Below are positions 1-64,000 of a DNA stretch of 64,000 bases, one piece after another. The notes beneath the pieces were generated by a model. The model was not told the DNA's origin and searched no databases. It saw only the letters and a program-made list of their open reading frames with translations. Every line of letters begins with the position of its first letter. The first letter of the stretch is position 1. The position numbers and the translations under genes are program-made. Source of the stretch: Mucilaginibacter sp. (lineage in GTDB: Bacteria > Bacteroidota > Bacteroidia > Sphingobacteriales > Sphingobacteriaceae); assembly GCF_025359345.1 (NCBI RefSeq), contig NZ_JANYGQ010000009.1, forward strand, positions 1 to 64,000, given 5' to 3'.

Positions 1-14
1 GTTTAACGTAGACA

Positions 15-36
15 TTTGGCGCACTTTTGGCGCACT
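15..36. repeat. 11-bp perfect tandem repeat beside the tRNA fragment
   Basis: TTTGGCGCACT occurs twice back to back, at 15-25 and 26-36, about 50 bases from a tRNA 3' fragment. Short direct repeats next to a tRNA att site are typical of arm-type integrase-binding sites at the end of an integrated element. That role is inferred from position only. Confidence 0.5.
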
Positions 37-68
37 TTGATATCAAAACAAGCTAAAACAGCTTCAAA

Positions 69-138
69 TAGCTCATAGAGTCGGTAGAGCAAAGGACTGA
101 AAATCCTTGTGTCGCTGGTTCGATCCCAGCTGATACCA
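69..138 (+). tRNA. tRNA-Phe(GAA) 3' fragment, likely attachment site; not a functional tRNA
   Basis: The anticodon arm (AAGGA, loop CTGAAAA with anticodon GAA, TCCTT; 92-108), the T arm (GCTGG TTCGATC CCAGC; 114-130) and the 3' acceptor strand TGATACC plus A (131-138) are intact. The 5' acceptor strand should read GGTATCA, but the bases there (62-68) are CTTCAAA and cannot pair. The D loop is also longer and altered. The tRNA sequence therefore starts at about base 83, inside the D loop. This is the arrangement left when an integrase recombines into the 3' half of a tRNA gene. An integrase remnant starts 190 bases downstream. Bases 1-82 would be the end of an element lying left of the window. 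Confidence 0.8.
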
Positions 139-144
139 CAAGTC

Positions 145-179
145 AAAAAGCCTATTTTCGCAAGAAAATGGGCTTTTTT
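145..179 (+). terminator. intrinsic terminator after the tRNA-Phe fragment
   Basis: AAAAAGCC-TATTTTC, a GCAA loop, then GAAAATG-GGC followed by seven T. The stem is long and A/T-rich at its base, with a T-run on the plus strand. It directly follows the tRNA 3' end and probably belonged to the original tRNA transcript. Confidence 0.7.
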
Positions 180-325
180 TATGGTTTTAAGCCGTATTTT
201 TGCCCCTACTCTTCAATGTCGCTTAATCAAGGGATTTAGCAGTTTAACAGTTTTTTTTGTTGAATTAATCGGTAATCTTCTACAAATATTCTACAACGGA
301 GATGCCGGTTGCTAAAAGATTAATC

Positions 326-934
326 ATGGCAACAGTTCGTGAAGTGGTATTGCCTCACCACAAAAAAGAAGATGGCACATGGAATGTTAAAATAAGAGTT
401 ACGCACAAAGGAAAATGTGCTTTTATTAACACCCAGCATTTTGTTTGCGAAAAACAACTTCGTAAAGATTTTACCATTAAAGATCATTTTATAACTGATC
501 TCATTAACCCCGTATTGAAAGATTATCGAAATCAAATAAGTGATCTTAACATTCGATTGAGTTATTATAATGCGAAAAGCCTTGCGCACTATCTGGAAAG
601 TGGTGGCCAAATCAGGGCCGAGGAAATTAATGTAATTGAATTTGGCTTACAACAAATTGAAAAATTAGAAAAGGAGAAACGCGGTGCAAGCGCTGCGAAC
701 ATGAAGACGGTGGTTTTTAGTTTGATCGATTTTTGGAAGTCTGATGTTGTTCCAATAACAAATATACGAGCTCAGTTTTTAGAGGAATATGAAAACTTTC
801 TAAAAGGCCCGAGAACTATGACCCGGCTAAACCAATTTAAAAGACCCGTTACTAAGAAAGTAAAAGGCCTTAAAAAAACTGGGCTGCATAATCATATGCG
901 CGATCTTAGAATTTTATTTAACGATAGCGCCTAC
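326..934 (+). pseudogene. truncated tyrosine recombinase (island integrase), N-terminal part only
   Basis: The frame opens at 302, but the second ATG at 326 (MATVREVVLPHHKKEDG) matches the usual start of Bacteroidota island integrases. Residues to about 60 form the arm-binding domain (KKEDGTWNVKIRVTHKGK). A SAM-like core-binding domain follows and ends at LRDLRILFND-type residues near base 930. From there the reading frame runs into SusC sequence in another phase and stops at 976. The catalytic domain with the R-H-R-Y residues is absent. Intact members have about 400 residues, so this gene is dead. Its position just after the tRNA-Phe fragment fits a tRNA-targeting element whose right part was deleted or replaced. 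Confidence 0.8.
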
Positions 935-3900
935 TATCCCGGTGTATCAAAAAGACGGAACCACCTATGCTGGTGAGTTGGGTGCCGGGTATTCTGACCG
1001 CAATAATCCGTTGCACATGCAGGACCTGGCGAAATGGAATAACGCAAACCGTTTAAACACATTTGGGAATGTTTTCCTGGAAATTCAGCCAATTAAGAAT
1101 TTGTTTATTAAGTCAAATTTCGGTGCGGACAATGCAACCTATTTGAATAAAATAATTACACCAACTTTTACAGAAGGCGCGTTAAGCCGTACTTCCAACA
1201 GTTTGTTTTTTGATCAAAACCACTATCTAAGTACCACTCTCTCAAATACAATCAGGTATAACCTTGATTTGAACGCCAATAATCATTTCAAATTTCTGGT
1301 GGGTACAGAATACGTTAAGACGTTCACCGATTTCCAAACAACAAAAAAAGAAGGTTTCGCACTGCAGACTGAAGACTATTTCACGTTAAATGCGGGGACG
1401 GGCAATACCACCGTTACCGGCGCATCGCTCGGAAACAGATTGCTTTCTGAATTTGGACGCCTTGATTACAATTATTCGGGTAAATACCTGGCCTCTGTCA
1501 CTGTTCGCCGTGATGGATCTTCAAGATTTGGTACCGACAACCAGTACGGTATTTTCCCTGCAGCCTCAGCCGGATGGAGAATCGATAAGGAAGGTTTTAT
1601 GAAAAATAATGGGATTTTTTCTGAATTAAAAACAAGGCTTGGTGTTGGCCGGGTAGGTAACCAGGAAATAGGCGACTTATCCCGTTTCGCCCTCTATGAT
1701 ACGCGATATGGAACGACCCAAAACCAACTTACGCCCGGATTTTGGGAACAATATATGAACATTGGGACGGCATATTCTTTAACGGGTGCTAACACTGGTT
1801 CATTACCCTCCGGCTTTGTTCAAACCCAGGCGGCAAATCCCGGGCTTAAATGGGAAACTACCGATGAAATAAATGCCGGTTTGGATTTCACCATATTTAA
1901 TGACAAAATATCTGGTTCATTTGATTACTTCACCAGGAAAACAACCGGCATTTTGATTACACCTCCCGTTGCATCCGCATTAGGTGAGGGGCAATCTAAA
2001 ACAGTTAACGGCGCATCAAAGAGTAATAAAGGCTGGGAATTTATAGTGTCTTATCACGGACAGCAAAGAGGCGACTTTAACTACAATGTGACTTTAAATT
2101 TCTCGCATTTCCGGGACAAGATCACAAACTTACCAGAGAATGTCAGGCCCGCTTACGGTACCGGCATTGGGGGCGCGCGCCCTACCACACAGGCTGAAGC
2201 ACAATCAATGGGTAACCTGTCATGGGGCGCAAAATATGACGGCGTCCCTACAGTACAGTATGATGGTGTTTTAAGGCCTTATTCTCCTGATAAAAACCGT
2301 ATAAGCGAATTTTACAGGACCGGGACTACGCTCACGAATTCGATAGCGCTTTCGGGAGGCAACACCTCGACAAACTTCCGCACTTCTTTTTCAAACCAGG
2401 ATGCTCTTGGTATTTCGCCCGACAATAGCTATCACAGGAAGATTTTTAACATGGGGCTTAACAGCCAGATTACTCCACAACTCACGCTTCAGGTAAATAT
2501 TAACTATACCCATGAGGAAAACAAGAACCCCCCGCTGGTTGGCGCACAGGGTGTCGGATTTTCCAGTTTCCTTAACCGTACGCCATTAACGCTGGCGATA
2601 CAGACACTGAAGGACAATGCCGTAGGCCCTGATGGCAGCATTTATGCAACCAATCCCTTCGGGGCCCTTTTAACCAACCCGTATTACCTGATCGGACGGA
2701 TGTTCAACGATACAAAAAGGGACCATTTTTTAGGTACGGTTTTGGCCAGGTATGATTTTACCAAGTGGCTGTACTTACAGGGCCGTGTAAATGCGGACAT
2801 GGGTTACGCTGTTAACGACTTTAACTTCCCACATGGTATAACTACGCTGCGTAATAGTAGCAACACGGGCTGGGCGGGTACTTACAATGTTAACACGGGC
2901 TTTAACCGGCAAATGAATATGGACTTCCTGTTAGGTACCCACCATAAAATTGGCGATTTTACTATTGACGGAAGCGTAGGCGGTAATATGTATACATTTG
3001 ACAGTAACCTTTCTACCCAGGGCGTTACAGACTTTGTGGTGAGGGACGTTTATAGTATAGCAAACGGTATTACTAAAACCCAGGATTTCGGCGTTACCAG
3101 AACACAGGTAAACTCCGCGTATGGGTTTGCAGATTTTGGCTATAAAAACTACCTCTATCTTAGTGTTACCGACCGTGTCGACTACTTTTCGGTGCTTACA
3201 CCGCCAAGTTCGATAGTAGCCAACCCTAAAGTCTCTATCAACTATCCGTCCGCAGGCCTCAGCTTTGTTTTTTCTGAATTACTGCACAATATCTCATGGT
3301 TAAATTATGGTAAGCTAAGGATGAGCTATGCAGTGGCAGGGAATGCAAACGGTGTTCCTGCCTATAACAGCCAGCTTACCTACTCCATCGCGTCACAGCT
3401 TTTCGGCACCTATCCGGTTGGAAGCATTGCTAATGCAGATCGGCCAAACCCGTTATTAACGCCTGCGCTCATTACTGAAAAAGAAATAGGCATGGAGTTA
3501 AAGACCTTAAACAATCGTTTAAATTTCGATATCGCCGTTTACGACAAGAGGACCGATAAACAGATTTTGCCGGTTGCTTTATCGCCTGCTTCGGGTTACA
3601 CTTCCACCAATGTCAACATCGCAAAGTTGAAAAACACAGGTTTAGAGGTTTTGGTCGACGGGACACCTGTTAAAACCAGGAACTTTGCCTGGAATATTGC
3701 GGTAAATACAGCCTATAATACATCAAAGGTATTGGCGCTAAATCCCGGGCAAACCCGTCAGTTAGTAGTGTTTTTTAACGGCACAGGCAACGAATTTCTG
3801 GGCTCTTTAGTGTACGATGTCGGCAAAGAGATGAACCAGCTGATATCATACACTTACCTCCGCAATGCAGCCGGTCAGGTAATGTTAAATGCTCAGGGAC

Positions 3901-4466
3901 GACTTATCCACTCAGTCAATCAGGTAAATTATGGTAGTGCAAATGCAAAGGTAACCGGTGGGGTAGAGAACACATTCCGTTACAAGGCGTTGAGCTTATT
4001 AGTACAAATTGATGGTAAATTTGGCGGTAAGGTGTTTTCGTCGACAGCATTAAATGGTTTAAGATCGGGCATGAGCCAGAAATCTTTAGTGGGCCGCAGC
4101 GGGGTTGTTTTTGATGGTGTACTGCCCGATGGAAGTAAGAATACAATATCGGTTGATCCGAGAATATTTTATGCTGATTACCGTACCCAGCAAATTGCAG
4201 ACCCGTTTGTTTTTAGCAGCGACTTTATCAAGTTAAGAAACATCACGTTTAACTATGATTTTACAAGTTTACTGAGTAAAAACGTAAAGTTTATTAAAGG
4301 GCTGTCCTTAGCTGCTTTTTGCCGGAATGCAGCGGTGCTTATGAAACGTATTCCTGATGTTGATCCTGAGGCTTTCGCGTCATCAGGCGATAGCCGCTTA
4401 GGATATGAGCAACATACTGAACCAACTACCCGCACCTTCGGGCTTAATTTAAATGTAAAATTCTAA
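930..4466 (+). pseudogene. chimeric SusC-type TonB-dependent receptor remnant, two paralogues fused in frame
   Basis: No signal peptide, carboxypeptidase-regulatory domain or plug is present. Homology starts abruptly at about base 930 (PTIPVY-x-KDG, mid-barrel). Part A, to about base 2130, holds late-barrel SusC landmarks: VRRDGSSRFG, NPGLKWETTDE, SNKGWEF. Then, without a frame change, part B restarts at a mid-protein SusC position: YGTGIGG, SWGAKYDG, FYRTGTTLTNS. It runs through a second set of the same barrel landmarks (DRVDYFS, FVFSELL, KRTDKQILPV, LKNTGLE) to a normal C-terminus ending in F. The protein therefore contains two partial barrels. The first possible start is a GTG at 942 inside conserved sequence. 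The best reading is a deletion product; misassembly of paralogues is possible. Confidence 0.8.
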
Positions 4467-4476
4467 TATAAATATT

Positions 4477-6036
4477 ATGAAAAAAATTAGTCGTCTTATA
4501 ATCCCCTTAACCTTGTTAATTTGCTTCGTCGGTTGCAAAAAGGGGTTTGAAAAGCTAAACCAGAACCCTTATGGAATTACAAAAATTGACCCCGGGTTGT
4601 TATTTACCGGGGCCGAACTGGGCATGAATGCCGGCAACTGGGATGGGGAACAAACCATAGCACAACAATATCTGAATGCTTATAACTCAGGCGCTACCGC
4701 GGGTTTTAACTTTAATGATGATATAGATGGTTATAACAGCCCGCGCTGGGGTATTTACACAGCTACAGTTAAACCTTTGGTACAAATTATCAGCCTTACT
4801 CAAAATGACCCTTCCGCTAAAAACCTGTACAACATGACCCGGATATGGAAAGCGTATGCATTTATGACGCTTGTTGATACCTACGGTGATGTACCTTACA
4901 GCGACGCAGGAAAAGCGTACCTTTCAGGCCTGCTTTATCCGAAATATGATAAAATGGCCGCCATCTATGCCGACCTATACAACGAACTTAAAACGGCTAC
5001 GGGGGCTTTATCTGTTTCAAATGAATATGTAACCGGTGACTTGTTTTTTGGAGGTGCAACCGCCTCCTCTCCTGCTTTGATAGCCGCACAGGTAGCACAA
5101 TGGAAAAAAATCGGTTATTCTTTGCTATTGCGTTTGGGCATCCGCTACTCAAAAACTGACGTCGCCAAAGCGCAAAGTATTGCACAGGAGGCCTATGCAG
5201 GCGGCGTAATGCAATCAAACGCCGATAATGTTGTCATCAAGGGATATAGTGTTGCTAATCCCAACAATTTTTCTAACTTACAGCGAAGCGTAAGCCCATA
5301 TTTTTATTATTTAGCTGAGCCTTTTGTTAACCAGTTAAAAAACACTAAGGACCCGAGATTGAAGTATATGGGCGCCAGCTATATCAAACCTCAAGATTTT
5401 ACCTCAACACGTGATACCACGACAGCTAACCAATTTGGGTTCCCGGTGGGGTATGACCAGTCGAGCGTTCTAACCGCTCCGGGTTACAGAGGCATTAAAG
5501 GCGGCGGACAAAATTACACGCAGCTTAATTACGATGTAGTTGCCAATGTTCTTACCCCTCAATTTTTTATTACTTATTCGCAAACACAACTATTGTTGGC
5601 AGAAGCGCAATTCAGGGGGTGGATTGTGGGTACCTTATCTACGCAGCAATACTATGAATCCGGCATTATAGCTTCTATGGATGAATGGAAGTTGTATCCG
5701 AATGTGCCAAACCCCGCGATTTCAGTTGCAGAAGAAAACTGGTACGTAGCTCAACCCGCCGTTCTGTTTAATAATGCGAACGCACTTCAACTTATCAATA
5801 CACAATACTGGATATCCAGTTTTGTAAACGGCCCCGAGAGTTGGGCTAATGTGAGAAGAAGCGGGTTCCCGGTATTAGCACCCAATATGTACAACAATAA
5901 CTTAAACGGCGGCTTTGTTAGGCGTATGGCTTATCCTGATGCTGAGCAATCCCAAAACGCGGTCAACAATAACGCAGCTGTAGCGAGTATGGGAGGTGAT
6001 GGGTTAACACAAAAAATATTCTGGGATATACCATAA
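4477..6036 (+). CDS. SusD/RagB-family nutrient-binding outer-membrane lipoprotein
   Basis: 519 residues. The signal peptide ends in LICFVGC with Cys20 as the lipidation site, followed by KK. The early sequence (FEKLNQNPYGITKIDPGLLFTG) and the RIWKAYAFMTLVDTYGDVPYSDAG segment are characteristic of the SusD-like family that captures glycans or peptides on the cell surface above a SusC channel. It starts 10 bases after the chimeric SusC, so it was the partner of part B. It looks intact, but with its SusC lacking an N-terminus and no promoter seen in between, it may be silent. The substrate cannot be told. Confidence 0.9.
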   Translation: MKKISRLIIPLTLLICFVGCKKGFEKLNQNPYGITKIDPGLLFTGAELGMNAGNWDGEQTIAQQYLNAYNSGATAGFNFNDDIDGYNSPRWGIYTATVKPLVQIISLTQNDPSAKNLYNMTRIWKAYAFMTLVDTYGDVPYSDAGKAYLSGLLYPKYDKMAAIYADLYNELKTATGALSVSNEYVTGDLFFGGATASSPALIAAQVAQWKKIGYSLLLRLGIRYSKTDVAKAQSIAQEAYAGGVMQSNADNVVIKGYSVANPNNFSNLQRSVSPYFYYLAEPFVNQLKNTKDPRLKYMGASYIKPQDFTSTRDTTTANQFGFPVGYDQSSVLTAPGYRGIKGGGQNYTQLNYDVVANVLTPQFFITYSQTQLLLAEAQFRGWIVGTLSTQQYYESGIIASMDEWKLYPNVPNPAISVAEENWYVAQPAVLFNNANALQLINTQYWISSFVNGPESWANVRRSGFPVLAPNMYNNNLNGGFVRRMAYPDAEQSQNAVNNNAAVASMGGDGLTQKIFWDIP

Positions 6037-6061
6037 TAAATGATCTTGGCTTATTAATACC

Positions 6062-6119
6062 AAAAACCCGGGTTTAGATCCGGGTTTTTGCCCTTGTTGG
6101 TGGATTCAACAACAAGGGC
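6062..6119. terminator. two consecutive terminator-type hairpins
   Basis: The first stem is AAAAACCCGG (6062-6071) with CCGGGTTTTT (6080-6089), a good intrinsic terminator after the SusD gene. The second is GCCCTTGTTG (6090-6099) with CAACAAGGGC (6110-6119). Together they close the SusCD unit. Confidence 0.75.
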
Positions 6120-6255
6120 TTACTTCGATCATCATCCGCAATTTTTTACCTTAACCATATTGGAATGGAAAACATCCGTTAAAAGATGATGCATACAAAG
6201 CCATCACCAATAACACACGCAAAAAACAGAGCAATTATAACATGATCTCACCCTC

Positions 6256-7137
6256 ATGCACACCTCCAAAAAACTCCCGGGATTCATTCTTACCTTTTTT
6301 TTAGTGTTTAGCGGCTATTTTTGCACTGCCCAAAAACTGGCGCCATTGCCCATGATGGACCCGAGCTGGGTTAAACCAACCGAACCTTTCCGTATTGCGG
6401 GCAACTTGTACTATGTAGGCACGTACGACCTGGCCTGTTACCTGATAACCACCCCAAAAGGCCACGTATTGATCAATACAGGACTGGCAGAGTCTGCGAC
6501 GATGATACGCGAAAATGTGGAAGCACTTGGCTTTAAATTTAGGGATATAAAAATACTGCTGGCTACACACGCCCACTTTGACCATGTGGCCGCTATGTCC
6601 GAAATAAAGAAAGTAACCGGCGCAAAATTAATGGTCAATGAAAACGACGCTCAACTTTTGGCCGATGGCGGTAACTCTGATTTTACTTTCGGAGGAAAAG
6701 GCCCCGTGTTTCAACCAGTAAAAGTCACAAAATTGCTACAGGAGCATGACACGGTAAAGTTTGGTGGGATGGAGATCATCCCTTTGCACCATCCGGGGCA
6801 TACCAAAGGGGCTTGTAGTTTCTTATTTGATGTGAAGGACGAACACCGCACTTACCGGGTGCTGATAGCCAATATGCCCTCGATAAATAACGGGGTAATA
6901 CTTTCGGGCATGCCGGGCTACCCGGACATTGGCAAGGATTATGCCCGAACATTTGAGGCTATGAAAAACCTGCATTTTGATATATGGCTGGCCTCGCATG
7001 CCAATCATTTTCGATTGCATAATAAGCGCCAGCCTGGCGATAGCTATGATCCTGAAGTATTCATAGACCAAAAGGGATACGATACTGCGTTGGCAAATTG
7101 GTATGCGGATTATTTGAAAAAACTGGCTGATAAATAA
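6256..7137 (+). CDS. subclass-B3-like metallo-beta-lactamase, secreted
   Basis: 293 residues with a signal peptide (to about residue 25, ...FCTAQ). The MBL fold is clear: VLINTG strand, H105-A-H107-F-D109-H110, then PGH182T and SH248AN. These occupy the positions of the zinc ligands of subclass B3 enzymes (116/118/196 and 120/121/263 in standard numbering). IANMPSINNG matches the B3 active-site loop. B3 enzymes hydrolyse penicillins, cephalosporins and carbapenems in the periplasm. The gene stands alone between a terminator and a 1-kb gene-poor stretch. Substitutions such as LAC where B3 enzymes often carry SS leave activity open; another periplasmic MBL hydrolase is the alternative. Confidence 0.75.
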   Translation: MHTSKKLPGFILTFFLVFSGYFCTAQKLAPLPMMDPSWVKPTEPFRIAGNLYYVGTYDLACYLITTPKGHVLINTGLAESATMIRENVEALGFKFRDIKILLATHAHFDHVAAMSEIKKVTGAKLMVNENDAQLLADGGNSDFTFGGKGPVFQPVKVTKLLQEHDTVKFGGMEIIPLHHPGHTKGACSFLFDVKDEHRTYRVLIANMPSINNGVILSGMPGYPDIGKDYARTFEAMKNLHFDIWLASHANHFRLHNKRQPGDSYDPEVFIDQKGYDTALANWYADYLKKLADK

Positions 7138-7580
7138 TGCAAATTTTAGTTGCTGAAAGACTGTAAGTGACTGGAAATGCGCGTGCCTGTTAGCCATGCG
7201 GTCTTTTTTAACCGAGTAGTGCGACTCGATAAGCCAAAGGCGGCTGCCTAATAGCTATCCCGGCAGGCAAATTAAAGGTGATTTTGTACACCGCTTTATC
7301 TATCCTGGTTGGAATCAACGGTGAATGCTGCTAACTATAAGGCTGCTGTTGCGGATATTGGTGGTTCAGACGACCTGGACACACAGTGTTTTGGGATAAA
7401 TAAACGCACTGGTTATTTATAAAAAAAGTAATAGTCAGACTAAATATAGACTAAAAAACTTTTTGGTTCAAATCCGCTATTAAACGCAAATCAGAAAGGA
7501 AATGGTTCGATATATGTACAGTAGGGACCACTAAAACCTGGTAGAAATACCAGGTTTTTCTATTTAAAGACATTTCCAAA
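7138..7580. other. non-coding stretch with a tRNA-3'-end-like scar and hairpin
   Basis: No credible gene. GGTTCGATA at 7504-7512, then CAGTAGGGACCACT ending at about 7532, resembles a decayed tRNA T arm and acceptor end. It is followed directly by the terminator-like stem AAAACCTGGTA (7533-7543) / TACCAGGTTTTT (7548-7559). The same tRNA end plus terminator layout is seen at 117-179 and 16,184-16,240. Confidence 0.45.
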
Positions 7581-7841
7581 ATGCATTTTGCCTATATAAT
7601 TTATTCGCCGACAAAAGATAAATACTATGTCGGGTCTTGTGAAGATGTCGCAAAAAGATTAGCGAAGTATAATACAAATCACAAAGGATTTACTGGCAAC
7701 ATGTTAGATTGGGAAATAAAATGGAAGGAATAATATTCAACAAAGAGTGACACAATAAAACGGGAGAACCAAATTAAAGCCTGGAAAAGTCATAAAATGA
7801 TAGAAAAGCTCATAGCTGGTTCAGTGCATCCCTATTTATAA
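7581..7841 (+). pseudogene. GIY-YIG nuclease pseudogene with one internal stop
   Basis: Frame from ATG 7581 reads MHFAYIIYSPTKDKYYVG, then RLAKYNTNHKGFTG, and after an in-frame TAA at codon 51 (7731-7733) continues KRENQIKAWKSHKMIEKLI and ends at 7841. This is a full-length (86 codon) single-domain GIY-YIG protein of the kind common in Bacteroidota. The leading YII..YYVG motif is visible. Because homology continues in the same frame past the stop, a single substitution disabled it. It lies between two tRNA-3'-end-like remnants, the usual neighbourhood of this family. Confidence 0.8.
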
Positions 7842-7850
7842 TCGGGAGGG

Positions 7851-8018
7851 TCACTGGTTCGAACCCAGAAACCCTACCATCATGAAGATGCCCAGGATTA
7901 TCTCAAAGTCAAGGACAACAAAAAGATAAAATTCAAGTCGGATATCCATAAGCTGGAGGATATCTCACGGCGGATCGAAGTACTTTGTAAAACCCCCATC
8001 CATTTCGCACGCAGGTAA
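7851..8018 (+). other. tRNA T-arm-like remnant followed by an unidentified coding fragment
   Basis: CTGG TTCGAAC CCAG at 7854-7868 is a perfect T-arm stem-loop, but no D or anticodon arm precedes it. From 7878 an open frame of 46 codons follows (HHEDAQDYLKVKD ... IEVLCKTPIHFARR) to TAA at 8016-8018. I do not recognise it. It has no good start and may be the tail of a lost gene. Confidence 0.35.
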
Positions 8019-8134
8019 ATATTTCGTTTATATATCTGGCATCGTCCGAAATAATTAACTAACTTCGGAATGGCGGAACGCCCGGGCAGCACATCTGCCC
8101 CACTACATAAACCAGGGATCAAAAATAAACCGGA

Positions 8135-9301
8135 ATGACTGCAAAATGGGGCTTTGCTTTATGCATTATTTTGATGGCGGTAAGCTGCAGGAAACCGTTT
8201 AACCCCGTGGAAATAAGATCCGACAAAAACAGTTACCTGGTTATTGAGGGTGTTATAGATAACGGCGCCGACTCAACCATAATCAAAATAAGCCGGACAC
8301 AACAAATTAACACCAATCATAGCATCAAACCCGAGCCGAATGCCTTGGTCACCGTTGAAAGCGATACTAAAGACAGCTTTAATTTAGCGGAAACGGTGCC
8401 GGGACGCTATGCCGCCCCGCCGGTAACTTTAGATGCGGCGCGCAAATACCGCTTGCATATTAAAACAGCAGATCACAAGGAATATGTGTCGGACTACGTG
8501 GACGTAAAAAACAGCCCGCCAATAGATAGCGTGGGTTTTAACGCACAGCCAGATGGCGTACAGATATACCTGAACAGCCATGACGGTGCCAATAGCACAC
8601 ATTATTACCGCTGGGATTATTCAGAAACCTGGCAGTTTCATACTAAATACCCATCAGGGTATTTTAACAGCCTGGCACCACGCAAACCAGGCGAACAGAT
8701 ATTTAATTGTTTTGCCGGCGACTCGTCAACCAATGTTACGTTGGCTTCATCAACCAAACTGGCGCAGGATATTATTTACCAGGCACCTATCACAAAAATT
8801 CCGGCCACTGCCGAAAAAATAGAAACCAAATACAGTATGCTGGTTAGGCAATACGCCCTAACCATTGATGCCTACACCTTTTGGCTGAACCTGCAAAACA
8901 ACACCGAAAAATTAGGCGGTATCTTTGATGTACTCCCCTCGGAAAATCAAACCAATTACCGCTGCCTTTCCGATCCGGCTGAACTGGTGGTAGGTTATTT
9001 AAGCGTTGGAAGAACAGCTACCAAAAGGGTTTTTATTACGGCCGACAAACTGCCGGCAAGTTATAGCGCTGTTTACCCTTGTGATTGTCAGATCGATACC
9101 GTTTTTAATAACCCTCCGCACCCTTTTACACGATCGTACGCAGAAGTTACGGGCCCAAATTCACCTTATTCCATCGTGTCAGGATTATACCTGCCTCCGC
9201 CAGATCCATTCGGGAACCCAACGGCGTATACTTATTCTACCATTCTTTGTGTTGATTGCACGGTCAGAGGGACCAAGGCGGTGCCGCCATTCTGGAAATA
9301 A
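8135..9301 (+). CDS. DUF4249 lipoprotein, putative TonB-receptor partner
   Basis: 388 residues. Lipobox LMAVSC with Cys18 followed by RKPF. The segments YLVIEGVIDNG, ADSTIIKISRTQ and ALVTVESD are typical of DUF4249 outer-membrane lipoproteins. These are usually encoded directly after a TonB-dependent receptor and thought to be its surface partner. Here the gene stands alone on the plus strand and converges on the receptor operon at 9470-15,385, so any partnership would need a rearranged order. C-terminal cysteines (PCDCQ, CVDC) occur in several members. The biochemical role of DUF4249 is not known. Confidence 0.8.
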   Translation: MTAKWGFALCIILMAVSCRKPFNPVEIRSDKNSYLVIEGVIDNGADSTIIKISRTQQINTNHSIKPEPNALVTVESDTKDSFNLAETVPGRYAAPPVTLDAARKYRLHIKTADHKEYVSDYVDVKNSPPIDSVGFNAQPDGVQIYLNSHDGANSTHYYRWDYSETWQFHTKYPSGYFNSLAPRKPGEQIFNCFAGDSSTNVTLASSTKLAQDIIYQAPITKIPATAEKIETKYSMLVRQYALTIDAYTFWLNLQNNTEKLGGIFDVLPSENQTNYRCLSDPAELVVGYLSVGRTATKRVFITADKLPASYSAVYPCDCQIDTVFNNPPHPFTRSYAEVTGPNSPYSIVSGLYLPPPDPFGNPTAYTYSTILCVDCTVRGTKAVPPFWK

Positions 9302-9469
9302 TAACAGCGCCATCCAAAAAACCTTAGCGGGAAACACAACAACAGTATAGAATTTGGCTTTTATCATTCGCTGCGTCTCTTCTTTGTTCTCCGCCTTAAA
9401 TCATCAGGAGTGACACGAAGGGTCCACAAGGTACACTATGGAAAAGCCTTATCTAATAATAAATAAGAT

Positions 9470-11884
9470 CTACTTTTTCACCTCGAAACTAAAATACCCG
9501 GTACCGGTCTCGCCATTTGCAGAGATCCCTTCAATTACACCGATGTACCGGCCCGGCTTGTCGCCAGAGTAAAAAGTTGCGCTGCATTTACCGTCAACAC
9601 CGGTATTAACATCAGGGTTCCAGTATAACGCACTTCTAAAATCGGGCAGCGGGCTGTTTTGCAGCTGCCCGGGATTATACACAGGCGAATAAAACTTGCG
9701 TTCCAATTGCAGAGCTTCGTAATCTAATATAACAGCATGCGGATCTAATTCCAGGCCTTTCAAATCACCGTTGTAAGTCGCGAAACTCATGATCCCATTA
9801 AAAACCGTTGGTCCGTACATAAAGTCAGTAGTTACTATTTCCAGTTTCTGAATGGTTAACGGATCCTGGTGAAAGATCTTATCCTGATCAAATATGGGTA
9901 CGCCATCCAGCATGATCAGGGGTTTAAAGCCCAATGGTCTATGGGCATTAGATATGCGGACATTGAATTTGTTCTGCCGTTTTGAAACAGAAATAGAGGT
10001 CACATACTCCCGCAACACCTCTTCGATGGTAGCAAAGCGGGTGTAGTCATCCAGTTTGTATGTTTTACCAGGGGTGCCGTAAAACGGGCCGACATCTATT
10101 TGTTTGGCATAAAACTCTTTCAGATCGTTACCCTTAAAAATATTTTGCACCTGCATGTTTATACTGCCTTCGGTAAGTGCGTTTTCCATAGCGGGCAACA
10201 GGGCGAAAGAAGGTATTGTGGTAGGCGAGTATTTATCCGAAAAGGGGCTTTTGATATCGATGCGATAGGTACTGTCCGTCTGGGAATTAGTTTGAACAAT
10301 GATCTCACCGGAACCATAGAAGTCGCGTGTGTTGAACAGCAACCGCCCGGTTGAATCACTTATTGATGGATACAATTGCTGGCGGATGCCCGGCACACTT
10401 AAATAACCGGTAATATTCCGGCCAGACGCCTTGTTTATGGTACTAACTACTTGACCAGTTATAATATGCCCCGTGTATTCAGGCAAATAAGTAAACGTTG
10501 CCGGGCCACCGGCCAAAATTCGATCCCAGTCGAACTGGGCCCAGCCCTGGGCAAGTAATAAGTTATCCAATGCTTCGTCGGCATCCTTGCCATTATTTTC
10601 AAGATAATAACCCGCTGACTCGACATGGCCTTTGAACCCGGCAGAAAGCCACAAATAGCTCGATATATCGCCTGCATCTGCGTTTTGCAATTCATCATCA
10701 CGGTAAACGGTAACCGATAAATTTGAAGCAGTTGCTTTACTATCCTGGTCTTGTGTGGATACATCAAAGCTTACCTTTCTGCGTGTTCCGTAAGCCTTAT
10801 TGTCGGGCTGCACGGTCACCAACAGCTTTTTTGAAGACCTTTTAAAAACCAGCCGTTCGCATACCGGGCGTTGCTGGCCGTTAAACAGGGTAAGGTAGGT
10901 TGACCCATCATCCAGTTTGCTTTTACTGATATGGAAAGTTGCCTTTCCATCAGCTAATGATGCTTCCTGGGCTGACCTCACTGCATGTTTGCTGTGAGCG
11001 AGAAGGAAAATAGCTGAAGTACCAACTGAACTTTGCACATGTACGTCCCATCCATCATCGGCCGGGTTTACCCGCATTACATAGCCGGTAGCACTGATTT
11101 CGGGCAGATCTTTTACCACTGCCTGCCCGTTCAGATAAATTATCGCTTTATAGGCATTATCGACCTTTGGTGTAAACACAAAGCTGCCTATCCCAAACTT
11201 TAGCGTTTTAAAACGGGCCACGGTATCGTTTTGTTTATTGATAATGGCGCCTGCACAGTTTACCCCTTTGCCATCCGGCCCGGTAATTTTAATTGCCACT
11301 TTACTTGCAAGACGGTTTACCAAATGCCCGCCTTCGGGCATAAACCGAATATCATACACCGGCGCAGCAACCGCAGCAGCTATAGCCGGCGATATTAATG
11401 GGTTTGCAATAGTTAATTGCTTTTCGAAAAAAACGCCCGGCCCAAAATTTTTCATCCAACTGGTATACGCCCTCAGCAGGTAATTACCGTTTGGTAAAGA
11501 TAAAGGAATAAACAGCGATCCATTACCAGCACCATCTTTTAAGCCAATTTTTGCCTGCATTACCGCAATGTGGTTATTATCCAATAATTCCACATAAGCC
11601 ACCTTGCTAATCCCGGTAGATATATTGGAGCTGTCGTCTACACAATACAATTTAAACCATAATATCTCGCCGGTCAGGTAATAGTTTTTGTTGGTATGTG
11701 TGTATATTTTCTCGCGCAGGATGTTTCCATGGTACCGTGCAAATTTGTTTTGCAGACCATTTAAAACCTGCGCTTTGCTTAAATTAACAGCAAATAATAT
11801 TATCAGAAACGCCAACACGGCTTTTAGGTGGCGCAGGCTTTTTTTATTGGCCCATATGGGTTGATATCTATTTTTCTGTACCAT
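9470..11884 (-). CDS. MG2-domain-like secreted protein with receptor-plug-like segment
   Basis: 804 residues with an N-terminal signal anchor after a long basic head (ending ...AVNLSKAQ). LREKIYTHTNKNYYLTGEILWFKLY is the typical start of the alpha-2-macroglobulin MG2-like domain of Bacteroidota proteins encoded with TonB receptors. The segment LGFKPLIMLDGVPIFDQ, followed by IQKLEIVTTDFMYGP, resembles the plug motif of TonB-dependent receptors (LxxxDGxP, I..IEV). The start codon overlaps the last base of the upstream receptor gene, so the two are co-translated. The ligand is unknown. A role in surface protein or peptide handling is only an inference. Confidence 0.75.
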   Translation of the reverse strand: MVQKNRYQPIWANKKSLRHLKAVLAFLIILFAVNLSKAQVLNGLQNKFARYHGNILREKIYTHTNKNYYLTGEILWFKLYCVDDSSNISTGISKVAYVELLDNNHIAVMQAKIGLKDGAGNGSLFIPLSLPNGNYLLRAYTSWMKNFGPGVFFEKQLTIANPLISPAIAAAVAAPVYDIRFMPEGGHLVNRLASKVAIKITGPDGKGVNCAGAIINKQNDTVARFKTLKFGIGSFVFTPKVDNAYKAIIYLNGQAVVKDLPEISATGYVMRVNPADDGWDVHVQSSVGTSAIFLLAHSKHAVRSAQEASLADGKATFHISKSKLDDGSTYLTLFNGQQRPVCERLVFKRSSKKLLVTVQPDNKAYGTRRKVSFDVSTQDQDSKATASNLSVTVYRDDELQNADAGDISSYLWLSAGFKGHVESAGYYLENNGKDADEALDNLLLAQGWAQFDWDRILAGGPATFTYLPEYTGHIITGQVVSTINKASGRNITGYLSVPGIRQQLYPSISDSTGRLLFNTRDFYGSGEIIVQTNSQTDSTYRIDIKSPFSDKYSPTTIPSFALLPAMENALTEGSINMQVQNIFKGNDLKEFYAKQIDVGPFYGTPGKTYKLDDYTRFATIEEVLREYVTSISVSKRQNKFNVRISNAHRPLGFKPLIMLDGVPIFDQDKIFHQDPLTIQKLEIVTTDFMYGPTVFNGIMSFATYNGDLKGLELDPHAVILDYEALQLERKFYSPVYNPGQLQNSPLPDFRSALYWNPDVNTGVDGKCSATFYSGDKPGRYIGVIEGISANGETGTGYFSFEVKK

Positions 11885-14652
11885 TAAAATCGGATATTAT
11901 AATTAATAAAGGGTATTGGTTTAGCAAAAATTGACAGCTGGTAACCATTGATCACTCCTCCTTGTTCCGAAAAATAAGTGGAATAAGCATTATTGCGCCC
12001 GGTTAAATTGTAAACCCCGATAGTCCACGAGTTGTGGAAAAGCTGGTGCACCTTATGGTTACCGTCGATATTAATGGAAAGGTCGGTTCGGAAATAGTCG
12101 GGAATGCGGTACTGGTTGCGTTGCGAATACAATATCCGTTCCGATCCATCGTAATTATAAGTGGCGATAGGATAAGTGATAGGCCGCCCGGTGCTGTAAA
12201 CGGCATTGAGCGAGAAGCTATAACGGTGGGAAAAACGGAAGTTGCCGATAAAATTAAAGCTGTGCGGCTTATCATAATTTGCCGGGTAATAGTCGCCATT
12301 ATTGATCAGCGGTCCAGCTTTCGGGTCACTTTGCCGTAAAAAGGTGCGCGAGTAGGTATAGCTCAACCAGCCATTTAGTTGCCCTGTTGATTTTTTTATA
12401 AGGAACTCTGCCCCGTAGGCTTTGCCCTGTGTCGGCAGTACATCGGTTTCGATATGCGGATTTAGCACCAGGGTGGCGCCGCTGCGGTAATCAAGGTAGT
12501 TGTTTAGGTGTTTATAATAAACTTCAACGGAAGTTTCGATGGTGTTTGACTGGAAGTTTTTATACAAGCCGAGCGAAACCTGATCGCCAAACTGGGGTCT
12601 TATATTGGGGTCGCTCAGCTTCCAGATATCGGTTGGCGAAATAGCCGTGGTATTTGATAACAGGTGAAGGTACTGCCTTAATGTATTATAAGCAGCTTTT
12701 ACCGAAAATTCATCGGAAATAGCGTAACGGGCAGATACCCTAATTTCTGGTCCCCCGTAAGTTTTTATAAAACTGCCGCTGTCATAGTTGGTGGTTTTGA
12801 TAATATTATTGATGGTTTTTGGCTCGTTGGCCGGATAATTATTTACCGAATGGGGCCCAAGGTAATTGTACAACGAATAACGCAGGCCAGCATTTATCGA
12901 AAAATCGGGACTTACCTCAAACTTATCACCGACATAAAGAGCGCTTTCCAGGGCCTGCTCGGTAGGAATAATCAACGTGGCCACCGCCGAACTGCTGCCA
13001 TTGGGTAAATTACTGCCGGGGTTGATGTTATGCCGTGAGGAGTTTAACCCAAATGTAATGGTATGCTCGGGGTTTAAATAATAGTTGAAATTAGTTTTGA
13101 AATTGATCTGGCTGATGTTGTAATTAAAGCGATAGGCATTAACCTTATTGGCTGTGCTGATAATGCTGTATTGATAACGATCATAACCGGCGGTAATAAC
13201 GCTGTATAACTTGTTGCTGAAATTATGCTTCCATTTTAAGGATATATTGCGGTTGCCGTATTTGTAACTGGTATCGCTGTTTAGTTTAAACCCATCATTA
13301 CTGAAATAGGTGGTGAGGTACAAATTGTTTTTATTATCGATCTGGTGGCTCAGGTTAAAATTTATATCGTAAAACGAAGCGCCGCTGTTGGCGTATGCTT
13401 TTGGCAGGGCTTTTAACAACCAGTCGGCGTAGGTTGCGCGTGCACCAAAAATAAAGGAGGTTTTGTTGGAATCAAGCGGGCCTTCAATGTTAAGCCTGCT
13501 GGTGATCAAACCGATCCCGGCCGAACCGGTAAATATTTTCTTGTTCCCTTCACGTTCGGTAATGTCCAGCACCGAAGAAAGCCTGCCGCCAAATTTTTCG
13601 GGAATGCTGCTTTTATATAACTGCACATCCTGTATAATGTCGGCGTCAAAAGCCGAGAAAAAACCAAAGAAGTGGGAAGGATTGTAAATGGTGGCGTCAT
13701 TTAATAAGATCAGGTTCTGATCGGCCGAGCCGCCGCGCACGTTAAAGCCGGTACTGGCCTCGCCAACGCTTTGTACGCCGGGCAAGGTTAATACTACACG
13801 CAATACATCGGCCTCGCCAAAAACAGCAGGTACCTGTTTAATGCTTTTGATATCCAGGCGGGCCACCCCCATTTCAACGCTGCGCACATTGGCTACTTTT
13901 TCGGATGATATTTTCACTTCTTTAAGCGAGATCACTTCATTCTGCAATTCCACAGTCAATTCCCCATTGCCGTACAGCATTATTTGCCGACGGGTATCTT
14001 TCATCCCGGCACCTTTTATAACTATTATTTGCCGGCCACGCGGCATGTTGATAGAGAAATAGCCAAACTGATCAGTAACAATACCTATTTTTAGCGATGG
14101 CACATAAATGCTGGCCCCCGATACTGGCTCGCCCGATCTGATGTCGCGAACATAGCCGGAAAGCGTAGCGTTACCTGGTTTAAGTGTGGTAGTAGCTATA
14201 CCAATTGGATATATTTTGTTTTCGGATGTGGCTGCCGGTGCCTTTTTAATTTCGGGATTATTACCAGGATCCTGCACAACTTCGGTTTTTGCGGTTGTGC
14301 TTTTCTTGTTGTTAAAAAAGCCATCGGGCAGGGTTGTTCTAATTTCGCGGCCCTTTGTCAGGATCACTTCGTTTTCTTTGGAGATAGCGTAACGAAACGC
14401 TGTGTTCTCAAACACCTTGCTTGATACCACCGGCAGTGTTTTCTGATCAACCCGAACGGTAACCCTCAGGCTATCAAACAGCACAGGATCGTAGTAAAAA
14501 CGATAGCCTGTTTTGGATTGCAGATCGGCAACAATTTGCGCTATAGTAGCCTGTTTGAGATCCACATCGATTAGCTGGCTGCTGTTTTGCTGTGCAAAAG
14601 CACTAATTGACAGGTTCAGGAGAATTTGAATAGCCAGGTAAATTTTTTTCAT
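11884..14652 (-). CDS. TonB-dependent receptor with STN and carboxypeptidase-regulatory domains
   Basis: 922 residues. After a signal peptide (...SISAFAQ), residues 27-100 form an STN domain (IAQIVADLQSKTGYRFYYD). STN domains often relay ligand binding to an anti-sigma factor. A carboxypeptidase-D regulatory-like domain follows at about 163-245 (LSGYVRDIRSGEPVSGASIYVP). The plug starts near 255 with VLRVVLTLPGVQSVGEAS, GFNVRGGSADQNLILLND, then a 22-strand-type barrel ending YNIRF. No sigma/anti-sigma gene is adjacent. The gene is second in a minus-strand operon: 1 base after the 243-residue gene and overlapping the MG2-like gene by 1 base. Plug wording (LNDATIYNP, FFGFFSAF) matches the receptors usually paired with DUF4249 proteins. 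Confidence 0.9.
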   Translation of the reverse strand: MKKIYLAIQILLNLSISAFAQQNSSQLIDVDLKQATIAQIVADLQSKTGYRFYYDPVLFDSLRVTVRVDQKTLPVVSSKVFENTAFRYAISKENEVILTKGREIRTTLPDGFFNNKKSTTAKTEVVQDPGNNPEIKKAPAATSENKIYPIGIATTTLKPGNATLSGYVRDIRSGEPVSGASIYVPSLKIGIVTDQFGYFSINMPRGRQIIVIKGAGMKDTRRQIMLYGNGELTVELQNEVISLKEVKISSEKVANVRSVEMGVARLDIKSIKQVPAVFGEADVLRVVLTLPGVQSVGEASTGFNVRGGSADQNLILLNDATIYNPSHFFGFFSAFDADIIQDVQLYKSSIPEKFGGRLSSVLDITEREGNKKIFTGSAGIGLITSRLNIEGPLDSNKTSFIFGARATYADWLLKALPKAYANSGASFYDINFNLSHQIDNKNNLYLTTYFSNDGFKLNSDTSYKYGNRNISLKWKHNFSNKLYSVITAGYDRYQYSIISTANKVNAYRFNYNISQINFKTNFNYYLNPEHTITFGLNSSRHNINPGSNLPNGSSSAVATLIIPTEQALESALYVGDKFEVSPDFSINAGLRYSLYNYLGPHSVNNYPANEPKTINNIIKTTNYDSGSFIKTYGGPEIRVSARYAISDEFSVKAAYNTLRQYLHLLSNTTAISPTDIWKLSDPNIRPQFGDQVSLGLYKNFQSNTIETSVEVYYKHLNNYLDYRSGATLVLNPHIETDVLPTQGKAYGAEFLIKKSTGQLNGWLSYTYSRTFLRQSDPKAGPLINNGDYYPANYDKPHSFNFIGNFRFSHRYSFSLNAVYSTGRPITYPIATYNYDGSERILYSQRNQYRIPDYFRTDLSINIDGNHKVHQLFHNSWTIGVYNLTGRNNAYSTYFSEQGGVINGYQLSIFAKPIPFINYNIRF

Positions 14653-14653
14653 C

Positions 14654-15385
14654 TTAGTGGGTTATCTGGTCGTAATACCTGGCTAAACGGGCAACTGATC
14701 CTTCTTTGTCCTCGTTAAATTTTATTTTGTTGCTCCTGAGGTATTGTTTCAGCTCCTTTTTTCTATCCTTAAAAATGCTTATCACATCACCTTTGCTATC
14801 AACCTGCATAAATTTCCCGCTTTTTTTTATGTAGATCTCACTTTCGTCGGAATAAATTACTTCAACAACTGTTTCTGTTACGCTTTTATGCGGAGTCTTT
14901 ATCAGCTTTACCAAAACGGTTGTTTTACCATCATATAATACATCATAATAACCGGGCTTAATATCAGCCCCATTTGCGGCATCCACATAAATGAAATGGT
15001 GACCGGCAAGGTAAACATCTGTCAGTTTTTCCTGACGCAGGATAAAATAAACCGAAGCCGGCGAAAACGCCACCATTTCATCGTTAAAAACGTCGTACAT
15101 CACAGGTATGTTTTTATACGCCGTGCCATTGTAGCGGATGAGAGACGGCGTACAAAAGTTCTTGTCATCCAAATAGACCGAACCTTTTGGGCCTCTTGGC
15201 GTAAATTCATAAACGACGCCATTGTATATTTCAGACTGATCCGCAATAGCCGTATTAAAAAGATCAATAGCCCGCCCGGCTGCTTGGCTGTAAAATGCGC
15301 TGTCGGGCTTAATATTTTGGGCGTAAACGCCTGAAAGGCATACAACCAAGGCAGCAACCATTAACCAACGTGACTTAACAAACAT
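14654..15385 (-). CDS. exported protein of unknown function, first gene of receptor operon
   Basis: 243 residues with a clean signal peptide (VCLSGVYAQ). No known catalytic motif is seen. The body alternates short beta-rich and charged segments (VYLDDKNFCTPSLIRYNG, FIYVDAANGADIKPGYYDVLYDG) and ends in a lysine-rich helix (DRKKELKQYLRSNKIKFNEDKEG). It is separated by one base from the TonB receptor, so it is the leader gene of the receptor/MG2 operon. It is likely a periplasmic or surface accessory of that system. I do not recognise the family. Confidence 0.75.
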   Translation of the reverse strand: MFVKSRWLMVAALVVCLSGVYAQNIKPDSAFYSQAAGRAIDLFNTAIADQSEIYNGVVYEFTPRGPKGSVYLDDKNFCTPSLIRYNGTAYKNIPVMYDVFNDEMVAFSPASVYFILRQEKLTDVYLAGHHFIYVDAANGADIKPGYYDVLYDGKTTVLVKLIKTPHKSVTETVVEVIYSDESEIYIKKSGKFMQVDSKGDVISIFKDRKKELKQYLRSNKIKFNEDKEGSVARLARYYDQITH

Positions 15386-15624
15386 ACATGAAGTTAAAAG
15401 TAAATGACTGTAGTCCAGCTATTTTGCATAGCGTAAATACACTATTATAAAGGTTTCAGTAAATTACAATTTGCGCGCGGATGGTCCCCTTGTTATAATT
15501 GGTACGGGTTCAGCAAGCCGGATACTATCCCGGAATGAAGTTATGATTTATAAACTATAAGTTATTCATTTTTAGTAAATATTTCATTATAGGACTTAGG
15601 TATTTAAAAGAGTTCTCCTTTTTT
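15386..15624. other. gene-free stretch upstream of the receptor operon
   Basis: A/T-rich sequence that must hold the promoter of the minus-strand operon starting at 15,385. No tRNA, repeat or credible ORF was seen. Confidence 0.4.
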
Positions 15625-15628
15625 GCAA

Positions 15629-15960
15629 TCGAGTAGAGGGCGAAACTTTTATTCGTTTCGCCGCTCTCCCACACCACCGTACGTACGGTTCAGTATACGG
15701 CGGCTCCAATAGTTACTGATGTCTCGTAGTCTTATTTGACTGGGGCTGGTTCCTCTGTTATGGATACGGAAGTATTCGGACCATTATTACTCCGAACGCC
15801 TTCCGGGTGTTCCCCTTTTATAATGGCCTAAAGTTCTGCTTCTTGCTTCGGTATCATAATAGTCCTTCCCGTTACTACCGTTCTGCCTTTCTTCCGCCGA
15901 CTGGCGGACTACCGGATTTTCTATGAAATCAGATCGTCTTTTAATTAAATGGAAGATATA
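15629..15960 (-). mobile_element. 3' remnant of a group IIC-like intron (domains V and VI)
   Basis: On the minus strand, 15,703-15,674 folds as domain V: CCGCCGTA pairs with TACGGTGG, there is a two-base CG bulge, and a short upper stem carries a UGAACC loop. The triad is CGC, the form known from group IIC introns. Next, GGCGAAAC/GTTTCGCC (15,661-15,638) forms a domain-VI-like hairpin, followed by CTACTCGAT, a usual 3' end. The reverse-transcriptase gene and domains I-III are missing; sequence up to about 15,960 is probably domain IV. Only about 300 bases survive. Confidence 0.6.
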
Positions 15961-16183
15961 GTTTCTTACATATCCAAATTTAAAGAAAATGCTGACTTGT
16001 TGAGATAAAGACTCAAAATTATACACTTATAGATATCGATTTAAATGATAATTCATATATTTGTAATGTAGGTTTGCGGTATTTAAAATGACATATAATT
16101 GTATATTTTAAGTGTGATACCAAAAAGGATACCTTTTTAACAGACTTTAGATAACATACAGTAAATCAGGTTACTATAAACAA

Positions 16184-16240
16184 GGTTCTGGTACATTTGA
16201 TACCACTAAAGCCTCCTGGAGAAATCCGGGAGGCTTTTTG
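16184..16240 (+). other. tRNA-Phe 3'-end scar with terminator
   Basis: GGTTC, nine bases, then TGATACCACT (16,184-16,207). The tRNA-Phe fragment at 117-140 has GGTTC, nine bases, then TGATACCACA, so spacing and acceptor sequence are the same. Directly after it comes a strong hairpin AAAGCCTCC...GGGAGGCTTTTT (16,208-16,239). This looks like a second, decayed copy of the att site in direct orientation. Confidence 0.5.
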
Positions 16241-16280
16241 GTTACTGACAAAAATCCAGCATTGCTAAATTCAGGATATT

Positions 16281-17117
16281 ATGGATGTTATTCAAGTTCC
16301 GGAAGCTGTGGCAGCCCACCAAAAAATTGTTGGCGGCGAAATTTCTTTTGTGAATTACAGGGATACAGGTGGTCCCTTCCGCAGCCGGGTGATGTTTAGC
16401 TGCTATGCGTTCAGTTTTATTCAAAATGGGCAGAAGCGGATTTACAGAGCTGGCGAAAGCCGGGTACTCTCTCCCGGGTACGGGATGCTGATACCCGAAG
16501 GCAACTCGCTTATTACAGAACACAGCGACAATACCGAAAGATACAACAGTGTGCTTGTTTTTTTCCCGGCTCGTATAGGCAAGGCATTTATTGCATCTCA
16601 TAAACGCAAAACACCGAGCCAGCCCGACAGGCCGCCGTATATCCATTTTACAACCAACGCATATATTGACGAATACATCAGAAATATAAAAAACCTGATT
16701 GATTCGCAGCAAACATTATCCGAAGAAATGGCCGCGTTAAAGGTAAATGAATTGCTGACCGCCATTTATGAGATGGCACCTGGCTTACTTACAGGCATAT
16801 TTGGCGCTACGGAAAGCGTACCGCTAAAGGTGGTAGTTGAAAACAATTTGTTCAATAACCTAAACCTGGAAGAATTGGCTTTTCTTGCAAACCGCAGCTT
16901 GTCGTCCTTTAAACGCGATTTTGAAAAAGCCTACGGCATATCACCCCAGCGCTATATTCGCGACCGTAAGCTGGAAGTTGCCTGCGCCGAGCTCATAAAA
17001 GGCACAAGCCCCAGCGACTTGTACCTGGCGTACGGCTACGAAAATTTATCCAATTTCAGCACTGCTTTTAAGAGAAAGTATGGGATAACCCCGGCTGCGT
17101 TCAAGCAAAGCGCTTAA
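16281..17117 (+). CDS. AraC-family transcriptional regulator
   Basis: 278 residues. The N-terminal part is a cupin-like sensor with no strong ligand clue (YRAGESRVLSPGYGMLIPEGN). The C-terminal 95 residues carry the double helix-turn-helix: LNLEELAFLANRSLSSFKRDFEKAYGISPQRYI, then the second helix pair ending GYENLSNFSTAFKRKYGITPAAFK. It starts 40 bases after the terminator that marks the island edge. Plus-strand genes for a PEBP-like protein and a membrane protein follow, and these are its nearest candidate targets. Confidence 0.85.
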   Translation: MDVIQVPEAVAAHQKIVGGEISFVNYRDTGGPFRSRVMFSCYAFSFIQNGQKRIYRAGESRVLSPGYGMLIPEGNSLITEHSDNTERYNSVLVFFPARIGKAFIASHKRKTPSQPDRPPYIHFTTNAYIDEYIRNIKNLIDSQQTLSEEMAALKVNELLTAIYEMAPGLLTGIFGATESVPLKVVVENNLFNNLNLEELAFLANRSLSSFKRDFEKAYGISPQRYIRDRKLEVACAELIKGTSPSDLYLAYGYENLSNFSTAFKRKYGITPAAFKQSA

Positions 17118-17191
17118 ACTGGGCTTTTCTCACTACTCTTTTGAACTTTTTGCAATAACAAGGCGTGTAAGTAATCGGCAATATTTGCTGC

Positions 17192-17734
17192 ATGAAAATA
17201 TTATTCTTTACTGCAATAACGCTATTTATATCTAAGCTATCCTACGGACAAACCTTCACTTTAAAAAGCGTGGATTTAGGCGGCCAGTTCACCAATGAGT
17301 TTGTGGCCGGGCATTTCGGCTGCAACGGCTCGAACAAGTCGCCGGAGCTGAACTGGCAAAACGCCCCCACCGGCACTAAAAGCTTTGCCATAACCATGTA
17401 CGATATGGACGCCCCTTCGGGTAGTGGTTTCTGGCACTGGGTAATGGTTGATATTCCGGCCGGTGTGCTTGAAATAAAACAGGGCGCCGGCGATGTTAAA
17501 AGCGGCCTTGCACCTGCGGGCAGTCTGCAAAGCATTAGCGATACCGGCCTGCCCGGATACCAGGGCCCATGCCCCGGCGAGGGCGAGGCGCCCCACCATT
17601 ACCTTATAACCGTATACGCTTTAAAAACAGAAAAATTGGGCACAACAGTTAATTCAACCGCCGCATTGTCAGGCTTTTTGCTTAACAAACAGGCTTTGGC
17701 AAAAGCATCTCTTATAGTATATTGCAAACGTTAA
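17192..17734 (+). CDS. YbhB/YbcL-type phosphatidylethanolamine-binding-like protein, exported
   Basis: 180 residues with a signal peptide (SKLSYGQ). Conserved PEBP elements are visible: GCNGSNKSPELNW, then YDMDAPSGSGFWHWVMVDIP (the D-x-D-x-P pocket and H-W), and GYQGPCPGEGEAPHHYLITVYAL. The family binds anionic head groups and related small molecules; the bacterial function is unclear. It lies 74 bases after the AraC regulator and 27 bases before the next membrane protein gene, so it may share a transcript with the latter. Confidence 0.9.
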   Translation: MKILFFTAITLFISKLSYGQTFTLKSVDLGGQFTNEFVAGHFGCNGSNKSPELNWQNAPTGTKSFAITMYDMDAPSGSGFWHWVMVDIPAGVLEIKQGAGDVKSGLAPAGSLQSISDTGLPGYQGPCPGEGEAPHHYLITVYALKTEKLGTTVNSTAALSGFLLNKQALAKASLIVYCKR

Positions 17735-17761
17735 ACCTGGTTTCAAATCGACCTTAAAGAG

Positions 17762-18919
17762 ATGAAAGAACGCATACATTCGATCGACATCGTCCGTGGA
17801 TTGATCATGATCATTATGACGCTGGACCATACCCGCGATTTCCTGCATTTTCCCGGGCCATCACCGCTTGACATGCAAACTACAACGGTCATTTTGTTTT
17901 TTACCCGCTGGATAACTCATTTTTGCGCACCTACTTTTGTGTTCTTAGGTGGCGTGTCGGCATATCTTGCTGGCCAGCGGCGTACAAAAAAGGAATTGAG
18001 CATTTTCCTGTTAAAAAGGGGCGCATGGCTTATCCTGTCCGACATGTTGATCATCAGCCTGCTGTTTTCGTTCGATTTGCAATACCATATGGTGATACTC
18101 GAAGTACTGTGGGCAACCGGGTTTGGTATGATAATCCTTGCTTTACTACTCCGTGCACCTATACAGGTTATAGCCACAGTTGCTGTCATTATCATATTTG
18201 GCCATAACCTGCTCGACTATATGCAGCTACCGCAAACAGGCGTGGCCGGGGGCCTTACGAAGCTGTTTCTATCGGCAAAAGGAGCTTTCATACCGCTAAG
18301 CACAGGCCGGGCAATAATTGTATTATATGCCGTACTCCCATGGACCGGCGCCTTATTGTTAGGCTATACTTTCGGCTCAGTTTATAAAAACGGGTACGAC
18401 GCAAAAAAACGCCAACGAATATTACGTCTGACAGGCATTTCCGCAATTGTTTTATTCGTTGTATTAAGGCTGATTAATCACTACGGTGACCCGTCACCAT
18501 GGGCCATACAACGAAACACGGCACATACCATATTATCTTTTATAAATGCTACCAAGCAGTCGCCTTCACTCCTGTTTTTCCTGATGACGCTTGGGCCGGT
18601 TATGGTACTGCTGTCCTTTACCGAAAAAGCCGGCAACCGATTGGCTGAATTTTGCCGGGTGTATGGAAATGTACCTTATTTTTATTTTATAGTACATTTA
18701 AGCATTATCAGGCTTCTTAATATGATACTTGTGCTTATATCAGGCCTGCCGATAAAATCCGACGGTTCGCCGATAGTGTGGCAGGTACAGGGTTTTGGAA
18801 TCCCGTTGCGGGAAGTATACCTATTCTGGATAGGCGTAGTATCACTGTTATATTTTCCCTGCCGCCGGTATGGCAACTACAAACGAACGCATAGCCAATG
18901 GTGGCTGTCGTATGTGTAG
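17762..18919 (+). CDS. HGSNAT/DUF1624-like integral membrane acyltransferase
   Basis: 385 residues with about ten predicted membrane helices. The N-terminal IDIVRGLIMIIMTLDHTRDFLH is the family signature, with the D-H pair on the first membrane boundary. Members include heparan-alpha-glucosaminide N-acetyltransferase, which acetylates sugars across a membrane. The bacterial substrates are mostly unknown. The gene shares orientation and close spacing with the upstream PEBP gene. Confidence 0.8.
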   Translation: MKERIHSIDIVRGLIMIIMTLDHTRDFLHFPGPSPLDMQTTTVILFFTRWITHFCAPTFVFLGGVSAYLAGQRRTKKELSIFLLKRGAWLILSDMLIISLLFSFDLQYHMVILEVLWATGFGMIILALLLRAPIQVIATVAVIIIFGHNLLDYMQLPQTGVAGGLTKLFLSAKGAFIPLSTGRAIIVLYAVLPWTGALLLGYTFGSVYKNGYDAKKRQRILRLTGISAIVLFVVLRLINHYGDPSPWAIQRNTAHTILSFINATKQSPSLLFFLMTLGPVMVLLSFTEKAGNRLAEFCRVYGNVPYFYFIVHLSIIRLLNMILVLISGLPIKSDGSPIVWQVQGFGIPLREVYLFWIGVVSLLYFPCRRYGNYKRTHSQWWLSYV

Positions 18920-19051
18920 CCGGTAGCATTCACTCTTGCTTTTCCGTTGATTTTAATGCCCCCATCGAAGATTGCGGGGTGACCCTGCTTTGCCCGGTTC
19001 AGGGCTGGCTTGATACATCTATGTCAAAAAATCACACCTAAAATTAAAAAC

Positions 19052-19333
19052 ATGATACACTTATTGATCATCCACGAAGTGGAGAACTATGCCGCATGGA
19101 AACAAATATTCGACGATGCCTCAGGAATTAGAAAAGCAGCGGGAGAAATATCGTACCAGGTTTTTAATTACTATGACGAACCAAATAAAATCGTCCATTT
19201 ATCAATATGGGATGATAAACAAAACGCCGAACAATTTTTCAACTCTCCGCAACTGGTAAAAATAAGGGCTGATGCCGGTGTAAGATCGCCCGAATTTATC
19301 TATTTGGATTTACTTGAAGCGGGAGTTTTATAG
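19052..19333 (+). CDS. small dimeric alpha/beta-barrel protein, monooxygenase-fold
   Basis: 93 residues from ATG 19,052. An open frame reaches 19,010, but the extra 14 residues have no homology look. MIHLLIIHEVENYAAWKQIFDDAS and FFNSPQLVKIRADAGV fit the ferredoxin-like fold of antibiotic-biosynthesis-monooxygenase and cyclase relatives. No catalytic residue can be assigned. It heads a run of small plus-strand enzyme genes. Confidence 0.65.
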   Translation: MIHLLIIHEVENYAAWKQIFDDASGIRKAAGEISYQVFNYYDEPNKIVHLSIWDDKQNAEQFFNSPQLVKIRADAGVRSPEFIYLDLLEAGVL

Positions 19334-19375
19334 CCCTGGTTGTTTTATTAATACATCCTTTCTAAAAAATCAAAC

Positions 19376-19906
19376 ATGAACGCAATATCACCAGAAACCT
19401 ACCGGATTGAGAATGCAAGTACAGCCGACCTTGAAGTTATCTATTGGCTGTTTGAAGAAGCTATTAGCTACCAAAAAAAGAACAACTATGTTGGCTGGAA
19501 TAGTTATGATAAAGATTACATAAAGCGGGATATTGAGAACAAACTGCAGTTTAAAATAGTAAGCGACGATACTATAATGTGCATTTTCAGCATTTGCTTT
19601 ACTGATGAATTAATCTGGCGCGAAAAGGATAAAGGCGATGCCATTTATTTACACCGGGCGGTAGTTAATCCGGCATTTAAGGGGCGAAAAATGTTTGAAA
19701 AAATATTAAACTGGATTACCATATTTGCCAAAGAAAAAGGATTGCGATATGTCAGGATGGATACATGGACTGCAAACCCGCACATTATTGAATATTACAA
19801 AAGCTACGGCTTTGTTTTTTTAGAAAATTACACAACCCCAAACACGCCCGACCTACCCGAACAACACCGCAACCTTACCGTAGCATTGTTAGAATTTAAA
19901 TTGTAA
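19376..19906 (+). CDS. GNAT-family N-acetyltransferase
   Basis: 176 residues. YRIENASTADLEVIYWLFEEA is a typical start. The acetyl-CoA binding region is IYLHRAVVNPAFKGRKMFEKIL followed by AKEKGLRYVRMDTWTANPHIIEYYKSYGF. In the canonical motif the pyrophosphate loop reads Q/R-x-x-G-x-G/A; here it is FKGRKM, so it is close but not ideal. The acceptor is unknown. It starts 42 bases after the previous gene, with the DinB gene 17 bases on. Confidence 0.85.
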   Translation: MNAISPETYRIENASTADLEVIYWLFEEAISYQKKNNYVGWNSYDKDYIKRDIENKLQFKIVSDDTIMCIFSICFTDELIWREKDKGDAIYLHRAVVNPAFKGRKMFEKILNWITIFAKEKGLRYVRMDTWTANPHIIEYYKSYGFVFLENYTTPNTPDLPEQHRNLTVALLEFKL

Positions 19907-19923
19907 TTATTAAAATTTTCAAA

Positions 19924-20451
19924 ATGAAACAGGAAAAATGGTTCGACCGGAAATTTAATTTCGAAAGTAAAGAGAATATTTTCCCATCTATATTGGAGCG
20001 GCTTTCGGGCACCCCGGCACGGCTCGAGGAAAAGCTAAAAGGTGTTCCCGAAGATATTTTGACTTTTTCGACCGATAACAAATGGACGATAAAAGAAAAT
20101 ATCGGCCACTTGGTTGACCTCGAACCACTTTGGCAGGGAAGATTGGAAGATATTATGAATGGCGAAATTGAGCTACGGCCAACTGATCTGCAGAATAACA
20201 AAACCCATTTGGCCAACCATAATGCCAGGTCGCTACAGGAGCTCCTGTCAGGCTTTAGGGAGATAAGAAAACAAACATTGACTGCACTACGCACAATGGA
20301 TGATGAAACCGTTTTTAAGTCAGCCCTTCATCCCCGTTTAAAAACGCCAATGCGCACAATGGATCTTTTTATATTTGTTGCCGAACATGACGATCATCAT
20401 TTAGCAACAATTACAACATTACTAGCTGCCAATGGAAATGACATCAAATAA
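19924..20451 (+). CDS. DinB-family protein (four-helix bundle)
   Basis: 175 residues. The DinB/YfiT metal site is suggested by WTIKENIGHLVDLEPLWQGRL (first His) and by EHDDHHLATI near the C-terminus (H-x-x-x-H pair). Members act as thiol-dependent transferases or have unknown roles. The last 20 bases overlap the next gene, indicating coupled translation. Confidence 0.85.
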   Translation: MKQEKWFDRKFNFESKENIFPSILERLSGTPARLEEKLKGVPEDILTFSTDNKWTIKENIGHLVDLEPLWQGRLEDIMNGEIELRPTDLQNNKTHLANHNARSLQELLSGFREIRKQTLTALRTMDDETVFKSALHPRLKTPMRTMDLFIFVAEHDDHHLATITTLLAANGNDIK

Positions 20452-21394
20452 AAATACAAGGATCGCAATTGCAGGCATAGGCGGTATTGGCGGATATATC
20501 GGGGGTAAACTTGCCCGTTATTATTCGGATAAAGAAGATGTAGAAATTGTATTTATTGCCAGGGGCGAAATGGCTGATGCCATAAACCAAAATGGCTTAA
20601 ACCTGGTCTCGAAGGGCGTTACTTATAAAAGTATGCCGACCTTAACTTCTGATGACCCTGCAGCGATTGGAACAGTCGACCTGTTTATTATTTGCACAAA
20701 AAACTTCTCGGTAGCTGCAATACTCGAAAAGTATGCAGGTTGCTTAACAGCAAACACAATAGTAATTACTACTCAAAACACAGTAAACGGAAAAGAAACT
20801 GTGACACCATACCTCCCGGAGGGCGCAACCCTAATGGAAGGCAGTATCTACATCGCTTCCAATATAGTTGCACCCGGAAAGGTGGATCACATTGGCGGCC
20901 CGGCAAAATTATTTTTTGGCAGCGACGGACAGGCGGATAGCAAAGGCAATGATATTGCCAAAATCTTCACTGATGCGGGTATAGACGCAACTTACACAAC
21001 AGATATTAAACCCGTTTTGTGGAAGAAATTTATGTTTGTTTCGCCGGCTGCAATTGTAACTGCCATATTTGAAACCACATTTTCGGGAATAATCGAAAAT
21101 AGTGACGCAAAGCAGCTTTTCACAGGGCTAATGTCTGAGTTAATGCGATTGGCTAAAGCGAAAAACATTGTTGTTGATGAAAATACGATAGCGAACAACA
21201 TTAACCTGCTGTCGAATTTCAAAGGCGAGGTAAAATCATCCTTTCAACTTGATTTGGAAAACAACAAACCTGCCGAAATTGATTCATTGGTAAAATATGT
21301 TATCGATGAGGCTAAATTATTTAAAGTATCTACACCGTACTTTGATAGTTCATTTACCCGGCTAATCGGGCAGTACGATTCATTAACAGCATAA
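20432..21394 (+). CDS. ketopantoate-reductase-like (ApbA/PanE family) oxidoreductase
   Basis: 320 residues. The N-terminus IAIAGIGGIGGYIGGKLA is the NAD(P)-binding Rossmann loop (GxGxxG). IICTKNFSVAAIL and TTQNTVNGKETV follow the family pattern (the N of QNG/QNT near the active site). WKKFMFVSPAAIVTA holds the conserved catalytic Lys. The C-terminal SSFQLDLENNKPAEIDSL matches the substrate-binding domain. It may be the pantothenate enzyme or a paralogue; no pan genes are adjacent. The start overlaps the DinB gene; a second ATG at 20,438 is possible. Confidence 0.85.
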   Translation: MEMTSNKNTRIAIAGIGGIGGYIGGKLARYYSDKEDVEIVFIARGEMADAINQNGLNLVSKGVTYKSMPTLTSDDPAAIGTVDLFIICTKNFSVAAILEKYAGCLTANTIVITTQNTVNGKETVTPYLPEGATLMEGSIYIASNIVAPGKVDHIGGPAKLFFGSDGQADSKGNDIAKIFTDAGIDATYTTDIKPVLWKKFMFVSPAAIVTAIFETTFSGIIENSDAKQLFTGLMSELMRLAKAKNIVVDENTIANNINLLSNFKGEVKSSFQLDLENNKPAEIDSLVKYVIDEAKLFKVSTPYFDSSFTRLIGQYDSLTA

Positions 21395-21506
21395 CCCTTT
21401 ATTCCGGCCTGTATAAAGTTCCTTACACGCTAAACCTGCATGCAAATTCCGAATATTTTCTATATTTATTTCCGGTATCAACCTAAATAATACCCGCACC
21501 TCCAAA

Positions 21507-22850
21507 ATGAGAAAATTAAACAGCTTCAACTATAAATTGCTAACGCGCCTCATGTTTTTGGCAATGTTACTATTTGTTGCCGCACCCGGTTTTGCGCAAT
21601 CCGATGCATCATCGGTCGACGATGCCCTGGCCAAACTGCCCGGTATAAAGATCATCCACAAAAAAGTAACCGAATCTCCGTTTAAAGCTGAATACCAACT
21701 TGCCATAAAGCAACCTGTTGACCATAATGATACAACAAAGGGCTTTTTTTACCAGCAACTGCGCCTTATACACAGGGACTTTTCGAAGCCGATGGTAATG
21801 GAAACCGAAGGCTATAGTGGCCGGCCGGGTGGCAACGAGCTCGAAAAAATACTGCATTGCAATGATATTGATGTCGAATTCCGGTATTTTAATAAATCGA
21901 AACCCGAACCGCTTGACTGGCAATATGCTACCTTTGAACAGGCAACTGCCGACCTGCACCACATCAACCAGTTATTCCGCACGCTTTACCAATCGAAATG
22001 GATAAGTACGGGCATCAGCCGTGGCGGCGAGACCGCACTCACCTACCGCTATTTTTATCCCGATGATGTGGATGCTACGGTTCCGTATGTGGCGCCGATG
22101 CCAAATGATATCGAGGACAAAAGGATATACAATTTCCTTGACACCGCCGGCGGTGCTGAAGTAGCAGCGAAAATTAAGAAGGCGCAAATTTTCATGCTAC
22201 AGCATGAAAAGGAACTATTGGACAAACAGTCGGCGTATGCTCAAAAACAAAAATACAATACCCTCGGTGGTATAGGCGCCGCGTTTGAATATGAAATAAT
22301 GGAGTACCCGTTTTCCTTTTGGCAGATAAGCAATATCGACCCAAAGGATATACCCACGGGCGACAATGTTGAAGATTATTACAAACATCTAATGAAAGTT
22401 TTTGGCGAGGATGTCTCCGGGTTTTCTGACGAAAAGTCGGTAAACCCATATTTGCCACATTCATATATGACCTTTCAAACAGGGTATTACAAATATAACC
22501 TCAAACCCTTTAAAGCTTACCTGCATTACCTGAAAGGGCCAAATCCTTCAGCTGCGTTTTTGCCGGCATCATTACCCCGCAGGCCATACGACCCCGAATT
22601 TGAGAAAAAGATAAATGCATGGCTGTATAAAAGCGGCAACAAAATTTTATACATATACGGTGGCCGCGACACATGGACGGCCTGCAAAGCGGAATACGGG
22701 CCATCTGTAGACGCCAAAACTTTTATTGTTCCCGGCGCTAACCATTATGTTGCGCGTATTAAAAGTATGAGCCCGGCCATGCAGCAGGAATTCGCCGCAG
22801 CTTTAGAGCAAATGACGGGATTGAAGGCTGATATGGGGGTGTTGAAATAG
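21507..22850 (+). CDS. secreted S37-like serine peptidase (tripeptidyl aminopeptidase type)
   Basis: 447 residues with a signal peptide (...AAPGFAQ). An alpha/beta-hydrolase core carries the nucleophile elbow GIS171RGGE, then D388 in YGGRDTW and H413 in GANHYVAR, so a full catalytic triad is present. The surrounding text (QLRLIHRDFSKPMVMETEGY, YRYFYPDDVDATVPYVAP) matches peptidase family S37. Location is periplasm or exterior. It is a single gene with no tight neighbours. Confidence 0.8.
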   Translation: MRKLNSFNYKLLTRLMFLAMLLFVAAPGFAQSDASSVDDALAKLPGIKIIHKKVTESPFKAEYQLAIKQPVDHNDTTKGFFYQQLRLIHRDFSKPMVMETEGYSGRPGGNELEKILHCNDIDVEFRYFNKSKPEPLDWQYATFEQATADLHHINQLFRTLYQSKWISTGISRGGETALTYRYFYPDDVDATVPYVAPMPNDIEDKRIYNFLDTAGGAEVAAKIKKAQIFMLQHEKELLDKQSAYAQKQKYNTLGGIGAAFEYEIMEYPFSFWQISNIDPKDIPTGDNVEDYYKHLMKVFGEDVSGFSDEKSVNPYLPHSYMTFQTGYYKYNLKPFKAYLHYLKGPNPSAAFLPASLPRRPYDPEFEKKINAWLYKSGNKILYIYGGRDTWTACKAEYGPSVDAKTFIVPGANHYVARIKSMSPAMQQEFAAALEQMTGLKADMGVLK

Positions 22851-23027
22851 GGAGGTATTTTGAGCCGGCAAATTATTCACCCATCTCAAAATCGGTATTA
22901 ATACAAATGGCAAACAGACAGTGCAGGATGCTATTCCCTTTCAAAACTGCGAATATTAAGCATTATTTGTTACCCTGCGTTATCGGCATTGGGCAATAAA
23001 TTTTTCGCAAAAAAAATCACCAATAAT

Positions 23028-26000
23028 ATGCCTTCATTTAAATCAACCTGCTTTTGTTTGCTGCTTCTAGCCGCATTTTCCACCCATTCAAACGGACAGG
23101 CAATGCACAACAAAAAGTCGTCATTAAAAAGAAACTCAGATTTCAAAGCCGTCGAAACAGGCTTCATCAATATCCCCGACTCTGTGCAAACCAGCGTTTA
23201 CTGGTATTGGATATCAGACAATATCTCGAAAGAAGGTGTAGTGAAAGATTTGGAGGCTATGAAAAAAGTCGGTATCAACCGGGCCTTTATCGGCAACATT
23301 GGTTTGGATGATGTGCCTTACGGAAAAGTAAAAATGTTTTCGGATGAGTGGTGGGATGTTTTGCATACAGCACTTAAAACTGCTACGCGTTTAAATATTC
23401 AGATAGGTATTTTTAACGGACCGGGCTGGAGCCAGTCGGGCGGGCCATGGATCAAGCCGGAGCAATCCATGCGTTACCTCACTTCGTCGCAGGTAATGGT
23501 AAAAGGGCCGTTTGCATTCAACAAAAAGCTGGATAAACCCCAAAAAAATTTCCAGGACGTAAAAGTTTTAGCCTACCCGGTAGCCGATGATTTTAATACA
23601 GATATCAGCAGTTTAAAGCCAGCGATGACATCAGTACCGGTTATCGACTCGATCAATAACCTTACTGAAAATAATAACGCGACAGCTATACATTTAACCC
23701 AACATCAGCCGTTTACTGTCGATTTTACAACCACAACGCCATATACCGTTCGCAGTATAGTTATAATCCCGGTACACAAAACCGTTAGCCTGGAAGCTGA
23801 TTTACAGGCAAAAATAAACGGCGGATATACCACCATTAAACATGTTACCATCGACCGTTCAAACGATAACCTGAATGTTGGTTTTACACCTTACGGACCG
23901 GCGGCTTTTTCTATACCGGCAACTTCGTCCACCAATTTCAGGGTGGTTTTTACATCCATATCGTCCAATTGCGACATCGCCGAAATTAAACTCTCGGCTA
24001 CTCCGATGGTGGAGAATTATATCGAAAAAACGCTGGCTAAAACCTGGCCCACTCCTCACCCGTTCTGGACGGCTTACCAATGGCTACCCCAAACTGCCGA
24101 GCCATCTGCCTACATTATCGACCCGGCAAAGGTTGTCGACATATCTGCAAACATGACCGCTGATGGCACTTTAAACTGGAACGTACCAGCCGGTAACTGG
24201 GTAATTGAACGCACGGGTATGGCACCAACTAATGTGCGTAATGCGCCGGCACCACCCCAGGGCACGGGGCTTGAGGTCGATAAGATGAGCAAGCAGCATA
24301 TCGAACAACATTTTAATGCCTATATGGGCGAGATTTTAAAGCGTATACCGCCCGAAGACCGCAAAACATGGAAGGTGGTGGTTGAGGACAGCTACGAAAC
24401 CGGCAGCCAAAACTGGACAGATAATTTGATAACCGAATTTAAGCAAGCTTATAATTACGACCCGACACCTTACATGCCCGTTCTACAGGGAAAAGTTGTG
24501 GGCAGCCAGGATATGAGCGATCGTTTTTTGTGGGATTTAAGGCGGTTGATAGCTGACGATGTATCCTATAAATACGTAGGCGGCCTGCGCGAAATCAGTC
24601 ATAAAAACGGGCTGACTACCTGGCTGGAAAATTATGGACATTGGGGTTATCCCGGAGAGTTCTTGCAATATGGCAGTCAGTCGGATGAGATTGGGGGCGA
24701 GTTTTGGAGCGAAGGAGACCTGGGCGATATTGAGAACCGTGCAGCGTCATCATCGGCACATATTTATGGTAAAACTAAGGTATCCGCCGAATCATTTACC
24801 GCAGCTGGGAACCCGTTTTTCCGCTACCCAGCCATGTTTAAAAAACGCGGCGACCGCTTTTTTACCGAAGGCATAAACAACACTTTGCTGCATGTTTATA
24901 TCGAACAGCCTGCCGACGATAAATTGCCCGGCCTGGATGCCTGGTTTGGCGTGGAATTTAACCGGCTGAACACCTGGTTTTTTGATATGGATATATTTTT
25001 GAAGTACATCAAACGCTGTAACATGATGCTGCAACAAGGCCGGTACGTAGCCGATGCTGCGTACTTTATAGGCGAAGATGCTCCAAAAATGACTGGTGTT
25101 ACCGATCCGGCAGTTCCGCAAGGCTACTCGTTTGATTATATTAATGCTGATGTGATAAAAAACAGGCTGACCGTAAAGGATGGCAAACTGGTGCTGCCGA
25201 ATGGCATTACTTACAGCGTATTGGTTTTACCAAAACTGACCACCATGCGCCCCGAATTGCTGTTGAAAATAAAAGAGCTTGTGCAGCAGGGTGCAGTTAT
25301 CCTCGGGCCAAAACCACAGCTGTCACCCAGCCTGCAAAATTATCCTGAGGCTGACAAACAAGTTTCTACCGTTGCCAATGAACTTTGGGGCAGCATTGAT
25401 GGAACGGCCACAAAGGTTAACCGCTACGGCAAAGGTTTAGTAATTAATGGCATGGATATGCAGCAGGCTTTTGATTTTATCAAAGTTGTCCCCGATGCCA
25501 AAATAACCGGCAGCGACTCTATCCTGTTTATTCACCGTAAGTTAACCGGCGGCGATGCTTACTTTATCTCCAACCAAAAAAATACCACCGTAAATATTAA
25601 TGCAGATTTCCGGTTAACCGGAAAACAGCCCGAATTGTGGAACGCCATATCGGGTAGCGTGCGCAACTTGCCGGGTTTTGAGCAAACTGCCACAACAACT
25701 TCGGTACCGTTAACCCTGGCTCCGTTTGAAAGCGCATTTGTAATTTTCAGCAAACCGGCCATAAAAGGCAGCAAGCGGTCGAATTTCCCTACGGCGAAAC
25801 AAACTATTGACGTAACCGGCCCGTGGATAGTCAGTTTCGATAGCAAGATGCGCGGCCCTGCCAAACCCGTAGTATTTGACGGGCTGACCAATTGGATTAA
25901 TAACAGTAATGATAGCATAAAATATTACTCAGGTACCGCGATTTACAACAATGCATTCAGGTTAGCTAAAAAAGTAAAAGGCGAGACTTACCTGCTTGAC

Positions 26001-26282
26001 CTGGGCAACGCCAGGGCCATAGCAAAAGTTACGGTTAACGGCATTGACGTTGGTGGAGCCTGGACGCCACCTTACAAAGTTGATATTACCAAAGCCATAA
26101 AACCCGGCCTCAACAAGTTGAAAATAAAAGTGGTAAACACATGGGTAAATCGTTTAGTAGGCGATAGCATGCTGCCGGTTGCCGAAAGAAAAACATCAGC
26201 GTTTATTTTGCCAAATCCAAAAAACGGTCTGGAATCATCGGGATTGTTAGGACCTGTAAAGGTTGAGGCGGTGAGGTATTAA
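23028..26282 (+). CDS. GH106-type alpha-L-rhamnosidase-like glycoside hydrolase
   Basis: 1084 residues from ATG 23,028, which gives a proper signal peptide (CFCLLLLAAFSTHSNGQ). The longer frame from TTG 22,989 adds a poor leader. SVYWYWISDNISKEGVVKDLEAMK, FNGPGWSQSGGPWIKPEQSM and EDSYETGSQNWTDN are characteristic of the GH106 barrel. The C-terminal part has a jelly-roll-like carbohydrate-binding domain (LDLGNARAIAKVTVNGIDVG). GH106 enzymes remove alpha-linked rhamnose from pectins and other plant glycans. It converges on the GH35 gene with a 2-base gap. Confidence 0.85.
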   Translation: MPSFKSTCFCLLLLAAFSTHSNGQAMHNKKSSLKRNSDFKAVETGFINIPDSVQTSVYWYWISDNISKEGVVKDLEAMKKVGINRAFIGNIGLDDVPYGKVKMFSDEWWDVLHTALKTATRLNIQIGIFNGPGWSQSGGPWIKPEQSMRYLTSSQVMVKGPFAFNKKLDKPQKNFQDVKVLAYPVADDFNTDISSLKPAMTSVPVIDSINNLTENNNATAIHLTQHQPFTVDFTTTTPYTVRSIVIIPVHKTVSLEADLQAKINGGYTTIKHVTIDRSNDNLNVGFTPYGPAAFSIPATSSTNFRVVFTSISSNCDIAEIKLSATPMVENYIEKTLAKTWPTPHPFWTAYQWLPQTAEPSAYIIDPAKVVDISANMTADGTLNWNVPAGNWVIERTGMAPTNVRNAPAPPQGTGLEVDKMSKQHIEQHFNAYMGEILKRIPPEDRKTWKVVVEDSYETGSQNWTDNLITEFKQAYNYDPTPYMPVLQGKVVGSQDMSDRFLWDLRRLIADDVSYKYVGGLREISHKNGLTTWLENYGHWGYPGEFLQYGSQSDEIGGEFWSEGDLGDIENRAASSSAHIYGKTKVSAESFTAAGNPFFRYPAMFKKRGDRFFTEGINNTLLHVYIEQPADDKLPGLDAWFGVEFNRLNTWFFDMDIFLKYIKRCNMMLQQGRYVADAAYFIGEDAPKMTGVTDPAVPQGYSFDYINADVIKNRLTVKDGKLVLPNGITYSVLVLPKLTTMRPELLLKIKELVQQGAVILGPKPQLSPSLQNYPEADKQVSTVANELWGSIDGTATKVNRYGKGLVINGMDMQQAFDFIKVVPDAKITGSDSILFIHRKLTGGDAYFISNQKNTTVNINADFRLTGKQPELWNAISGSVRNLPGFEQTATTTSVPLTLAPFESAFVIFSKPAIKGSKRSNFPTAKQTIDVTGPWIVSFDSKMRGPAKPVVFDGLTNWINNSNDSIKYYSGTAIYNNAFRLAKKVKGETYLLDLGNARAIAKVTVNGIDVGGAWTPPYKVDITKAIKPGLNKLKIKVVNTWVNRLVGDSMLPVAERKTSAFILPNPKNGLESSGLLGPVKVEAVRY

Positions 26283-26284
26283 GA

Positions 26285-27901
26285 TTACCTCACCACCAAT
26301 TCTATCCGCAACACTGTTGGCTTTTCGCCAAACCTTGGGCCGCCCCAGTCGGTTTCGTCGCCGTTCAATATCCTTACCGGTTTAAACGCACCACTTTGAT
26401 AGCTGCCCTCTTCTACTTTTATGTATTGCCAAGCCTTACCGGTGTTGGATCCTGTGGGCTTAAAAGTAACATGACTTTGTGTGCCCATCGCGATGAAATT
26501 ATTTTCGCCAAATTTTACGATCATCAGTTTGCCGATGGGCTGTTTGTTGGTTTCAGTGACATTGGCCCTGCTGTTGCCAAATGATATTACTGCCTGCCAT
26601 GCGCCAAGGTCTATCGTTTGGTCAGCATGGTCTTCGCGTTCAACAACGGCTTTTATCCTGCCGTCAAATGCCCATTGCGCCAGTTCCCGCATCAAGGGGC
26701 CTGCCACCGCATAATCGTGACCATAGGGCGCAACATGTTCGGCAACTTTTTCCGGTGAGTCTCCCCTACCATTGTCATCCAATCCAAACGGCGAAAACCC
26801 TATGCCACCACCAGCCAATACTTCGTACAGGTATTTTGCATTTTCGGGGGTGAAAGCAGCTTCAGGTACAAAAAGTGCGTTATCCGGGCGATTGTATAGT
26901 TCCAGCACTTTTAAAACCCTTTCGCTGCCTTGCAGGTAAATATCTGGCGCAACAAGGTCGAGCGCCGGGGCCGCTGCTTTCCAAATCGGGATAACATTAT
27001 CTGTAGGGCCGCCACTTTCGTAGGTATTTGCCATGGGGTTGGTGAGCGGGTCTCGCAGGGCAGCGTTGGTATATAGTGGCAGAGCATACTGTGCTTTGCC
27101 CGCGGCAGCAACCTGCCCTATAAACCGCGCGACAGACCATGCATGAAAATACTCATCGGCCCTGTCGCCAAATACTTTTTGCCAGGAGCCTTGGGCGCCT
27201 TCAGAAACGTTTAGCGCTTTCAGCACCGCGGGTTTTAACAATTCAGGCGGCACATTGCCTTCAAATAGTTTTTGGGCCACCGGCGAATAATCGCGCATGC
27301 TGTCCCACGCCCCCGATTCATTTTCAACCTGCACCATTATAACCGTATGCAGGGCATCGGCGGCTTTTAAATGCTTCATTACCTCTGTAAATGCTCCTAC
27401 GTCAGCGTCGAGAGTAGCTTTGCTATACGGGGAAGGTGAATCAATATGCTTGTCGTTTTTGCCTGTGATGTTGGGATATTTGCCAGCATCACGCTTCATC
27501 CATTCGGGCATGTAATGGTTACTCCCGTTTTTCCACGTGCCGAACCAAAGCAGCACCAGGCGCATTTTATGCCGGCGCGATTCAGCAAGCAGTTTATCAA
27601 CTACCGAAAAATCAAATTTGCCCGGCTGGGATTCAATTTGCTCCCAATATATGGGTATTTCGATGGTATTGAGGTGCATTTGCTCCGCCGCCCGCCAAAC
27701 TGCGGGTAACATGCCAGGCCAGCCGCTGGAGTTGTGCACCTGCGCGCCCAGCATAAAAAATGGTTTGCCATCAACCAGTAAGGCGTACCGGCCATTTTTT
27801 TCAATAAGCCTCGGTAGCGGGTTGGCCTGGCCGAAAGTTTTTATAATTGCCAATAAGGCTATCGCTATGCAAATCGTTGTTTTTCTAAGCATAATTATCA
27901 T
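26285..27901 (-). CDS. GH35 beta-galactosidase-like enzyme (DUF5597 type)
   Basis: 538 residues with a signal peptide (...IIKTFGQ). The clan-A barrel is clear: NTIEIPIYWEQIESQPGKFDF, the acid/base motif VENE195S, and nucleophile FVPE347AAF. A C-terminal DUF5597-type domain follows. Activity is probably exo-beta-galactosidase. It forms a tight minus-strand pair with the DUF1080 gene upstream (2-base gap). Confidence 0.85.
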   Translation of the reverse strand: MIIMLRKTTICIAIALLAIIKTFGQANPLPRLIEKNGRYALLVDGKPFFMLGAQVHNSSGWPGMLPAVWRAAEQMHLNTIEIPIYWEQIESQPGKFDFSVVDKLLAESRRHKMRLVLLWFGTWKNGSNHYMPEWMKRDAGKYPNITGKNDKHIDSPSPYSKATLDADVGAFTEVMKHLKAADALHTVIMVQVENESGAWDSMRDYSPVAQKLFEGNVPPELLKPAVLKALNVSEGAQGSWQKVFGDRADEYFHAWSVARFIGQVAAAGKAQYALPLYTNAALRDPLTNPMANTYESGGPTDNVIPIWKAAAPALDLVAPDIYLQGSERVLKVLELYNRPDNALFVPEAAFTPENAKYLYEVLAGGGIGFSPFGLDDNGRGDSPEKVAEHVAPYGHDYAVAGPLMRELAQWAFDGRIKAVVEREDHADQTIDLGAWQAVISFGNSRANVTETNKQPIGKLMIVKFGENNFIAMGTQSHVTFKPTGSNTGKAWQYIKVEEGSYQSGAFKPVRILNGDETDWGGPRFGEKPTVLRIELVVR

Positions 27902-27903
27902 AT

Positions 27904-28668
27904 TTATAATTCCCTAACCCAAATGTTGCGGTAGCTGATCGGTTCGCTTTTATCACCATGAGCCTGTAGCTTAATAGGCGATGGGCCGTGTTTACGATAT
28001 GCTGGCTGCCCAATGTATGGGGTGTCGCCTTTCAATTCAAAGTTGTTTTGTACGAGTACGCCGTTATGAAAAGCAGTTACGCGTGCGGGCGATTTTACCG
28101 AGCCGTCCTCATTAAACCGCGGCGCCGTCCAAACCACATCATAGGTTTGCCACTCGCCAGGTGGCATTGCGGCGTTTGCCAGCGGTACCGATTGTTTGTA
28201 AATACTGCCCACCTGCCCGTTTACATACGTTTTGTTGTTAAAATTATCCAGCAACTCGTAACCACCGGCACCCCATGGCAGGGCGGCTAAAAATATGCCG
28301 CTGTTGCCGCGTGCCTGCCCGCTGCCGGTAATATTCATGGGTATGCGATATTCGGCATGCAGCTGAAAATCCATAAAACGGCGGCGGGTTTGGATATCGC
28401 CTGCGGCTTTGTTGACGGTTATGATATGGTCGGCAACTATCCAGCCGGCTGCAGCGGTGGTATCTTTGTTTGATACCCAATGGTCGAGGTTGTCACCACC
28501 AAACAGGATAATAGCATCTGAAGGTGCAGCGCCAGGCATTTTGCCGGGCGTAACAATTTTTGGCACCGGCTCATAAATTTCAGTATCCTCTGGTTTAGCG
28601 GATTGTTGGGCGGCTGCTATAAAAAAGCTGCCGGTAAGTATTGTTGTGAGAATGAGGGTATGTTTCAT
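27904..28668 (-). CDS. DUF1080 / 3-keto-disaccharide hydrolase-fold secreted protein
   Basis: 254 residues with a signal peptide (FFIAAAQ). IILFGGDNLDHWVS, then HAEYRIP..., GNSGIFLAALPWGAGGYELLDN and the end ISYRNIWVREL are the marks of DUF1080, a concanavalin-like jelly roll. Some relatives hydrolyse 3-keto sugars. It leads the GH35 gene in one transcript, so it probably works in the same sugar pathway. Confidence 0.9.
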   Translation of the reverse strand: MKHTLILTTILTGSFFIAAAQQSAKPEDTEIYEPVPKIVTPGKMPGAAPSDAIILFGGDNLDHWVSNKDTTAAAGWIVADHIITVNKAAGDIQTRRRFMDFQLHAEYRIPMNITGSGQARGNSGIFLAALPWGAGGYELLDNFNNKTYVNGQVGSIYKQSVPLANAAMPPGEWQTYDVVWTAPRFNEDGSVKSPARVTAFHNGVLVQNNFELKGDTPYIGQPAYRKHGPSPIKLQAHGDKSEPISYRNIWVREL

Positions 28669-28721
28669 TTTGGTATTTATTGAAATTGGTTAATATGCGT
28701 TAAAAGCTTTTAAATAAGCCA

Positions 28722-28832
28722 TTTGTCATTCTGAACGCAGTGAAGAATCTTATCAATTTGACAAGTCAGCACCATACCTATCCGCGTTCATATCGCTCGC
28801 AGAAGATTCTTCACTGCGTTCAGAATGACAAA
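28722..28832. repeat. REP-like inverted repeat
   Basis: GTCATTCTGAACGCAGTGAA at about 28,727 pairs with its near-perfect reverse complement TTCACTGCGTTCAGAATGAC at about 28,811, each arm about 28 bases, with a spacer of about 55. It fills the gap between two minus-strand genes. Its right arm ends at the stop of the VCBS gene. Confidence 0.8.
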
Positions 28833-28833
28833 A

Positions 28834-31800
28834 TTAGTTTATGCCTATACTCCTGCTCTGCCCTTTATCATTCGTCACCTCAACGCTCTTCACATCCTTC
28901 CCCACCGTAAAAAACCTGCCAGATTGCGATAAGAACGACGAACCGTAATAAAACTCCTGCTTTTCCTTTTTTCCGTTAGCATAAGTTATAATTGCACTTT
29001 CATCATCGGGCAGCAGTTTTATGTTATGCGCATTTGTTTTAAGCTGAAAGAGTTTCAACGCACCCCGGTTTTGGCTGGCTGCCAGCATGTATCCGCCTTT
29101 GTTATTTTGTAGTTTTACCAAAGCTTTACCATCGCCGGGTATGTAAATACCGCTTTGCATGATGCTTTGTGCGGTAAATCCGCCTTTGCCATCGCCTTTC
29201 AGCATCAGGCCATTCAGGGCATCATATCGGCCTACACCGACCTCGGTGCCATAATCATTTCCGTTTATCATTACATCGAGGTTGCCGTCACCGTCAAAAT
29301 CATCCACCACCATTCCGTTTATGGCCGATATTTGTGCCTGGTTGGGCAGTGGTATCATGGTAAATTTGCCATTGCCATCGTTCCTGATATAGCACGATTG
29401 CGAAGTGTTCGATTTTAGCCGCAACGCACCTTTGCGCATTTCGGGTGTAATAACCTCATCCATGGTTGCCACAGCGTACGATTTGTAATTGGTGTACCGC
29501 TTCTTAATGCTGATCATCTCCTTCAAAATATCCTCGCGTCCTACTGCCGGAAACTCCTTTTTAACGCCGTTTACATCCGGCAAAAAAATGGAGGTAAATG
29601 CACTGTATTCGCCGTTTTTATCAAAGTCTTTAGCGGTTAAATACACCGGGTATTGCTCACTAGCTTTGTACAATGTGTTTTGGCCAACGTTACCGACGAT
29701 GTAATCCATGCGGCCGGTATGCCTGAAATCGCCGGCAACTATACTGTTCCACCAACCGGTTTTACCGGCAATACTTGTGGACTGCGTTGCGTTTTTAAAT
29801 ATTCCGTGGTCGTTTTTTAAAAATGTTACCGGCATCCATTCACCCGCCAGCACCAGGTCGGGCCAGCCATCGTTATCGTAATCGGTAAACAGGGCATCGC
29901 ATACCAGGCCAATGTCTTTCAGCGCCGGGGCCACCTCAGCGGTCACATCTGTAAATTTCACCACCCCGTTTTTACTGTCGTTTCTTAGAATGCAGCTCGA
30001 TACCGGCTTTGGATAATTCCACGGATCGACCCTGCCCGATACAAAAAGGTCGGGTTTACCGTCTTTGTTATAGTCAAAGGCACGCACGCATAGTTTGCTG
30101 GTATGGTTTATTGGCAGGGCATAATTGGCCGGTTTAAAGTTGCCTTTGCCATCGTTCAGATAAAGCTTATCCTGGTAAGTGCTGTCGTTAGGTGCATTTT
30201 GGTAGCCGCCATGAGCTATGTACAGGTCTAATTTACCATCGCCGTTGGCATCAAATAACAGCATGCCTTCATCTTTTATGTTCGAGAAAGTGTTTTGCTC
30301 TGCTGCAAATGCATGCTGGACAAAAGCACCGTTTTGCTGTTGCAAAAATACCTGCGCCGGGTAAATGGAGTTGCCGCCAACTATAATATCATCCAAGCCA
30401 TCGCCATCAATATCGCCAACTGCGAGAGCCGGACTGTAGTCAGATAATTTGTGCGGCAATAACTTTTGAATGTTAAAGTCCACAAAATCCTTTTCGTTAT
30501 GTACAAAGTTGACGCCTTTTGCTTTAGTTACTTCGGTAAACAGGGTTTTATCTGCTGTTTTAGGGCTATCCCACACGTAGCTTTGTTTAGCATCGGCAAT
30601 GTTAACGGTGATTAGCCTGTTAGCCTTAACCTGTTGTAATACCTGTTTGTTCCCATTTGGCCAACGCACAACGATAGAATCGAGCACGCGGATTTTGCCT
30701 AAGCCAAAATGGGCAATGTTTTGATTGGTGGACAGGTAGCCCCTATATGGATTGTTTTCTGCTACCTGGTGTTTGCCGTTGTCGTAATAAATATCGGCCC
30801 AGGCACCAAAGCCGTTCAGGTTATGGGCATCGCCTTTAAATTTCAGCTGGATATAATTGGTATTAACCGTATCCTTATCGCGCGAAGTATTTTTATATAT
30901 AAGAGCCTCATCATTAATATTATTAATAATCATATCCATAGCGCCATCGTTATTCAAGTCGGCATACACGGCGCCGTTAGAAAATGTGGGGATGTTGAGG
31001 CCCCAGTCGTTAGTTTCGTCCTTAAAAGTCAGATTGCCATTATTTTGGTAGGCATAGTTATGAATTTTCACCGAAGGTATTTGGTCAAGCACCTGCTTTT
31101 TCGATCCTATGGCAAATGCGTTTTGCCGGTAGGTCATAAAATCGTGGTCTGTTAAATCCTTGGGAAAGCCATTGGTGATAATGATATCACGGAAGCCGTC
31201 ATTGTTAAAATCCGTTATCACAGGTGTCCAGCTCCAATCAGTTTGGGCGGTGCCGCTCATGAAACCAATTTCGCTGAAGGCAGGGCTGCCAACGGTGTCG
31301 TTTTGTAAAACCCTCGGCCCCTGGTTTATCTGCAGCGTATTACGTACATACTGGTATTGATAGCCAAATAGATCAAAACTTTGTATCGACTGGTAGCTAT
31401 TGGGACCCAACATCATTTTCTTACGGTAATTATCCTCGGGGTTCATATCCAGCTCAAACACGTCGGCAAGGCCGTCATTATTTATATCGATGATGTCCTG
31501 CCCCATGGCGTTGAACGAGGTGTGCTTAAAATATTCTTTGGAACGGTCGGTAAACGTACCATCGTGGTTATTGATATAAAGCAGGTTTGACGACAGAAAA
31601 TCGTTGCTTACATAGATGTCTTTCCAGCCGTCGCGGTTAATGTCGACAATAGTGGCAGCATGTCCAAAACCCTGGTATTTTATCCCTGCCTTCGCCGATA
31701 CATCCTTAAACACGGGGTGGTTCAATTTTGTATCCCATTCGTTGTGATACAGCCGCCCCATGCTCGGGATTAGGCCTTTATCCTTTGAGCCAAACACGTT

Positions 31801-32403
31801 TGGATAGTAATGCTCATTAGCTTCGTTTACAGTAAGGTACATATCCAGATTACCATCATTGTCATAGTCAAAAAACGCAGCCATGGTCGATTGTACGTTG
31901 ATATCCAATCCATATTCTTTGGCCATTTCTTTAAAATGTGGCACCCCGTCTTTATCTGCTCCCTGGTTAATATACAGCAGGTTGCGGCGCAGCAGCGAGT
32001 CCTTATAAATGGTATTACACACATAAATATCGGCCAGCCCGTCGTTGTTGATATCGATGATGGATACGCCCCGCCCCCACCTGCCCATGCCACCAACACC
32101 GGCTTTTTCGGTAACATCTTCAAACTTAAAATCGCCTTTATTTATATAGAGTTTATTGCTTACGCGATTGCCGGTAAAGTAAATATCCTGCAGGCCATCG
32201 TTGTTAAAATCACCAATCCCTACACCGCCTCCATTGTAAATATTTACGATGTCAAGCGGGTTTATAGAGTCGTTTTCGGCGATGGTATTGTTAAAAGTAA
32301 TGCCTGAATGTGAAGACGAAATTTGCTGGAATAGCGTTGGCTTTTTGCACGAAAAAAAACATATTACACACGAAACGAGCCCTAAAAGTATCGGTTTGTT
32401 CAT
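28834..32403 (-). CDS. giant FG-GAP/VCBS lipoprotein with ASPIC/UnbV domain
   Basis: 1189 residues; lipobox CFFSC with Cys19. At least twelve calcium-loop motifs of the D-x-N/D-x-D-G-x-x-D type occur (for example GDFNNDGLQDIYF, DINNDGLADIYV, FDYNKDGKPDLFV, DDFDGDGNLDVMI), implying two integrin-like propellers. Between them, at about 530-600, is an ASPIC/UnbV domain (VVRWPNGNKQVLQQVKAN). It is a cell-surface lipoprotein. Related Bacteroidota genes commonly sit near SusCD pairs. The function is not established. It is divergent from the propeller/cytochrome pair across a 515-base A/T-rich gap. Confidence 0.9.
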   Translation of the reverse strand: MNKPILLGLVSCVICFFSCKKPTLFQQISSSHSGITFNNTIAENDSINPLDIVNIYNGGGVGIGDFNNDGLQDIYFTGNRVSNKLYINKGDFKFEDVTEKAGVGGMGRWGRGVSIIDINNDGLADIYVCNTIYKDSLLRRNLLYINQGADKDGVPHFKEMAKEYGLDINVQSTMAAFFDYDNDGNLDMYLTVNEANEHYYPNVFGSKDKGLIPSMGRLYHNEWDTKLNHPVFKDVSAKAGIKYQGFGHAATIVDINRDGWKDIYVSNDFLSSNLLYINNHDGTFTDRSKEYFKHTSFNAMGQDIIDINNDGLADVFELDMNPEDNYRKKMMLGPNSYQSIQSFDLFGYQYQYVRNTLQINQGPRVLQNDTVGSPAFSEIGFMSGTAQTDWSWTPVITDFNNDGFRDIIITNGFPKDLTDHDFMTYRQNAFAIGSKKQVLDQIPSVKIHNYAYQNNGNLTFKDETNDWGLNIPTFSNGAVYADLNNDGAMDMIINNINDEALIYKNTSRDKDTVNTNYIQLKFKGDAHNLNGFGAWADIYYDNGKHQVAENNPYRGYLSTNQNIAHFGLGKIRVLDSIVVRWPNGNKQVLQQVKANRLITVNIADAKQSYVWDSPKTADKTLFTEVTKAKGVNFVHNEKDFVDFNIQKLLPHKLSDYSPALAVGDIDGDGLDDIIVGGNSIYPAQVFLQQQNGAFVQHAFAAEQNTFSNIKDEGMLLFDANGDGKLDLYIAHGGYQNAPNDSTYQDKLYLNDGKGNFKPANYALPINHTSKLCVRAFDYNKDGKPDLFVSGRVDPWNYPKPVSSCILRNDSKNGVVKFTDVTAEVAPALKDIGLVCDALFTDYDNDGWPDLVLAGEWMPVTFLKNDHGIFKNATQSTSIAGKTGWWNSIVAGDFRHTGRMDYIVGNVGQNTLYKASEQYPVYLTAKDFDKNGEYSAFTSIFLPDVNGVKKEFPAVGREDILKEMISIKKRYTNYKSYAVATMDEVITPEMRKGALRLKSNTSQSCYIRNDGNGKFTMIPLPNQAQISAINGMVVDDFDGDGNLDVMINGNDYGTEVGVGRYDALNGLMLKGDGKGGFTAQSIMQSGIYIPGDGKALVKLQNNKGGYMLAASQNRGALKLFQLKTNAHNIKLLPDDESAIITYANGKKEKQEFYYGSSFLSQSGRFFTVGKDVKSVEVTNDKGQSRSIGIN

Positions 32404-32918
32404 TATTAATCAGGATATTTTTTTATATTAATAATTATTTTACTGAATATTTCACTAAAATAACTTAACAAAAACATTCAATAATATGGCCGTTTTTGTT
32501 CATTTTTTTGGTTTATATCGTTATTATCTTAAGCCTGTAATTCTAAAAATCGCATCCAATTTGAATCCAATTTCTTTACCGGGAAATCAAATTTAATTTC
32601 AATCATTTACCTGTTGTAATACAAAAAATACAATCTATATTCAAAATAGTAAATCATTATAAAAAGCAGTTCACATTTCTCATTCTATTCATTTTACAAT
32701 CTATTAATAATCAACATTTTAAATTGAAATTAAAGTTTATACATACAAAATAAATATAATGAAAATCGGGCAAATACAGGCGTATTTTATTTATATTTAG
32801 CATTAAAACCGGTGAAAAAAGCATATTATCAAAAGCGATAAGACGTTCAATAAAAAACTGCTTTTTTTGACGAGTTATACTTATAGAACTTTTTATAAAA
32901 CCGATAGAATTAAACCAA
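32404..32918. other. divergent A/T-rich intergenic region
   Basis: 515 bases between the minus-strand VCBS gene and the plus-strand propeller gene, clearly richer in A/T than its flanks. It must hold two promoters. I saw no repeat, RNA structure or convincing small gene in it. Confidence 0.5.
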
Positions 32919-33662
32919 ATGCCAGGGCTAAACAATTTGAAAAGAACCGTATTTATTTTTTCAATAATTTTATTATCAATACTGTTATTAAGATGCAAAA
33001 GCACACCCGCTACACAAGTATTTTATTTGAACGATAATTTTATAGGGATAAAACACGATGGGGTGGTGAAGTTTTACGAAACAAAGGACCAAAAGAAATG
33101 GATATACGGCCCAAACAAAGATTTTAAAAACCCCGGCGGCGCGGAGCAGGTATTTTATTTCTTTGGCAGCTACATTGGGGCAAGGGATGGTAAAAACATA
33201 AAATTTTATCATACCGACAGGTCCGGCGCGTGGAACTATAGTGCAGGTAAGTACCTTACGCTCGCCGACAAAACCGACGGCGTTTTTTCCATCAATTACA
33301 GCACAATTGGGGCTTGGCTCGGTAAAACCATAAAATTTTATGAAACCAATAAACAAGGTCAGTGGGCGGCCAGTCCGCTCAAAAACTTCGTGAACGATGA
33401 CGACATTGATGGCGCATTCACCCCCGGGAATAATTTTTTAGCTGTGCGGGCGGGCAAAACCGTTAGGTTTTATTACGTAGATCCGCAAGGCAACTGGGCC
33501 AATCGTGGTAATCTTACGTTTACAAGTACCGGTGCGGTGGACCAGGTGTTTTATTTAAACACCGGATCAATGGGGGTTTTGAGCGGTAATACCATCAAAT
33601 TTTACCAGGTAAACAAACAAGGTACCTGGGAATATAAGCCGGGATTTGATTTTACCTTTTAA
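32919..33662 (+). CDS. lipoprotein with five exact 44-residue repeats, predicted five-bladed beta-propeller
   Basis: 247 residues; hydrophobic leader and lipobox with Cys26 (ILLLRCKS). Five repeats follow. The conserved Trp falls at 61, 105, 149, 193 and 237, and the K/R-F-Y triplet at 51, 95, 139, 183 and 227, so the period is 44 with no insertion. Each unit reads roughly VFY-x-x-G-x-x-G-K-x-I-K-F-Y-x-x-x-x-Q-G-x-W. Tachylectin-2, a sugar-binding five-bladed propeller, has five repeats of 47 residues in a similar order, so a closed five-bladed lectin-like propeller is a fair model. The family itself I do not recognise. The gene is 6 bases upstream of the heptaheme cytochrome gene. Confidence 0.8.
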   Translation: MPGLNNLKRTVFIFSIILLSILLLRCKSTPATQVFYLNDNFIGIKHDGVVKFYETKDQKKWIYGPNKDFKNPGGAEQVFYFFGSYIGARDGKNIKFYHTDRSGAWNYSAGKYLTLADKTDGVFSINYSTIGAWLGKTIKFYETNKQGQWAASPLKNFVNDDDIDGAFTPGNNFLAVRAGKTVRFYYVDPQGNWANRGNLTFTSTGAVDQVFYLNTGSMGVLSGNTIKFYQVNKQGTWEYKPGFDFTF

Positions 33663-33668
33663 CTGTAT

Positions 33669-34889
33669 ATGAAGAAGATAAATGTTGTTGCAGCAATTTG
33701 CGCAATAATGGCCTGTTTTGTTTACATGCAATGTAAAACCGCAAAACCCACCGACCCGCGCGGGGAGGCTTACGCCGGTGCGGCAACATGTGCAAAATGC
33801 CACAGCGCTATTTCCAACTCATCCCTGCATACGGCACATTATTTGGCAACAGTTCCGGCCAATCTTAATACTATCCATGGCAGTTTCGCTAAAAACGCAA
33901 ATATTTTTGATTTCAGTCCATCACAAAAAATTGTAATGGAAAAGCGTGATAGCGGGTTATTTCAAACCTATTATTTGAATGGGAAAGAAGCGGAAAAACA
34001 TCGTTTTGATATTGTTTTGGGCGGAGTAAAAGGCGAGAGTTACCTGTACTGGCACGGCAGTGCCTTAAACCAGTTGCCGGTTTCGTACTATTCAAAGCAA
34101 AACCAGTGGCTAATGAGTCCGGGCTATATGCCTGGCCAGGTGTATTTTAACCGGCCAATTGCTACCAGGTGTATGGAATGCCACGCCAGTAACATAAGCG
34201 GTTTACCTGACAAATCACCGCAACTAACCGGCGGCGAGCAGTTTGACAAAAGCAGTTTGGTGTACGGGATCGACTGTGAGAAGTGCCATGGCCCCGGCGC
34301 CCGGCATGTTGAGTTTCAAACCAATTACCCTGAAGTAAAAACGGCAAAATATATCGCAAGTTTCAAGTCGTTACCGCGCGAACGCAAACTGGATGTGTGC
34401 GGGGTATGTCATTCGGGCAATAAAAGCCCAATGTTGCGCTCAACTTTCGGATTTGTTCCAGGCGATACACTTGCCAATTACAAATTGCCCGAAATGGTTA
34501 GCGCAATTGATACCGGCCACCTCGACGTGCACGGCAATCAAATTCAACTTTTGCAAAGCAGCAAATGTTTTATGGGCAGCAAACTTGATTGCCAAACCTG
34601 CCACGATACTCACCAAAACCAACGGGGCAACCTTTTGCTTTATTCCCAAAAGTGCCTGGGTTGCCATAGTACCACCAAGCACAATTATTGCAAAATGGCC
34701 AATACCATTGATGCACAGTTAATTAAAACCAATTGCGTACAATGCCATATGCCGGCACTACCCTCAAGAGTGATTATCGCGCCAACCCAAACCAAAAGTG
34801 CATCGGCCGATATTTTGGTGCATACGCATCATATAGCCATTTATCCTCAGCAGGTGAAAAAGGTATTGGCAATGGCGGCTGGGAAATAA
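33669..34889 (+). CDS. heptaheme c-type cytochrome lipoprotein
   Basis: 406 residues; lipobox VYMQC with Cys22. Seven CxxCH motifs bind heme c: C41-H45, C168-H172, C203-H207, C244-H248, C308-H312, C329-H333 and C356-H360. Further histidines (for example HTHH near the end) may serve as distal ligands. The spacing resembles cytochrome c554-type proteins. Being a lipoprotein, it sits on the outer or inner membrane rather than free in the periplasm. It is co-transcribed with the 44-residue-repeat propeller. No oxidase or nrf-type gene is near, so the electron partner is unknown. Confidence 0.9.
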   Translation: MKKINVVAAICAIMACFVYMQCKTAKPTDPRGEAYAGAATCAKCHSAISNSSLHTAHYLATVPANLNTIHGSFAKNANIFDFSPSQKIVMEKRDSGLFQTYYLNGKEAEKHRFDIVLGGVKGESYLYWHGSALNQLPVSYYSKQNQWLMSPGYMPGQVYFNRPIATRCMECHASNISGLPDKSPQLTGGEQFDKSSLVYGIDCEKCHGPGARHVEFQTNYPEVKTAKYIASFKSLPRERKLDVCGVCHSGNKSPMLRSTFGFVPGDTLANYKLPEMVSAIDTGHLDVHGNQIQLLQSSKCFMGSKLDCQTCHDTHQNQRGNLLLYSQKCLGCHSTTKHNYCKMANTIDAQLIKTNCVQCHMPALPSRVIIAPTQTKSASADILVHTHHIAIYPQQVKKVLAMAAGK

Positions 34890-34918
34890 ATTACTATCAT
34901 TTGATATTGCCAATAACG

Positions 34919-35107
34919 CACCGGTCTGCGACCTGTGCTGATGGATGCCACCCCGTTGGAGCTATGAAATATCGGTTCATTTAGGAACAAAAGCATTGAA
35001 CAATATTTATCGGATTCCCATTCGATGTTATCCCAAAATCACACCATTTTGAACGTACTTCAAGCCCCAACGGGGCGAAATTCGCCAGCGCAGGTCGCAG
35101 GCCTACG
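34919..35107. repeat. imperfect inverted repeat with CCCCGTTGG arms
   Basis: The left arm at about 34,922-34,964 (GGTCTGCGACCTGTGCTG ... CCCCGTTGGAGCT) matches the reverse complement of the right arm at about 35,066-35,108 (GGCCTGCGACCTGCGCTG ... CCCCGTTGGGGCT) at most positions. Elements of this kind are frequent in Bacteroidota genomes. It fills the gap between converging genes. Confidence 0.75.
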
Positions 35108-35135
35108 CTAAAAGCATGTAAAGTTCTTCCACAAA

Positions 35136-35163
35136 AAATGCCGCTCCTTTCAAAGCGGCATTT
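35136..35163 (-). terminator. intrinsic terminator of the SusCD operon
   Basis: Read on the minus strand: AAATGCCGCT, an eight-base loop, AGCGGCATTT followed by more T. It lies 24 bases after the SusD stop codon. Confidence 0.8.
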
Positions 35164-35186
35164 ACAAAATATATTAAATCAACTAA

Positions 35187-36956
35187 CTAGTAACCAGAGT
35201 TTTGGGTAAGATTTGGGTTCAAACCGATTTCGGGTTGCGGGATTGGGCAAATATCATGACCAACCGGTAATGATGTGCGCCAAACACCATGCAACTTACC
35301 ATCGGCAGTTGGGCCGTATGGATAAGGTTGTGGGTTCAGGTTGTCAGTAGTACCATAAGCAGCGTGGATAAAATCACGGGCTACCTGGCCTGGGGTTGTA
35401 CCACCGGCACGACGCAGGTTGTAAAACAGCGAGTAATCACCGCTTAACTCATGGCGATATTCGCTTAACACCATTTGCATCGGATCGGTTATCGGGGTGG
35501 TAGCTTTGCCATCATAGGTAAGGCCATCCTGCATAACTGGAGGTGCAGTACCACCAAAGGCACGGTCTCTAACTAATTTCAAGTCGGCCATTGCTCCCGG
35601 GATATCTCCGGTGTGTACTTTACACTCAGCCCTGTCAAGTATAACTTCAGCATAACGCAGTAATATCTGGTCTTGTGAACCGAAAATGGCTGATGTTCCG
35701 TTAGCACCGGTAAGGTTCGGATCGCGCCATTTTTTTGCACAATAGTAGCCTGAACGGGTAAGGTCATCACCATACCAAGGCTGCCTTAAAGCGCCAACTG
35801 TATTGATGATTTTATCGTCATCGCCTTTGTATGATGAGTAGGTTTGCGAAGCGTTGTCTTTAACATTATTGGCAAAACCAGCCTGCACAACTGCGTAACC
35901 TTTTATGCCGCCCCATTTGGCTATAATACCAGGGCTCTGAATTTCGTCGCCCGGGCCTATAATGGTTAATGTTTTGCGCAAGTCGCCCGCCTGGTATGAG
36001 TACCAAAGGCCAGGGTTTCCATAATCATAACCAAAACCGCTTATTTCGTGTGGCCAGCTAAAGTCATCAATCCAGGCAATTTCGCCGCCATTTTGCCAGC
36101 CACCGTCCCAGCTTTGTGATTCACCTGTTGGCAAATCAAACTGAATTTCAAATAACGACTCGTCATTGTTCTGGTGATTAAATTCGTGAACATCAACAAA
36201 GTTTGGCATTAAGTGGTAGTTCGAAGTAAGCTCGCTGTTGTTAAATGCAGCTAAAGCCAAATCGTATTTCTTTAACCACATTTGGGCAGCGCCTTCGTAA
36301 CCGTAAGCAGCACCTTTTGTGGCGCGGCCAAGTTCGGCAGCAGGTAAAGCTGATTTTGACAACAATAAACCTTCAGCTTGTTTCATGTCTGATACTACCT
36401 GGGCAAATACCTGGTCCTGTGTGCTGCGCGGCGTTAAGCCTGTACCGCCTGGTTTTAATTCCAGCGGAACACCGCCAAAAGTACCGGCAAGATAGTAATA
36501 GGTCATGCCCCTCATAAAGTAAGCTTCGCCTGTTAACCGGTTTGCCAGTTCGGGGGTAACTACACCCTTGGCTTTGGCGGTTTCTACTATGCCGAATACC
36601 GAGTTAGCCCTTGCAATAGCGATGTAGGCATTTCTCCAAAAAGTGTCAATAGCACCAAAAGTAGGGCTGATGGTGTATGAGTTCCATGCAACGTCGGCAC
36701 CGTCATTATACCAGTCGTGCGAGAAGAAGTTTGCATAGTACCAAATTGACTTCTTCATCAGATCACTGTTCTGGTAGCTATCGTAAATACTGTTTACCAG
36801 CGCAACCACATCCTGCGATTTGGTAAATGTACCCGAGGCCGTAGAGTTTTGCTGATTTGTTTGCGTTAAAAAGTCTTTTTTACATCCCAGTGGTATCATC
36901 AGCACCGCAAACAGGCAGATGGCGACAAGGGTGATATTTTTCTTTTTCATTTTCAT
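35187..36956 (-). CDS. SusD/RagB-family outer-membrane lipoprotein of the PUL
   Basis: 589 residues; lipobox LMIPLGC with Cys25, then KKDFL. LTGEAYFMRGMTYYYLAGTFGGVPL and the C-terminal segment with SGDYSLFYNLRRAGG fit the RagB/SusD family with its TPR scaffold. SusD binds glycan at the surface and forms the lid on SusC. It starts 24 bases after the SusC gene and ends before a good terminator, so the pair is a complete operon. The substrate is presumably the one attacked by the GH43/31/95/27 enzymes upstream. Confidence 0.93.
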   Translation of the reverse strand: MKMKKKNITLVAICLFAVLMIPLGCKKDFLTQTNQQNSTASGTFTKSQDVVALVNSIYDSYQNSDLMKKSIWYYANFFSHDWYNDGADVAWNSYTISPTFGAIDTFWRNAYIAIARANSVFGIVETAKAKGVVTPELANRLTGEAYFMRGMTYYYLAGTFGGVPLELKPGGTGLTPRSTQDQVFAQVVSDMKQAEGLLLSKSALPAAELGRATKGAAYGYEGAAQMWLKKYDLALAAFNNSELTSNYHLMPNFVDVHEFNHQNNDESLFEIQFDLPTGESQSWDGGWQNGGEIAWIDDFSWPHEISGFGYDYGNPGLWYSYQAGDLRKTLTIIGPGDEIQSPGIIAKWGGIKGYAVVQAGFANNVKDNASQTYSSYKGDDDKIINTVGALRQPWYGDDLTRSGYYCAKKWRDPNLTGANGTSAIFGSQDQILLRYAEVILDRAECKVHTGDIPGAMADLKLVRDRAFGGTAPPVMQDGLTYDGKATTPITDPMQMVLSEYRHELSGDYSLFYNLRRAGGTTPGQVARDFIHAAYGTTDNLNPQPYPYGPTADGKLHGVWRTSLPVGHDICPIPQPEIGLNPNLTQNSGY

Positions 36957-36980
36957 GTCTTTAATTATTTATCTTCTTTA

Positions 36981-39900
36981 TTAGAAAGTTACGTTTAAAC
37001 CAACGGTGAAATATTTCGATGAAGGATAAGTACCGTTATCAATACCATTTTGTGTACCAAAGCCACCCTGTGTACCAATTTCAGGATCTAAACCTTTGTA
37101 ACCGGTTATGGTAAACAGGTTTTGGGTTGATGCGTAAAGCCTTAGTTTTGATATCGAAAGCTTCCTAACCAAAGCGCTTGGCAGTGTATAGCCAATTGTT
37201 AAGGTTTTCAGTTTCAGGTAGCTGCCATTTTCAATCCATTGACTTGACGGAACCGAGTTTAAATAAGAGTTATCGTTATAGTAAATCCTGGTGAATTCAT
37301 TTGATGGATTTGATTTGGTCCAGGCATTTTTATAATATTCCTGGCTAAGGTTTTCAACCCCTACGAAACCGCGGTTCTGGAAAGTTTCCAGGTTGCTTTC
37401 TTCGTAGTTCAAAATTTTGTTGCCGTAGCTACCGTAGAAGTAAAGGTTAATATCCCATGCCTTGTAGGTAGCATCAAGATTAAGGCCTCCAAAAAACTTT
37501 GGCTGTGGGTTACCCAGGCTAACCTGATCGCTTGCGTTTACAACGCCGTCGCCGTTAATATCAGCAAATAACCTATCGCCCGGGCCGGTAAGCGCCTGGT
37601 AGTAAAATTTATTAACGCCATTTGTTTTGGCTGATGCATTTGCGTTTAATGCATTAATTTGGTCTTGCGATTGGATAACGCCTATTGATTTATATCCAAA
37701 AAACTCACCAACCGGCTGGCCGATGTGGGTTTCGCTATAAACTCCCCAGCCCTGGCCATTCAGGTTAACTGCACCATTAGGACTGTTAAGCGGGTTGGTT
37801 ATAAAAGTTGTACCGGAGTTTAAGGCGGTAAGTTTGTTTGTAATGAATGAAACCGTTAAACCAGCGCCAAGCCTTAAATCGCTTGAAGTAGCATGGCTGT
37901 AATTCAGGGCAAACTCCCAGCCTTTGTTGCTCATTGTGCCTACGTTTTGCGATTCATTGGTATAACCTGTTTGCGGCGGTACAGCAATATATAATAAAAA
38001 GTCTTTCGATTTCCTGTTAAACCAGTCAACAGTTAGGGTCAAATCGCCATGTAAAAATGCCATATCAGCACCGATATCGGTTTGGTAATCAGTTTCCCAC
38101 CGAAGGTTCGGGTTCTCCGGAGATGTTGCCGCTATACCTGGCTGGTATATTTTATTGAATGGATAACCAAGGTTACCGCTATTGGTAGATGCTGAACCGG
38201 TTGAATATTGTGCTTCGTATTGGAACAAGCCGATAGGGCCTTCGTTACCAACCTCGCCATAGCTACCCCTTAATTTAAAATTGGTAAGCCAGTCAACACC
38301 TTTCAAAAAGTCTTCTTCTTTTACTTTCCATGACACAGCTCCTGATGGGAACGTACCATATTTATGCCCAACATCAAATTTTGAGGAACCGTCGCGACGT
38401 ACAGTACCGGTAATAAAGTACCTGCCGGCATAGTTATAGCTCAACCTTACAAACTGCGATGCAAGCGACTGAATGTTTTGCGCGCTGGTGCCAAGCTTTA
38501 AATTGCTAACCTGCGATATATCCCGGATTTGAGAATTTGGAGGGACACCGCTGCCGCTGAAACCATTGTTGGTTAATTCCTGTTCAGACACACCACCTAA
38601 GAAATCAATAGTATGTTTGCCAAAAGTGCGATTATAAGAAAGTGTATTTTCCCATATCCAGTCAAACGAGGTATTTAAGTTTTGATTGTAGAATGCATTT
38701 TGAGTTGCACCCGCCTGTGAGCCATACTGGTTAACCAGGCGGTCATCTTCAGGTTGAAAATAGGAGCCGTTTATACCTGTTACGGTAACACCCGCGTTGG
38801 TTTTGATTTTAAGGCCCTCAATGATGGTGGCTTCCAACGATGAGTTGGTTAAAAAGAACTGGCTTATGTTTTGGTATTGATTGTGGCTGATGCCGTAAAC
38901 CGGGTTGTTATATTTAGCAACATAGGTATAAATAGGATTAAAAAAACCGTAGTTACCGTTACTATCACTTATCTGGCTGGTCTGCTTGTTACCACCGTCA
39001 AGCGTTGGTGGTAATTGCGCCAGGTTACCCAATGAACCGGTACCAAACGGGTTGTTAGCATTTTGATAGCTGTACTTGGCACTGGTTGATGATTTTAACC
39101 ATTTGGTAGGCTGATAATCAAGGTTAAGACCCAGTGTAAGCCTTTTAAAGAATGAGCCAAGCACTATACCTTTCTGATCGTAATAACCAATTGAAGCCGA
39201 CGACTGAACCTTGTCGTTACCACCGCGTATAGCAAGGCTATAATTTTGTGTTAAACCAGTACGGTAAATTGCATTTTGCCAATCAACACTGGTAAGCGAT
39301 GTCGGGTCGTTCCAGTTGGATAGCACACTAAACTGCTTTGCAGGATCGTCTGCTGCCTGTTGCACAGCCAGTGTAGCAAATTGCTGGGCGTTTAATAATT
39401 TGTACTCTTTAGGTCTGCTTTGGAAAGCTGTGTAGGCGTTAAACTCAACTGTGGTACCATCTTTTTTACCTTTTTTGGTATTGATGATAACCACACCGTT
39501 GGCTGCACGTATACCATAAATAGATGTTGCAGAAGCATCCTTTAAAATGTCGATAGATGCAATATCACTTGGGTTGATGTTATTAATACCACCTGTTTCG
39601 AGTGCGTAACCATCAACAACATATAAAGGACTGTTGCCATATTGTGCCAAACTACCGGTACCGCGTATTAATATACTAACATTGCCGCCTGGGCTGGCAT
39701 CGTTATTGGTAACCTGCACACCTGCTGCACGGCCTTGTAAGGCTTGCTCAACCGAAGTAACCGGAACCTTAGCAATAGTAGCCGCGCTAACCGAACTGAT
39801 CGCACCGGTAAGGTCGGTGCGCTTTTGGGTGCCGTAACCTACCGATACTACCACAACCTCATTCAGGTTGCTAACCGCAGATGCAAGCTTAACGTTGTAC

Positions 39901-40199
39901 ACGCTACCGCTGCCTATGGCAACTTCTTTGGTTACATAGCCCACAAAGCTAATTACCAGTGTTGCATTGTCGGGAACGGCGAGTTTGAAGGTACCGTTAA
40001 CATCGGTCACGGTGCCGTTTGTTGTCCCTTTTATTTTTACGCCGGCGCCAGGTATTACGGTGCCATCGGGATCACTTACCGTGCCTGATACCTGCCGGGT
40101 TTGAGCTACCGCGGCAAAGCAGGTAAATAAAGTAAACAAAAAAACGAAAATCGTTTTTTTGCTACTATTGAATTTGTTAAACAGTAAATCTTTGTTCAT
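36981..40199 (-). CDS. SusC/RagA-family TonB-linked outer-membrane transporter
   Basis: 1072 residues with all expected parts: signal peptide (...CFAAVAQ), carboxypeptidase-D regulatory-like domain at about 34-115 (VSGTVSDPDGTVIPGAGVKI), the NEVVVVSVGYGTQKR TonB-box region, plug with GRAAGVQVTNNDASPGGN and ILKDASATSIYGIRAANGVV, and a barrel ending LNVTF. It imports oligosaccharides using TonB energy. The 5' gap of 585 bases carries a pair of the shared 15-base boxes at 40,430-40,465. Confidence 0.95.
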   Translation of the reverse strand: MNKDLLFNKFNSSKKTIFVFLFTLFTCFAAVAQTRQVSGTVSDPDGTVIPGAGVKIKGTTNGTVTDVNGTFKLAVPDNATLVISFVGYVTKEVAIGSGSVYNVKLASAVSNLNEVVVVSVGYGTQKRTDLTGAISSVSAATIAKVPVTSVEQALQGRAAGVQVTNNDASPGGNVSILIRGTGSLAQYGNSPLYVVDGYALETGGINNINPSDIASIDILKDASATSIYGIRAANGVVIINTKKGKKDGTTVEFNAYTAFQSRPKEYKLLNAQQFATLAVQQAADDPAKQFSVLSNWNDPTSLTSVDWQNAIYRTGLTQNYSLAIRGGNDKVQSSASIGYYDQKGIVLGSFFKRLTLGLNLDYQPTKWLKSSTSAKYSYQNANNPFGTGSLGNLAQLPPTLDGGNKQTSQISDSNGNYGFFNPIYTYVAKYNNPVYGISHNQYQNISQFFLTNSSLEATIIEGLKIKTNAGVTVTGINGSYFQPEDDRLVNQYGSQAGATQNAFYNQNLNTSFDWIWENTLSYNRTFGKHTIDFLGGVSEQELTNNGFSGSGVPPNSQIRDISQVSNLKLGTSAQNIQSLASQFVRLSYNYAGRYFITGTVRRDGSSKFDVGHKYGTFPSGAVSWKVKEEDFLKGVDWLTNFKLRGSYGEVGNEGPIGLFQYEAQYSTGSASTNSGNLGYPFNKIYQPGIAATSPENPNLRWETDYQTDIGADMAFLHGDLTLTVDWFNRKSKDFLLYIAVPPQTGYTNESQNVGTMSNKGWEFALNYSHATSSDLRLGAGLTVSFITNKLTALNSGTTFITNPLNSPNGAVNLNGQGWGVYSETHIGQPVGEFFGYKSIGVIQSQDQINALNANASAKTNGVNKFYYQALTGPGDRLFADINGDGVVNASDQVSLGNPQPKFFGGLNLDATYKAWDINLYFYGSYGNKILNYEESNLETFQNRGFVGVENLSQEYYKNAWTKSNPSNEFTRIYYNDNSYLNSVPSSQWIENGSYLKLKTLTIGYTLPSALVRKLSISKLRLYASTQNLFTITGYKGLDPEIGTQGGFGTQNGIDNGTYPSSKYFTVGLNVTF

Positions 40200-40784
40200 T
40201 TTGAGTCATTTAGGATGATTGATTATAAGTATTGGTTTGATTATTATAATGCCGGGCTTAATGCCCGAGTTGATTATTCATGTGTTGGTTTAAAGGTCTG
40301 CATGTAAAAAACCTTAGTTATGACGATTGTGGTTACTCGCACAAATTCCTGCCCGGTTTAATTAAATGCGGAGACCGCGATTTTATAATTGGTTACAGTT
40401 ATAAAATTATACAGGAAGTGATAAAAGGGATAACACTATTGATAATGATTATAGCACAAATGTTAATCATTTTTTAATCAACTAATAATCAATACATTAA
40501 CTAATATTTAGTTAAAAAATCATCAATAAATGCTACAATAATCGCAGCATATTTAACATTATTGGTACAGCCAGGGGTACTATTGTTGCCACCGTGTTCA
40601 ACTTTTAAAAATTATCAGTTAAAATAGTATCATACCAAAAAATCAGGTTTTCGCGCTTGCGGTGTGCGGCATTTTTTTCTCCGGGGGGCAAAAAAATCAA
40701 AACTGTTGAAGGCGAAAACCAAGCAATGCTTTATTGCCGAATAGCAGGTTAAGAAAAATGAATATAGTGTGTGTGCGGACGACG
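40200..40784. other. long leader/promoter region of SusC
   Basis: 585 bases without a gene. It contains the box pair described separately and a small hairpin GCCGGGC-TTAAT-GCCCG at about 40,251-40,267, inside the probable 5' untranslated region. A perfect palindrome AACTAATATTTAGTT lies at about 40,499-40,513. Confidence 0.5.
40430..40465 (-). promoter_or_regulatory. paired 15-base operator upstream of SusC
   Basis: ATAACACTATTGATA (40,430-40,444; 11 of 15 to consensus ATACCACAAATGTTA) and ATAGCACAAATGTTA (40,451-40,465; 14 of 15), starts 21 bases apart, same orientation. The proximal box lies about 230 bases before the SusC start codon. Confidence 0.6.
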
Positions 40785-41774
40785 TTAAAAGCTTTTTATC
40801 CCTTTTGGATTTATTTTCAGGATGTTACCTTCAGCGTCAAAGTTCAAACTATCAAGGCAAAGCTCGCGCAGCACAAATTCCTTTTTTTGGGGATGAATAC
40901 GGTGATACAAAATAAAATATTGCCCGCTTTGTTGAAAAACGGTATGGTGGCCGGGTCCTACGGTGGTGCTGTCGGCGCTGGTTGAAAGTATGGGGCCGTT
41001 TTTGCCTTCTGTCCATGGCCCAAACGGTGTTTTACCGGTCGAATACCAAATTTGATAACTCGCATCGATAGCTTTACCGTACGAATACATCAAATAATAC
41101 AAATTATTGCGCTTAACCATATGGGGTGCCTCAAAATAGTGCGGCGGGGTTACCTCAACAGGTGCACCATCAAAAGTAATCATATCCTTTTTTAGTTTTA
41201 CTGCCATGCAATGGCCGTTTATCCAGTTAAATCCCGAACCCCAGTACAGGTAAGCCTGGCCATCATCATCAATAAAACAATCGGCATCGATATTATGCAC
41301 TGCCGGGAATTGATTTGCAGCTATTAATGGCGTGTTATCATTTTTTACATTTTTCCAGGGGCCAAGCGGTTTGTCGCTTACACCAGCCCAAACTTCACTA
41401 CCCACAGCAACATACATGTAAAACTTACCGTTTGCCGCTTTCCTTACTGATGGCGCCCATACCATAGAACTGTTGGAAGTTGGACTTGTGCATGCTGCCT
41501 TGGTTGGCCAGTTAATATGTTTGATTTCAAAACTTATGAAATCCCTGGTTGTAAGTACGCCTAATTCACTGCCGCCCCATGGGTCGATGGTGGCGTAGAT
41601 GTAGTACACATCTTTGTCTTTTATAATGGTTGGATCGGCATAATAGCCGTTAACAATTGGATTGGTTGTTGATTTTTTTTGCGCCGACGAAAATTGCCAA
41701 AGAAATATAAGCAACATCGGCAGTAATACCAATTTTGATAGGCTGCCGATAGAATTCAGGGCGTATTTTTTCAT
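40785..41774 (-). CDS. GH43-family arabinosidase/xylosidase-like enzyme
   Basis: 329 residues with a signal peptide (...WQFSSAQ). The five-bladed propeller shows the three GH43 acidic residues: D47 in YYADPTI, D163 in HNIDADCFIDDDG, and E215 in HYFEAPHM. The family cleaves alpha-L-arabinofuranosyl or beta-xylosyl units. No appended carbohydrate-binding domain. It is the last gene of the GH31 transcript, 26 bases after the monooxygenase-fold gene. Confidence 0.9.
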   Translation of the reverse strand: MKKYALNSIGSLSKLVLLPMLLIFLWQFSSAQKKSTTNPIVNGYYADPTIIKDKDVYYIYATIDPWGGSELGVLTTRDFISFEIKHINWPTKAACTSPTSNSSMVWAPSVRKAANGKFYMYVAVGSEVWAGVSDKPLGPWKNVKNDNTPLIAANQFPAVHNIDADCFIDDDGQAYLYWGSGFNWINGHCMAVKLKKDMITFDGAPVEVTPPHYFEAPHMVKRNNLYYLMYSYGKAIDASYQIWYSTGKTPFGPWTEGKNGPILSTSADSTTVGPGHHTVFQQSGQYFILYHRIHPQKKEFVLRELCLDSLNFDAEGNILKINPKGIKSF

Positions 41775-41800
41775 AAATATAGTGATTCCGGTATGACCAG

Positions 41801-42232
41801 TTACATACCCGGCTTTTTTGCAGAGCCAACTAAGTTAACATCAACCAACTCCAGCGACGTCACCATATTTTTAACTGTCTCTTTGTATTTCTTAAAGTGA
41901 GCGGTTTCAATATGTGCCTTGTATGCCGCCGTATCGGCGTAAATTTCGAGGATCGTTATGTGTGATGGATTGTTTTTATCAGCTACAGCGTAATACGTTA
42001 ACACGCCAGGCTCTACGCCCACTGCGGTGGTCATTTGTTCTTTAAGGGCGGCATTATATTTTTCCAGTTGCAATGGGTCAACCTGGATTTTTGCCAGCCT
42101 TACCATTTGATTTCTTTGCTGCGCCATAGCTTTTTCACTAAAACTAAGCGTAAGTATACAAATAGTAACAATAAAAACAGCACGGCTACCCTGGGATAGC
42201 CGTGCTTTAATAATTTCCGTAAGTTTCTTCAT
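41801..42232 (-). CDS. exported monooxygenase-fold (ABM/YgiN-like) protein
   Basis: 143 residues from the ATG at 42,232 (MKKLTEII); the frame extends five codons further. A signal peptide ends in SEKAMAQ. MVRLAKIQVDPLQLEKYNAALKEQ, GVLTYYAVADKNNP and HFKKYKETVKNMV are typical of antibiotic-biosynthesis-monooxygenase domains, some of which oxidise quinols. An exported version inside a sugar locus is unusual but known in Bacteroidota PULs. The signal-peptide coding sequence contains a terminator-like hairpin (42,179-42,206). Confidence 0.75.
   Translation of the reverse strand: MKKLTEIIKARLSQGSRAVFIVTICILTLSFSEKAMAQQRNQMVRLAKIQVDPLQLEKYNAALKEQMTTAVGVEPGVLTYYAVADKNNPSHITILEIYADTAAYKAHIETAHFKKYKETVKNMVTSLELVDVNLVGSAKKPGM
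42172..42206 (-). terminator. terminator-like hairpin inside the start of the ABM gene
   Basis: On the minus strand AGCACGGCTA, TCCCAGGG, TAGCCGTGCT form a perfect 10-bp stem, followed at once by GTTTTTA. It starts about 26 bases after the ATG at 42,232 and is therefore within coding sequence, on the same strand as GH31, ABM and GH43. Confidence 0.6.
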
Positions 42233-42325
42233 AGCCCTTGGTGACAAAAAGTTATCTAAGCAAATGTTGTAAAAATTATGGTATTACCGGGAATAATAAT
42301 CTTTATAACACCCATAAATAAAGCT

Positions 42326-44737
42326 TTATAGCTTTACCACCATCTGTTGCCCTGTATAACTAACACTTTTATCTGCTTTGCTGCTAATGTCAACGTTTTC
42401 GCCATGTCCTTCTTTTACCAGCACTATATTGAAAATACGTTTTTTAGGCATACCGGGGTAAGTGCCTTTTCGATCGGTAATGGTTAGCTGGTGCAATTTA
42501 TCGTTCCATTTAAAGCTGAAAGTGGCGTGATTACCTTTCTCGTAATTGTAATTGTCGTTTTCGTCTTCGTAATATTTAAAGCTGCCATCGGTACCTGCGT
42601 AAATACGCAGTTCGATTGCGCCTCCGGGGTTTTGAGTGGCATATTCAATATTCGGCCCCATAGGTACCACCGAACCCGCCTTAACATAAAGCGGCATAGT
42701 CTCGATAGTTGCTGTTGCATCAATGGTTTGGCCACCCTCCAATGCTTCGCCTGTCCAGAAGTTATACCACTTGTTACCTTTTGGCAGGTAAACCTGGCGT
42801 GTTTTTGCTATCGCATCGGCATTGCTGGGGGTGTACATTGGTTTGGTTACTGGGTTTACTAAAAACGCAGGGCCAAACATGTATTGGTCAGGTATGTTGT
42901 ACACATTTTTATCATTCCTGAAGTCAAATGCCAGCGAACGCATAATGGTATAGTTATCATTGGTAACCTTTGCCGCCAGCGAGTAGGTATACGGTAGCAG
43001 GCGGTACCTTAACTTGTCATAGTTTAACAAAATTGTCCTGGTTTTTTCATCCCAGTTTTTTGAAAATAAGGCCCGCTCGCCTTTGCCGTGGATACGCATG
43101 ATCGGGCTGAATGTGCCAAACTGGAACCAGCGGGTAAACAATTCCCGGTATTTTGGTTGTGACCAATCAGGAATGCCGTCTTTATCTACACGTGAAAGAT
43201 AGCCACCGATGTCCGACGTCCAATATGGAATACCCGAAACACAAGCATTAATACCCTGCGGAATTTGGTTACGAAGGGATGCAAATGTACAGGTAATATC
43301 AGACGACCATAAAGTTGCTGCATTACGCTGCTCACCGGCAAATGACTGCCTGATCAACAAGAAAGCGCGTTTTCCCGGTATATCTGCGCGCCAGCCCTTG
43401 TAAAGCCCTTTTGAGTGTTCTAACGAATAAGTATTAAAGTAATCGATGCCTTTACCAACCGAAAAAACGGCTTTGCGGCGCTCGTCCAACAGGCTGCCGT
43501 TATCAGGCTCGCACTGGTCGACCCACCAGGCATCCCAGCCGTAGCGTTTTATTACGCTATCGCGGGCCTGCTCCCAGTAACGCTGGCGGGCTTTGGGGTT
43601 ATGGGCATCGTAGTAGGTATCATAAGTGTGTGTAACAAAATTATCCCAGGTAATGCTGGTTAAAAAACCTTTACTTTTTAAATCGTCAAAATCGCGCGTC
43701 CCGCTGCCAAATACCGGCCAAATAGATAACATGGCATGCATATTTGCCTTATGCAACTCGTCGATCATCGCTTTTGGATTGGGGTACCGGCCGTTATCCA
43801 TCACATGCGAGCCCATAGGCAACGGCGACCACCAGTACCAATCCTGCACAATGGCGTCAACAGGTATGTGGTTGTTGCGGTAATTATCTTTTACACCCAG
43901 GATTTCGTCCTGCCGGGTATATTTATCCTGCGACTGGAATAAACCCAATGACCACTTAGGGAACATCGGCGCACGCCCGGAAGCAGTGCGGTATAAATCG
44001 ATAATCCTGTCGAAATCAGGGCCGTAAAAAAAGTAATAATCAATCATTTTGCCGCTTTCGGACACGTACTTGTATTGGGTATTACCTGCTTCTGCGCCGT
44101 AAAAATTTGATGCGGCGTAATTGTCCCATAAAATACCATAGCCCTTGTTTGATAACATTACAGGTATAGCCCCCGTCATGTACTTTATCAGCATTTCCTG
44201 GTTGCGGCCTTTATAGTTGATGGATAAGGAATCTTCAGGATGACAGCCTAAACCAAACAACGCTTCATCGGCCGGCGAATTGAAATTTGTAGTACAGCTA
44301 TACGTTGATATACCTGCTACGGTTGACGGAGTCATGCTTTTATTTTCAGTGCCCTCGGCTACTATTATCTCACCTTTTTTGTTGGTGTAAGTTATTGCGT
44401 TGTTTGCTTTATTTATGCTGATGTTAAGCCTTGGGGTGGTGATAACTATTTGTCCGCTACGTTCTGTAACCGTAAATGAAGTCTTTCCGGCCCAGGGATT
44501 ATTTACTACCAGCGAGTTTTTGGCAGGGAAGGCGTCAAAAATGGTGTATTTAACTTCAACAATATCCGCTTTACAAATCTTTACGTTCATTAGGCCTTTA
44601 TCAAGCTTGAACGTAACACCATCGGCATTTTTTTTGTACGATATTACTGAGGCCTTCGTGGTGTTTACCAATAGCAAGGCAGTAAGTAAAAACGCAGCCG
44701 GTTTCAAAAGAAACTCTTTAGCAAAACTTTTTTTCAT
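42326..44737 (-). CDS. GH31 alpha-xylosidase/alpha-glucosidase-like enzyme
   Basis: 803 residues with a signal peptide (...VNTTKAS). The GH31 barrel shows nucleophile D407 in WWVD-QCEPD and acid/base D480 in LWSSD, plus DAIVQDWYWWSP before them. The QCEPD loop is of the type seen in alpha-xylosidase-like GH31 members, favouring removal of alpha-xylose from xyloglucan or similar chains; alpha-glucosidase remains possible. It is the first gene of a GH31-ABM-GH43 transcript. A pair of shared boxes lies 75 bases before its start. Confidence 0.88.
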   Translation of the reverse strand: MKKSFAKEFLLKPAAFLLTALLLVNTTKASVISYKKNADGVTFKLDKGLMNVKICKADIVEVKYTIFDAFPAKNSLVVNNPWAGKTSFTVTERSGQIVITTPRLNISINKANNAITYTNKKGEIIVAEGTENKSMTPSTVAGISTYSCTTNFNSPADEALFGLGCHPEDSLSINYKGRNQEMLIKYMTGAIPVMLSNKGYGILWDNYAASNFYGAEAGNTQYKYVSESGKMIDYYFFYGPDFDRIIDLYRTASGRAPMFPKWSLGLFQSQDKYTRQDEILGVKDNYRNNHIPVDAIVQDWYWWSPLPMGSHVMDNGRYPNPKAMIDELHKANMHAMLSIWPVFGSGTRDFDDLKSKGFLTSITWDNFVTHTYDTYYDAHNPKARQRYWEQARDSVIKRYGWDAWWVDQCEPDNGSLLDERRKAVFSVGKGIDYFNTYSLEHSKGLYKGWRADIPGKRAFLLIRQSFAGEQRNAATLWSSDITCTFASLRNQIPQGINACVSGIPYWTSDIGGYLSRVDKDGIPDWSQPKYRELFTRWFQFGTFSPIMRIHGKGERALFSKNWDEKTRTILLNYDKLRYRLLPYTYSLAAKVTNDNYTIMRSLAFDFRNDKNVYNIPDQYMFGPAFLVNPVTKPMYTPSNADAIAKTRQVYLPKGNKWYNFWTGEALEGGQTIDATATIETMPLYVKAGSVVPMGPNIEYATQNPGGAIELRIYAGTDGSFKYYEDENDNYNYEKGNHATFSFKWNDKLHQLTITDRKGTYPGMPKKRIFNIVLVKEGHGENVDISSKADKSVSYTGQQMVVKL

Positions 44738-44811
44738 TTAACAGGGTTATTTTAGGTTTTGACCGTGGTTGAAGATCAGGGTCTAAAACTACTTTCGTTT
44801 TTTAAAAACAA

Positions 44812-44847
44812 ATACCACAAATAGTAATAAGTGTAACACAAATGTTT
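44812..44847 (-). promoter_or_regulatory. paired 15-base operator upstream of GH31
   Basis: ATACCACAAATAGTA (44,812-44,826; 13 of 15) and GTAACACAAATGTTT (44,833-44,847; 12 of 15), starts 21 bases apart, same orientation as the other PUL sites. The proximal box is 75 bases before the GH31 start. Confidence 0.65.
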
Positions 44848-44912
44848 ACAATACCCATAATTTGGTGTAAGATGGTGTATTTTGTACGCTTTACAAAAAA
44901 GGTAGCTGGGCA

Positions 44913-45686
44913 TCACCTTATAAAGTGCAGCTTTTTACCAGCGTACTTTATCCATTCCCTTGCAAACAGTTCGTGGCCGTTTGGCATGGGGTGTATGCCG
45001 TCCCACATCCAATATTCGGCAGGCGGATATTTGGCTGCCGACTGGTTAAAACTATCCTGCAAGGGAACAAAAATGGCATTAAATTCTGCTGCAAGCTTTT
45101 TGGCAACTTGCTGCCGACCGGTAACTTCACGTTTATAGTCAACCCATTTATCTTTTACCCGGCCAACTGGCAATATAAACGGCTCGCAAATAACAAGTTC
45201 AACCTGTGGCAACTGTTGTTTGGTTTGGGTTAACAGCGCGCGGTAATCGTTTTCGTAGCTTTCAACCGTAAATCTTTTATCGCCTCCAACTGCGTGCATG
45301 GTATCGTTAACGCCTATTAAAATGCTTAGCACATCGGGTTTTATTGCGATGGTGTCGTCGGCCCAGCGAGCGGCCAGGTCCGGAACCGTATTGCCGCTTA
45401 TTCCCCGGTTAAAAAAGTGAAAGCCCTTTTTGGGCAGCTGATACCAAAGTCGGGCGGCAATTAAATAGGCATAACCGTGACCCAAAACATGATTCCAATC
45501 CGTATTGCGGCTGCGGTTACCGTCTGTAATGGAATCGCCCTGGAACAGGAACGTAAAACCATTTCCTTCATCGTCTGACGTTATCGAAAAGCCATCCAAC
45601 GCCGATGGAATGGCAAGTGCAGCAGCACCTGCCACCGATGCTTGTTTTATAAAATTCCGCCTTGATGATTCTTCTTTTTCGTGCAT
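44913..45686 (-). CDS. SGNH/GDSL-type esterase with Tat-like signal
   Basis: 257 residues. The N-terminus has SRRNFIKQASVAGAAALAIP, a twin-arginine-type signal. The four SGNH blocks are visible: GDS52ITDG, RGISGNT, IGVND and DGIHP near the C-terminus. In PULs such enzymes usually remove acetyl groups from hemicelluloses. The start codon overlaps the GH95 stop (TAATG), so translation is coupled. Confidence 0.88.
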   Translation of the reverse strand: MHEKEESSRRNFIKQASVAGAAALAIPSALDGFSITSDDEGNGFTFLFQGDSITDGNRSRNTDWNHVLGHGYAYLIAARLWYQLPKKGFHFFNRGISGNTVPDLAARWADDTIAIKPDVLSILIGVNDTMHAVGGDKRFTVESYENDYRALLTQTKQQLPQVELVICEPFILPVGRVKDKWVDYKREVTGRQQVAKKLAAEFNAIFVPLQDSFNQSAAKYPPAEYWMWDGIHPMPNGHELFAREWIKYAGKKLHFIR

Positions 45687-48148
45687 TAAATTGTGCTGCT
45701 AATTTTATACCGCCCGCCCGCTTGTGTATTAAATGCGGTTACATACCCATTAGCCGTTTTTTTGGATACTGCCGATACCCCGGCAACTTTTATCGGCTGG
45801 CTGGTGCGGATACTACATTTGCCGCCAACTACCGCCAACACCGATGCACTTGTAAGTTTCATATCTTTCCAGCGCATACTTATCTCGAAATTGCCACGTG
45901 CTTTTAAACCAGAAATTTCGCCTGTTGCCCATGCATCGGGAAGAGCGGGGAGCATATTTATTTCGTTGTTCTGGCTCTGCAGCAACATTTCGGCCATGCC
46001 TGAAACGCCGCCAAAGTTGCCATCAATCTGGAACGGCGGGTGGGCATCAAACAAATTGATGTAAGAACCGCCACCGCCAGAGTATTTTGTACCGGAAACA
46101 GCTGTAGCCCTTAACAAATCTTTTATCATTTTGTAGCTGTGGTTGCCATCGAGCAGCCGGGCCCAAAAGTTTATTTTCCATGCAAGGCTCCAGCCGGTGC
46201 CTTCATCACCACGCAGTTCGAGTGTTTTTTTGGCAGCAGCCGTCAGCTCCGGCGTATTTATGGGAGATATCTGGTTACCGGGGAACAAGCCGAACAAGTG
46301 AGAAACGTGGCGGTGGTGCGGCTCAGGATCCTCCCAATCTTTATACCATTCCTGCAAGTTTCCTTTTTTGCCGATGTGGAACGGGTATAGTTTAGCTTGT
46401 TTAGCTATTATCGTGTCGCGGAAAGCCTTATCATCGCCTAACTCATTTGCAGCTGCTATAACGTTGCCGAACAAATCGCGGATGATGGACATATCCATAG
46501 TTGTGGCGATGGATACGCTGCCTTTTTTACCTTTATCATCAAAAAAAGCGTTCTCGGGCGACACAGAAGGCGCCGTAACCAAATAACCATCCTTATCAGG
46601 TACCAGCCAGTCTTCACAAAATTGGGCCGCGCCTTTCATTAACGGATAAGCTACTTCGCGAAGGTATTTTTTATCTTTTGTATATTGGTAATGCCACCAC
46701 AAATGCTGCGACATCCAGGGCGATCCCATTGTCCAGTTGGCCCAGGTGGGGTCGCCTTTGCCTTTGTCGCCCACGGGGTTGGTTAGCGCCCAGATATCAC
46801 TGTTATGGTGCAGCACCCAGCCCTTGGCATGGTAAAATTCTTTTGCAGTACGCCTGCCGGTGACAGCCACATTTTTTATAAAACTGATAAGCGGTTCGTG
46901 CATTTCCGAAAGATTGGCAACCTCTGCGGGCCAGTAATTCATCTGCGTGTTAATATTGGTGGTATAGTTCGAGCTCCATGGCGGTCGCAGCTCCTTATTC
47001 CATATTCCCTGCAAGTTGGCCGGCACGCCTTTGGTTCGCGAGCTGGATATCAACAGGTACCTGCCATATTGAAAGTAGAGTGTCTCCAGGTCAGGGTCTT
47101 TTGCGCCGGAAGTGTAGGCAACCAGGCGCTCGTCGGTTGGGAGGCTTGCGTTGCTGTTATCGGCAGGGGCAGCCAGTTTAAACGATACCCGATTGAAGAA
47201 GTGGTGATAATCGGCATAATGTGCCGCCAATAATGTTGACCAGCCTTGTGCCGATGCTTTTTTCAGATAATCGCCGGCTATTTTGCCTTCGTCCTTACCT
47301 TCGGATACCGGGCATCTATCAAAGCCGTTGAAACTTGTGGCCGCCGAAAGAAAAATAGTGGCCTCTGTTGCGTTTTTAACAGTAACGCCAGTTGTATCGG
47401 CGCTTATTTTACCATCCTTGCTTACAGCCTTTATTTGCAGCTGAAAACGCATACCCTTGCACCCGGTAACATCATAAGTAATTGGGTTTGCCGAGTCGAC
47501 GTAATTAGGGTCGTCGTGCGCGGGGGCTTTACCTTTTATGGCAAGCTGGTTGCCGGGTAAAATAGCCATGTTATGCATTAATAAGCTGCCTGCACCTACC
47601 TTAAAACTCAATTGCCCGGTTTTGCTTGCGGTAAGGTGGATAACAATAACCTGGCTGGGCGCTGATATTATTACCTGCCGGGTATAAGTTACGCCATTAA
47701 TGGTATAACGGGTTGTTGATATGGCGTTTTTAATATTCAGGTCGCGGTAGTAAGCGGAGGGTACGGTATCTTTTAAATCCTGGGTAATGGTCAAATCACC
47801 CAGCGGCAAATACGACTCGGAAAAATACCCCTGCATATTTTTAGCATAGTTGTAGGCTTTGGCGTAATCTTCCTCTTTAAAAAGCGCTTCTCTCGCCAGT
47901 AATAAATTGGCATAGGCATCAGGATTCACGTTGGTACGAACCGGGCCGCCAGACCATAACGTAGCTTCATTTAGCTGTATAAGCTCCTGATTAACCCGGC
48001 CGAAAACCATAGCACCCAAGCGACCGTTGCCTAATGGCAAGGCATCGGTCCACACCTTTGCGGGTTGTTTGTACCAAAGCTTCAGATTATCCTGGCAAAT
48101 GCCGGTGAAGGGGATTAAACAGGTAAAGAGGATGAGGATTTTTTTCAT
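45686..48148 (-). CDS. GH95-family alpha-L-fucosidase/alpha-L-galactosidase-like enzyme
   Basis: 820 residues from ATG 48,148, which begins a good signal peptide (MKKILILFTC...GICQ). The longer frame to 48,190 only translates an intergenic repeat. WTDALPLGNGRLGAMVFG, LNEATLWSGGP, LQGIWNKELRPPWSSNYT, SPENAF and GNLQEWYKDWEDPEPHHRHVSHL are GH95 landmarks, including the acid Glu in LQEW. GH95 enzymes remove alpha-1,2-linked L-fucose from xyloglucan or L-galactose from complex xylans. It lies between GH27 and the esterase on the same strand. Confidence 0.92.
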   Translation of the reverse strand: MKKILILFTCLIPFTGICQDNLKLWYKQPAKVWTDALPLGNGRLGAMVFGRVNQELIQLNEATLWSGGPVRTNVNPDAYANLLLAREALFKEEDYAKAYNYAKNMQGYFSESYLPLGDLTITQDLKDTVPSAYYRDLNIKNAISTTRYTINGVTYTRQVIISAPSQVIVIHLTASKTGQLSFKVGAGSLLMHNMAILPGNQLAIKGKAPAHDDPNYVDSANPITYDVTGCKGMRFQLQIKAVSKDGKISADTTGVTVKNATEATIFLSAATSFNGFDRCPVSEGKDEGKIAGDYLKKASAQGWSTLLAAHYADYHHFFNRVSFKLAAPADNSNASLPTDERLVAYTSGAKDPDLETLYFQYGRYLLISSSRTKGVPANLQGIWNKELRPPWSSNYTTNINTQMNYWPAEVANLSEMHEPLISFIKNVAVTGRRTAKEFYHAKGWVLHHNSDIWALTNPVGDKGKGDPTWANWTMGSPWMSQHLWWHYQYTKDKKYLREVAYPLMKGAAQFCEDWLVPDKDGYLVTAPSVSPENAFFDDKGKKGSVSIATTMDMSIIRDLFGNVIAAANELGDDKAFRDTIIAKQAKLYPFHIGKKGNLQEWYKDWEDPEPHHRHVSHLFGLFPGNQISPINTPELTAAAKKTLELRGDEGTGWSLAWKINFWARLLDGNHSYKMIKDLLRATAVSGTKYSGGGGSYINLFDAHPPFQIDGNFGGVSGMAEMLLQSQNNEINMLPALPDAWATGEISGLKARGNFEISMRWKDMKLTSASVLAVVGGKCSIRTSQPIKVAGVSAVSKKTANGYVTAFNTQAGGRYKISSTI

Positions 48149-48161
48149 AGCTTTTATTTTA

Positions 48162-48246
48162 AGAACCAGGAGCCAAGAATCAAGAGCCAAGACAGAAGCC
48201 CGACATTTCTTGAATGTTTTTCTCCTGATTCTTGGCTCTTGGTTCT
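48162..48246. repeat. inverted repeat built from AAGAgCC-type 7-mers
   Basis: The left arm 48,162-48,193 reads AGAACCAGGAGCCAAGAATC and onward; the right arm 48,221-48,246 is its reverse complement with two mismatches in 25. Each arm is a tandem of 7-base words (AAGAGCC, AAGAATC, AAGAACC). It fills the GH27-GH95 gap, 3 bases from the GH27 stop. Confidence 0.85.
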
Positions 48247-48249
48247 AAA

Positions 48250-49611
48250 TCACTGCGCTACCAACTTCAGCAGCACCGCCCCATGCTTATTAACCTGCTG
48301 ATGATAGCTTTGCTTAAATATGCCCATGTCCTGTTTCTTCCATAAATCCCTTACGGAAATTTTGCCTATCATACCTATTGATGCGAAGGTAAAATCAATA
48401 TCCTGGGGTTGCTCGCCCAGGTTAAACAGCGCTATGTACATGTCTTTGCTGCCCTGCGCGTGCGAGTACCATATTGTTTTTCCGTCTTTTTCAAACAGTT
48501 GCCTCGGGTTTTCGCCCTGCTGGTTAACAGCAATAACTTCGGGATTATTAAACAGGCTCAACTCAAAGGGCCGGTTTTCAGGCAGGTTTCCGCCAAGCAT
48601 TAAAGGTGAGCGAAATATGCTCCAAAAAGTCATATGCGTATATTCCTCGTCTTCGGTAAAGCGGCTGTAACGCTCCTCGCCCACCGGGCCGCGTTTAGAT
48701 AGCTTGCCGATTTGTATCATATCGCAATCGGGCCAGTGGCCCTGCACACCTACGCCTTCCCATTGTTTGGCGTATTTCATCATGCCGGTTATTTCTTTCC
48801 AGTTATCCCAAAAATCATCGGCCATGCGCCACATGTTGGCATTTCTAAGCAAGTGATCGGTTTCACCAACGGGTGTTGCACCCGGTGAAAGACTTAATAC
48901 AATTGGCCGGGCGCAATGCTCAATAGCCTTATAGTAGCCTTCCACTTCGGGCTCGCTATAGGGCCGCGAAAGATCATCTACCTTAATAAAATCAACACCC
49001 CATTCGGCGTATAGCTCCAGTATCGAGTTTAAATACTCCTGGGCGCCGGGCTTTTTCATATTCAGCCCGTACATGTGGTTCATCCAGGGGCATTTTGAAT
49101 TGGTGTCGGCAATCATATCTGCAGTGATGCCGTTTGTTCCCTTCACCGGCAATTTTGCCCAAACCGCCTGCCGCGGTATGCCACGCATAACGTGGATACC
49201 AAACTTCAACCCCAGCCCGTGCACATACTCTGCCAGCGGACCAAAACCCTTGCCGCCAAATGCCGAGGGAAATTTGGTGGGCTGCGGGCTTAGCCGGCCC
49301 CATTTGTCCATAGTGAGCCACGGAACATAGGAGCCATCGGGCAAGCGCAACTGAAAGGGATTGCCGATGTTGCTGCCCGGCGGGTTATCATACGACCATA
49401 AAAAATCGACTATAATATATTGCCAGCCGACTTGTTTCAAATTTTTTGCCATATAATCGGCATTGGCTTTTACTTCATCCTCGTGCACGGCCGAACCAAA
49501 ACAATTGTAGCTGTTCCAGCCCATGGGCGGGGTTAAGGCAACGTTTTGTGCCGATGAGGAAATGGAAATTGATACTAAGGCGCCAACGAGCACGGCGTAC
49601 AGGTATTTCAT
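48250..49611 (-). CDS. GH27 alpha-galactosidase-like enzyme
   Basis: 453 residues with a signal peptide (SISSSAQ). LTPPMGWNSYNCFG is the family opening. The nucleophile is D212 in FIKVDD and the acid/base is in RMAD265D. A short C-terminal beta domain follows. GH27 members release alpha-galactose or, in some cases, beta-L-arabinopyranose. It starts 25 bases after the hybrid two-component gene and probably shares its transcript. Confidence 0.92.
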   Translation of the reverse strand: MKYLYAVLVGALVSISISSSAQNVALTPPMGWNSYNCFGSAVHEDEVKANADYMAKNLKQVGWQYIIVDFLWSYDNPPGSNIGNPFQLRLPDGSYVPWLTMDKWGRLSPQPTKFPSAFGGKGFGPLAEYVHGLGLKFGIHVMRGIPRQAVWAKLPVKGTNGITADMIADTNSKCPWMNHMYGLNMKKPGAQEYLNSILELYAEWGVDFIKVDDLSRPYSEPEVEGYYKAIEHCARPIVLSLSPGATPVGETDHLLRNANMWRMADDFWDNWKEITGMMKYAKQWEGVGVQGHWPDCDMIQIGKLSKRGPVGEERYSRFTEDEEYTHMTFWSIFRSPLMLGGNLPENRPFELSLFNNPEVIAVNQQGENPRQLFEKDGKTIWYSHAQGSKDMYIALFNLGEQPQDIDFTFASIGMIGKISVRDLWKKQDMGIFKQSYHQQVNKHGAVLLKLVAQ

Positions 49612-49636
49612 AACAGTTGTAAGTTCTCTGCGTTAA

Positions 49637-52600
49637 TTAATTAAGGGTTTCTTCTTTTTCTTTACTGCGCAATTCAACAATGTATTCGGATGGCAACATA
49701 CCAAATTCCTCGCGAAAAACCTTGGCAAAGTAAGCAGCGTTATTAAATCCGACTTCGTAGGCAACACTGGCAATGCTCAGCTTGCTTTTCTCAAGCAGCT
49801 GCACTGCCCGCTTCAGGCGGATGGTGCGGATACAATCAACAGGGGTTTTACCGGTAAGTACTAATAATTTTTTGTAAAGCGATACCCTGCTGAGGTTCAT
49901 ATTCCGGCTCATCTCTTCGACCGAGAAATTCGGATTGGTTATATTCTTTTCAATACAGGCAAAGGCGTTCTTTAAAAACTTTTCATCTTCCGACACCACC
50001 TCGATACCCGATGCCTGCACATCAACCTGTTTCTGATAGGTTTTGGTAATCTTTAACAACCCATGGATTTTCGACAGCAATATTTCAAAGTTGAACGGCT
50101 TAACAATATAATCATTAGCGCCGCTGTTAAGGCCGGTTAACTGGTCATCCTGGCTGGTTAGTGCGGTGAGCAAAATAATTGGAATTTGTGCTGTGCGGCT
50201 GTCGGCTTTTATTTTTTTGCAAAGCTCGATGCCATTCATTTCGGGCATACTTACATCGCTCACAATAAGCTTAGGGTGCAATGCAAGCGCTTTTTGCCAC
50301 CCATCCTTGCCGTTTACTGCTTCAATAATATGGAAGCTATGTTTAAGGTTATCCTTTAAGTAAAATCTTAAATCATCATTATCCTCTATCAATAAAATAG
50401 CCGGCTTTTTTGAGGAGTTATTTACATTTTCTGCTGCCGGCAATGCAGGGTACAGCGCTTCAATCGCATCAGGAACATCTATCAACGACTCTTCGTGTAA
50501 GTCGCCAACAGGCAGCTCAATGGTGAAGCAGGTGCCATAATCGGGCTCGCTTTCAATTTTGATATCGCCGCCATGCATCTTAACAAATTCCTTGGTTATT
50601 GATAAACCGATACCGCTGCCCTGGTTAAGCAAACTCTCCGGCATGTTATCCTGGAAAAAGCGCTCAAAGATCTTTTCCTGGTTTTCGGCCGGTATGCCGA
50701 TACCTGTATCCATGATTTTTATCTCCAGTATCTTTTGGTCTTGCGCAAAAATATCGGGCGAGAATAAGTTGATCATTACGCTTATATAACCGCCCGATGG
50801 AGTAAACTTAAATGCATTTGATAACAGGTTAAACAGCACCCGTTCAATCTTGTCATGGTCGAAATTGGTGACGAACGAAGAAACCTCGCTTTCAAACAAA
50901 AACTGTATCTGTTTTTGATGCGCTACATCGGTAAACGACGATGAAACCTCTTTTATAAAATGGATGATATCGCCTTTTTTCAGGCTGAGCTTAAGCTCAT
51001 TGTACTCCATTTTACGAAAATCGAGCAACTGGTTTACCAGATTGAGCAGCCGTTTGCCATTGCGTTTTATCATGGTAAGTTGCTGCTGCTGTTCAGGCCG
51101 CTCAGTAGTTTTTATTAAGTCATCAATAGGCGATAGTATGAGCGACAATGGTGTGCGGAACTCGTGGCTCACGTTAGTGAAAAATTTAATCTTCATTACA
51201 TCAAGCTGATGCATGCGCCGGGCCTCTTCGCGTTCGTTGGCAATTTGCCGTTCTTCCTCCAGCTTATCGTGCTTAAGCCTGAATTCGTTCCTAAGTTTCA
51301 TTATTCCCCGGTGGCGGATGTAAAATAACGCACAACCAATAAGCACCACGTAAAAAACGTATGCAATTGCCGACTTCCAGAACGGCGGTAATACCTTTAT
51401 GTTAAGCGTTATGATGCTTGCGTTATTAATATCGTTAATGCTGCTTGCACGCACCTTAAAAACATAGTCGCCGGCATCAAGGTTGGTAAAAGTGGCCTTG
51501 CGAGAATTATTGGGTACCGACAGCCATTGTTTATCAAAATCTTCCAACTTATACTGATAAACAATTTTATCGGGGTTAAAATATTCAGTGGCTGCAAACT
51601 CAATACTAAAATCGTTTTCGTTGTGGTTCAGCGTTAAGTTCTTCGTGTCGGTAATGGAGCTTTTAAGCACCACGTTGCCATTAATGGTATCGCCCACAAT
51701 TACGCTTTTATTAAACAGCTGAAAGTCAGTAAACAACAGCTGGGGCTTGTTTTTGGTTATGCTGATAGACGAAGGATTGAAAATATTATACCCGTGCGCA
51801 CCGCCAAATATCATATCGCCATTGGGCCTTTTAATAGCGGCATAGGCATTAAACTCACGCCCCTGCAACCCGTCTGACTCATCAAATTTATTTATGTGGA
51901 AGGTGTATCCTCCACCAGCCGGCAGCGCTGTAATGGCGGCCATGCCATTAGGTGTGCTGAGCCAAATTTTTCCGTTGTTATCTTCCAGTATCTTCAATAC
52001 ATCATTGGCAGGCAAACCATTTGCTTCATTGAGGTTGTAAAATTTATTTGTTTTGGGGTTTAATACGCTTAAGCCATCTTTGGCGCCTATCCACATCAGG
52101 CCGCGGGTGTCCTGCAAAATGGTATTTACATCATTGCCAATAAGGCTATTAGGGTTATTGGGCTGGTTTTTGTAATGCCGGGCTACTGTGCTGCCCGGGG
52201 ATATAAAGTCGATACCCTTATCGCGGCCTATCCAGATGTTTTTTTGCCGGTCTTCATATATAATTGCCGTGTAGTTTGACAGCATCTGGTAATTGGGGTG
52301 CTGAAAACTATTGGTAGCCCTGTCGTAAATATTGATTGCACCCGCAAACGTGCCTAACCACAGCTTTTGCGACGAGTCTTCTATAATGGTATACACCCTG
52401 TCGTCTGATATGCTGGAAGGATCGGTGTCGTTATGTTTATAATGAACGAATCTGCCGCCTTCAAAACGATCCAGCCCGCCAAAATACGTGCCAACCCAAA
52501 GCTTATGATCATGGTCTATACAAAGGCTTATTACCACATTGTTAGCAAGGCTGCTGGCGTCGGCGGGGTTATGTTTGTATTGGGTGTACGTTTTTTTGCC

Positions 52601-53797
52601 GGCATCGTAATAGATCAGTCCGCCGCCGTTGGTACCCATCCATAAGTTGCCTTTTCCATCATCAGCAAAGCAGTCCACATCTTCGTAAGGCAGACTCCTG
52701 GCATCCGAAAGGTAATGCCTTACCAGCGGAAACTGGATGATACTTTTGTGGTAATAGCTTATCCCCTGCTTAAAGGTACCTGCCCAAATTATGCCGGTGT
52801 TGTCTTTGTAAAGCACCGTACTGTTACCCTGCAGCGATTTAGCATCATCCTCCTTATTTAATACATATTGTATACTGTTATTGGCCGGATTGATGATGTT
52901 TATGCCCCCGTGGTCTGTACCGATCCATATTTTATTGTCGTCGGCCTGTAAAATGCTATAAATAACATTGTAATTGAGCCTGGTGCTGCCGGTTTCGGTG
53001 CTGAAATGGTCGAGTACATCGGTGTTAGTGTTGTACCGGTAAACACCGAGCGGACTATCAGCGGCAAACAGCCAAAGGTTGTTTTGGCTATCAATGCTTG
53101 CCGAATACCTTTCGGGCTTGTTATTGTTGGCTTTGGATAATTTACTGGTTTGCGCAACTATGGTGCTGGTACGAACATCGAGTTTGTCAATTTCACCATC
53201 GGAATAAACAAGCCATACAAACTTGCGACCGTCTTCAACAACGTCGGTCACCGCATCGGAGTGTAAAATGGAAATTGAATTATTACCGGCACTATTAAAA
53301 AAACTGGTGGTATTGGTTTTAGGGTCGTAGCAATATAAGCCCTCGTTATTGGTTAAAAACCAAAAATTGCCCTGGTTGTCTTTTTTAATATTGGTCAACT
53401 GGTCGGTTAATACTTTATATTTACCGAGTTCGCGGGCAATATCGTTCGAAAATTTCTCGGTGATTGCGTCGTATATGCTGAACCCGCTGTGGGTTTTTAT
53501 CCAGAGCTTTTTGCCGGGCCCCTCAAAAATGCCTGCAACGGCATTATCTCCCAATGATGTTGGATCATTTGCGCGGTGTTTAAATACTTTAAATTTATAG
53601 CCGTCGTACCGGTTTAACCCACTTATGGTGCCGAACCACATAAAGCCGTCGGCATCTTTAAAAATGCTGCTTACCTGGTTTATCGACAGGCCGTTGGTGA
53701 TATCCAGATGCGAAAACTGATAAGTCGTGTTTTGTGCATACAGCCATTGCTGCATCACCATAAACAGGATAACAATTTTGTAAACTCTAAAGCGCAT
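49637..53797 (-). CDS. hybrid two-component system regulator (HTCS) of the PUL
   Basis: 1386 residues in the classic order: signal peptide; two-component propeller repeats to about 740 (WFGTISGLNRYDGYKFK, WIGTDHGGINI); Y_Y_Y domain; one membrane helix at about 808-830; HisKA with FFTNVSHEFRTPLSLIL at about 870-886; HATPase with NAFKFTPSGGYI and DTGIGIP; receiver domain from about 1138 (LLIEDNDDLR) with phospho-acceptor Asp in VSDVSMPEMNG; and a C-terminal AraC-type DNA-binding domain. It senses a glycan fragment in the periplasm and activates the locus. A pair of shared boxes lies 358 bases before its start. Confidence 0.95.
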   Translation of the reverse strand: MRFRVYKIVILFMVMQQWLYAQNTTYQFSHLDITNGLSINQVSSIFKDADGFMWFGTISGLNRYDGYKFKVFKHRANDPTSLGDNAVAGIFEGPGKKLWIKTHSGFSIYDAITEKFSNDIARELGKYKVLTDQLTNIKKDNQGNFWFLTNNEGLYCYDPKTNTTSFFNSAGNNSISILHSDAVTDVVEDGRKFVWLVYSDGEIDKLDVRTSTIVAQTSKLSKANNNKPERYSASIDSQNNLWLFAADSPLGVYRYNTNTDVLDHFSTETGSTRLNYNVIYSILQADDNKIWIGTDHGGINIINPANNSIQYVLNKEDDAKSLQGNSTVLYKDNTGIIWAGTFKQGISYYHKSIIQFPLVRHYLSDARSLPYEDVDCFADDGKGNLWMGTNGGGLIYYDAGKKTYTQYKHNPADASSLANNVVISLCIDHDHKLWVGTYFGGLDRFEGGRFVHYKHNDTDPSSISDDRVYTIIEDSSQKLWLGTFAGAINIYDRATNSFQHPNYQMLSNYTAIIYEDRQKNIWIGRDKGIDFISPGSTVARHYKNQPNNPNSLIGNDVNTILQDTRGLMWIGAKDGLSVLNPKTNKFYNLNEANGLPANDVLKILEDNNGKIWLSTPNGMAAITALPAGGGYTFHINKFDESDGLQGREFNAYAAIKRPNGDMIFGGAHGYNIFNPSSISITKNKPQLLFTDFQLFNKSVIVGDTINGNVVLKSSITDTKNLTLNHNENDFSIEFAATEYFNPDKIVYQYKLEDFDKQWLSVPNNSRKATFTNLDAGDYVFKVRASSINDINNASIITLNIKVLPPFWKSAIAYVFYVVLIGCALFYIRHRGIMKLRNEFRLKHDKLEEERQIANEREEARRMHQLDVMKIKFFTNVSHEFRTPLSLILSPIDDLIKTTERPEQQQQLTMIKRNGKRLLNLVNQLLDFRKMEYNELKLSLKKGDIIHFIKEVSSSFTDVAHQKQIQFLFESEVSSFVTNFDHDKIERVLFNLLSNAFKFTPSGGYISVMINLFSPDIFAQDQKILEIKIMDTGIGIPAENQEKIFERFFQDNMPESLLNQGSGIGLSITKEFVKMHGGDIKIESEPDYGTCFTIELPVGDLHEESLIDVPDAIEALYPALPAAENVNNSSKKPAILLIEDNDDLRFYLKDNLKHSFHIIEAVNGKDGWQKALALHPKLIVSDVSMPEMNGIELCKKIKADSRTAQIPIILLTALTSQDDQLTGLNSGANDYIVKPFNFEILLSKIHGLLKITKTYQKQVDVQASGIEVVSEDEKFLKNAFACIEKNITNPNFSVEEMSRNMNLSRVSLYKKLLVLTGKTPVDCIRTIRLKRAVQLLEKSKLSIASVAYEVGFNNAAYFAKVFREEFGMLPSEYIVELRSKEKEETLN

Positions 53798-53818
53798 ATG
53801 TGCCTGGTATGTCGGTTT

Positions 53819-53938
53819 GAATCAAGAGCCAAGAATCAAGAACCAAGAGTCAAGACAGAAAAAAGGAAAATTGGCAAATGGCGATTCACACCACCTACTG
53901 TTTTCACTCTTTGTTCTTGATTCCTGGCTCTTTGTTCT
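53819..53938. repeat. second copy of the AAGAgCC 7-mer inverted repeat
   Basis: The left arm 53,819-53,855 is five to six 7-base words (AAGAGCC AAGAATC AAGAACC ...); the right arm 53,911-53,938 is the inverted counterpart (TTCTTGATTCCTGGCTCTTT). Same word family as 48,162-48,246, different spacer. It lies just upstream of the HTCS gene. Confidence 0.8.
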
Positions 53939-54154
53939 ATTCCCTTTGTTCTTACTAATTGGTTCTAATTCTCTAATCTATGCAATAATTGTTAATATAA
54001 CAGTAATTAATTTCAACTGCACGCAGCACAGCTATTTATCACATCAAAAAAACGTTAAATACAATTCAACCGCATTTGCCGGGCGTAACAGGTCTATTTA
54101 TTGGATTGCTGCTAAAGCACTGGTGGTAAAGTTAGGGTTTTATGCAGCTCATGG

Positions 54155-54190
54155 ATACGACAAATGTTAAATTTGATACCACAAATGTTA
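54155..54190 (-). promoter_or_regulatory. paired 15-base operator between AraC and HTCS genes
   Basis: ATACGACAAATGTTA (54,155-54,169; 14 of 15) and ATACCACAAATGTTA (54,176-54,190, the consensus itself), starts 21 bases apart. A third, partial half (AAATGTTAA) occurs at about 54,202. The pair is the best match of the four. Confidence 0.7.
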
Positions 54191-54219
54191 GGGAAGGATA
54201 AAAATGTTAACCGCTTGTT

Positions 54220-55107
54220 TTATATAAAAACTTTCCCTGATGTATAGGTTTCCCTGAATTCGCGGGGCACACATTGTTTTTTGCGTTTAAAGGCGCGATT
54301 GAAATTAGAGATATTGTTGAAGCCGCACTTATAGGCGATGAGGGCTATGGTATAATTGGTATCAACCAGCATGCGCGATGCATGGCCCAGCCTTATTTCG
54401 TTAATAGTATCGATAAACGACTTGCCGGTACGCTTTTTGAAAAACCTGCTGAACGATACAGTAGGCATATTTGCTATTTTTGCCGCCTCGGCAAGGGCAA
54501 TTGGTTTTTCGTAATTATCATATAAAAACTCAAATACCTTTTCCACCCTGCGGCTCTTATAGGCAAATTTCTCGCTGGCAAAGCCCGGCTCCGACAACAA
54601 CTTTATATTTGGCGCCACCGATAAACTGTGCAGAATTGACAACAAGGCCAGTACGGCCTCGAACTGGGTTTTCTGTTTTAAATTCACGATGCTGTCCAGC
54701 ACGCCCTCCGCTGTTTCCTGCGAAAAAAGTATACCGCGCTGGGCATTGTTAAACATGCTTTTGAGCATGCTTAGCTGGTTGCGTTTTAAAAAGCCCTCTC
54801 CAAATAAATCCTTATGAAACTGGATGGTTATTTCCTGTATATCGCCGGGTTTGCGCTGATGGTTGAACCAGGAATGGTACAGGTTAGGGCCGATAAACAC
54901 CAGCTCGATATCGTCAACCACGCCAATGCTGCCGCCCACAATACGTTTGGCGCCTTTGGCATTTAATATCAGGGTGAGTTCATATTCGCTGTGATAGTGC
55001 AGCGGGAAGTCAAAATCCTTTTTTACCCTTGACGATATAGTGAAACAATCGCCCGGAGTTAAAGGTGTTATTTCGTGCATTACGCCCGGAGTGACTGCCT
55101 GGTACAT
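54220..55107 (-). CDS. AraC-family regulator with N-terminal cupin sensor
   Basis: 295 residues. Residues 1-110 form a cupin (DFPLHYHSEYELTLILNAKG with the two histidines). The C-terminal 100 residues carry the double HTH: IALAEAAKIANMPTVSFSRFFKKRTGKSF, then IALIAYKCGFNNISNFNRAFKRKKQCVPREF. Soluble, so it senses an internal sugar or metabolite. It lies upstream of the HTCS on the same strand and has its own box pair 63 bases before its start, so it is a candidate autoregulated owner of the boxes. Confidence 0.9.
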   Translation of the reverse strand: MYQAVTPGVMHEITPLTPGDCFTISSRVKKDFDFPLHYHSEYELTLILNAKGAKRIVGGSIGVVDDIELVFIGPNLYHSWFNHQRKPGDIQEITIQFHKDLFGEGFLKRNQLSMLKSMFNNAQRGILFSQETAEGVLDSIVNLKQKTQFEAVLALLSILHSLSVAPNIKLLSEPGFASEKFAYKSRRVEKVFEFLYDNYEKPIALAEAAKIANMPTVSFSRFFKKRTGKSFIDTINEIRLGHASRMLVDTNYTIALIAYKCGFNNISNFNRAFKRKKQCVPREFRETYTSGKVFI

Positions 55108-55169
55108 TGTTTTTAAAATTGGAGGTTGTTATTTGGTTTTGTAAAGCTATAGCATTACAATTTTTATTA

Positions 55170-55205
55170 ATCCCACAAAAGTTTATGTTTATATAACAAA
55201 TGTTA
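55170..55205 (-). promoter_or_regulatory. paired 15-base operator upstream of AraC gene
   Basis: ATCCCACAAAAGTTT (55,170-55,184; 12 of 15) and ATATAACAAATGTTA (55,191-55,205; 13 of 15), starts 21 bases apart, same orientation. The proximal box is 63 bases before the start codon. Confidence 0.6.
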
Positions 55206-55283
55206 ACCCGGGGAGTAAATACGGGTAGTATCACAGGGAATAAACGGCTTTTGAGTACTCCAAACACCTCATGATAAAGTAAA

Positions 55284-55315
55284 AAAGAGCAATACGCGTT
55301 GGCGTATTGCTCTTT
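55284..55315 (-). terminator. terminator of the 107-residue gene
   Basis: AAAGAGCAATACGC, GTTG loop, GCGTATTGCTCTTT: a perfect 14-bp stem with a T-run on the minus strand, 22 bases after the stop at 55,337. Confidence 0.85.
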
Positions 55316-55336
55316 AAAATAAGTTTTTTAAAAGAC

Positions 55337-55660
55337 TTATCCCCTCGGCCGTTTTAAATTAAAAGCAACCAGGTAATTAATCTCGTCTGTAAGTATATTT
55401 TTTGCAGTTGGTAACTGGCTTTCGTTGTATGATGATTGCTTTAAACCCTTTTGAGTGGCATGGAAAACCTGCAACAACATTTCGGGGCCAACCTTTATGG
55501 AAACAGCCGGAAAATAATCTTTATGAAGTTTTGAGCGTCCACTAGCTGTAACCATGCTCAATTCCCAAATATCGTCGGATTTGAAGCCATGCTCGCTGGC
55601 TGCATTCATTAAATCGTACAGGTACATACGGGTTTGAACTTCTACAGTTTGTACGCTCAT
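55337..55660 (-). CDS. small conserved-looking protein of unknown function
   Basis: 107 residues, soluble, no signal peptide. Predicted mixed alpha/beta (TRMYLYDLMNAASEHGFKSDDIWELSMV, FPAVSIKVGPEMLLQVFHAT). It ends in a basic tail. I do not recognise a family. It starts 2 bases after the stop of the 43-residue gene and is followed by a strong terminator, so the two form a bicistron. Confidence 0.65.
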   Translation of the reverse strand: MSVQTVEVQTRMYLYDLMNAASEHGFKSDDIWELSMVTASGRSKLHKDYFPAVSIKVGPEMLLQVFHATQKGLKQSSYNESQLPTAKNILTDEINYLVAFNLKRPRG

Positions 55661-55662
55661 GC

Positions 55663-55794
55663 TTATTTAGGTTTTTTGCCTGTGGCAATTTCAGATTTCG
55701 AACCTTTTTCTGACTGGTACGACGATACCTTTTTATTTGCGTTAACGCTCGGGGCTTTTTTAACCTCTTTGATGGTTTTTTTGTCTTTGCTCAT
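55663..55794 (-). CDS. 43-residue lysine-rich small protein
   Basis: MSKDKKTIKEVKKAPSVNAN and a tail of SSYQSEKGSK and GKKPK: 12 lysines in 43 residues, no hydrophobic core, probably unstructured and nucleic-acid or ribosome-associated, though that is a guess. It is just 2 bases upstream of the 107-residue gene. Short-gene status rests on the tight spacing and codon-like composition. Confidence 0.55.
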   Translation of the reverse strand: MSKDKKTIKEVKKAPSVNANKKVSSYQSEKGSKSEIATGKKPK

Positions 55795-55977
55795 TATTGG
55801 TGATGTTTAATGGTATAAATAATTAAACGCAGATACCAGGGTATTATTAGCCGAATGATAAGTATTGTTTAAGAAAAGAGACGAAACAATGTTTAAACGC
55901 AGCTACTGCGGTAGTATGGAATTTTTAAAGATAGGTTTTATAAAGCAAAGTTTGGCTGCTGGCCAATAATAAATATG

Positions 55978-56424
55978 TTAAGCCCCAAACTGGCGTAAAT
56001 GATGATCAAGGTGTTTATACTGTAGGGTACTCCATTCATCAACGGTTAACGGGCCAAAAAACGGGTGGGGGCCGTTTATTAATACGCCAGGGCCGCTTTC
56101 AAATTTTTTCACCAAGACGATTAGCGCAGCCTTTTCCTGCTCAAAATTGCGTACATCAGCAATTTTGGCTTCCTTCATGGTCGGTAGGTTGCGTTCAAAA
56201 GGTTGGTCGTTAACCAACTTTTTTTTAGCTATGCGGCCAAATAGCAGACCTATTAAACCTCCTTTGCTCACAATATCGCCAACGGCAACCTGTATAGGCA
56301 CCTGACAATGGGCCAGCATTTGGGCGACATTCATTTTGCCCCACAAAGCAGGAGTTGCCGGCGTAAGCTTATTGATACGGACAATAAATGATTCGATTGT
56401 GGCTGGGTTGAAAATGCTATCCAT
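55978..56424 (-). CDS. DUF1569 (DinB-like) protein
   Basis: 148 residues. ALWGKMNVAQMLAHCQVPIQVAVGD and LTVDEWSTLQYKHLDHHLRQFG match DUF1569, a four-helix DinB-related fold, with histidines in the two helices that would bind a metal. No signal peptide. It stands alone between gaps of 183 and 113 bases. The function is unknown. Confidence 0.85.
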   Translation of the reverse strand: MDSIFNPATIESFIVRINKLTPATPALWGKMNVAQMLAHCQVPIQVAVGDIVSKGGLIGLLFGRIAKKKLVNDQPFERNLPTMKEAKIADVRNFEQEKAALIVLVKKFESGPGVLINGPHPFFGPLTVDEWSTLQYKHLDHHLRQFGA

Positions 56425-56537
56425 AACAAGGTTTTTAAAGCCTTAAAAGTAGATAAAAAGCTGCCGATAAATTGGAAAAAACGGGCTTAATCTTGCATGT
56501 ACTTATCCACCGAAATTACTCCTGGAAGTTATCCCGG

Positions 56538-57206
56538 TTAATACCCCAGCGCAACCCCACCCGGCGGAGAGAAAACAAAGTGGGTAACTAACTTATCCAG
56601 CAGCACAAACGCGGCAATAATAAGCGCAATGCCGGCAACCTCGTTAAGCCGGTGCACAAATTTTACCGATATACGGTCGCGCAGCTTATCGGCATAAAAG
56701 GCCTTGGTGGTATCCAGACCAAACTGCACGATAAGGATAGTTAAAAACATTATCCCAATTTTTAATGAGCGATTGTGTACGCCCTCGTGGTAAACGGTAC
56801 TTGCCGCGCCGATAACTATCGTCCAATGGAATAAAATGGTTGGGTTAAAAATGCACATAACAAAGCCTTTCAAAAAGTAGCCCGCGCGATGCAGCTTGGT
56901 GGGGATGGTATTCTTATAGTTTATTTCGGACTTTTTGAACATATAGTAAATACCTATGGCAAACAAAATGGCGCTGCCAAATATGCCTGCGTAGGTTTTA
57001 TCGTGTGCGGTGATATCAAAATATTGTGAGCCGAACAGTATGGCACCAACAAAAACCATGTCGCTGCAAACAACGCCCAAAGCTAATGCAACACCTGCAT
57101 GGAAGCCCTTTTCGATGCTGGTTTTTATTAGTGCAAAAAATACCGGGCCGGTTAAAAACGTAAGCACTAACCCAAACCCAATACCCGAAATAATAGCTTC
57201 TATCAT
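56538..57206 (-). CDS. LysE-family amino-acid exporter
   Basis: 222 residues with six predicted membrane helices. The conserved opening GIGFGLVLTFLTGPVFFALIKTSIEKGFHAGVALALG, with its T-G-P, is the LysE signature. NPTILFHWTIVIGAA carries the second conserved N-P. Exports an amino acid or related compound; the substrate is not predictable. Confidence 0.9.
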   Translation of the reverse strand: MIEAIISGIGFGLVLTFLTGPVFFALIKTSIEKGFHAGVALALGVVCSDMVFVGAILFGSQYFDITAHDKTYAGIFGSAILFAIGIYYMFKKSEINYKNTIPTKLHRAGYFLKGFVMCIFNPTILFHWTIVIGAASTVYHEGVHNRSLKIGIMFLTILIVQFGLDTTKAFYADKLRDRISVKFVHRLNEVAGIALIIAAFVLLDKLVTHFVFSPPGGVALGY

Positions 57207-57382
57207 TAATTAAGGCTTATGTGCCAGTTAATTTTAAAAAAGGCAGCACGAATATGCAACTTTATATGGTAAACAACCAAACTTAAAATTGTGATTTATT
57301 AATTAAAAAATATAGCAGAATTATAAAAAATAGCTATGTTTAGTGTTTCAATTACACCGTTTGTATAAACCTGATTAAAACA

Positions 57383-59020
57383 ATGGAACAAAAAAATTCA
57401 AAAAGTTACGGCTCGGCGCTGTACACACTTATTACGGTATTTTTCTTTTGGGGCTTCTCCGCAGCCTCAAATGGTGTTTTTATACCTTTCTGTAAAGCGC
57501 ACTTTCATTTGAGCCAATTTGAATCGCAGTTGATTGACTATACATTTTATGGAGGTTATTTTATCGGTTCGTTAATTTTATACTATGCATCTGAAATAAC
57601 CAAGGTTGATATTATGAACAAACTGGGTTATAAAAACGGTATCATATATGGGCTTGTACTATCTGCGGCTGGTGCACTATTGATGTTGCCTGCGGTAAAT
57701 TCAGGCTCGTTCTTGTTTATCCTGGGAGCTTTCTTTGTTATAGCGCTAGGATTTTCGTTACAGCAAACAGCTGCCAATCCTTTTGTAATTGCGTTGGGAA
57801 GTCCGGAAACCGGTTCTAACCGATTGAACTTAGCCGGTGGCGTTAACAATTTCGGTACACTGTTAGGCCCTGCAGCCATAAGTATCATCCTTTTTGGTAG
57901 CGCGAGCAAACAATTACCTGCCGACCAGGTAAAAATAACTTCAATAAATGATGCTTATTTAATACTGGCGGCTTTGTTTATAGCTGTTGCGGTATTCTTT
58001 TGGTTCTCAAAACTTCCAAAGGTTACTTCTGATGAAAAGTTTGAATCGAGTAAGAAGACAATTCTGCCGTTATTTGTAATATTTATCGGTTTTTGCCTGG
58101 TGTTTATAGCCAAACCATCGGCCGCTGCCACCGGCATCCCGGAGGCGTATTTTGTTTATGCATCGTTAGTGATCATTTTAGTGACGCTGTTTGTTGCCCT
58201 TGCGGCAGCAGGCCGCAGCAATGAGGGCTGGGGCGCTATGCACTACCCGCAATTAATTTTTGGTATGATTGCCATATTTACCTATGTAGGTGTTGAAGTA
58301 ACCATACAAAGCAACCTTGGTTCGCTATTAAAAACTCCGGAATTTGGCGGATACAGTACAGCGCAAATTGCACCTTACATATCATTATACTGGGGAAGCC
58401 TGATGATAGGCCGCTGGACCGGTGCTATTGGCGCATTCAACCTTTCGAGACTCATGAAAAATGTACTGACTATCGTCGTGCCATTTATTGCTTTCGGCGT
58501 AGTGCTGTTGGTTAATAACAAACTTAGCGGTCAGGACGTATCGGGGCTGTATATTTACGGTATATGTGTTGCTGTTGTAATTGTAGGCTTTTTAGTAGGC
58601 CAGCAAAAACCAGTGCGCACTTTAACCATATTTGGTTTGTTAGGCGTTGGTACAATGATATTTGGCCTGCTAACCACCGGCAAAATAGGTTTATTTGCTT
58701 TAATAAGCGGCGGACTTTGCTGCTCCATTATGTGGCCGTCAATCTTCGCTTTAGCAATTGCTGGTCTGGGTAAATATACAAGCCAGGGTTCTTCGTTATT
58801 AATTATGATGATTTTGGGTGGTTCAATTATCCCGCCAATACAAGGGGTGCTTGCCGACAGTTCGCAAAATGCCGTTGCAGGCATGAGTGGTATCCATTTC
58901 TCATACATTGTTCCTGTAATCGGGTTTGCGTACCTGGCGTTTTTCGCCTGGAAAGCGGGATCTGTACTTAAAAAACAAGGTATCGACATTGACCACATGG
59001 AAGCAGCAGCTTCTCATTAA
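57383..59020 (+). CDS. FHS-family sugar MFS transporter (fucose-permease-like)
   Basis: 545 residues with about 12-14 membrane helices. [33 protein letters not shown] and YYGGYF-type text ([12 protein letters not shown]) match the FucP branch; [38 protein letters not shown] is the conserved central motif. It is longer than FucP (438), mainly in the middle loop. It probably takes up fucose, galactose or a related hexose, which fits the GH95 and GH27 products. Divergent from lysE. Confidence 0.88.
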
Positions 59021-59027
59021 TATTTTT

Positions 59028-59130
59028 CATTAGTCATTATGTCATTGGTCATTAGTGTAAAAGCTGGTGACCAATGACATTTTAGGCTAATCCATTTACA
59101 AATGATCAATCACTATTGACCAATGACTAA
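59028..59130. repeat. inverted repeat of TCATTRG-type 7-mers carrying a start codon
   Basis: The left arm 59,028-59,057 is a tandem of words like CATTAGT, CATTGGT; the right arm near 59,107-59,130 (ATTGACCAATGACTAA) is their inverse, with a further inverted word at 59,069-59,080. The right arm contains the ATG (59,123) of the dCMP deaminase gene. Confidence 0.8.
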
Positions 59131-59590
59131 ATTATCCTTCGATCGTATATATATGAACCTGGCAACAGATTTGGCTAGTCGCTCGCACTGCGTAAAAGCC
59201 CAGGTAGGTGCTGTTTTAGTGAAGGATACACGCATCATCTCAATTGGTTACAACGGACCTCCGGCGGGCACACACAATTGCGATGAAGAATGGCCTGATA
59301 CCGGCTGCGCCCGCGACTCGAAAGGCAGCTGTTCACTTGCATTACACGCAGAGCAAAACGCCATACTTTATGCAGTTAAAAACGGGGCCAATCTTGAAGG
59401 TGCTACGCTGTATACAACGCTATCCCCTTGCCTACCCTGTGCAAGACTGATCTTTTCGGCTGGTGTAAAAAGGGTTTTCTTTGATAAATCGTATGCGGCT
59501 TATAAGGGTATAGGCAGCGATGAAGGAGTTGATTTTTTAAACAGATTTGGGGTGAAGGCCAGCAGATTTGAACACGATTCAGCGATTTAA
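59123..59590 (+). CDS. dCMP deaminase (ComEB-type)
   Basis: 155 residues. The zinc site is H75-A-E77 plus PC103LPC106. VGAVLVKDTRIISIGYNGPPAGTHNCDEE is typical of deoxycytidylate deaminase, which turns dCMP into dUMP for thymidylate synthesis. Its ATG lies in one inverted repeat and its TAA in another. Confidence 0.92.
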   Translation: MTKLSFDRIYMNLATDLASRSHCVKAQVGAVLVKDTRIISIGYNGPPAGTHNCDEEWPDTGCARDSKGSCSLALHAEQNAILYAVKNGANLEGATLYTTLSPCLPCARLIFSAGVKRVFFDKSYAAYKGIGSDEGVDFLNRFGVKASRFEHDSAI

Positions 59591-59701
59591 AAGATTTACA
59601 GGATTCGTTTGCAGCCAACGATTAACAGATACTGTAAGTACCAATAAAGCTTACCTTACAGGAAGCTAAATCATGTAAATCCTACTAATCCTTAAATCGT
59701 G
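59575..59701. repeat. inverted repeat ending two converging genes
   Basis: The left arm 59,575-59,603 (ACACGATTCAGCGATTTAAA, then AGATTTACAGG) and the right arm about 59,672-59,701 (rc: ACACGATTTAAGGATTAGTAGG) are tandems of GATT words in opposite directions. The dCMP deaminase stop lies in the left arm and the cmk stop in the right arm. Confidence 0.75.
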
Positions 59702-60372
59702 TCAAGCAACGGCTCCACTTTACTTAACGCAAACAGTAACTGTTCATCAGGCGTCAAATCGGTATTGTCCAATATAATTGCATCCTCGGCCCGCACCAAA
59801 GGGCTTTCGGCGCGGGTGGTGTCCTGGTAGTCACGGTGGGCCAGGTTTTCAAAAACGTCTTCCAGGGTTATATCGGGGTTGTTCGGGTGCAGTTCTTTAT
59901 AACGCCGCTCGGCCCGTATTTTGGGGTCGGCGGTCATGAAAATTTTAACAGGGGCATCAGGGAAAACGGCGGTACCTATATCGCGGCCATCCATCACAAT
60001 GTTTTTTGATTTGCCCATGCGTTGCTGCTGCTTCACCATCTCGTGCCTAACCTCTCGTATAGCTGATACAGAGCTTACCAATTCGGAAACCGGCATCTGC
60101 CTTATCTCATCTGATACCTCTTCGTCGTTCAGGGTAATATGTGTGTGGTAATCGCGCGAATGGAAATTAAGGTGGATGTTTTTAAGCGCTTCGGCGATTT
60201 GTTGATGGTTTGTTAAATCGATATTATTCCTTAAAAAATATAAGGCAACCGCCCGGTACATTGCCCCGCTGTCAACATAAATAAAATGGAGTTTTTTGGC
60301 CAAAGCTTTTGCCAAAGTGCTTTTTCCGCATGATGAATAGCCATCAATTGCAACTACTATATTGTTACCCAT
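59692..60372 (-). CDS. cmk: cytidylate kinase
   Basis: 226 residues. The P-loop is GYSSCGKST at 11-19. VDSGAMYRAVALYFLRNN, MDGRDIGTAVFPDAPVKIFMTAD and AERRYKEL are diagnostic of CMP kinase, which phosphorylates CMP and dCMP. The C-terminus (LLDTI) and stop are inside an inverted repeat arm. Divergent from arfB. Confidence 0.97.
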   Translation of the reverse strand: MGNNIVVAIDGYSSCGKSTLAKALAKKLHFIYVDSGAMYRAVALYFLRNNIDLTNHQQIAEALKNIHLNFHSRDYHTHITLNDEEVSDEIRQMPVSELVSSVSAIREVRHEMVKQQQRMGKSKNIVMDGRDIGTAVFPDAPVKIFMTADPKIRAERRYKELHPNNPDITLEDVFENLAHRDYQDTTRAESPLVRAEDAIILDNTDLTPDEQLLFALSKVEPLLDTI

Positions 60373-60393
60373 GTGAGGCGAAGGTAGTGAAAA

Positions 60394-60485
60394 AGTTGAT
60401 TAGGTTGATTAAGTGAGTGGTTGATTAAGTTATCATTTGATGACAATAACCGCTCAACTTAATCAACTCAGTCAACTTAATTAAC
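60394..60485. repeat. inverted repeat of GTTGATTA-type 9-mers
   Basis: The left arm 60,394-60,430 holds GTTGATTAG, GTTGATTAA, then GGTTGATTAAGTT; the right arm 60,454-60,485 is the inverse (CTCAACTTAATCAACTCAG and on). It occupies the gap between the divergent cmk and arfB genes, so any promoter overlaps it. Confidence 0.85.
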
Positions 60486-60504
60486 AATTCCCTAAATTCG
60501 CCCC

Positions 60505-60915
60505 ATGAATTTTAATAAGGCCGAACTGCAAAAAGAAACCAGCAATAAGGCATCGCGCAGCGGCGGTAAGGGCGGGCAAAACGTTAATAAAGTATCCAGC
60601 AAGGTTGAATTGCTGTTCTCTGTAGATAACTCCGCACTATTTACCGATGACGAAAAAGCCGTACTAAACGATAAACTGCAAAACCGCCTAAATAAAGATG
60701 GCCTGGTGCAAATAATTTGCGATGAAGAGCGCAGCCAATATTTAAACAAAGAAAAAGCAATTGAAAGGCTGATAGTTTTATTGACCAAGGCGCTGCACAA
60801 ACCCAAAGCACGCAAGCCAACCAAAGTAAGCAAAGCCGCCAAAGCTGCCCGGCTGGAGTCGAAAAAAATAAATTCAGCTAAAAAAGAAAGCCGCAGCAAA
60901 CGGTTTGAAGAATAG
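60505..60915 (+). CDS. arfB: ArfB-type peptidyl-tRNA hydrolase, ribosome rescue
   Basis: 136 residues. The catalytic GGQ is at 23-25 in ASRSGGKGGQNVNKVSSKVEL. The C-terminal tail is lysine-rich (KPKARKPTKVSKAAKAA...), as needed to enter the empty mRNA channel of a stalled ribosome. Single gene ending 2 bases before the converging metallopeptidase gene. Confidence 0.93.
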   Translation: MNFNKAELQKETSNKASRSGGKGGQNVNKVSSKVELLFSVDNSALFTDDEKAVLNDKLQNRLNKDGLVQIICDEERSQYLNKEKAIERLIVLLTKALHKPKARKPTKVSKAAKAARLESKKINSAKKESRSKRFEE

Positions 60916-60917
60916 AG

Positions 60918-61982
60918 TTATTTTTTGGTCGGGATAGCGCTTAAAATTGTAATGCTGCAATATGAACTGTTGGCTACGTAATATCCGAGGTCTTCACCTT
61001 TTTGGTTCCGCACCATCCACACATGCGAAATATGAGTAGGTTGTGGAATACGGTTGTAAGGCTGCAACTCGCCGTAAAGCGATGGTTTTCGCTCAAAATC
61101 AATCCAAAACAGTTCTAATTTTTCACCTGTAGTATTGATAAACGTTAGCTGGGAATCTTCGGTCCCGTAACCTGATTTGCTATTTTTATCAACTTGCTTC
61201 GCGGGTAAACTGTGGATAGTTACCGGGCGCAGTTTGCCTGTATAAATCGAATCCATCAGCATATAGCCTTCATTGTCATAATTGCGCAGGCTCTCTGCTC
61301 CCGGTACAGGCAACTTTGTTTTCTTCAAAAACTCACCGTGTTTACCAAAATACCACATCGAAAGTTCAGCCCAATATTCATGCTGATTTTGGGTTGCGTA
61401 AGCATCCTTCCATAAACCCTTTACCAGCGCGTGTTTGTAAGCGTTTATTATTTTCCGTTGCAGCATAGTATCAAGGCCGTAGTCCATAATATTATGGGCA
61501 AACTCATGGATGCAGATGTCAGAACCTCCGGCATACCTGTCGCCGGGGAGGTTCAGCAGGTTTTCTTCACCGCATGATGTCCATATGCCACCGAGACCTC
61601 TTGTGCGTCTGTCAATATCAGTGGTGTCGCCATTGTCTACATATTTTACCCCTTTCATATTCCGGAATTCGGGCAGGTCGGATGTTTGCTGGTTTTTACC
61701 AATGATGTGCAGCTCGGCGCCGTTTGCTACGAGGTTCGTACGAGCTTCGGGTATATGCTTCAGCATATTTTTCATTTTGGCGGCTGCAATCAGCAGCGCC
61801 CTATCGTCAACCACATCAGAAGAGCGGATGTTAATACCATCGCAATCAACAAGTTTGGTATAGAAACCAAGGTAAGGCTTACTGTGTTTTACAGAATCGT
61901 GCAACACCAAATATGTCGCTTTTACGTTCTGGGCAATTATAAACGGAAATATAAAAAACGCTACCGCACAATATTTAGACAT
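60918..61982 (-). CDS. exported gluzincin-like metallopeptidase fused to a VHL-like beta domain
   Basis: 354 residues with a weak signal sequence. CIH159EFAH163NIMDYGLD supplies the HExxH zinc motif; E206 in EYWAELSMWYFG is a likely third ligand, as in lethal-factor-like peptidases. Residues about 276-345 resemble the von Hippel-Lindau beta domain: LTFINTTGEKLELFWIDF, GELQPYN, THISHVWMVRNQKGEDLGYY. In VHL this domain binds hydroxyproline; bacterial copies are known but uncharacterised. The peptidase domain is in front. Converges on arfB with a 2-base gap. Confidence 0.7.
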   Translation of the reverse strand: MSKYCAVAFFIFPFIIAQNVKATYLVLHDSVKHSKPYLGFYTKLVDCDGINIRSSDVVDDRALLIAAAKMKNMLKHIPEARTNLVANGAELHIIGKNQQTSDLPEFRNMKGVKYVDNGDTTDIDRRTRGLGGIWTSCGEENLLNLPGDRYAGGSDICIHEFAHNIMDYGLDTMLQRKIINAYKHALVKGLWKDAYATQNQHEYWAELSMWYFGKHGEFLKKTKLPVPGAESLRNYDNEGYMLMDSIYTGKLRPVTIHSLPAKQVDKNSKSGYGTEDSQLTFINTTGEKLELFWIDFERKPSLYGELQPYNRIPQPTHISHVWMVRNQKGEDLGYYVANSSYCSITILSAIPTKK

Positions 61983-62028
61983 ACCTTTTTCATCCCGATC
62001 TCTAATAAAACAATCTTATCGACTAACC

Positions 62029-63000
62029 CTACTTAAACCTATACAGGGCAGTTATGCTTCCCCATTGTTCTGATCGCACCATTTCTTTGGTTTCCTGCGT
62101 ATGGAAAATAGCAGCTGCGTCAATAACAAATCGACCGGTTGTAAACGCTACACCAAACTGGTTGCTAAAAATAAACGGTTCTTTAGTCCCTCTTATTTCC
62201 TGGCTGCCAGGTGCGTTGTGATTATTAAATAAACCACCCTGTATGGTGGCATCATAAAGTACATAATTTAATAGCGGCTTGTAATAAAAAAATATCTCGT
62301 GCGCGTGCAGTGGTGTTACTGTTTGTGTTTTGATGGCGCTGCTTTGTGTAGCCACCGAGTTAAATAACTGGTTAAATGAGCCTACGCGCAACATACCGCC
62401 GGCACCTGCGCCGCTAAAGCCATTGCCCAGGTTTATATAAGTTGCGTATGAAACATCAATCCAACTGCCCCGTGTTATCAGCCCGTTAAATGCGGCCGAT
62501 AGATTAAGCTGCGCCTCGTTGTGTATCTGGAACTCCCAGCCATCGGGGTGGTAAAAACCAAAGTGATCATGCACATAATCCTGCACCTCTTTGCCGTAAG
62601 CGCCCGGCCCAATAATACCTACCTGGGCGCCAAGTTTTAAGTTACTTTCATTTTTATACAGGAAGTTGAGCGTAGCACCGGCGTAAAGGTAGCCAGCAAA
62701 GGGTCTGTCGACCAGGTAAGGCTGGTCAGCACCTTTAAACAGCACGCTGCCACTTTGGGGGTTATATATTTTTTGGCCAAACTCAATACCAAGCACTTTG
62801 TTAGCCAGTTTACTGTCTTTATCCACGGTTAATGCGTGTCGGTAATGCAGGTAAATACCATCGGTATAATATCTGTCTGAACCTTGCAACAGGTAGGAAT
62901 CATTGTCGGTTTGTAAGCCTATTTCGGTACTGTGTGATTGGGCTAAAACGTTTGCAGCACAAAAAAGGCTGAAAAGGAAGGGTAAAAATTTTATTCTCAT
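62029..63000 (-). CDS. LpxR-like lipid A deacylase (outer-membrane beta-barrel)
   Basis: 323 residues with a signal peptide (CAANVLAQ). TEIGLQTDNDSYLLQGSDRYYTDGIYLHYRH is the LpxR/DUF2219 signature (N-D-S-Y and D-R-Y-Y-T-x-G near the active site). Barrel-type alternation follows to a terminal aromatic-lysine. It would remove the 3'-linked acyl chains from lipid A. Confidence 0.85.
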   Translation of the reverse strand: MRIKFLPFLFSLFCAANVLAQSHSTEIGLQTDNDSYLLQGSDRYYTDGIYLHYRHALTVDKDSKLANKVLGIEFGQKIYNPQSGSVLFKGADQPYLVDRPFAGYLYAGATLNFLYKNESNLKLGAQVGIIGPGAYGKEVQDYVHDHFGFYHPDGWEFQIHNEAQLNLSAAFNGLITRGSWIDVSYATYINLGNGFSGAGAGGMLRVGSFNQLFNSVATQSSAIKTQTVTPLHAHEIFFYYKPLLNYVLYDATIQGGLFNNHNAPGSQEIRGTKEPFIFSNQFGVAFTTGRFVIDAAAIFHTQETKEMVRSEQWGSITALYRFK

Positions 63001-63081
63001 CCGGTTTTTTTGGATTAACTGCCTAAAATAGCAAAAGCACCGATAATTCAGGGCTTTTGTAAATATTTTTACCTTTTAATA

Positions 63082-63633
63082 CTAGAACGTATAGCCAATG
63101 CTGAAACCGCCTTCGGCAATTACGCCATCGTCGTATAAAACGGGTACAAACGCTATCCTGAAATTAATACCACCATTATCCTGCTGAAAGCGATAGCCCA
63201 ATGTAGCAGTACCGATAAAGCCGGTTATGTTATCAAATTGAAAAAACGTTCCATTAGTGGTGCCATGCGAGCGTACAAAGGTCGTTCCTGCGCCAAATTC
63301 AATAAAACTATTGGGCGCTGTGCGGGTTAAGCCTGCCAGGTAATTTATTTGCAGGGGAATCGATGCCACCCAATTTGCGCCGGTATTATAATAACCCGCA
63401 CCTATACGGTAACCCCATTTATCTCTCCGCTCACCAAAGCGGGTATCATAGTTTAGGGTGAGCGCAAGACCAGGACCGCCTGCTTCTAAAAATACGGTAC
63501 GGGGTTTTTTAACGTCCTCAACCGTCGTATCCCTTTTAATAGGGTTAGCTTCAAGGTTTTGGGCCTTCAAATAAAATGACGATGTGACAAAGAGCAACAA
63601 AAAAACGGCTTTTAGGGTAAAAGTTTTCTTCAC
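63082..63633 (-). CDS. small outer-membrane beta-barrel protein, unknown function
   Basis: 183 residues with a signal peptide (...SSFYLKAQ). The C-terminal half alternates polar and hydrophobic residues (FIEFGAGTTFVRS, FIGTATLGYRFQQD, GINFRIAFVPVLYDD) and ends GYTF, which is the usual outer-membrane barrel end. GLALTLNYDTRFGER matches barrel proteins of Bacteroidota annotated only as hypothetical. Confidence 0.75.
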   Translation of the reverse strand: MKKTFTLKAVFLLLFVTSSFYLKAQNLEANPIKRDTTVEDVKKPRTVFLEAGGPGLALTLNYDTRFGERRDKWGYRIGAGYYNTGANWVASIPLQINYLAGLTRTAPNSFIEFGAGTTFVRSHGTTNGTFFQFDNITGFIGTATLGYRFQQDNGGINFRIAFVPVLYDDGVIAEGGFSIGYTF

Positions 63634-63748
63634 TTTTTTAAATTGTTTGGGGTTTATTAACTGTTAGCATAATTACTTTATAATTACGATAACATGTAAT
63701 ACGCTGATGCTGCTAAAAAAGTTTCAGCTTATACCAGCTACGTATTAC

Positions 63749-63795
63749 AACGGCTTCCTGATTTGCCAAGTTACAGGCAATTTCAGGAAGCCGTT
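63749..63795. terminator. hairpin between the barrel gene and lon
   Basis: AACGGCTTCCTGA (63,749-63,761) pairs perfectly with TCAGGAAGCCGTT (63,783-63,795). No clear T-run, so it may protect or attenuate the lon transcript rather than terminate fully. Confidence 0.55.
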
Positions 63796-63820
63796 AGCTA
63801 AAGATATTAACAAACGTGGA

Positions 63821-64000
63821 TTAAGCTGCAGGATTGCTAACAGCTTCTTTTACAGTAAGGTCAATCGGGTCAATTACCTTTTCATTTAACAGTGCCAGGT
63901 CAATAACCTCACGCATTTCGGTAACGTAATTAAATTTAAGGTCTTTTATATAATCTTCCTTAATTTCTAATATATCTTTCCGGTTTGATGCGCATAAAAT
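63821..64000 (-). CDS. lon: Lon protease, C-terminal end only (runs off the window)
   Basis: The reverse strand reads ILCASNRKDILEIKEDYIKDL, then KFNYVTEMREVIDLALL, ending NPAA and TAA at 63,821. This is the conserved last 59 residues of ATP-dependent Lon (the NRKDI, EI, D and Y-V-x-x-M-x-E-V-I-D pattern). The rest of the gene lies beyond base 64,000. A hairpin follows. Confidence 0.9.
   Translation of the reverse strand: MLCASNRKDILEIKEDYIKDLKFNYVTEMREVIDLALLNEKVIDPIDLTVKEAVSNPAA

Follow-up and report, generated by a model that had tools for sequence, protein, structure and literature searches.

Paired 15-bp boxes at a fixed distance from the -7 element as predicted operators of a hybrid two-component regulator in Mucilaginibacter

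A plant-polysaccharide locus of Mucilaginibacter sp. carries four pairs of 15-bp direct repeats that, taking the evidence as a whole, are best explained, and very probably so, as operators of the hybrid two-component sensor-regulator (HTCS) encoded in the same locus. Sequence comparison across the genus points to the HTCS because the pair tracks the HTCS orthologue, persists where a close relative of the locus AraC-family regulator is lacking and, at up to 2 mismatches, is missing from genomes that have only such a relative. The window, meaning the whole stretch of DNA analysed, spans positions 1 to 64,000 of the forward strand of contig NZ_JANYGQ010000009.1 (RefSeq GCF_025359345.1). It encodes the following locus genes:

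35187..36956, minus strand: SusD-like glycan-binding lipoprotein (Pfam)
36981..40199, minus strand: SusC-like TonB-dependent transporter (Pfam), ATG at 40199
40785..41774, minus strand: GH43 (Pfam)
41801..42247, minus strand: ABM-domain protein (Pfam)
42326..44737, minus strand: GH31 (Pfam), ATG at 44737; nearest solved structures are alpha-xylosidases, including BoGH31A
44913..45686, minus strand: GDSL esterase (Pfam)
45686..48190, minus strand: GH95 (Pfam)
48250..49611, minus strand: alpha-galactosidase-like, GH27-like protein (Pfam Melibiase_2)
49637..53797, minus strand: HTCS (Pfam domains), ATG at 53797; predicted owner of the operators
54220..55107, minus strand: AraC-family regulator of 295 aa with a C-terminal HTH_18, ATG at 55107; predicted HTCS target

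The original prediction described eight boxes, each matching the consensus at 11-15 of 15 positions and grouped as four pairs ahead of minus-strand SusC, GH31, HTCS and AraC genes. All eight lie where they were placed (11, 14, 13, 12, 14, 15, 12 and 13 matches), the gene identities and strands are as described, and the observation holds to the exact base and exceeds chance by a wide margin. An element overlooked there is a -7 box, TANNTTT, located exactly 20 bp past the second box. The pairs and their -7 elements, with scores from a model trained on relatives only, are:

40430..40465, minus strand: operator pair of the SusC promoter, reading TAACATTTGTGCTAT-N6-TATCAATAGTGTTAT in gene orientation
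40401..40409, minus strand: SusC promoter -7 element TAATTTTAT, 20 bp from the proximal box
44812..44847, minus strand: operator pair of the GH31 promoter (score 18.4, the weakest of the four)
44783..44791, minus strand: GH31 promoter -7 element TAGTTTTAG, 20 bp from the proximal box
54155..54190, minus strand: operator pair of the HTCS promoter (score 44.3), located past the AraC stop and 358 bp ahead of the HTCS ATG
54126..54134, minus strand: HTCS promoter -7 element TAACTTTAC, 20 bp from the proximal box
55170..55205, minus strand: operator pair of the AraC promoter (score 42.8)
55141..55149, minus strand: AraC promoter -7 element TAGCTTTAC, 20 bp from the proximal box

The second half of the SusC operator has near-identical copies in four related loci (L085, L087, L088 and L089). 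The claim that the boxes start exactly 21 bp apart in one orientation stands at all four sites and fails as a general rule, as the AraC or GH31 promoter of several relatives has a spacing of 22.

Within the window, pairs with at most 6 of 30 mismatches number four at spacing 21, one at spacing 19 and none elsewhere between 11 and 35. The single spacing-19 pair fits a third, weaker box at 54195 (10/15) that adjoins the HTCS pair. The relatives-only model ranks the four sites at the top of the window (44.3, 42.8, 38.0 and 18.4), while its best score in 100 surrogate windows is 14.2. In the 6.9-Mb genome of this strain, two 9-bp cores at spacing 21 with up to 3 mismatches yield 23 matches versus 38 in the reversed control; the pair alone, so loosely defined, is therefore not selective, and it was dropped as a genome-wide test. 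The -7 element separates these matches, with TANNTTT at +20 in 4/4 reported sites versus 0/19 of the others. Pair and TANNTTT combined, a pattern composed after the sites had been seen, give four matches at spacing 21, exactly the reported sites, and none at spacing 20 or 22 or in reversed controls. The genome scan against other spacings that had been proposed as a check comes out in favour of the original prediction.

The comparison set comprised 149 genomes of the genus, 43 with an HTCS orthologue and 106 without, the latter including two with partial HTCS matches only (G375 and G350). With up to 2 mismatches the pair occurs in 31/43 HTCS genomes versus 0/106 others, and with up to 3 in 39/43 versus 11/106, counts that come from genomes related to each other and do not represent independent events; the reversed control gives 8 matches at 3 mismatches over all 149. 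Six of the eleven non-orthologue genomes were examined at the locus level (all except G189, G082, G353, G367 and G371), and five of these six loci lack TANNTTT at +20. The sixth, in G291, has it and lies upstream of GH127. As for spacing, 21 of 27 exact core pairs in the 149 genomes have the 21-bp period among 31 possible gaps, compared with 14 pairs across all gaps in the reversed control, a further result in favour of the original prediction. One of the 21 belongs to G291, which has no HTCS orthologue of 60%, and another (G302:C9) falls outside the HTCS locus. SusC promoters behave similarly: 30/37 have a pair at spacing 21 with up to 3 of 20 mismatches, and any other spacing from 12 to 33 accounts for at most 4/37 (surrogate mean 0.05). 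A good pair within 600 bp of SusC is absent in 6/37 (L091, L094, L095, L097, L098 and L103), although in two of these (L098 and L103) a pair lies farther off, about 0.8 kb upstream.

TANNTTT stands at +20 in 59 of 74 listed pairs. The full module is present in 39/43 HTCS loci, including the one described here, and absent at spacings 17-20 and 23-25; none of 19 paralogue loci has it. Four HTCS loci have no full module in the examined stretch: L090 is at a contig end, L100 has a pair with a deviant -7 element, the SusC operator of L108 is 110 kb away, and L119 (G346) has no pair with up to 3 mismatches anywhere in its genome. The genome scan at that threshold also returned no pair in G315, G116 and G321. 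The operator ahead of the HTCS itself is missing in most distant orthologues. Operators also precede HTCS-linked AraC genes in relatives, with no pair directly upstream of this gene in four (G014, G375, G315 and G338). Beyond these targets, a pair lies ahead of a GH9 gene in G159 and of a similar-looking gene in G323, with TANNTTT at +23.

The original prediction had offered either the AraC protein or the HTCS as owner; comparing relatives upholds this pair of candidates and narrows it to the HTCS, and it also supports the view of the locus as one regulon. That the AraC-family protein (54220-55107) owns the boxes, regulates itself and has the HTCS as one target is very unlikely, even though it carries an AraC-type DNA-binding domain (DBD) and its gene has the operator both here and in relatives. 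An AraC-owned operator would be expected to occur with AraC irrespective of the HTCS, and the pair does not. All five HTCS genomes in which no AraC relative reaches 1e-60 retain it (0, 0, 1, 2 and 3 mismatches), two of them (G261 and G267) having weaker AraC-family matches (2.0e-50 and 5.3e-41). Conversely, in the 53 genomes where an AraC relative occurs and the HTCS orthologue does not, no pair is present with up to 2 mismatches, and three of these genomes contain one with 3. The AraC paralogues, which are widespread, do not have the pair within 400 bp upstream either in any of 43 cases scanned (up to 4 of 20 mismatches). AraC was rejected as owner on this presence and absence across genomes. 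Binding of the same boxes by both proteins, as partners or competitors, is improbable as well. Both DBDs are of AraC type and the two genes adjoin in several genomes, but the domains share only 30% identity, and the full module is found in 12/12 examined stretches with AraC and in 27/31 without it.

It is barely conceivable that the boxes are merely repeated -33 promoter sequence or chance AT-rich repeats. A TTTG within the box does resemble the -33 consensus, and at 3 core mismatches the pair without its -7 element is no commoner than the reversed control. However, 26 bp separate the end of TTTG in the proximal box from the -7 element, which is longer than the usual -33/-7 gap, and the columns separating box and -7 element are hardly conserved. 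The full module, moreover, is confined to four sites in 6.9 Mb and tracks one regulator. The -33 reading is rejected because of this distance and the link to a single regulator. The four pairs thus remain assigned to the HTCS as its predicted operators, and the AraC gene is most likely one of its targets.

The proposed mechanism follows the geometry of the module. An HTCS dimer would place one AraC-type DBD on each 15-bp box, the two domains then sitting two helical turns apart on the same side of the DNA. Exactly 20 bp lie between the end of the proximal box and a -7 element of sigma-ABfr type, which puts this box roughly at the -33 position, and because of this placement the bound HTCS would most likely activate RNA polymerase in class-II fashion; a proximal half-site at a fixed distance beside the core promoter fits such activation. 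On sensing an oligosaccharide, probably derived from xyloglucan, the HTCS would switch on its own gene as well as SusC/SusD, a putative GH31 operon and the AraC gene.

The HTCS combines in a single chain a propeller sensor (Reg_prop and Y_Y_Y), HisKA-HATPase, a receiver and an AraC-type HTH (Pfam), the full architecture of this family. Among orthologues no domain is better conserved than its DBD (85%), nearly equalled by the receiver (84%); in 20 paralogues the DBD drops to 57% and the receiver is still at 72%, a contrast that favours the HTCS as owner of the boxes. The receiver motif S/CHIP is replaced by AQIP at 1203-1206. SHIP is present in 4/43 orthologues versus 19/20 paralogues, the S/C being missing in 39/43 orthologues and the H also in 22/43. 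According to the available text of a study of Bacteroides thetaiotaomicron HTCS proteins, the S/C is found in 84% and the H in 91%, so that the motif is common and not defining, and the S/C is linked to inhibition of DNA binding (PMC11253607). As described in that text, the B. thetaiotaomicron proteins share the architecture seen here and target promoters of susCD homologues, but differ in the motif position lost in most of this clade (PMC11253607). The clade may work without the usual lock between receiver and DBD, although this is judged unlikely; the HTCS would then sit on its operators before the signal and subsequently switch the promoter, the AraC protein would be a second relay driven by it, and the readout would be the module in its strict 21/20 arrangement.

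In 18 SusC promoters of HTCS paralogues, searching for any repeat with a spacing of 15-28 and its end 19-21 bp ahead of TANNTTT yielded by itself no clear signal. Read from AACATTTG-type anchors, 9 of these 18 promoters show, by eye, a related operator that has diverged, and the pair of paralogue L222 is quite near the type described here. A look for the operator of AraC itself revealed, also by eye, a conserved GTTAAATTNGTATCA box upstream of AraC paralogues.

The boxes would belong to an already known operator type, since direct repeats at an average distance of 21 bp are known for predicted HTCS operators of B. thetaiotaomicron, as far as the consulted portion of that study describes them (Ravcheev 2013, PMC3878776). 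Here too, direct repeats about 21 bp apart precede SusC/SusD and enzyme operons linked to an HTCS in the same locus, and dimer binding on one DNA face was likewise proposed in the available text (PMC3878776). The present system comes from another genus and has its own box sequence, the likeness being one of described layout; a fixed distance of 20 bp from box to -7 element and the AraC gene as a recurrent target also set it apart from that description. Outside the Bacteroides work, a comparable arrangement is that of Escherichia coli AraC, whose half-sites araI1 and araI2 are direct, 21 bp apart and, with the proximal one beside the core promoter, support class-II activation. Half-site layout, spacing and class-II arrangement are shared, whereas here a membrane sensor kinase carries the DBD and the promoter belongs to the Bacteroidetes class with a -7 element. 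The enzymes of the locus suggest a xyloglucan-like substrate. Xyloglucan loci such as that of B. ovatus with BoGH31A contain GH31, GH95, SusC/SusD and an HTCS, and the present locus has the same set, including an alpha-xylosidase-related GH31. A difference is that none of the 20 window proteins scanned is a backbone-cleaving endo-xyloglucanase.

The type of switch is thus known, and its exact layout and targets are newly mapped here. The newer details are the constant 20 bp between proximal box and -7 element, the predicted control of AraC by the HTCS and the receiver-motif loss. Neither the fixed distance nor the motif was found in the top-ranked papers on HTCS operators, on their placement relative to start sites or on Mucilaginibacter HTCSs, a search covering neither RegPrecise nor supplements, and the available parts of three papers (PMC12125979, PMC10766802 and PMC11501099) hold nothing that bears on them.

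The resulting sequence rule, a 15-bp box repeated with a 21-bp period and followed after 20 bp by TANNTTT, would assign a regulon to one HTCS within a genome that has many regulators of this kind. It also flags possible targets outside the locus in relatives and permits comparison of DNA specificity among HTCS paralogues. In the predicted regulon, a regulator of the sensor-kinase kind is tied to another one, of AraC type. Should the receiver change act as in B. thetaiotaomicron, the clade would offer a natural test of how DNA binding by HTCS proteins is restrained.

The operator pairs proposed for four promoters of one locus each consist of two 15-bp boxes. All eight boxes are present where the original prediction placed them, matching the consensus at 11-15 of 15 positions with a period of 21 bp, in a single orientation and upstream of genes that are all on the minus strand:

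40430, operator pair 5' of the SusC gene (-)
44812, operator pair 5' of the GH31 gene (-)
49637-53797 (-), HTCS, a hybrid two-component sensor-regulator
54155, operator pair 5' of the HTCS gene (-)
54220-55107 (-), AraC, an AraC-family regulator
55170, operator pair 5' of the AraC gene (-)

Read in gene orientation, the box is about TAACATTTGTNNTAT. An element overlooked in the original prediction, TANNTTT, begins exactly 20 bp past the proximal box in all four promoters (TAATTTTA, TAGTTTTA, TAACTTTA, TAGCTTTA). It is similar to TAnnTTTG, described in PMC7366714 as the -7 element for the primary sigma factor of Bacteroidetes, but ends in A instead of G. An additional, weaker box (10/15 matches) lies at 54195, 19 bp from the HTCS pair, and a 40-nt inverted repeat of the CAAGAATCAAGA type (53819-53858 / 53898-53937, 85% complementary) is found between the HTCS operator and the HTCS start codon.

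In the window's own genome, the loose pair alone is not selective, because its 23 matches compare with 38 in a reversed control. TANNTTT at +20 is carried by only four of the 23, which are the reported sites. The full pattern (pair plus TANNTTT) at up to 3 mismatches in 23 has exactly four matches in the 6.9-Mb genome at spacing 21 and none at 20 or 22, with reversed controls also at zero; as this pattern was composed after the sites were known, its weight rests on these controls. The genome scan by which the 21-bp spacing was to be checked thus upholds it. A model was trained on 39 sites from relatives, excluding both the own locus and the six loci nearest to it (L084-L089). It gives the four sites the highest scores in the window (44.3, 42.8, 38.0 and 18.4, versus a best of 14.2 among 100 surrogate windows), although the relatives were found via the window consensus, making the test independent in sequence and not in motif choice.

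HTCS orthologues that are full-length and at least 60% identical occur in 43 of the 149 genus genomes compared, including the window's own (the next identity among the matches listed is 56%); partial matches in G375 and G350 fall outside this set. The own locus and 42 fetched orthologue neighbourhoods, each up to 20 kb, were scanned. Pairs at spacing 21 with up to 3 of 20 core mismatches are found in 30 of 37 SusC promoters, against no more than 4 at each of the remaining spacings between 12 and 33. Full modules occur in 39 of the 43 loci, and TANNTTT stands at exactly +20 in 59 of the 74 pairs listed, a set that takes in the window's four and some overlapping secondary pairs. Under a stricter module cut, 45 have spacing 21 and 7 have spacing 22, with spacings 17-20 and 23-25 unrepresented; the 22-bp form is seen in AraC promoters (L085, L086, L089, L107) and GH31 promoters (L094, L095, L097). 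Conservation of the boxes and the -7 element is not mere relatedness, because the model's 20 gap columns total only 4.0 bits, whereas the two boxes reach 19.5 and 16.5 and the nine -7 columns 9.4.

The spacing scan also holds when widened to the genus: across the 149 genomes there are 27 exact AACATTTGT pairs with gaps of 4 to 34, and 21 of these have the 21-bp period, while the reversed control yields 14 summed over all gaps. Exceptions among the 21 are one in G291, which lacks an HTCS orthologue, and one off the HTCS locus (G302:C9). A longer pair at up to 2 mismatches is found in 31 of 43 HTCS genomes versus 0 of 106 others, and at up to 3 mismatches in 39 of 43 (all except G315, G116, G321 and G346) versus 11 of 106, with 8 reversed-control matches; Fisher values for this association are too optimistic because the genomes are related. 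In G291, with no HTCS orthologue of 60%, a GH127 gene is preceded by a 3-mismatch pair that has TANNTTT at +20 (L181, G291:C6:102945).

Ownership of the boxes was originally left between AraC and HTCS; the evidence favors HTCS and speaks against AraC. AraC relatives (1e-60) are present in 91 of 149 genomes, yet all 53 of these that have no HTCS orthologue lack the pair at up to 2 mismatches, and three of them have one at 3 mismatches. The five HTCS genomes without an AraC relative at this cut-off (G364, G341, G216, G261, G267) keep the pair with 3, 2, 1, 0 and 0 mismatches, respectively. A scan of the 400 bp upstream of 43 AraC paralogues found no pair at up to 4/20 mismatches. HTCS-linked-type AraC genes are preceded by the pair in the own genome and in G307, G252, G356, G321, G334, G036, G312, G089, G300 and G308, and in G285 (L171), G337 (L185) and G380 (G380:C136:189712) AraC is ~25 kb from HTCS with the pair still ~135 bp upstream. 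No pair was found upstream of the HTCS-linked AraC genes of G014, G375, G315 and G338; in G315 AraC sits after GH31, whose upstream region has a weak pair. In G364 (L087), no AraC gene is seen and a pair much like the relatives' AraC operator lies directly 5' of HTCS, ~320 bp upstream, which reads as a putative AraC deletion in nature. Given the distribution of the pair with HTCS versus AraC and the pairs 5' of HTCS-linked AraC genes, AraC is best read as an HTCS target. The AraC-like stretch adjoining HTCS in G338 (G338:C8:228022-228906) holds one in-frame stop codon. A separate box, GTTAAATTNGTATCA, picked by eye, recurs 5' of widespread AraC paralogues (e.g., L027, L031, L204) and could be an AraC operator; a copy with one mismatch is located close to the SusC operator, at 40618 (+).

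The AraC-type DNA-binding domain (DBD) and receiver are the best conserved domains among HTCS orthologues (85% and 84% mean identity to the own protein), falling to 57% and 72% in 20 paralogues. Half of the paralogue SusC promoters (9/18) show, when read by eye, a related, altered operator, roughly TAACATTTGGTCTAT-N6-TATCAANNCTGCCAT, that of L222 being near the own type; at the cut used, the own-type module is found in none of 19 paralogue loci. At the receiver S/CHIP position, the own protein reads AQIP (residues 1203-1206), and SHIP is retained in 4 of 43 orthologues versus 19 of 20 paralogues. In B. theta, S/CHIP substitutions permitted DNA binding without phosphorylation (PMC11253607). The own HTCS may conceivably be DNA-bound ahead of signal.

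The nearest solved relatives of GH31 are alpha-xylosidases, BoGH31A among them, and it is accompanied by GH95, an alpha-galactosidase-like protein, GH43 and a GDSL esterase; xyloglucan is, by inference, the likeliest substrate. In relatives, pairs with TANNTTT at +20 precede further SusC genes in G237 (110 kb from HTCS) and G308 (on another contig). Pairs also lie 5' of GH9 (G159, with a similar gene in G323), GH3 (G294) and an epimerase-like gene (G302), which are less certain candidate targets because TANNTTT is at +23, +21 and +21, respectively. Adjoining the SusD gene, 28834-34889 encodes an FG-GAP/UnbV_ASPIC protein and a multihaem cytochrome-like protein.

Operators 5' of both HTCS and AraC would establish autoregulation and a cascade; autoregulation would be confined to some HTCS orthologues, because most of the distant ones lack the pair 5' of HTCS. 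Class-II activators use a site next to the core promoter, and the proximal box, ending 20 bp before the -7 element and near the -33 region, would hold a class-II-like activator position. An HTCS dimer would place one DBD on each box, as likewise proposed for Bacteroides HTCSs (PMC3878776). The direct-repeat operator form, common to the operators in that account, was already known, while the exact module, likely owner, AraC link and receiver change are what is added here. The finding is real and, from the sequence comparisons, well explained as an HTCS regulon, so that the single regulon originally proposed becomes a predicted HTCS regulon with an operator of known direct-repeat form.
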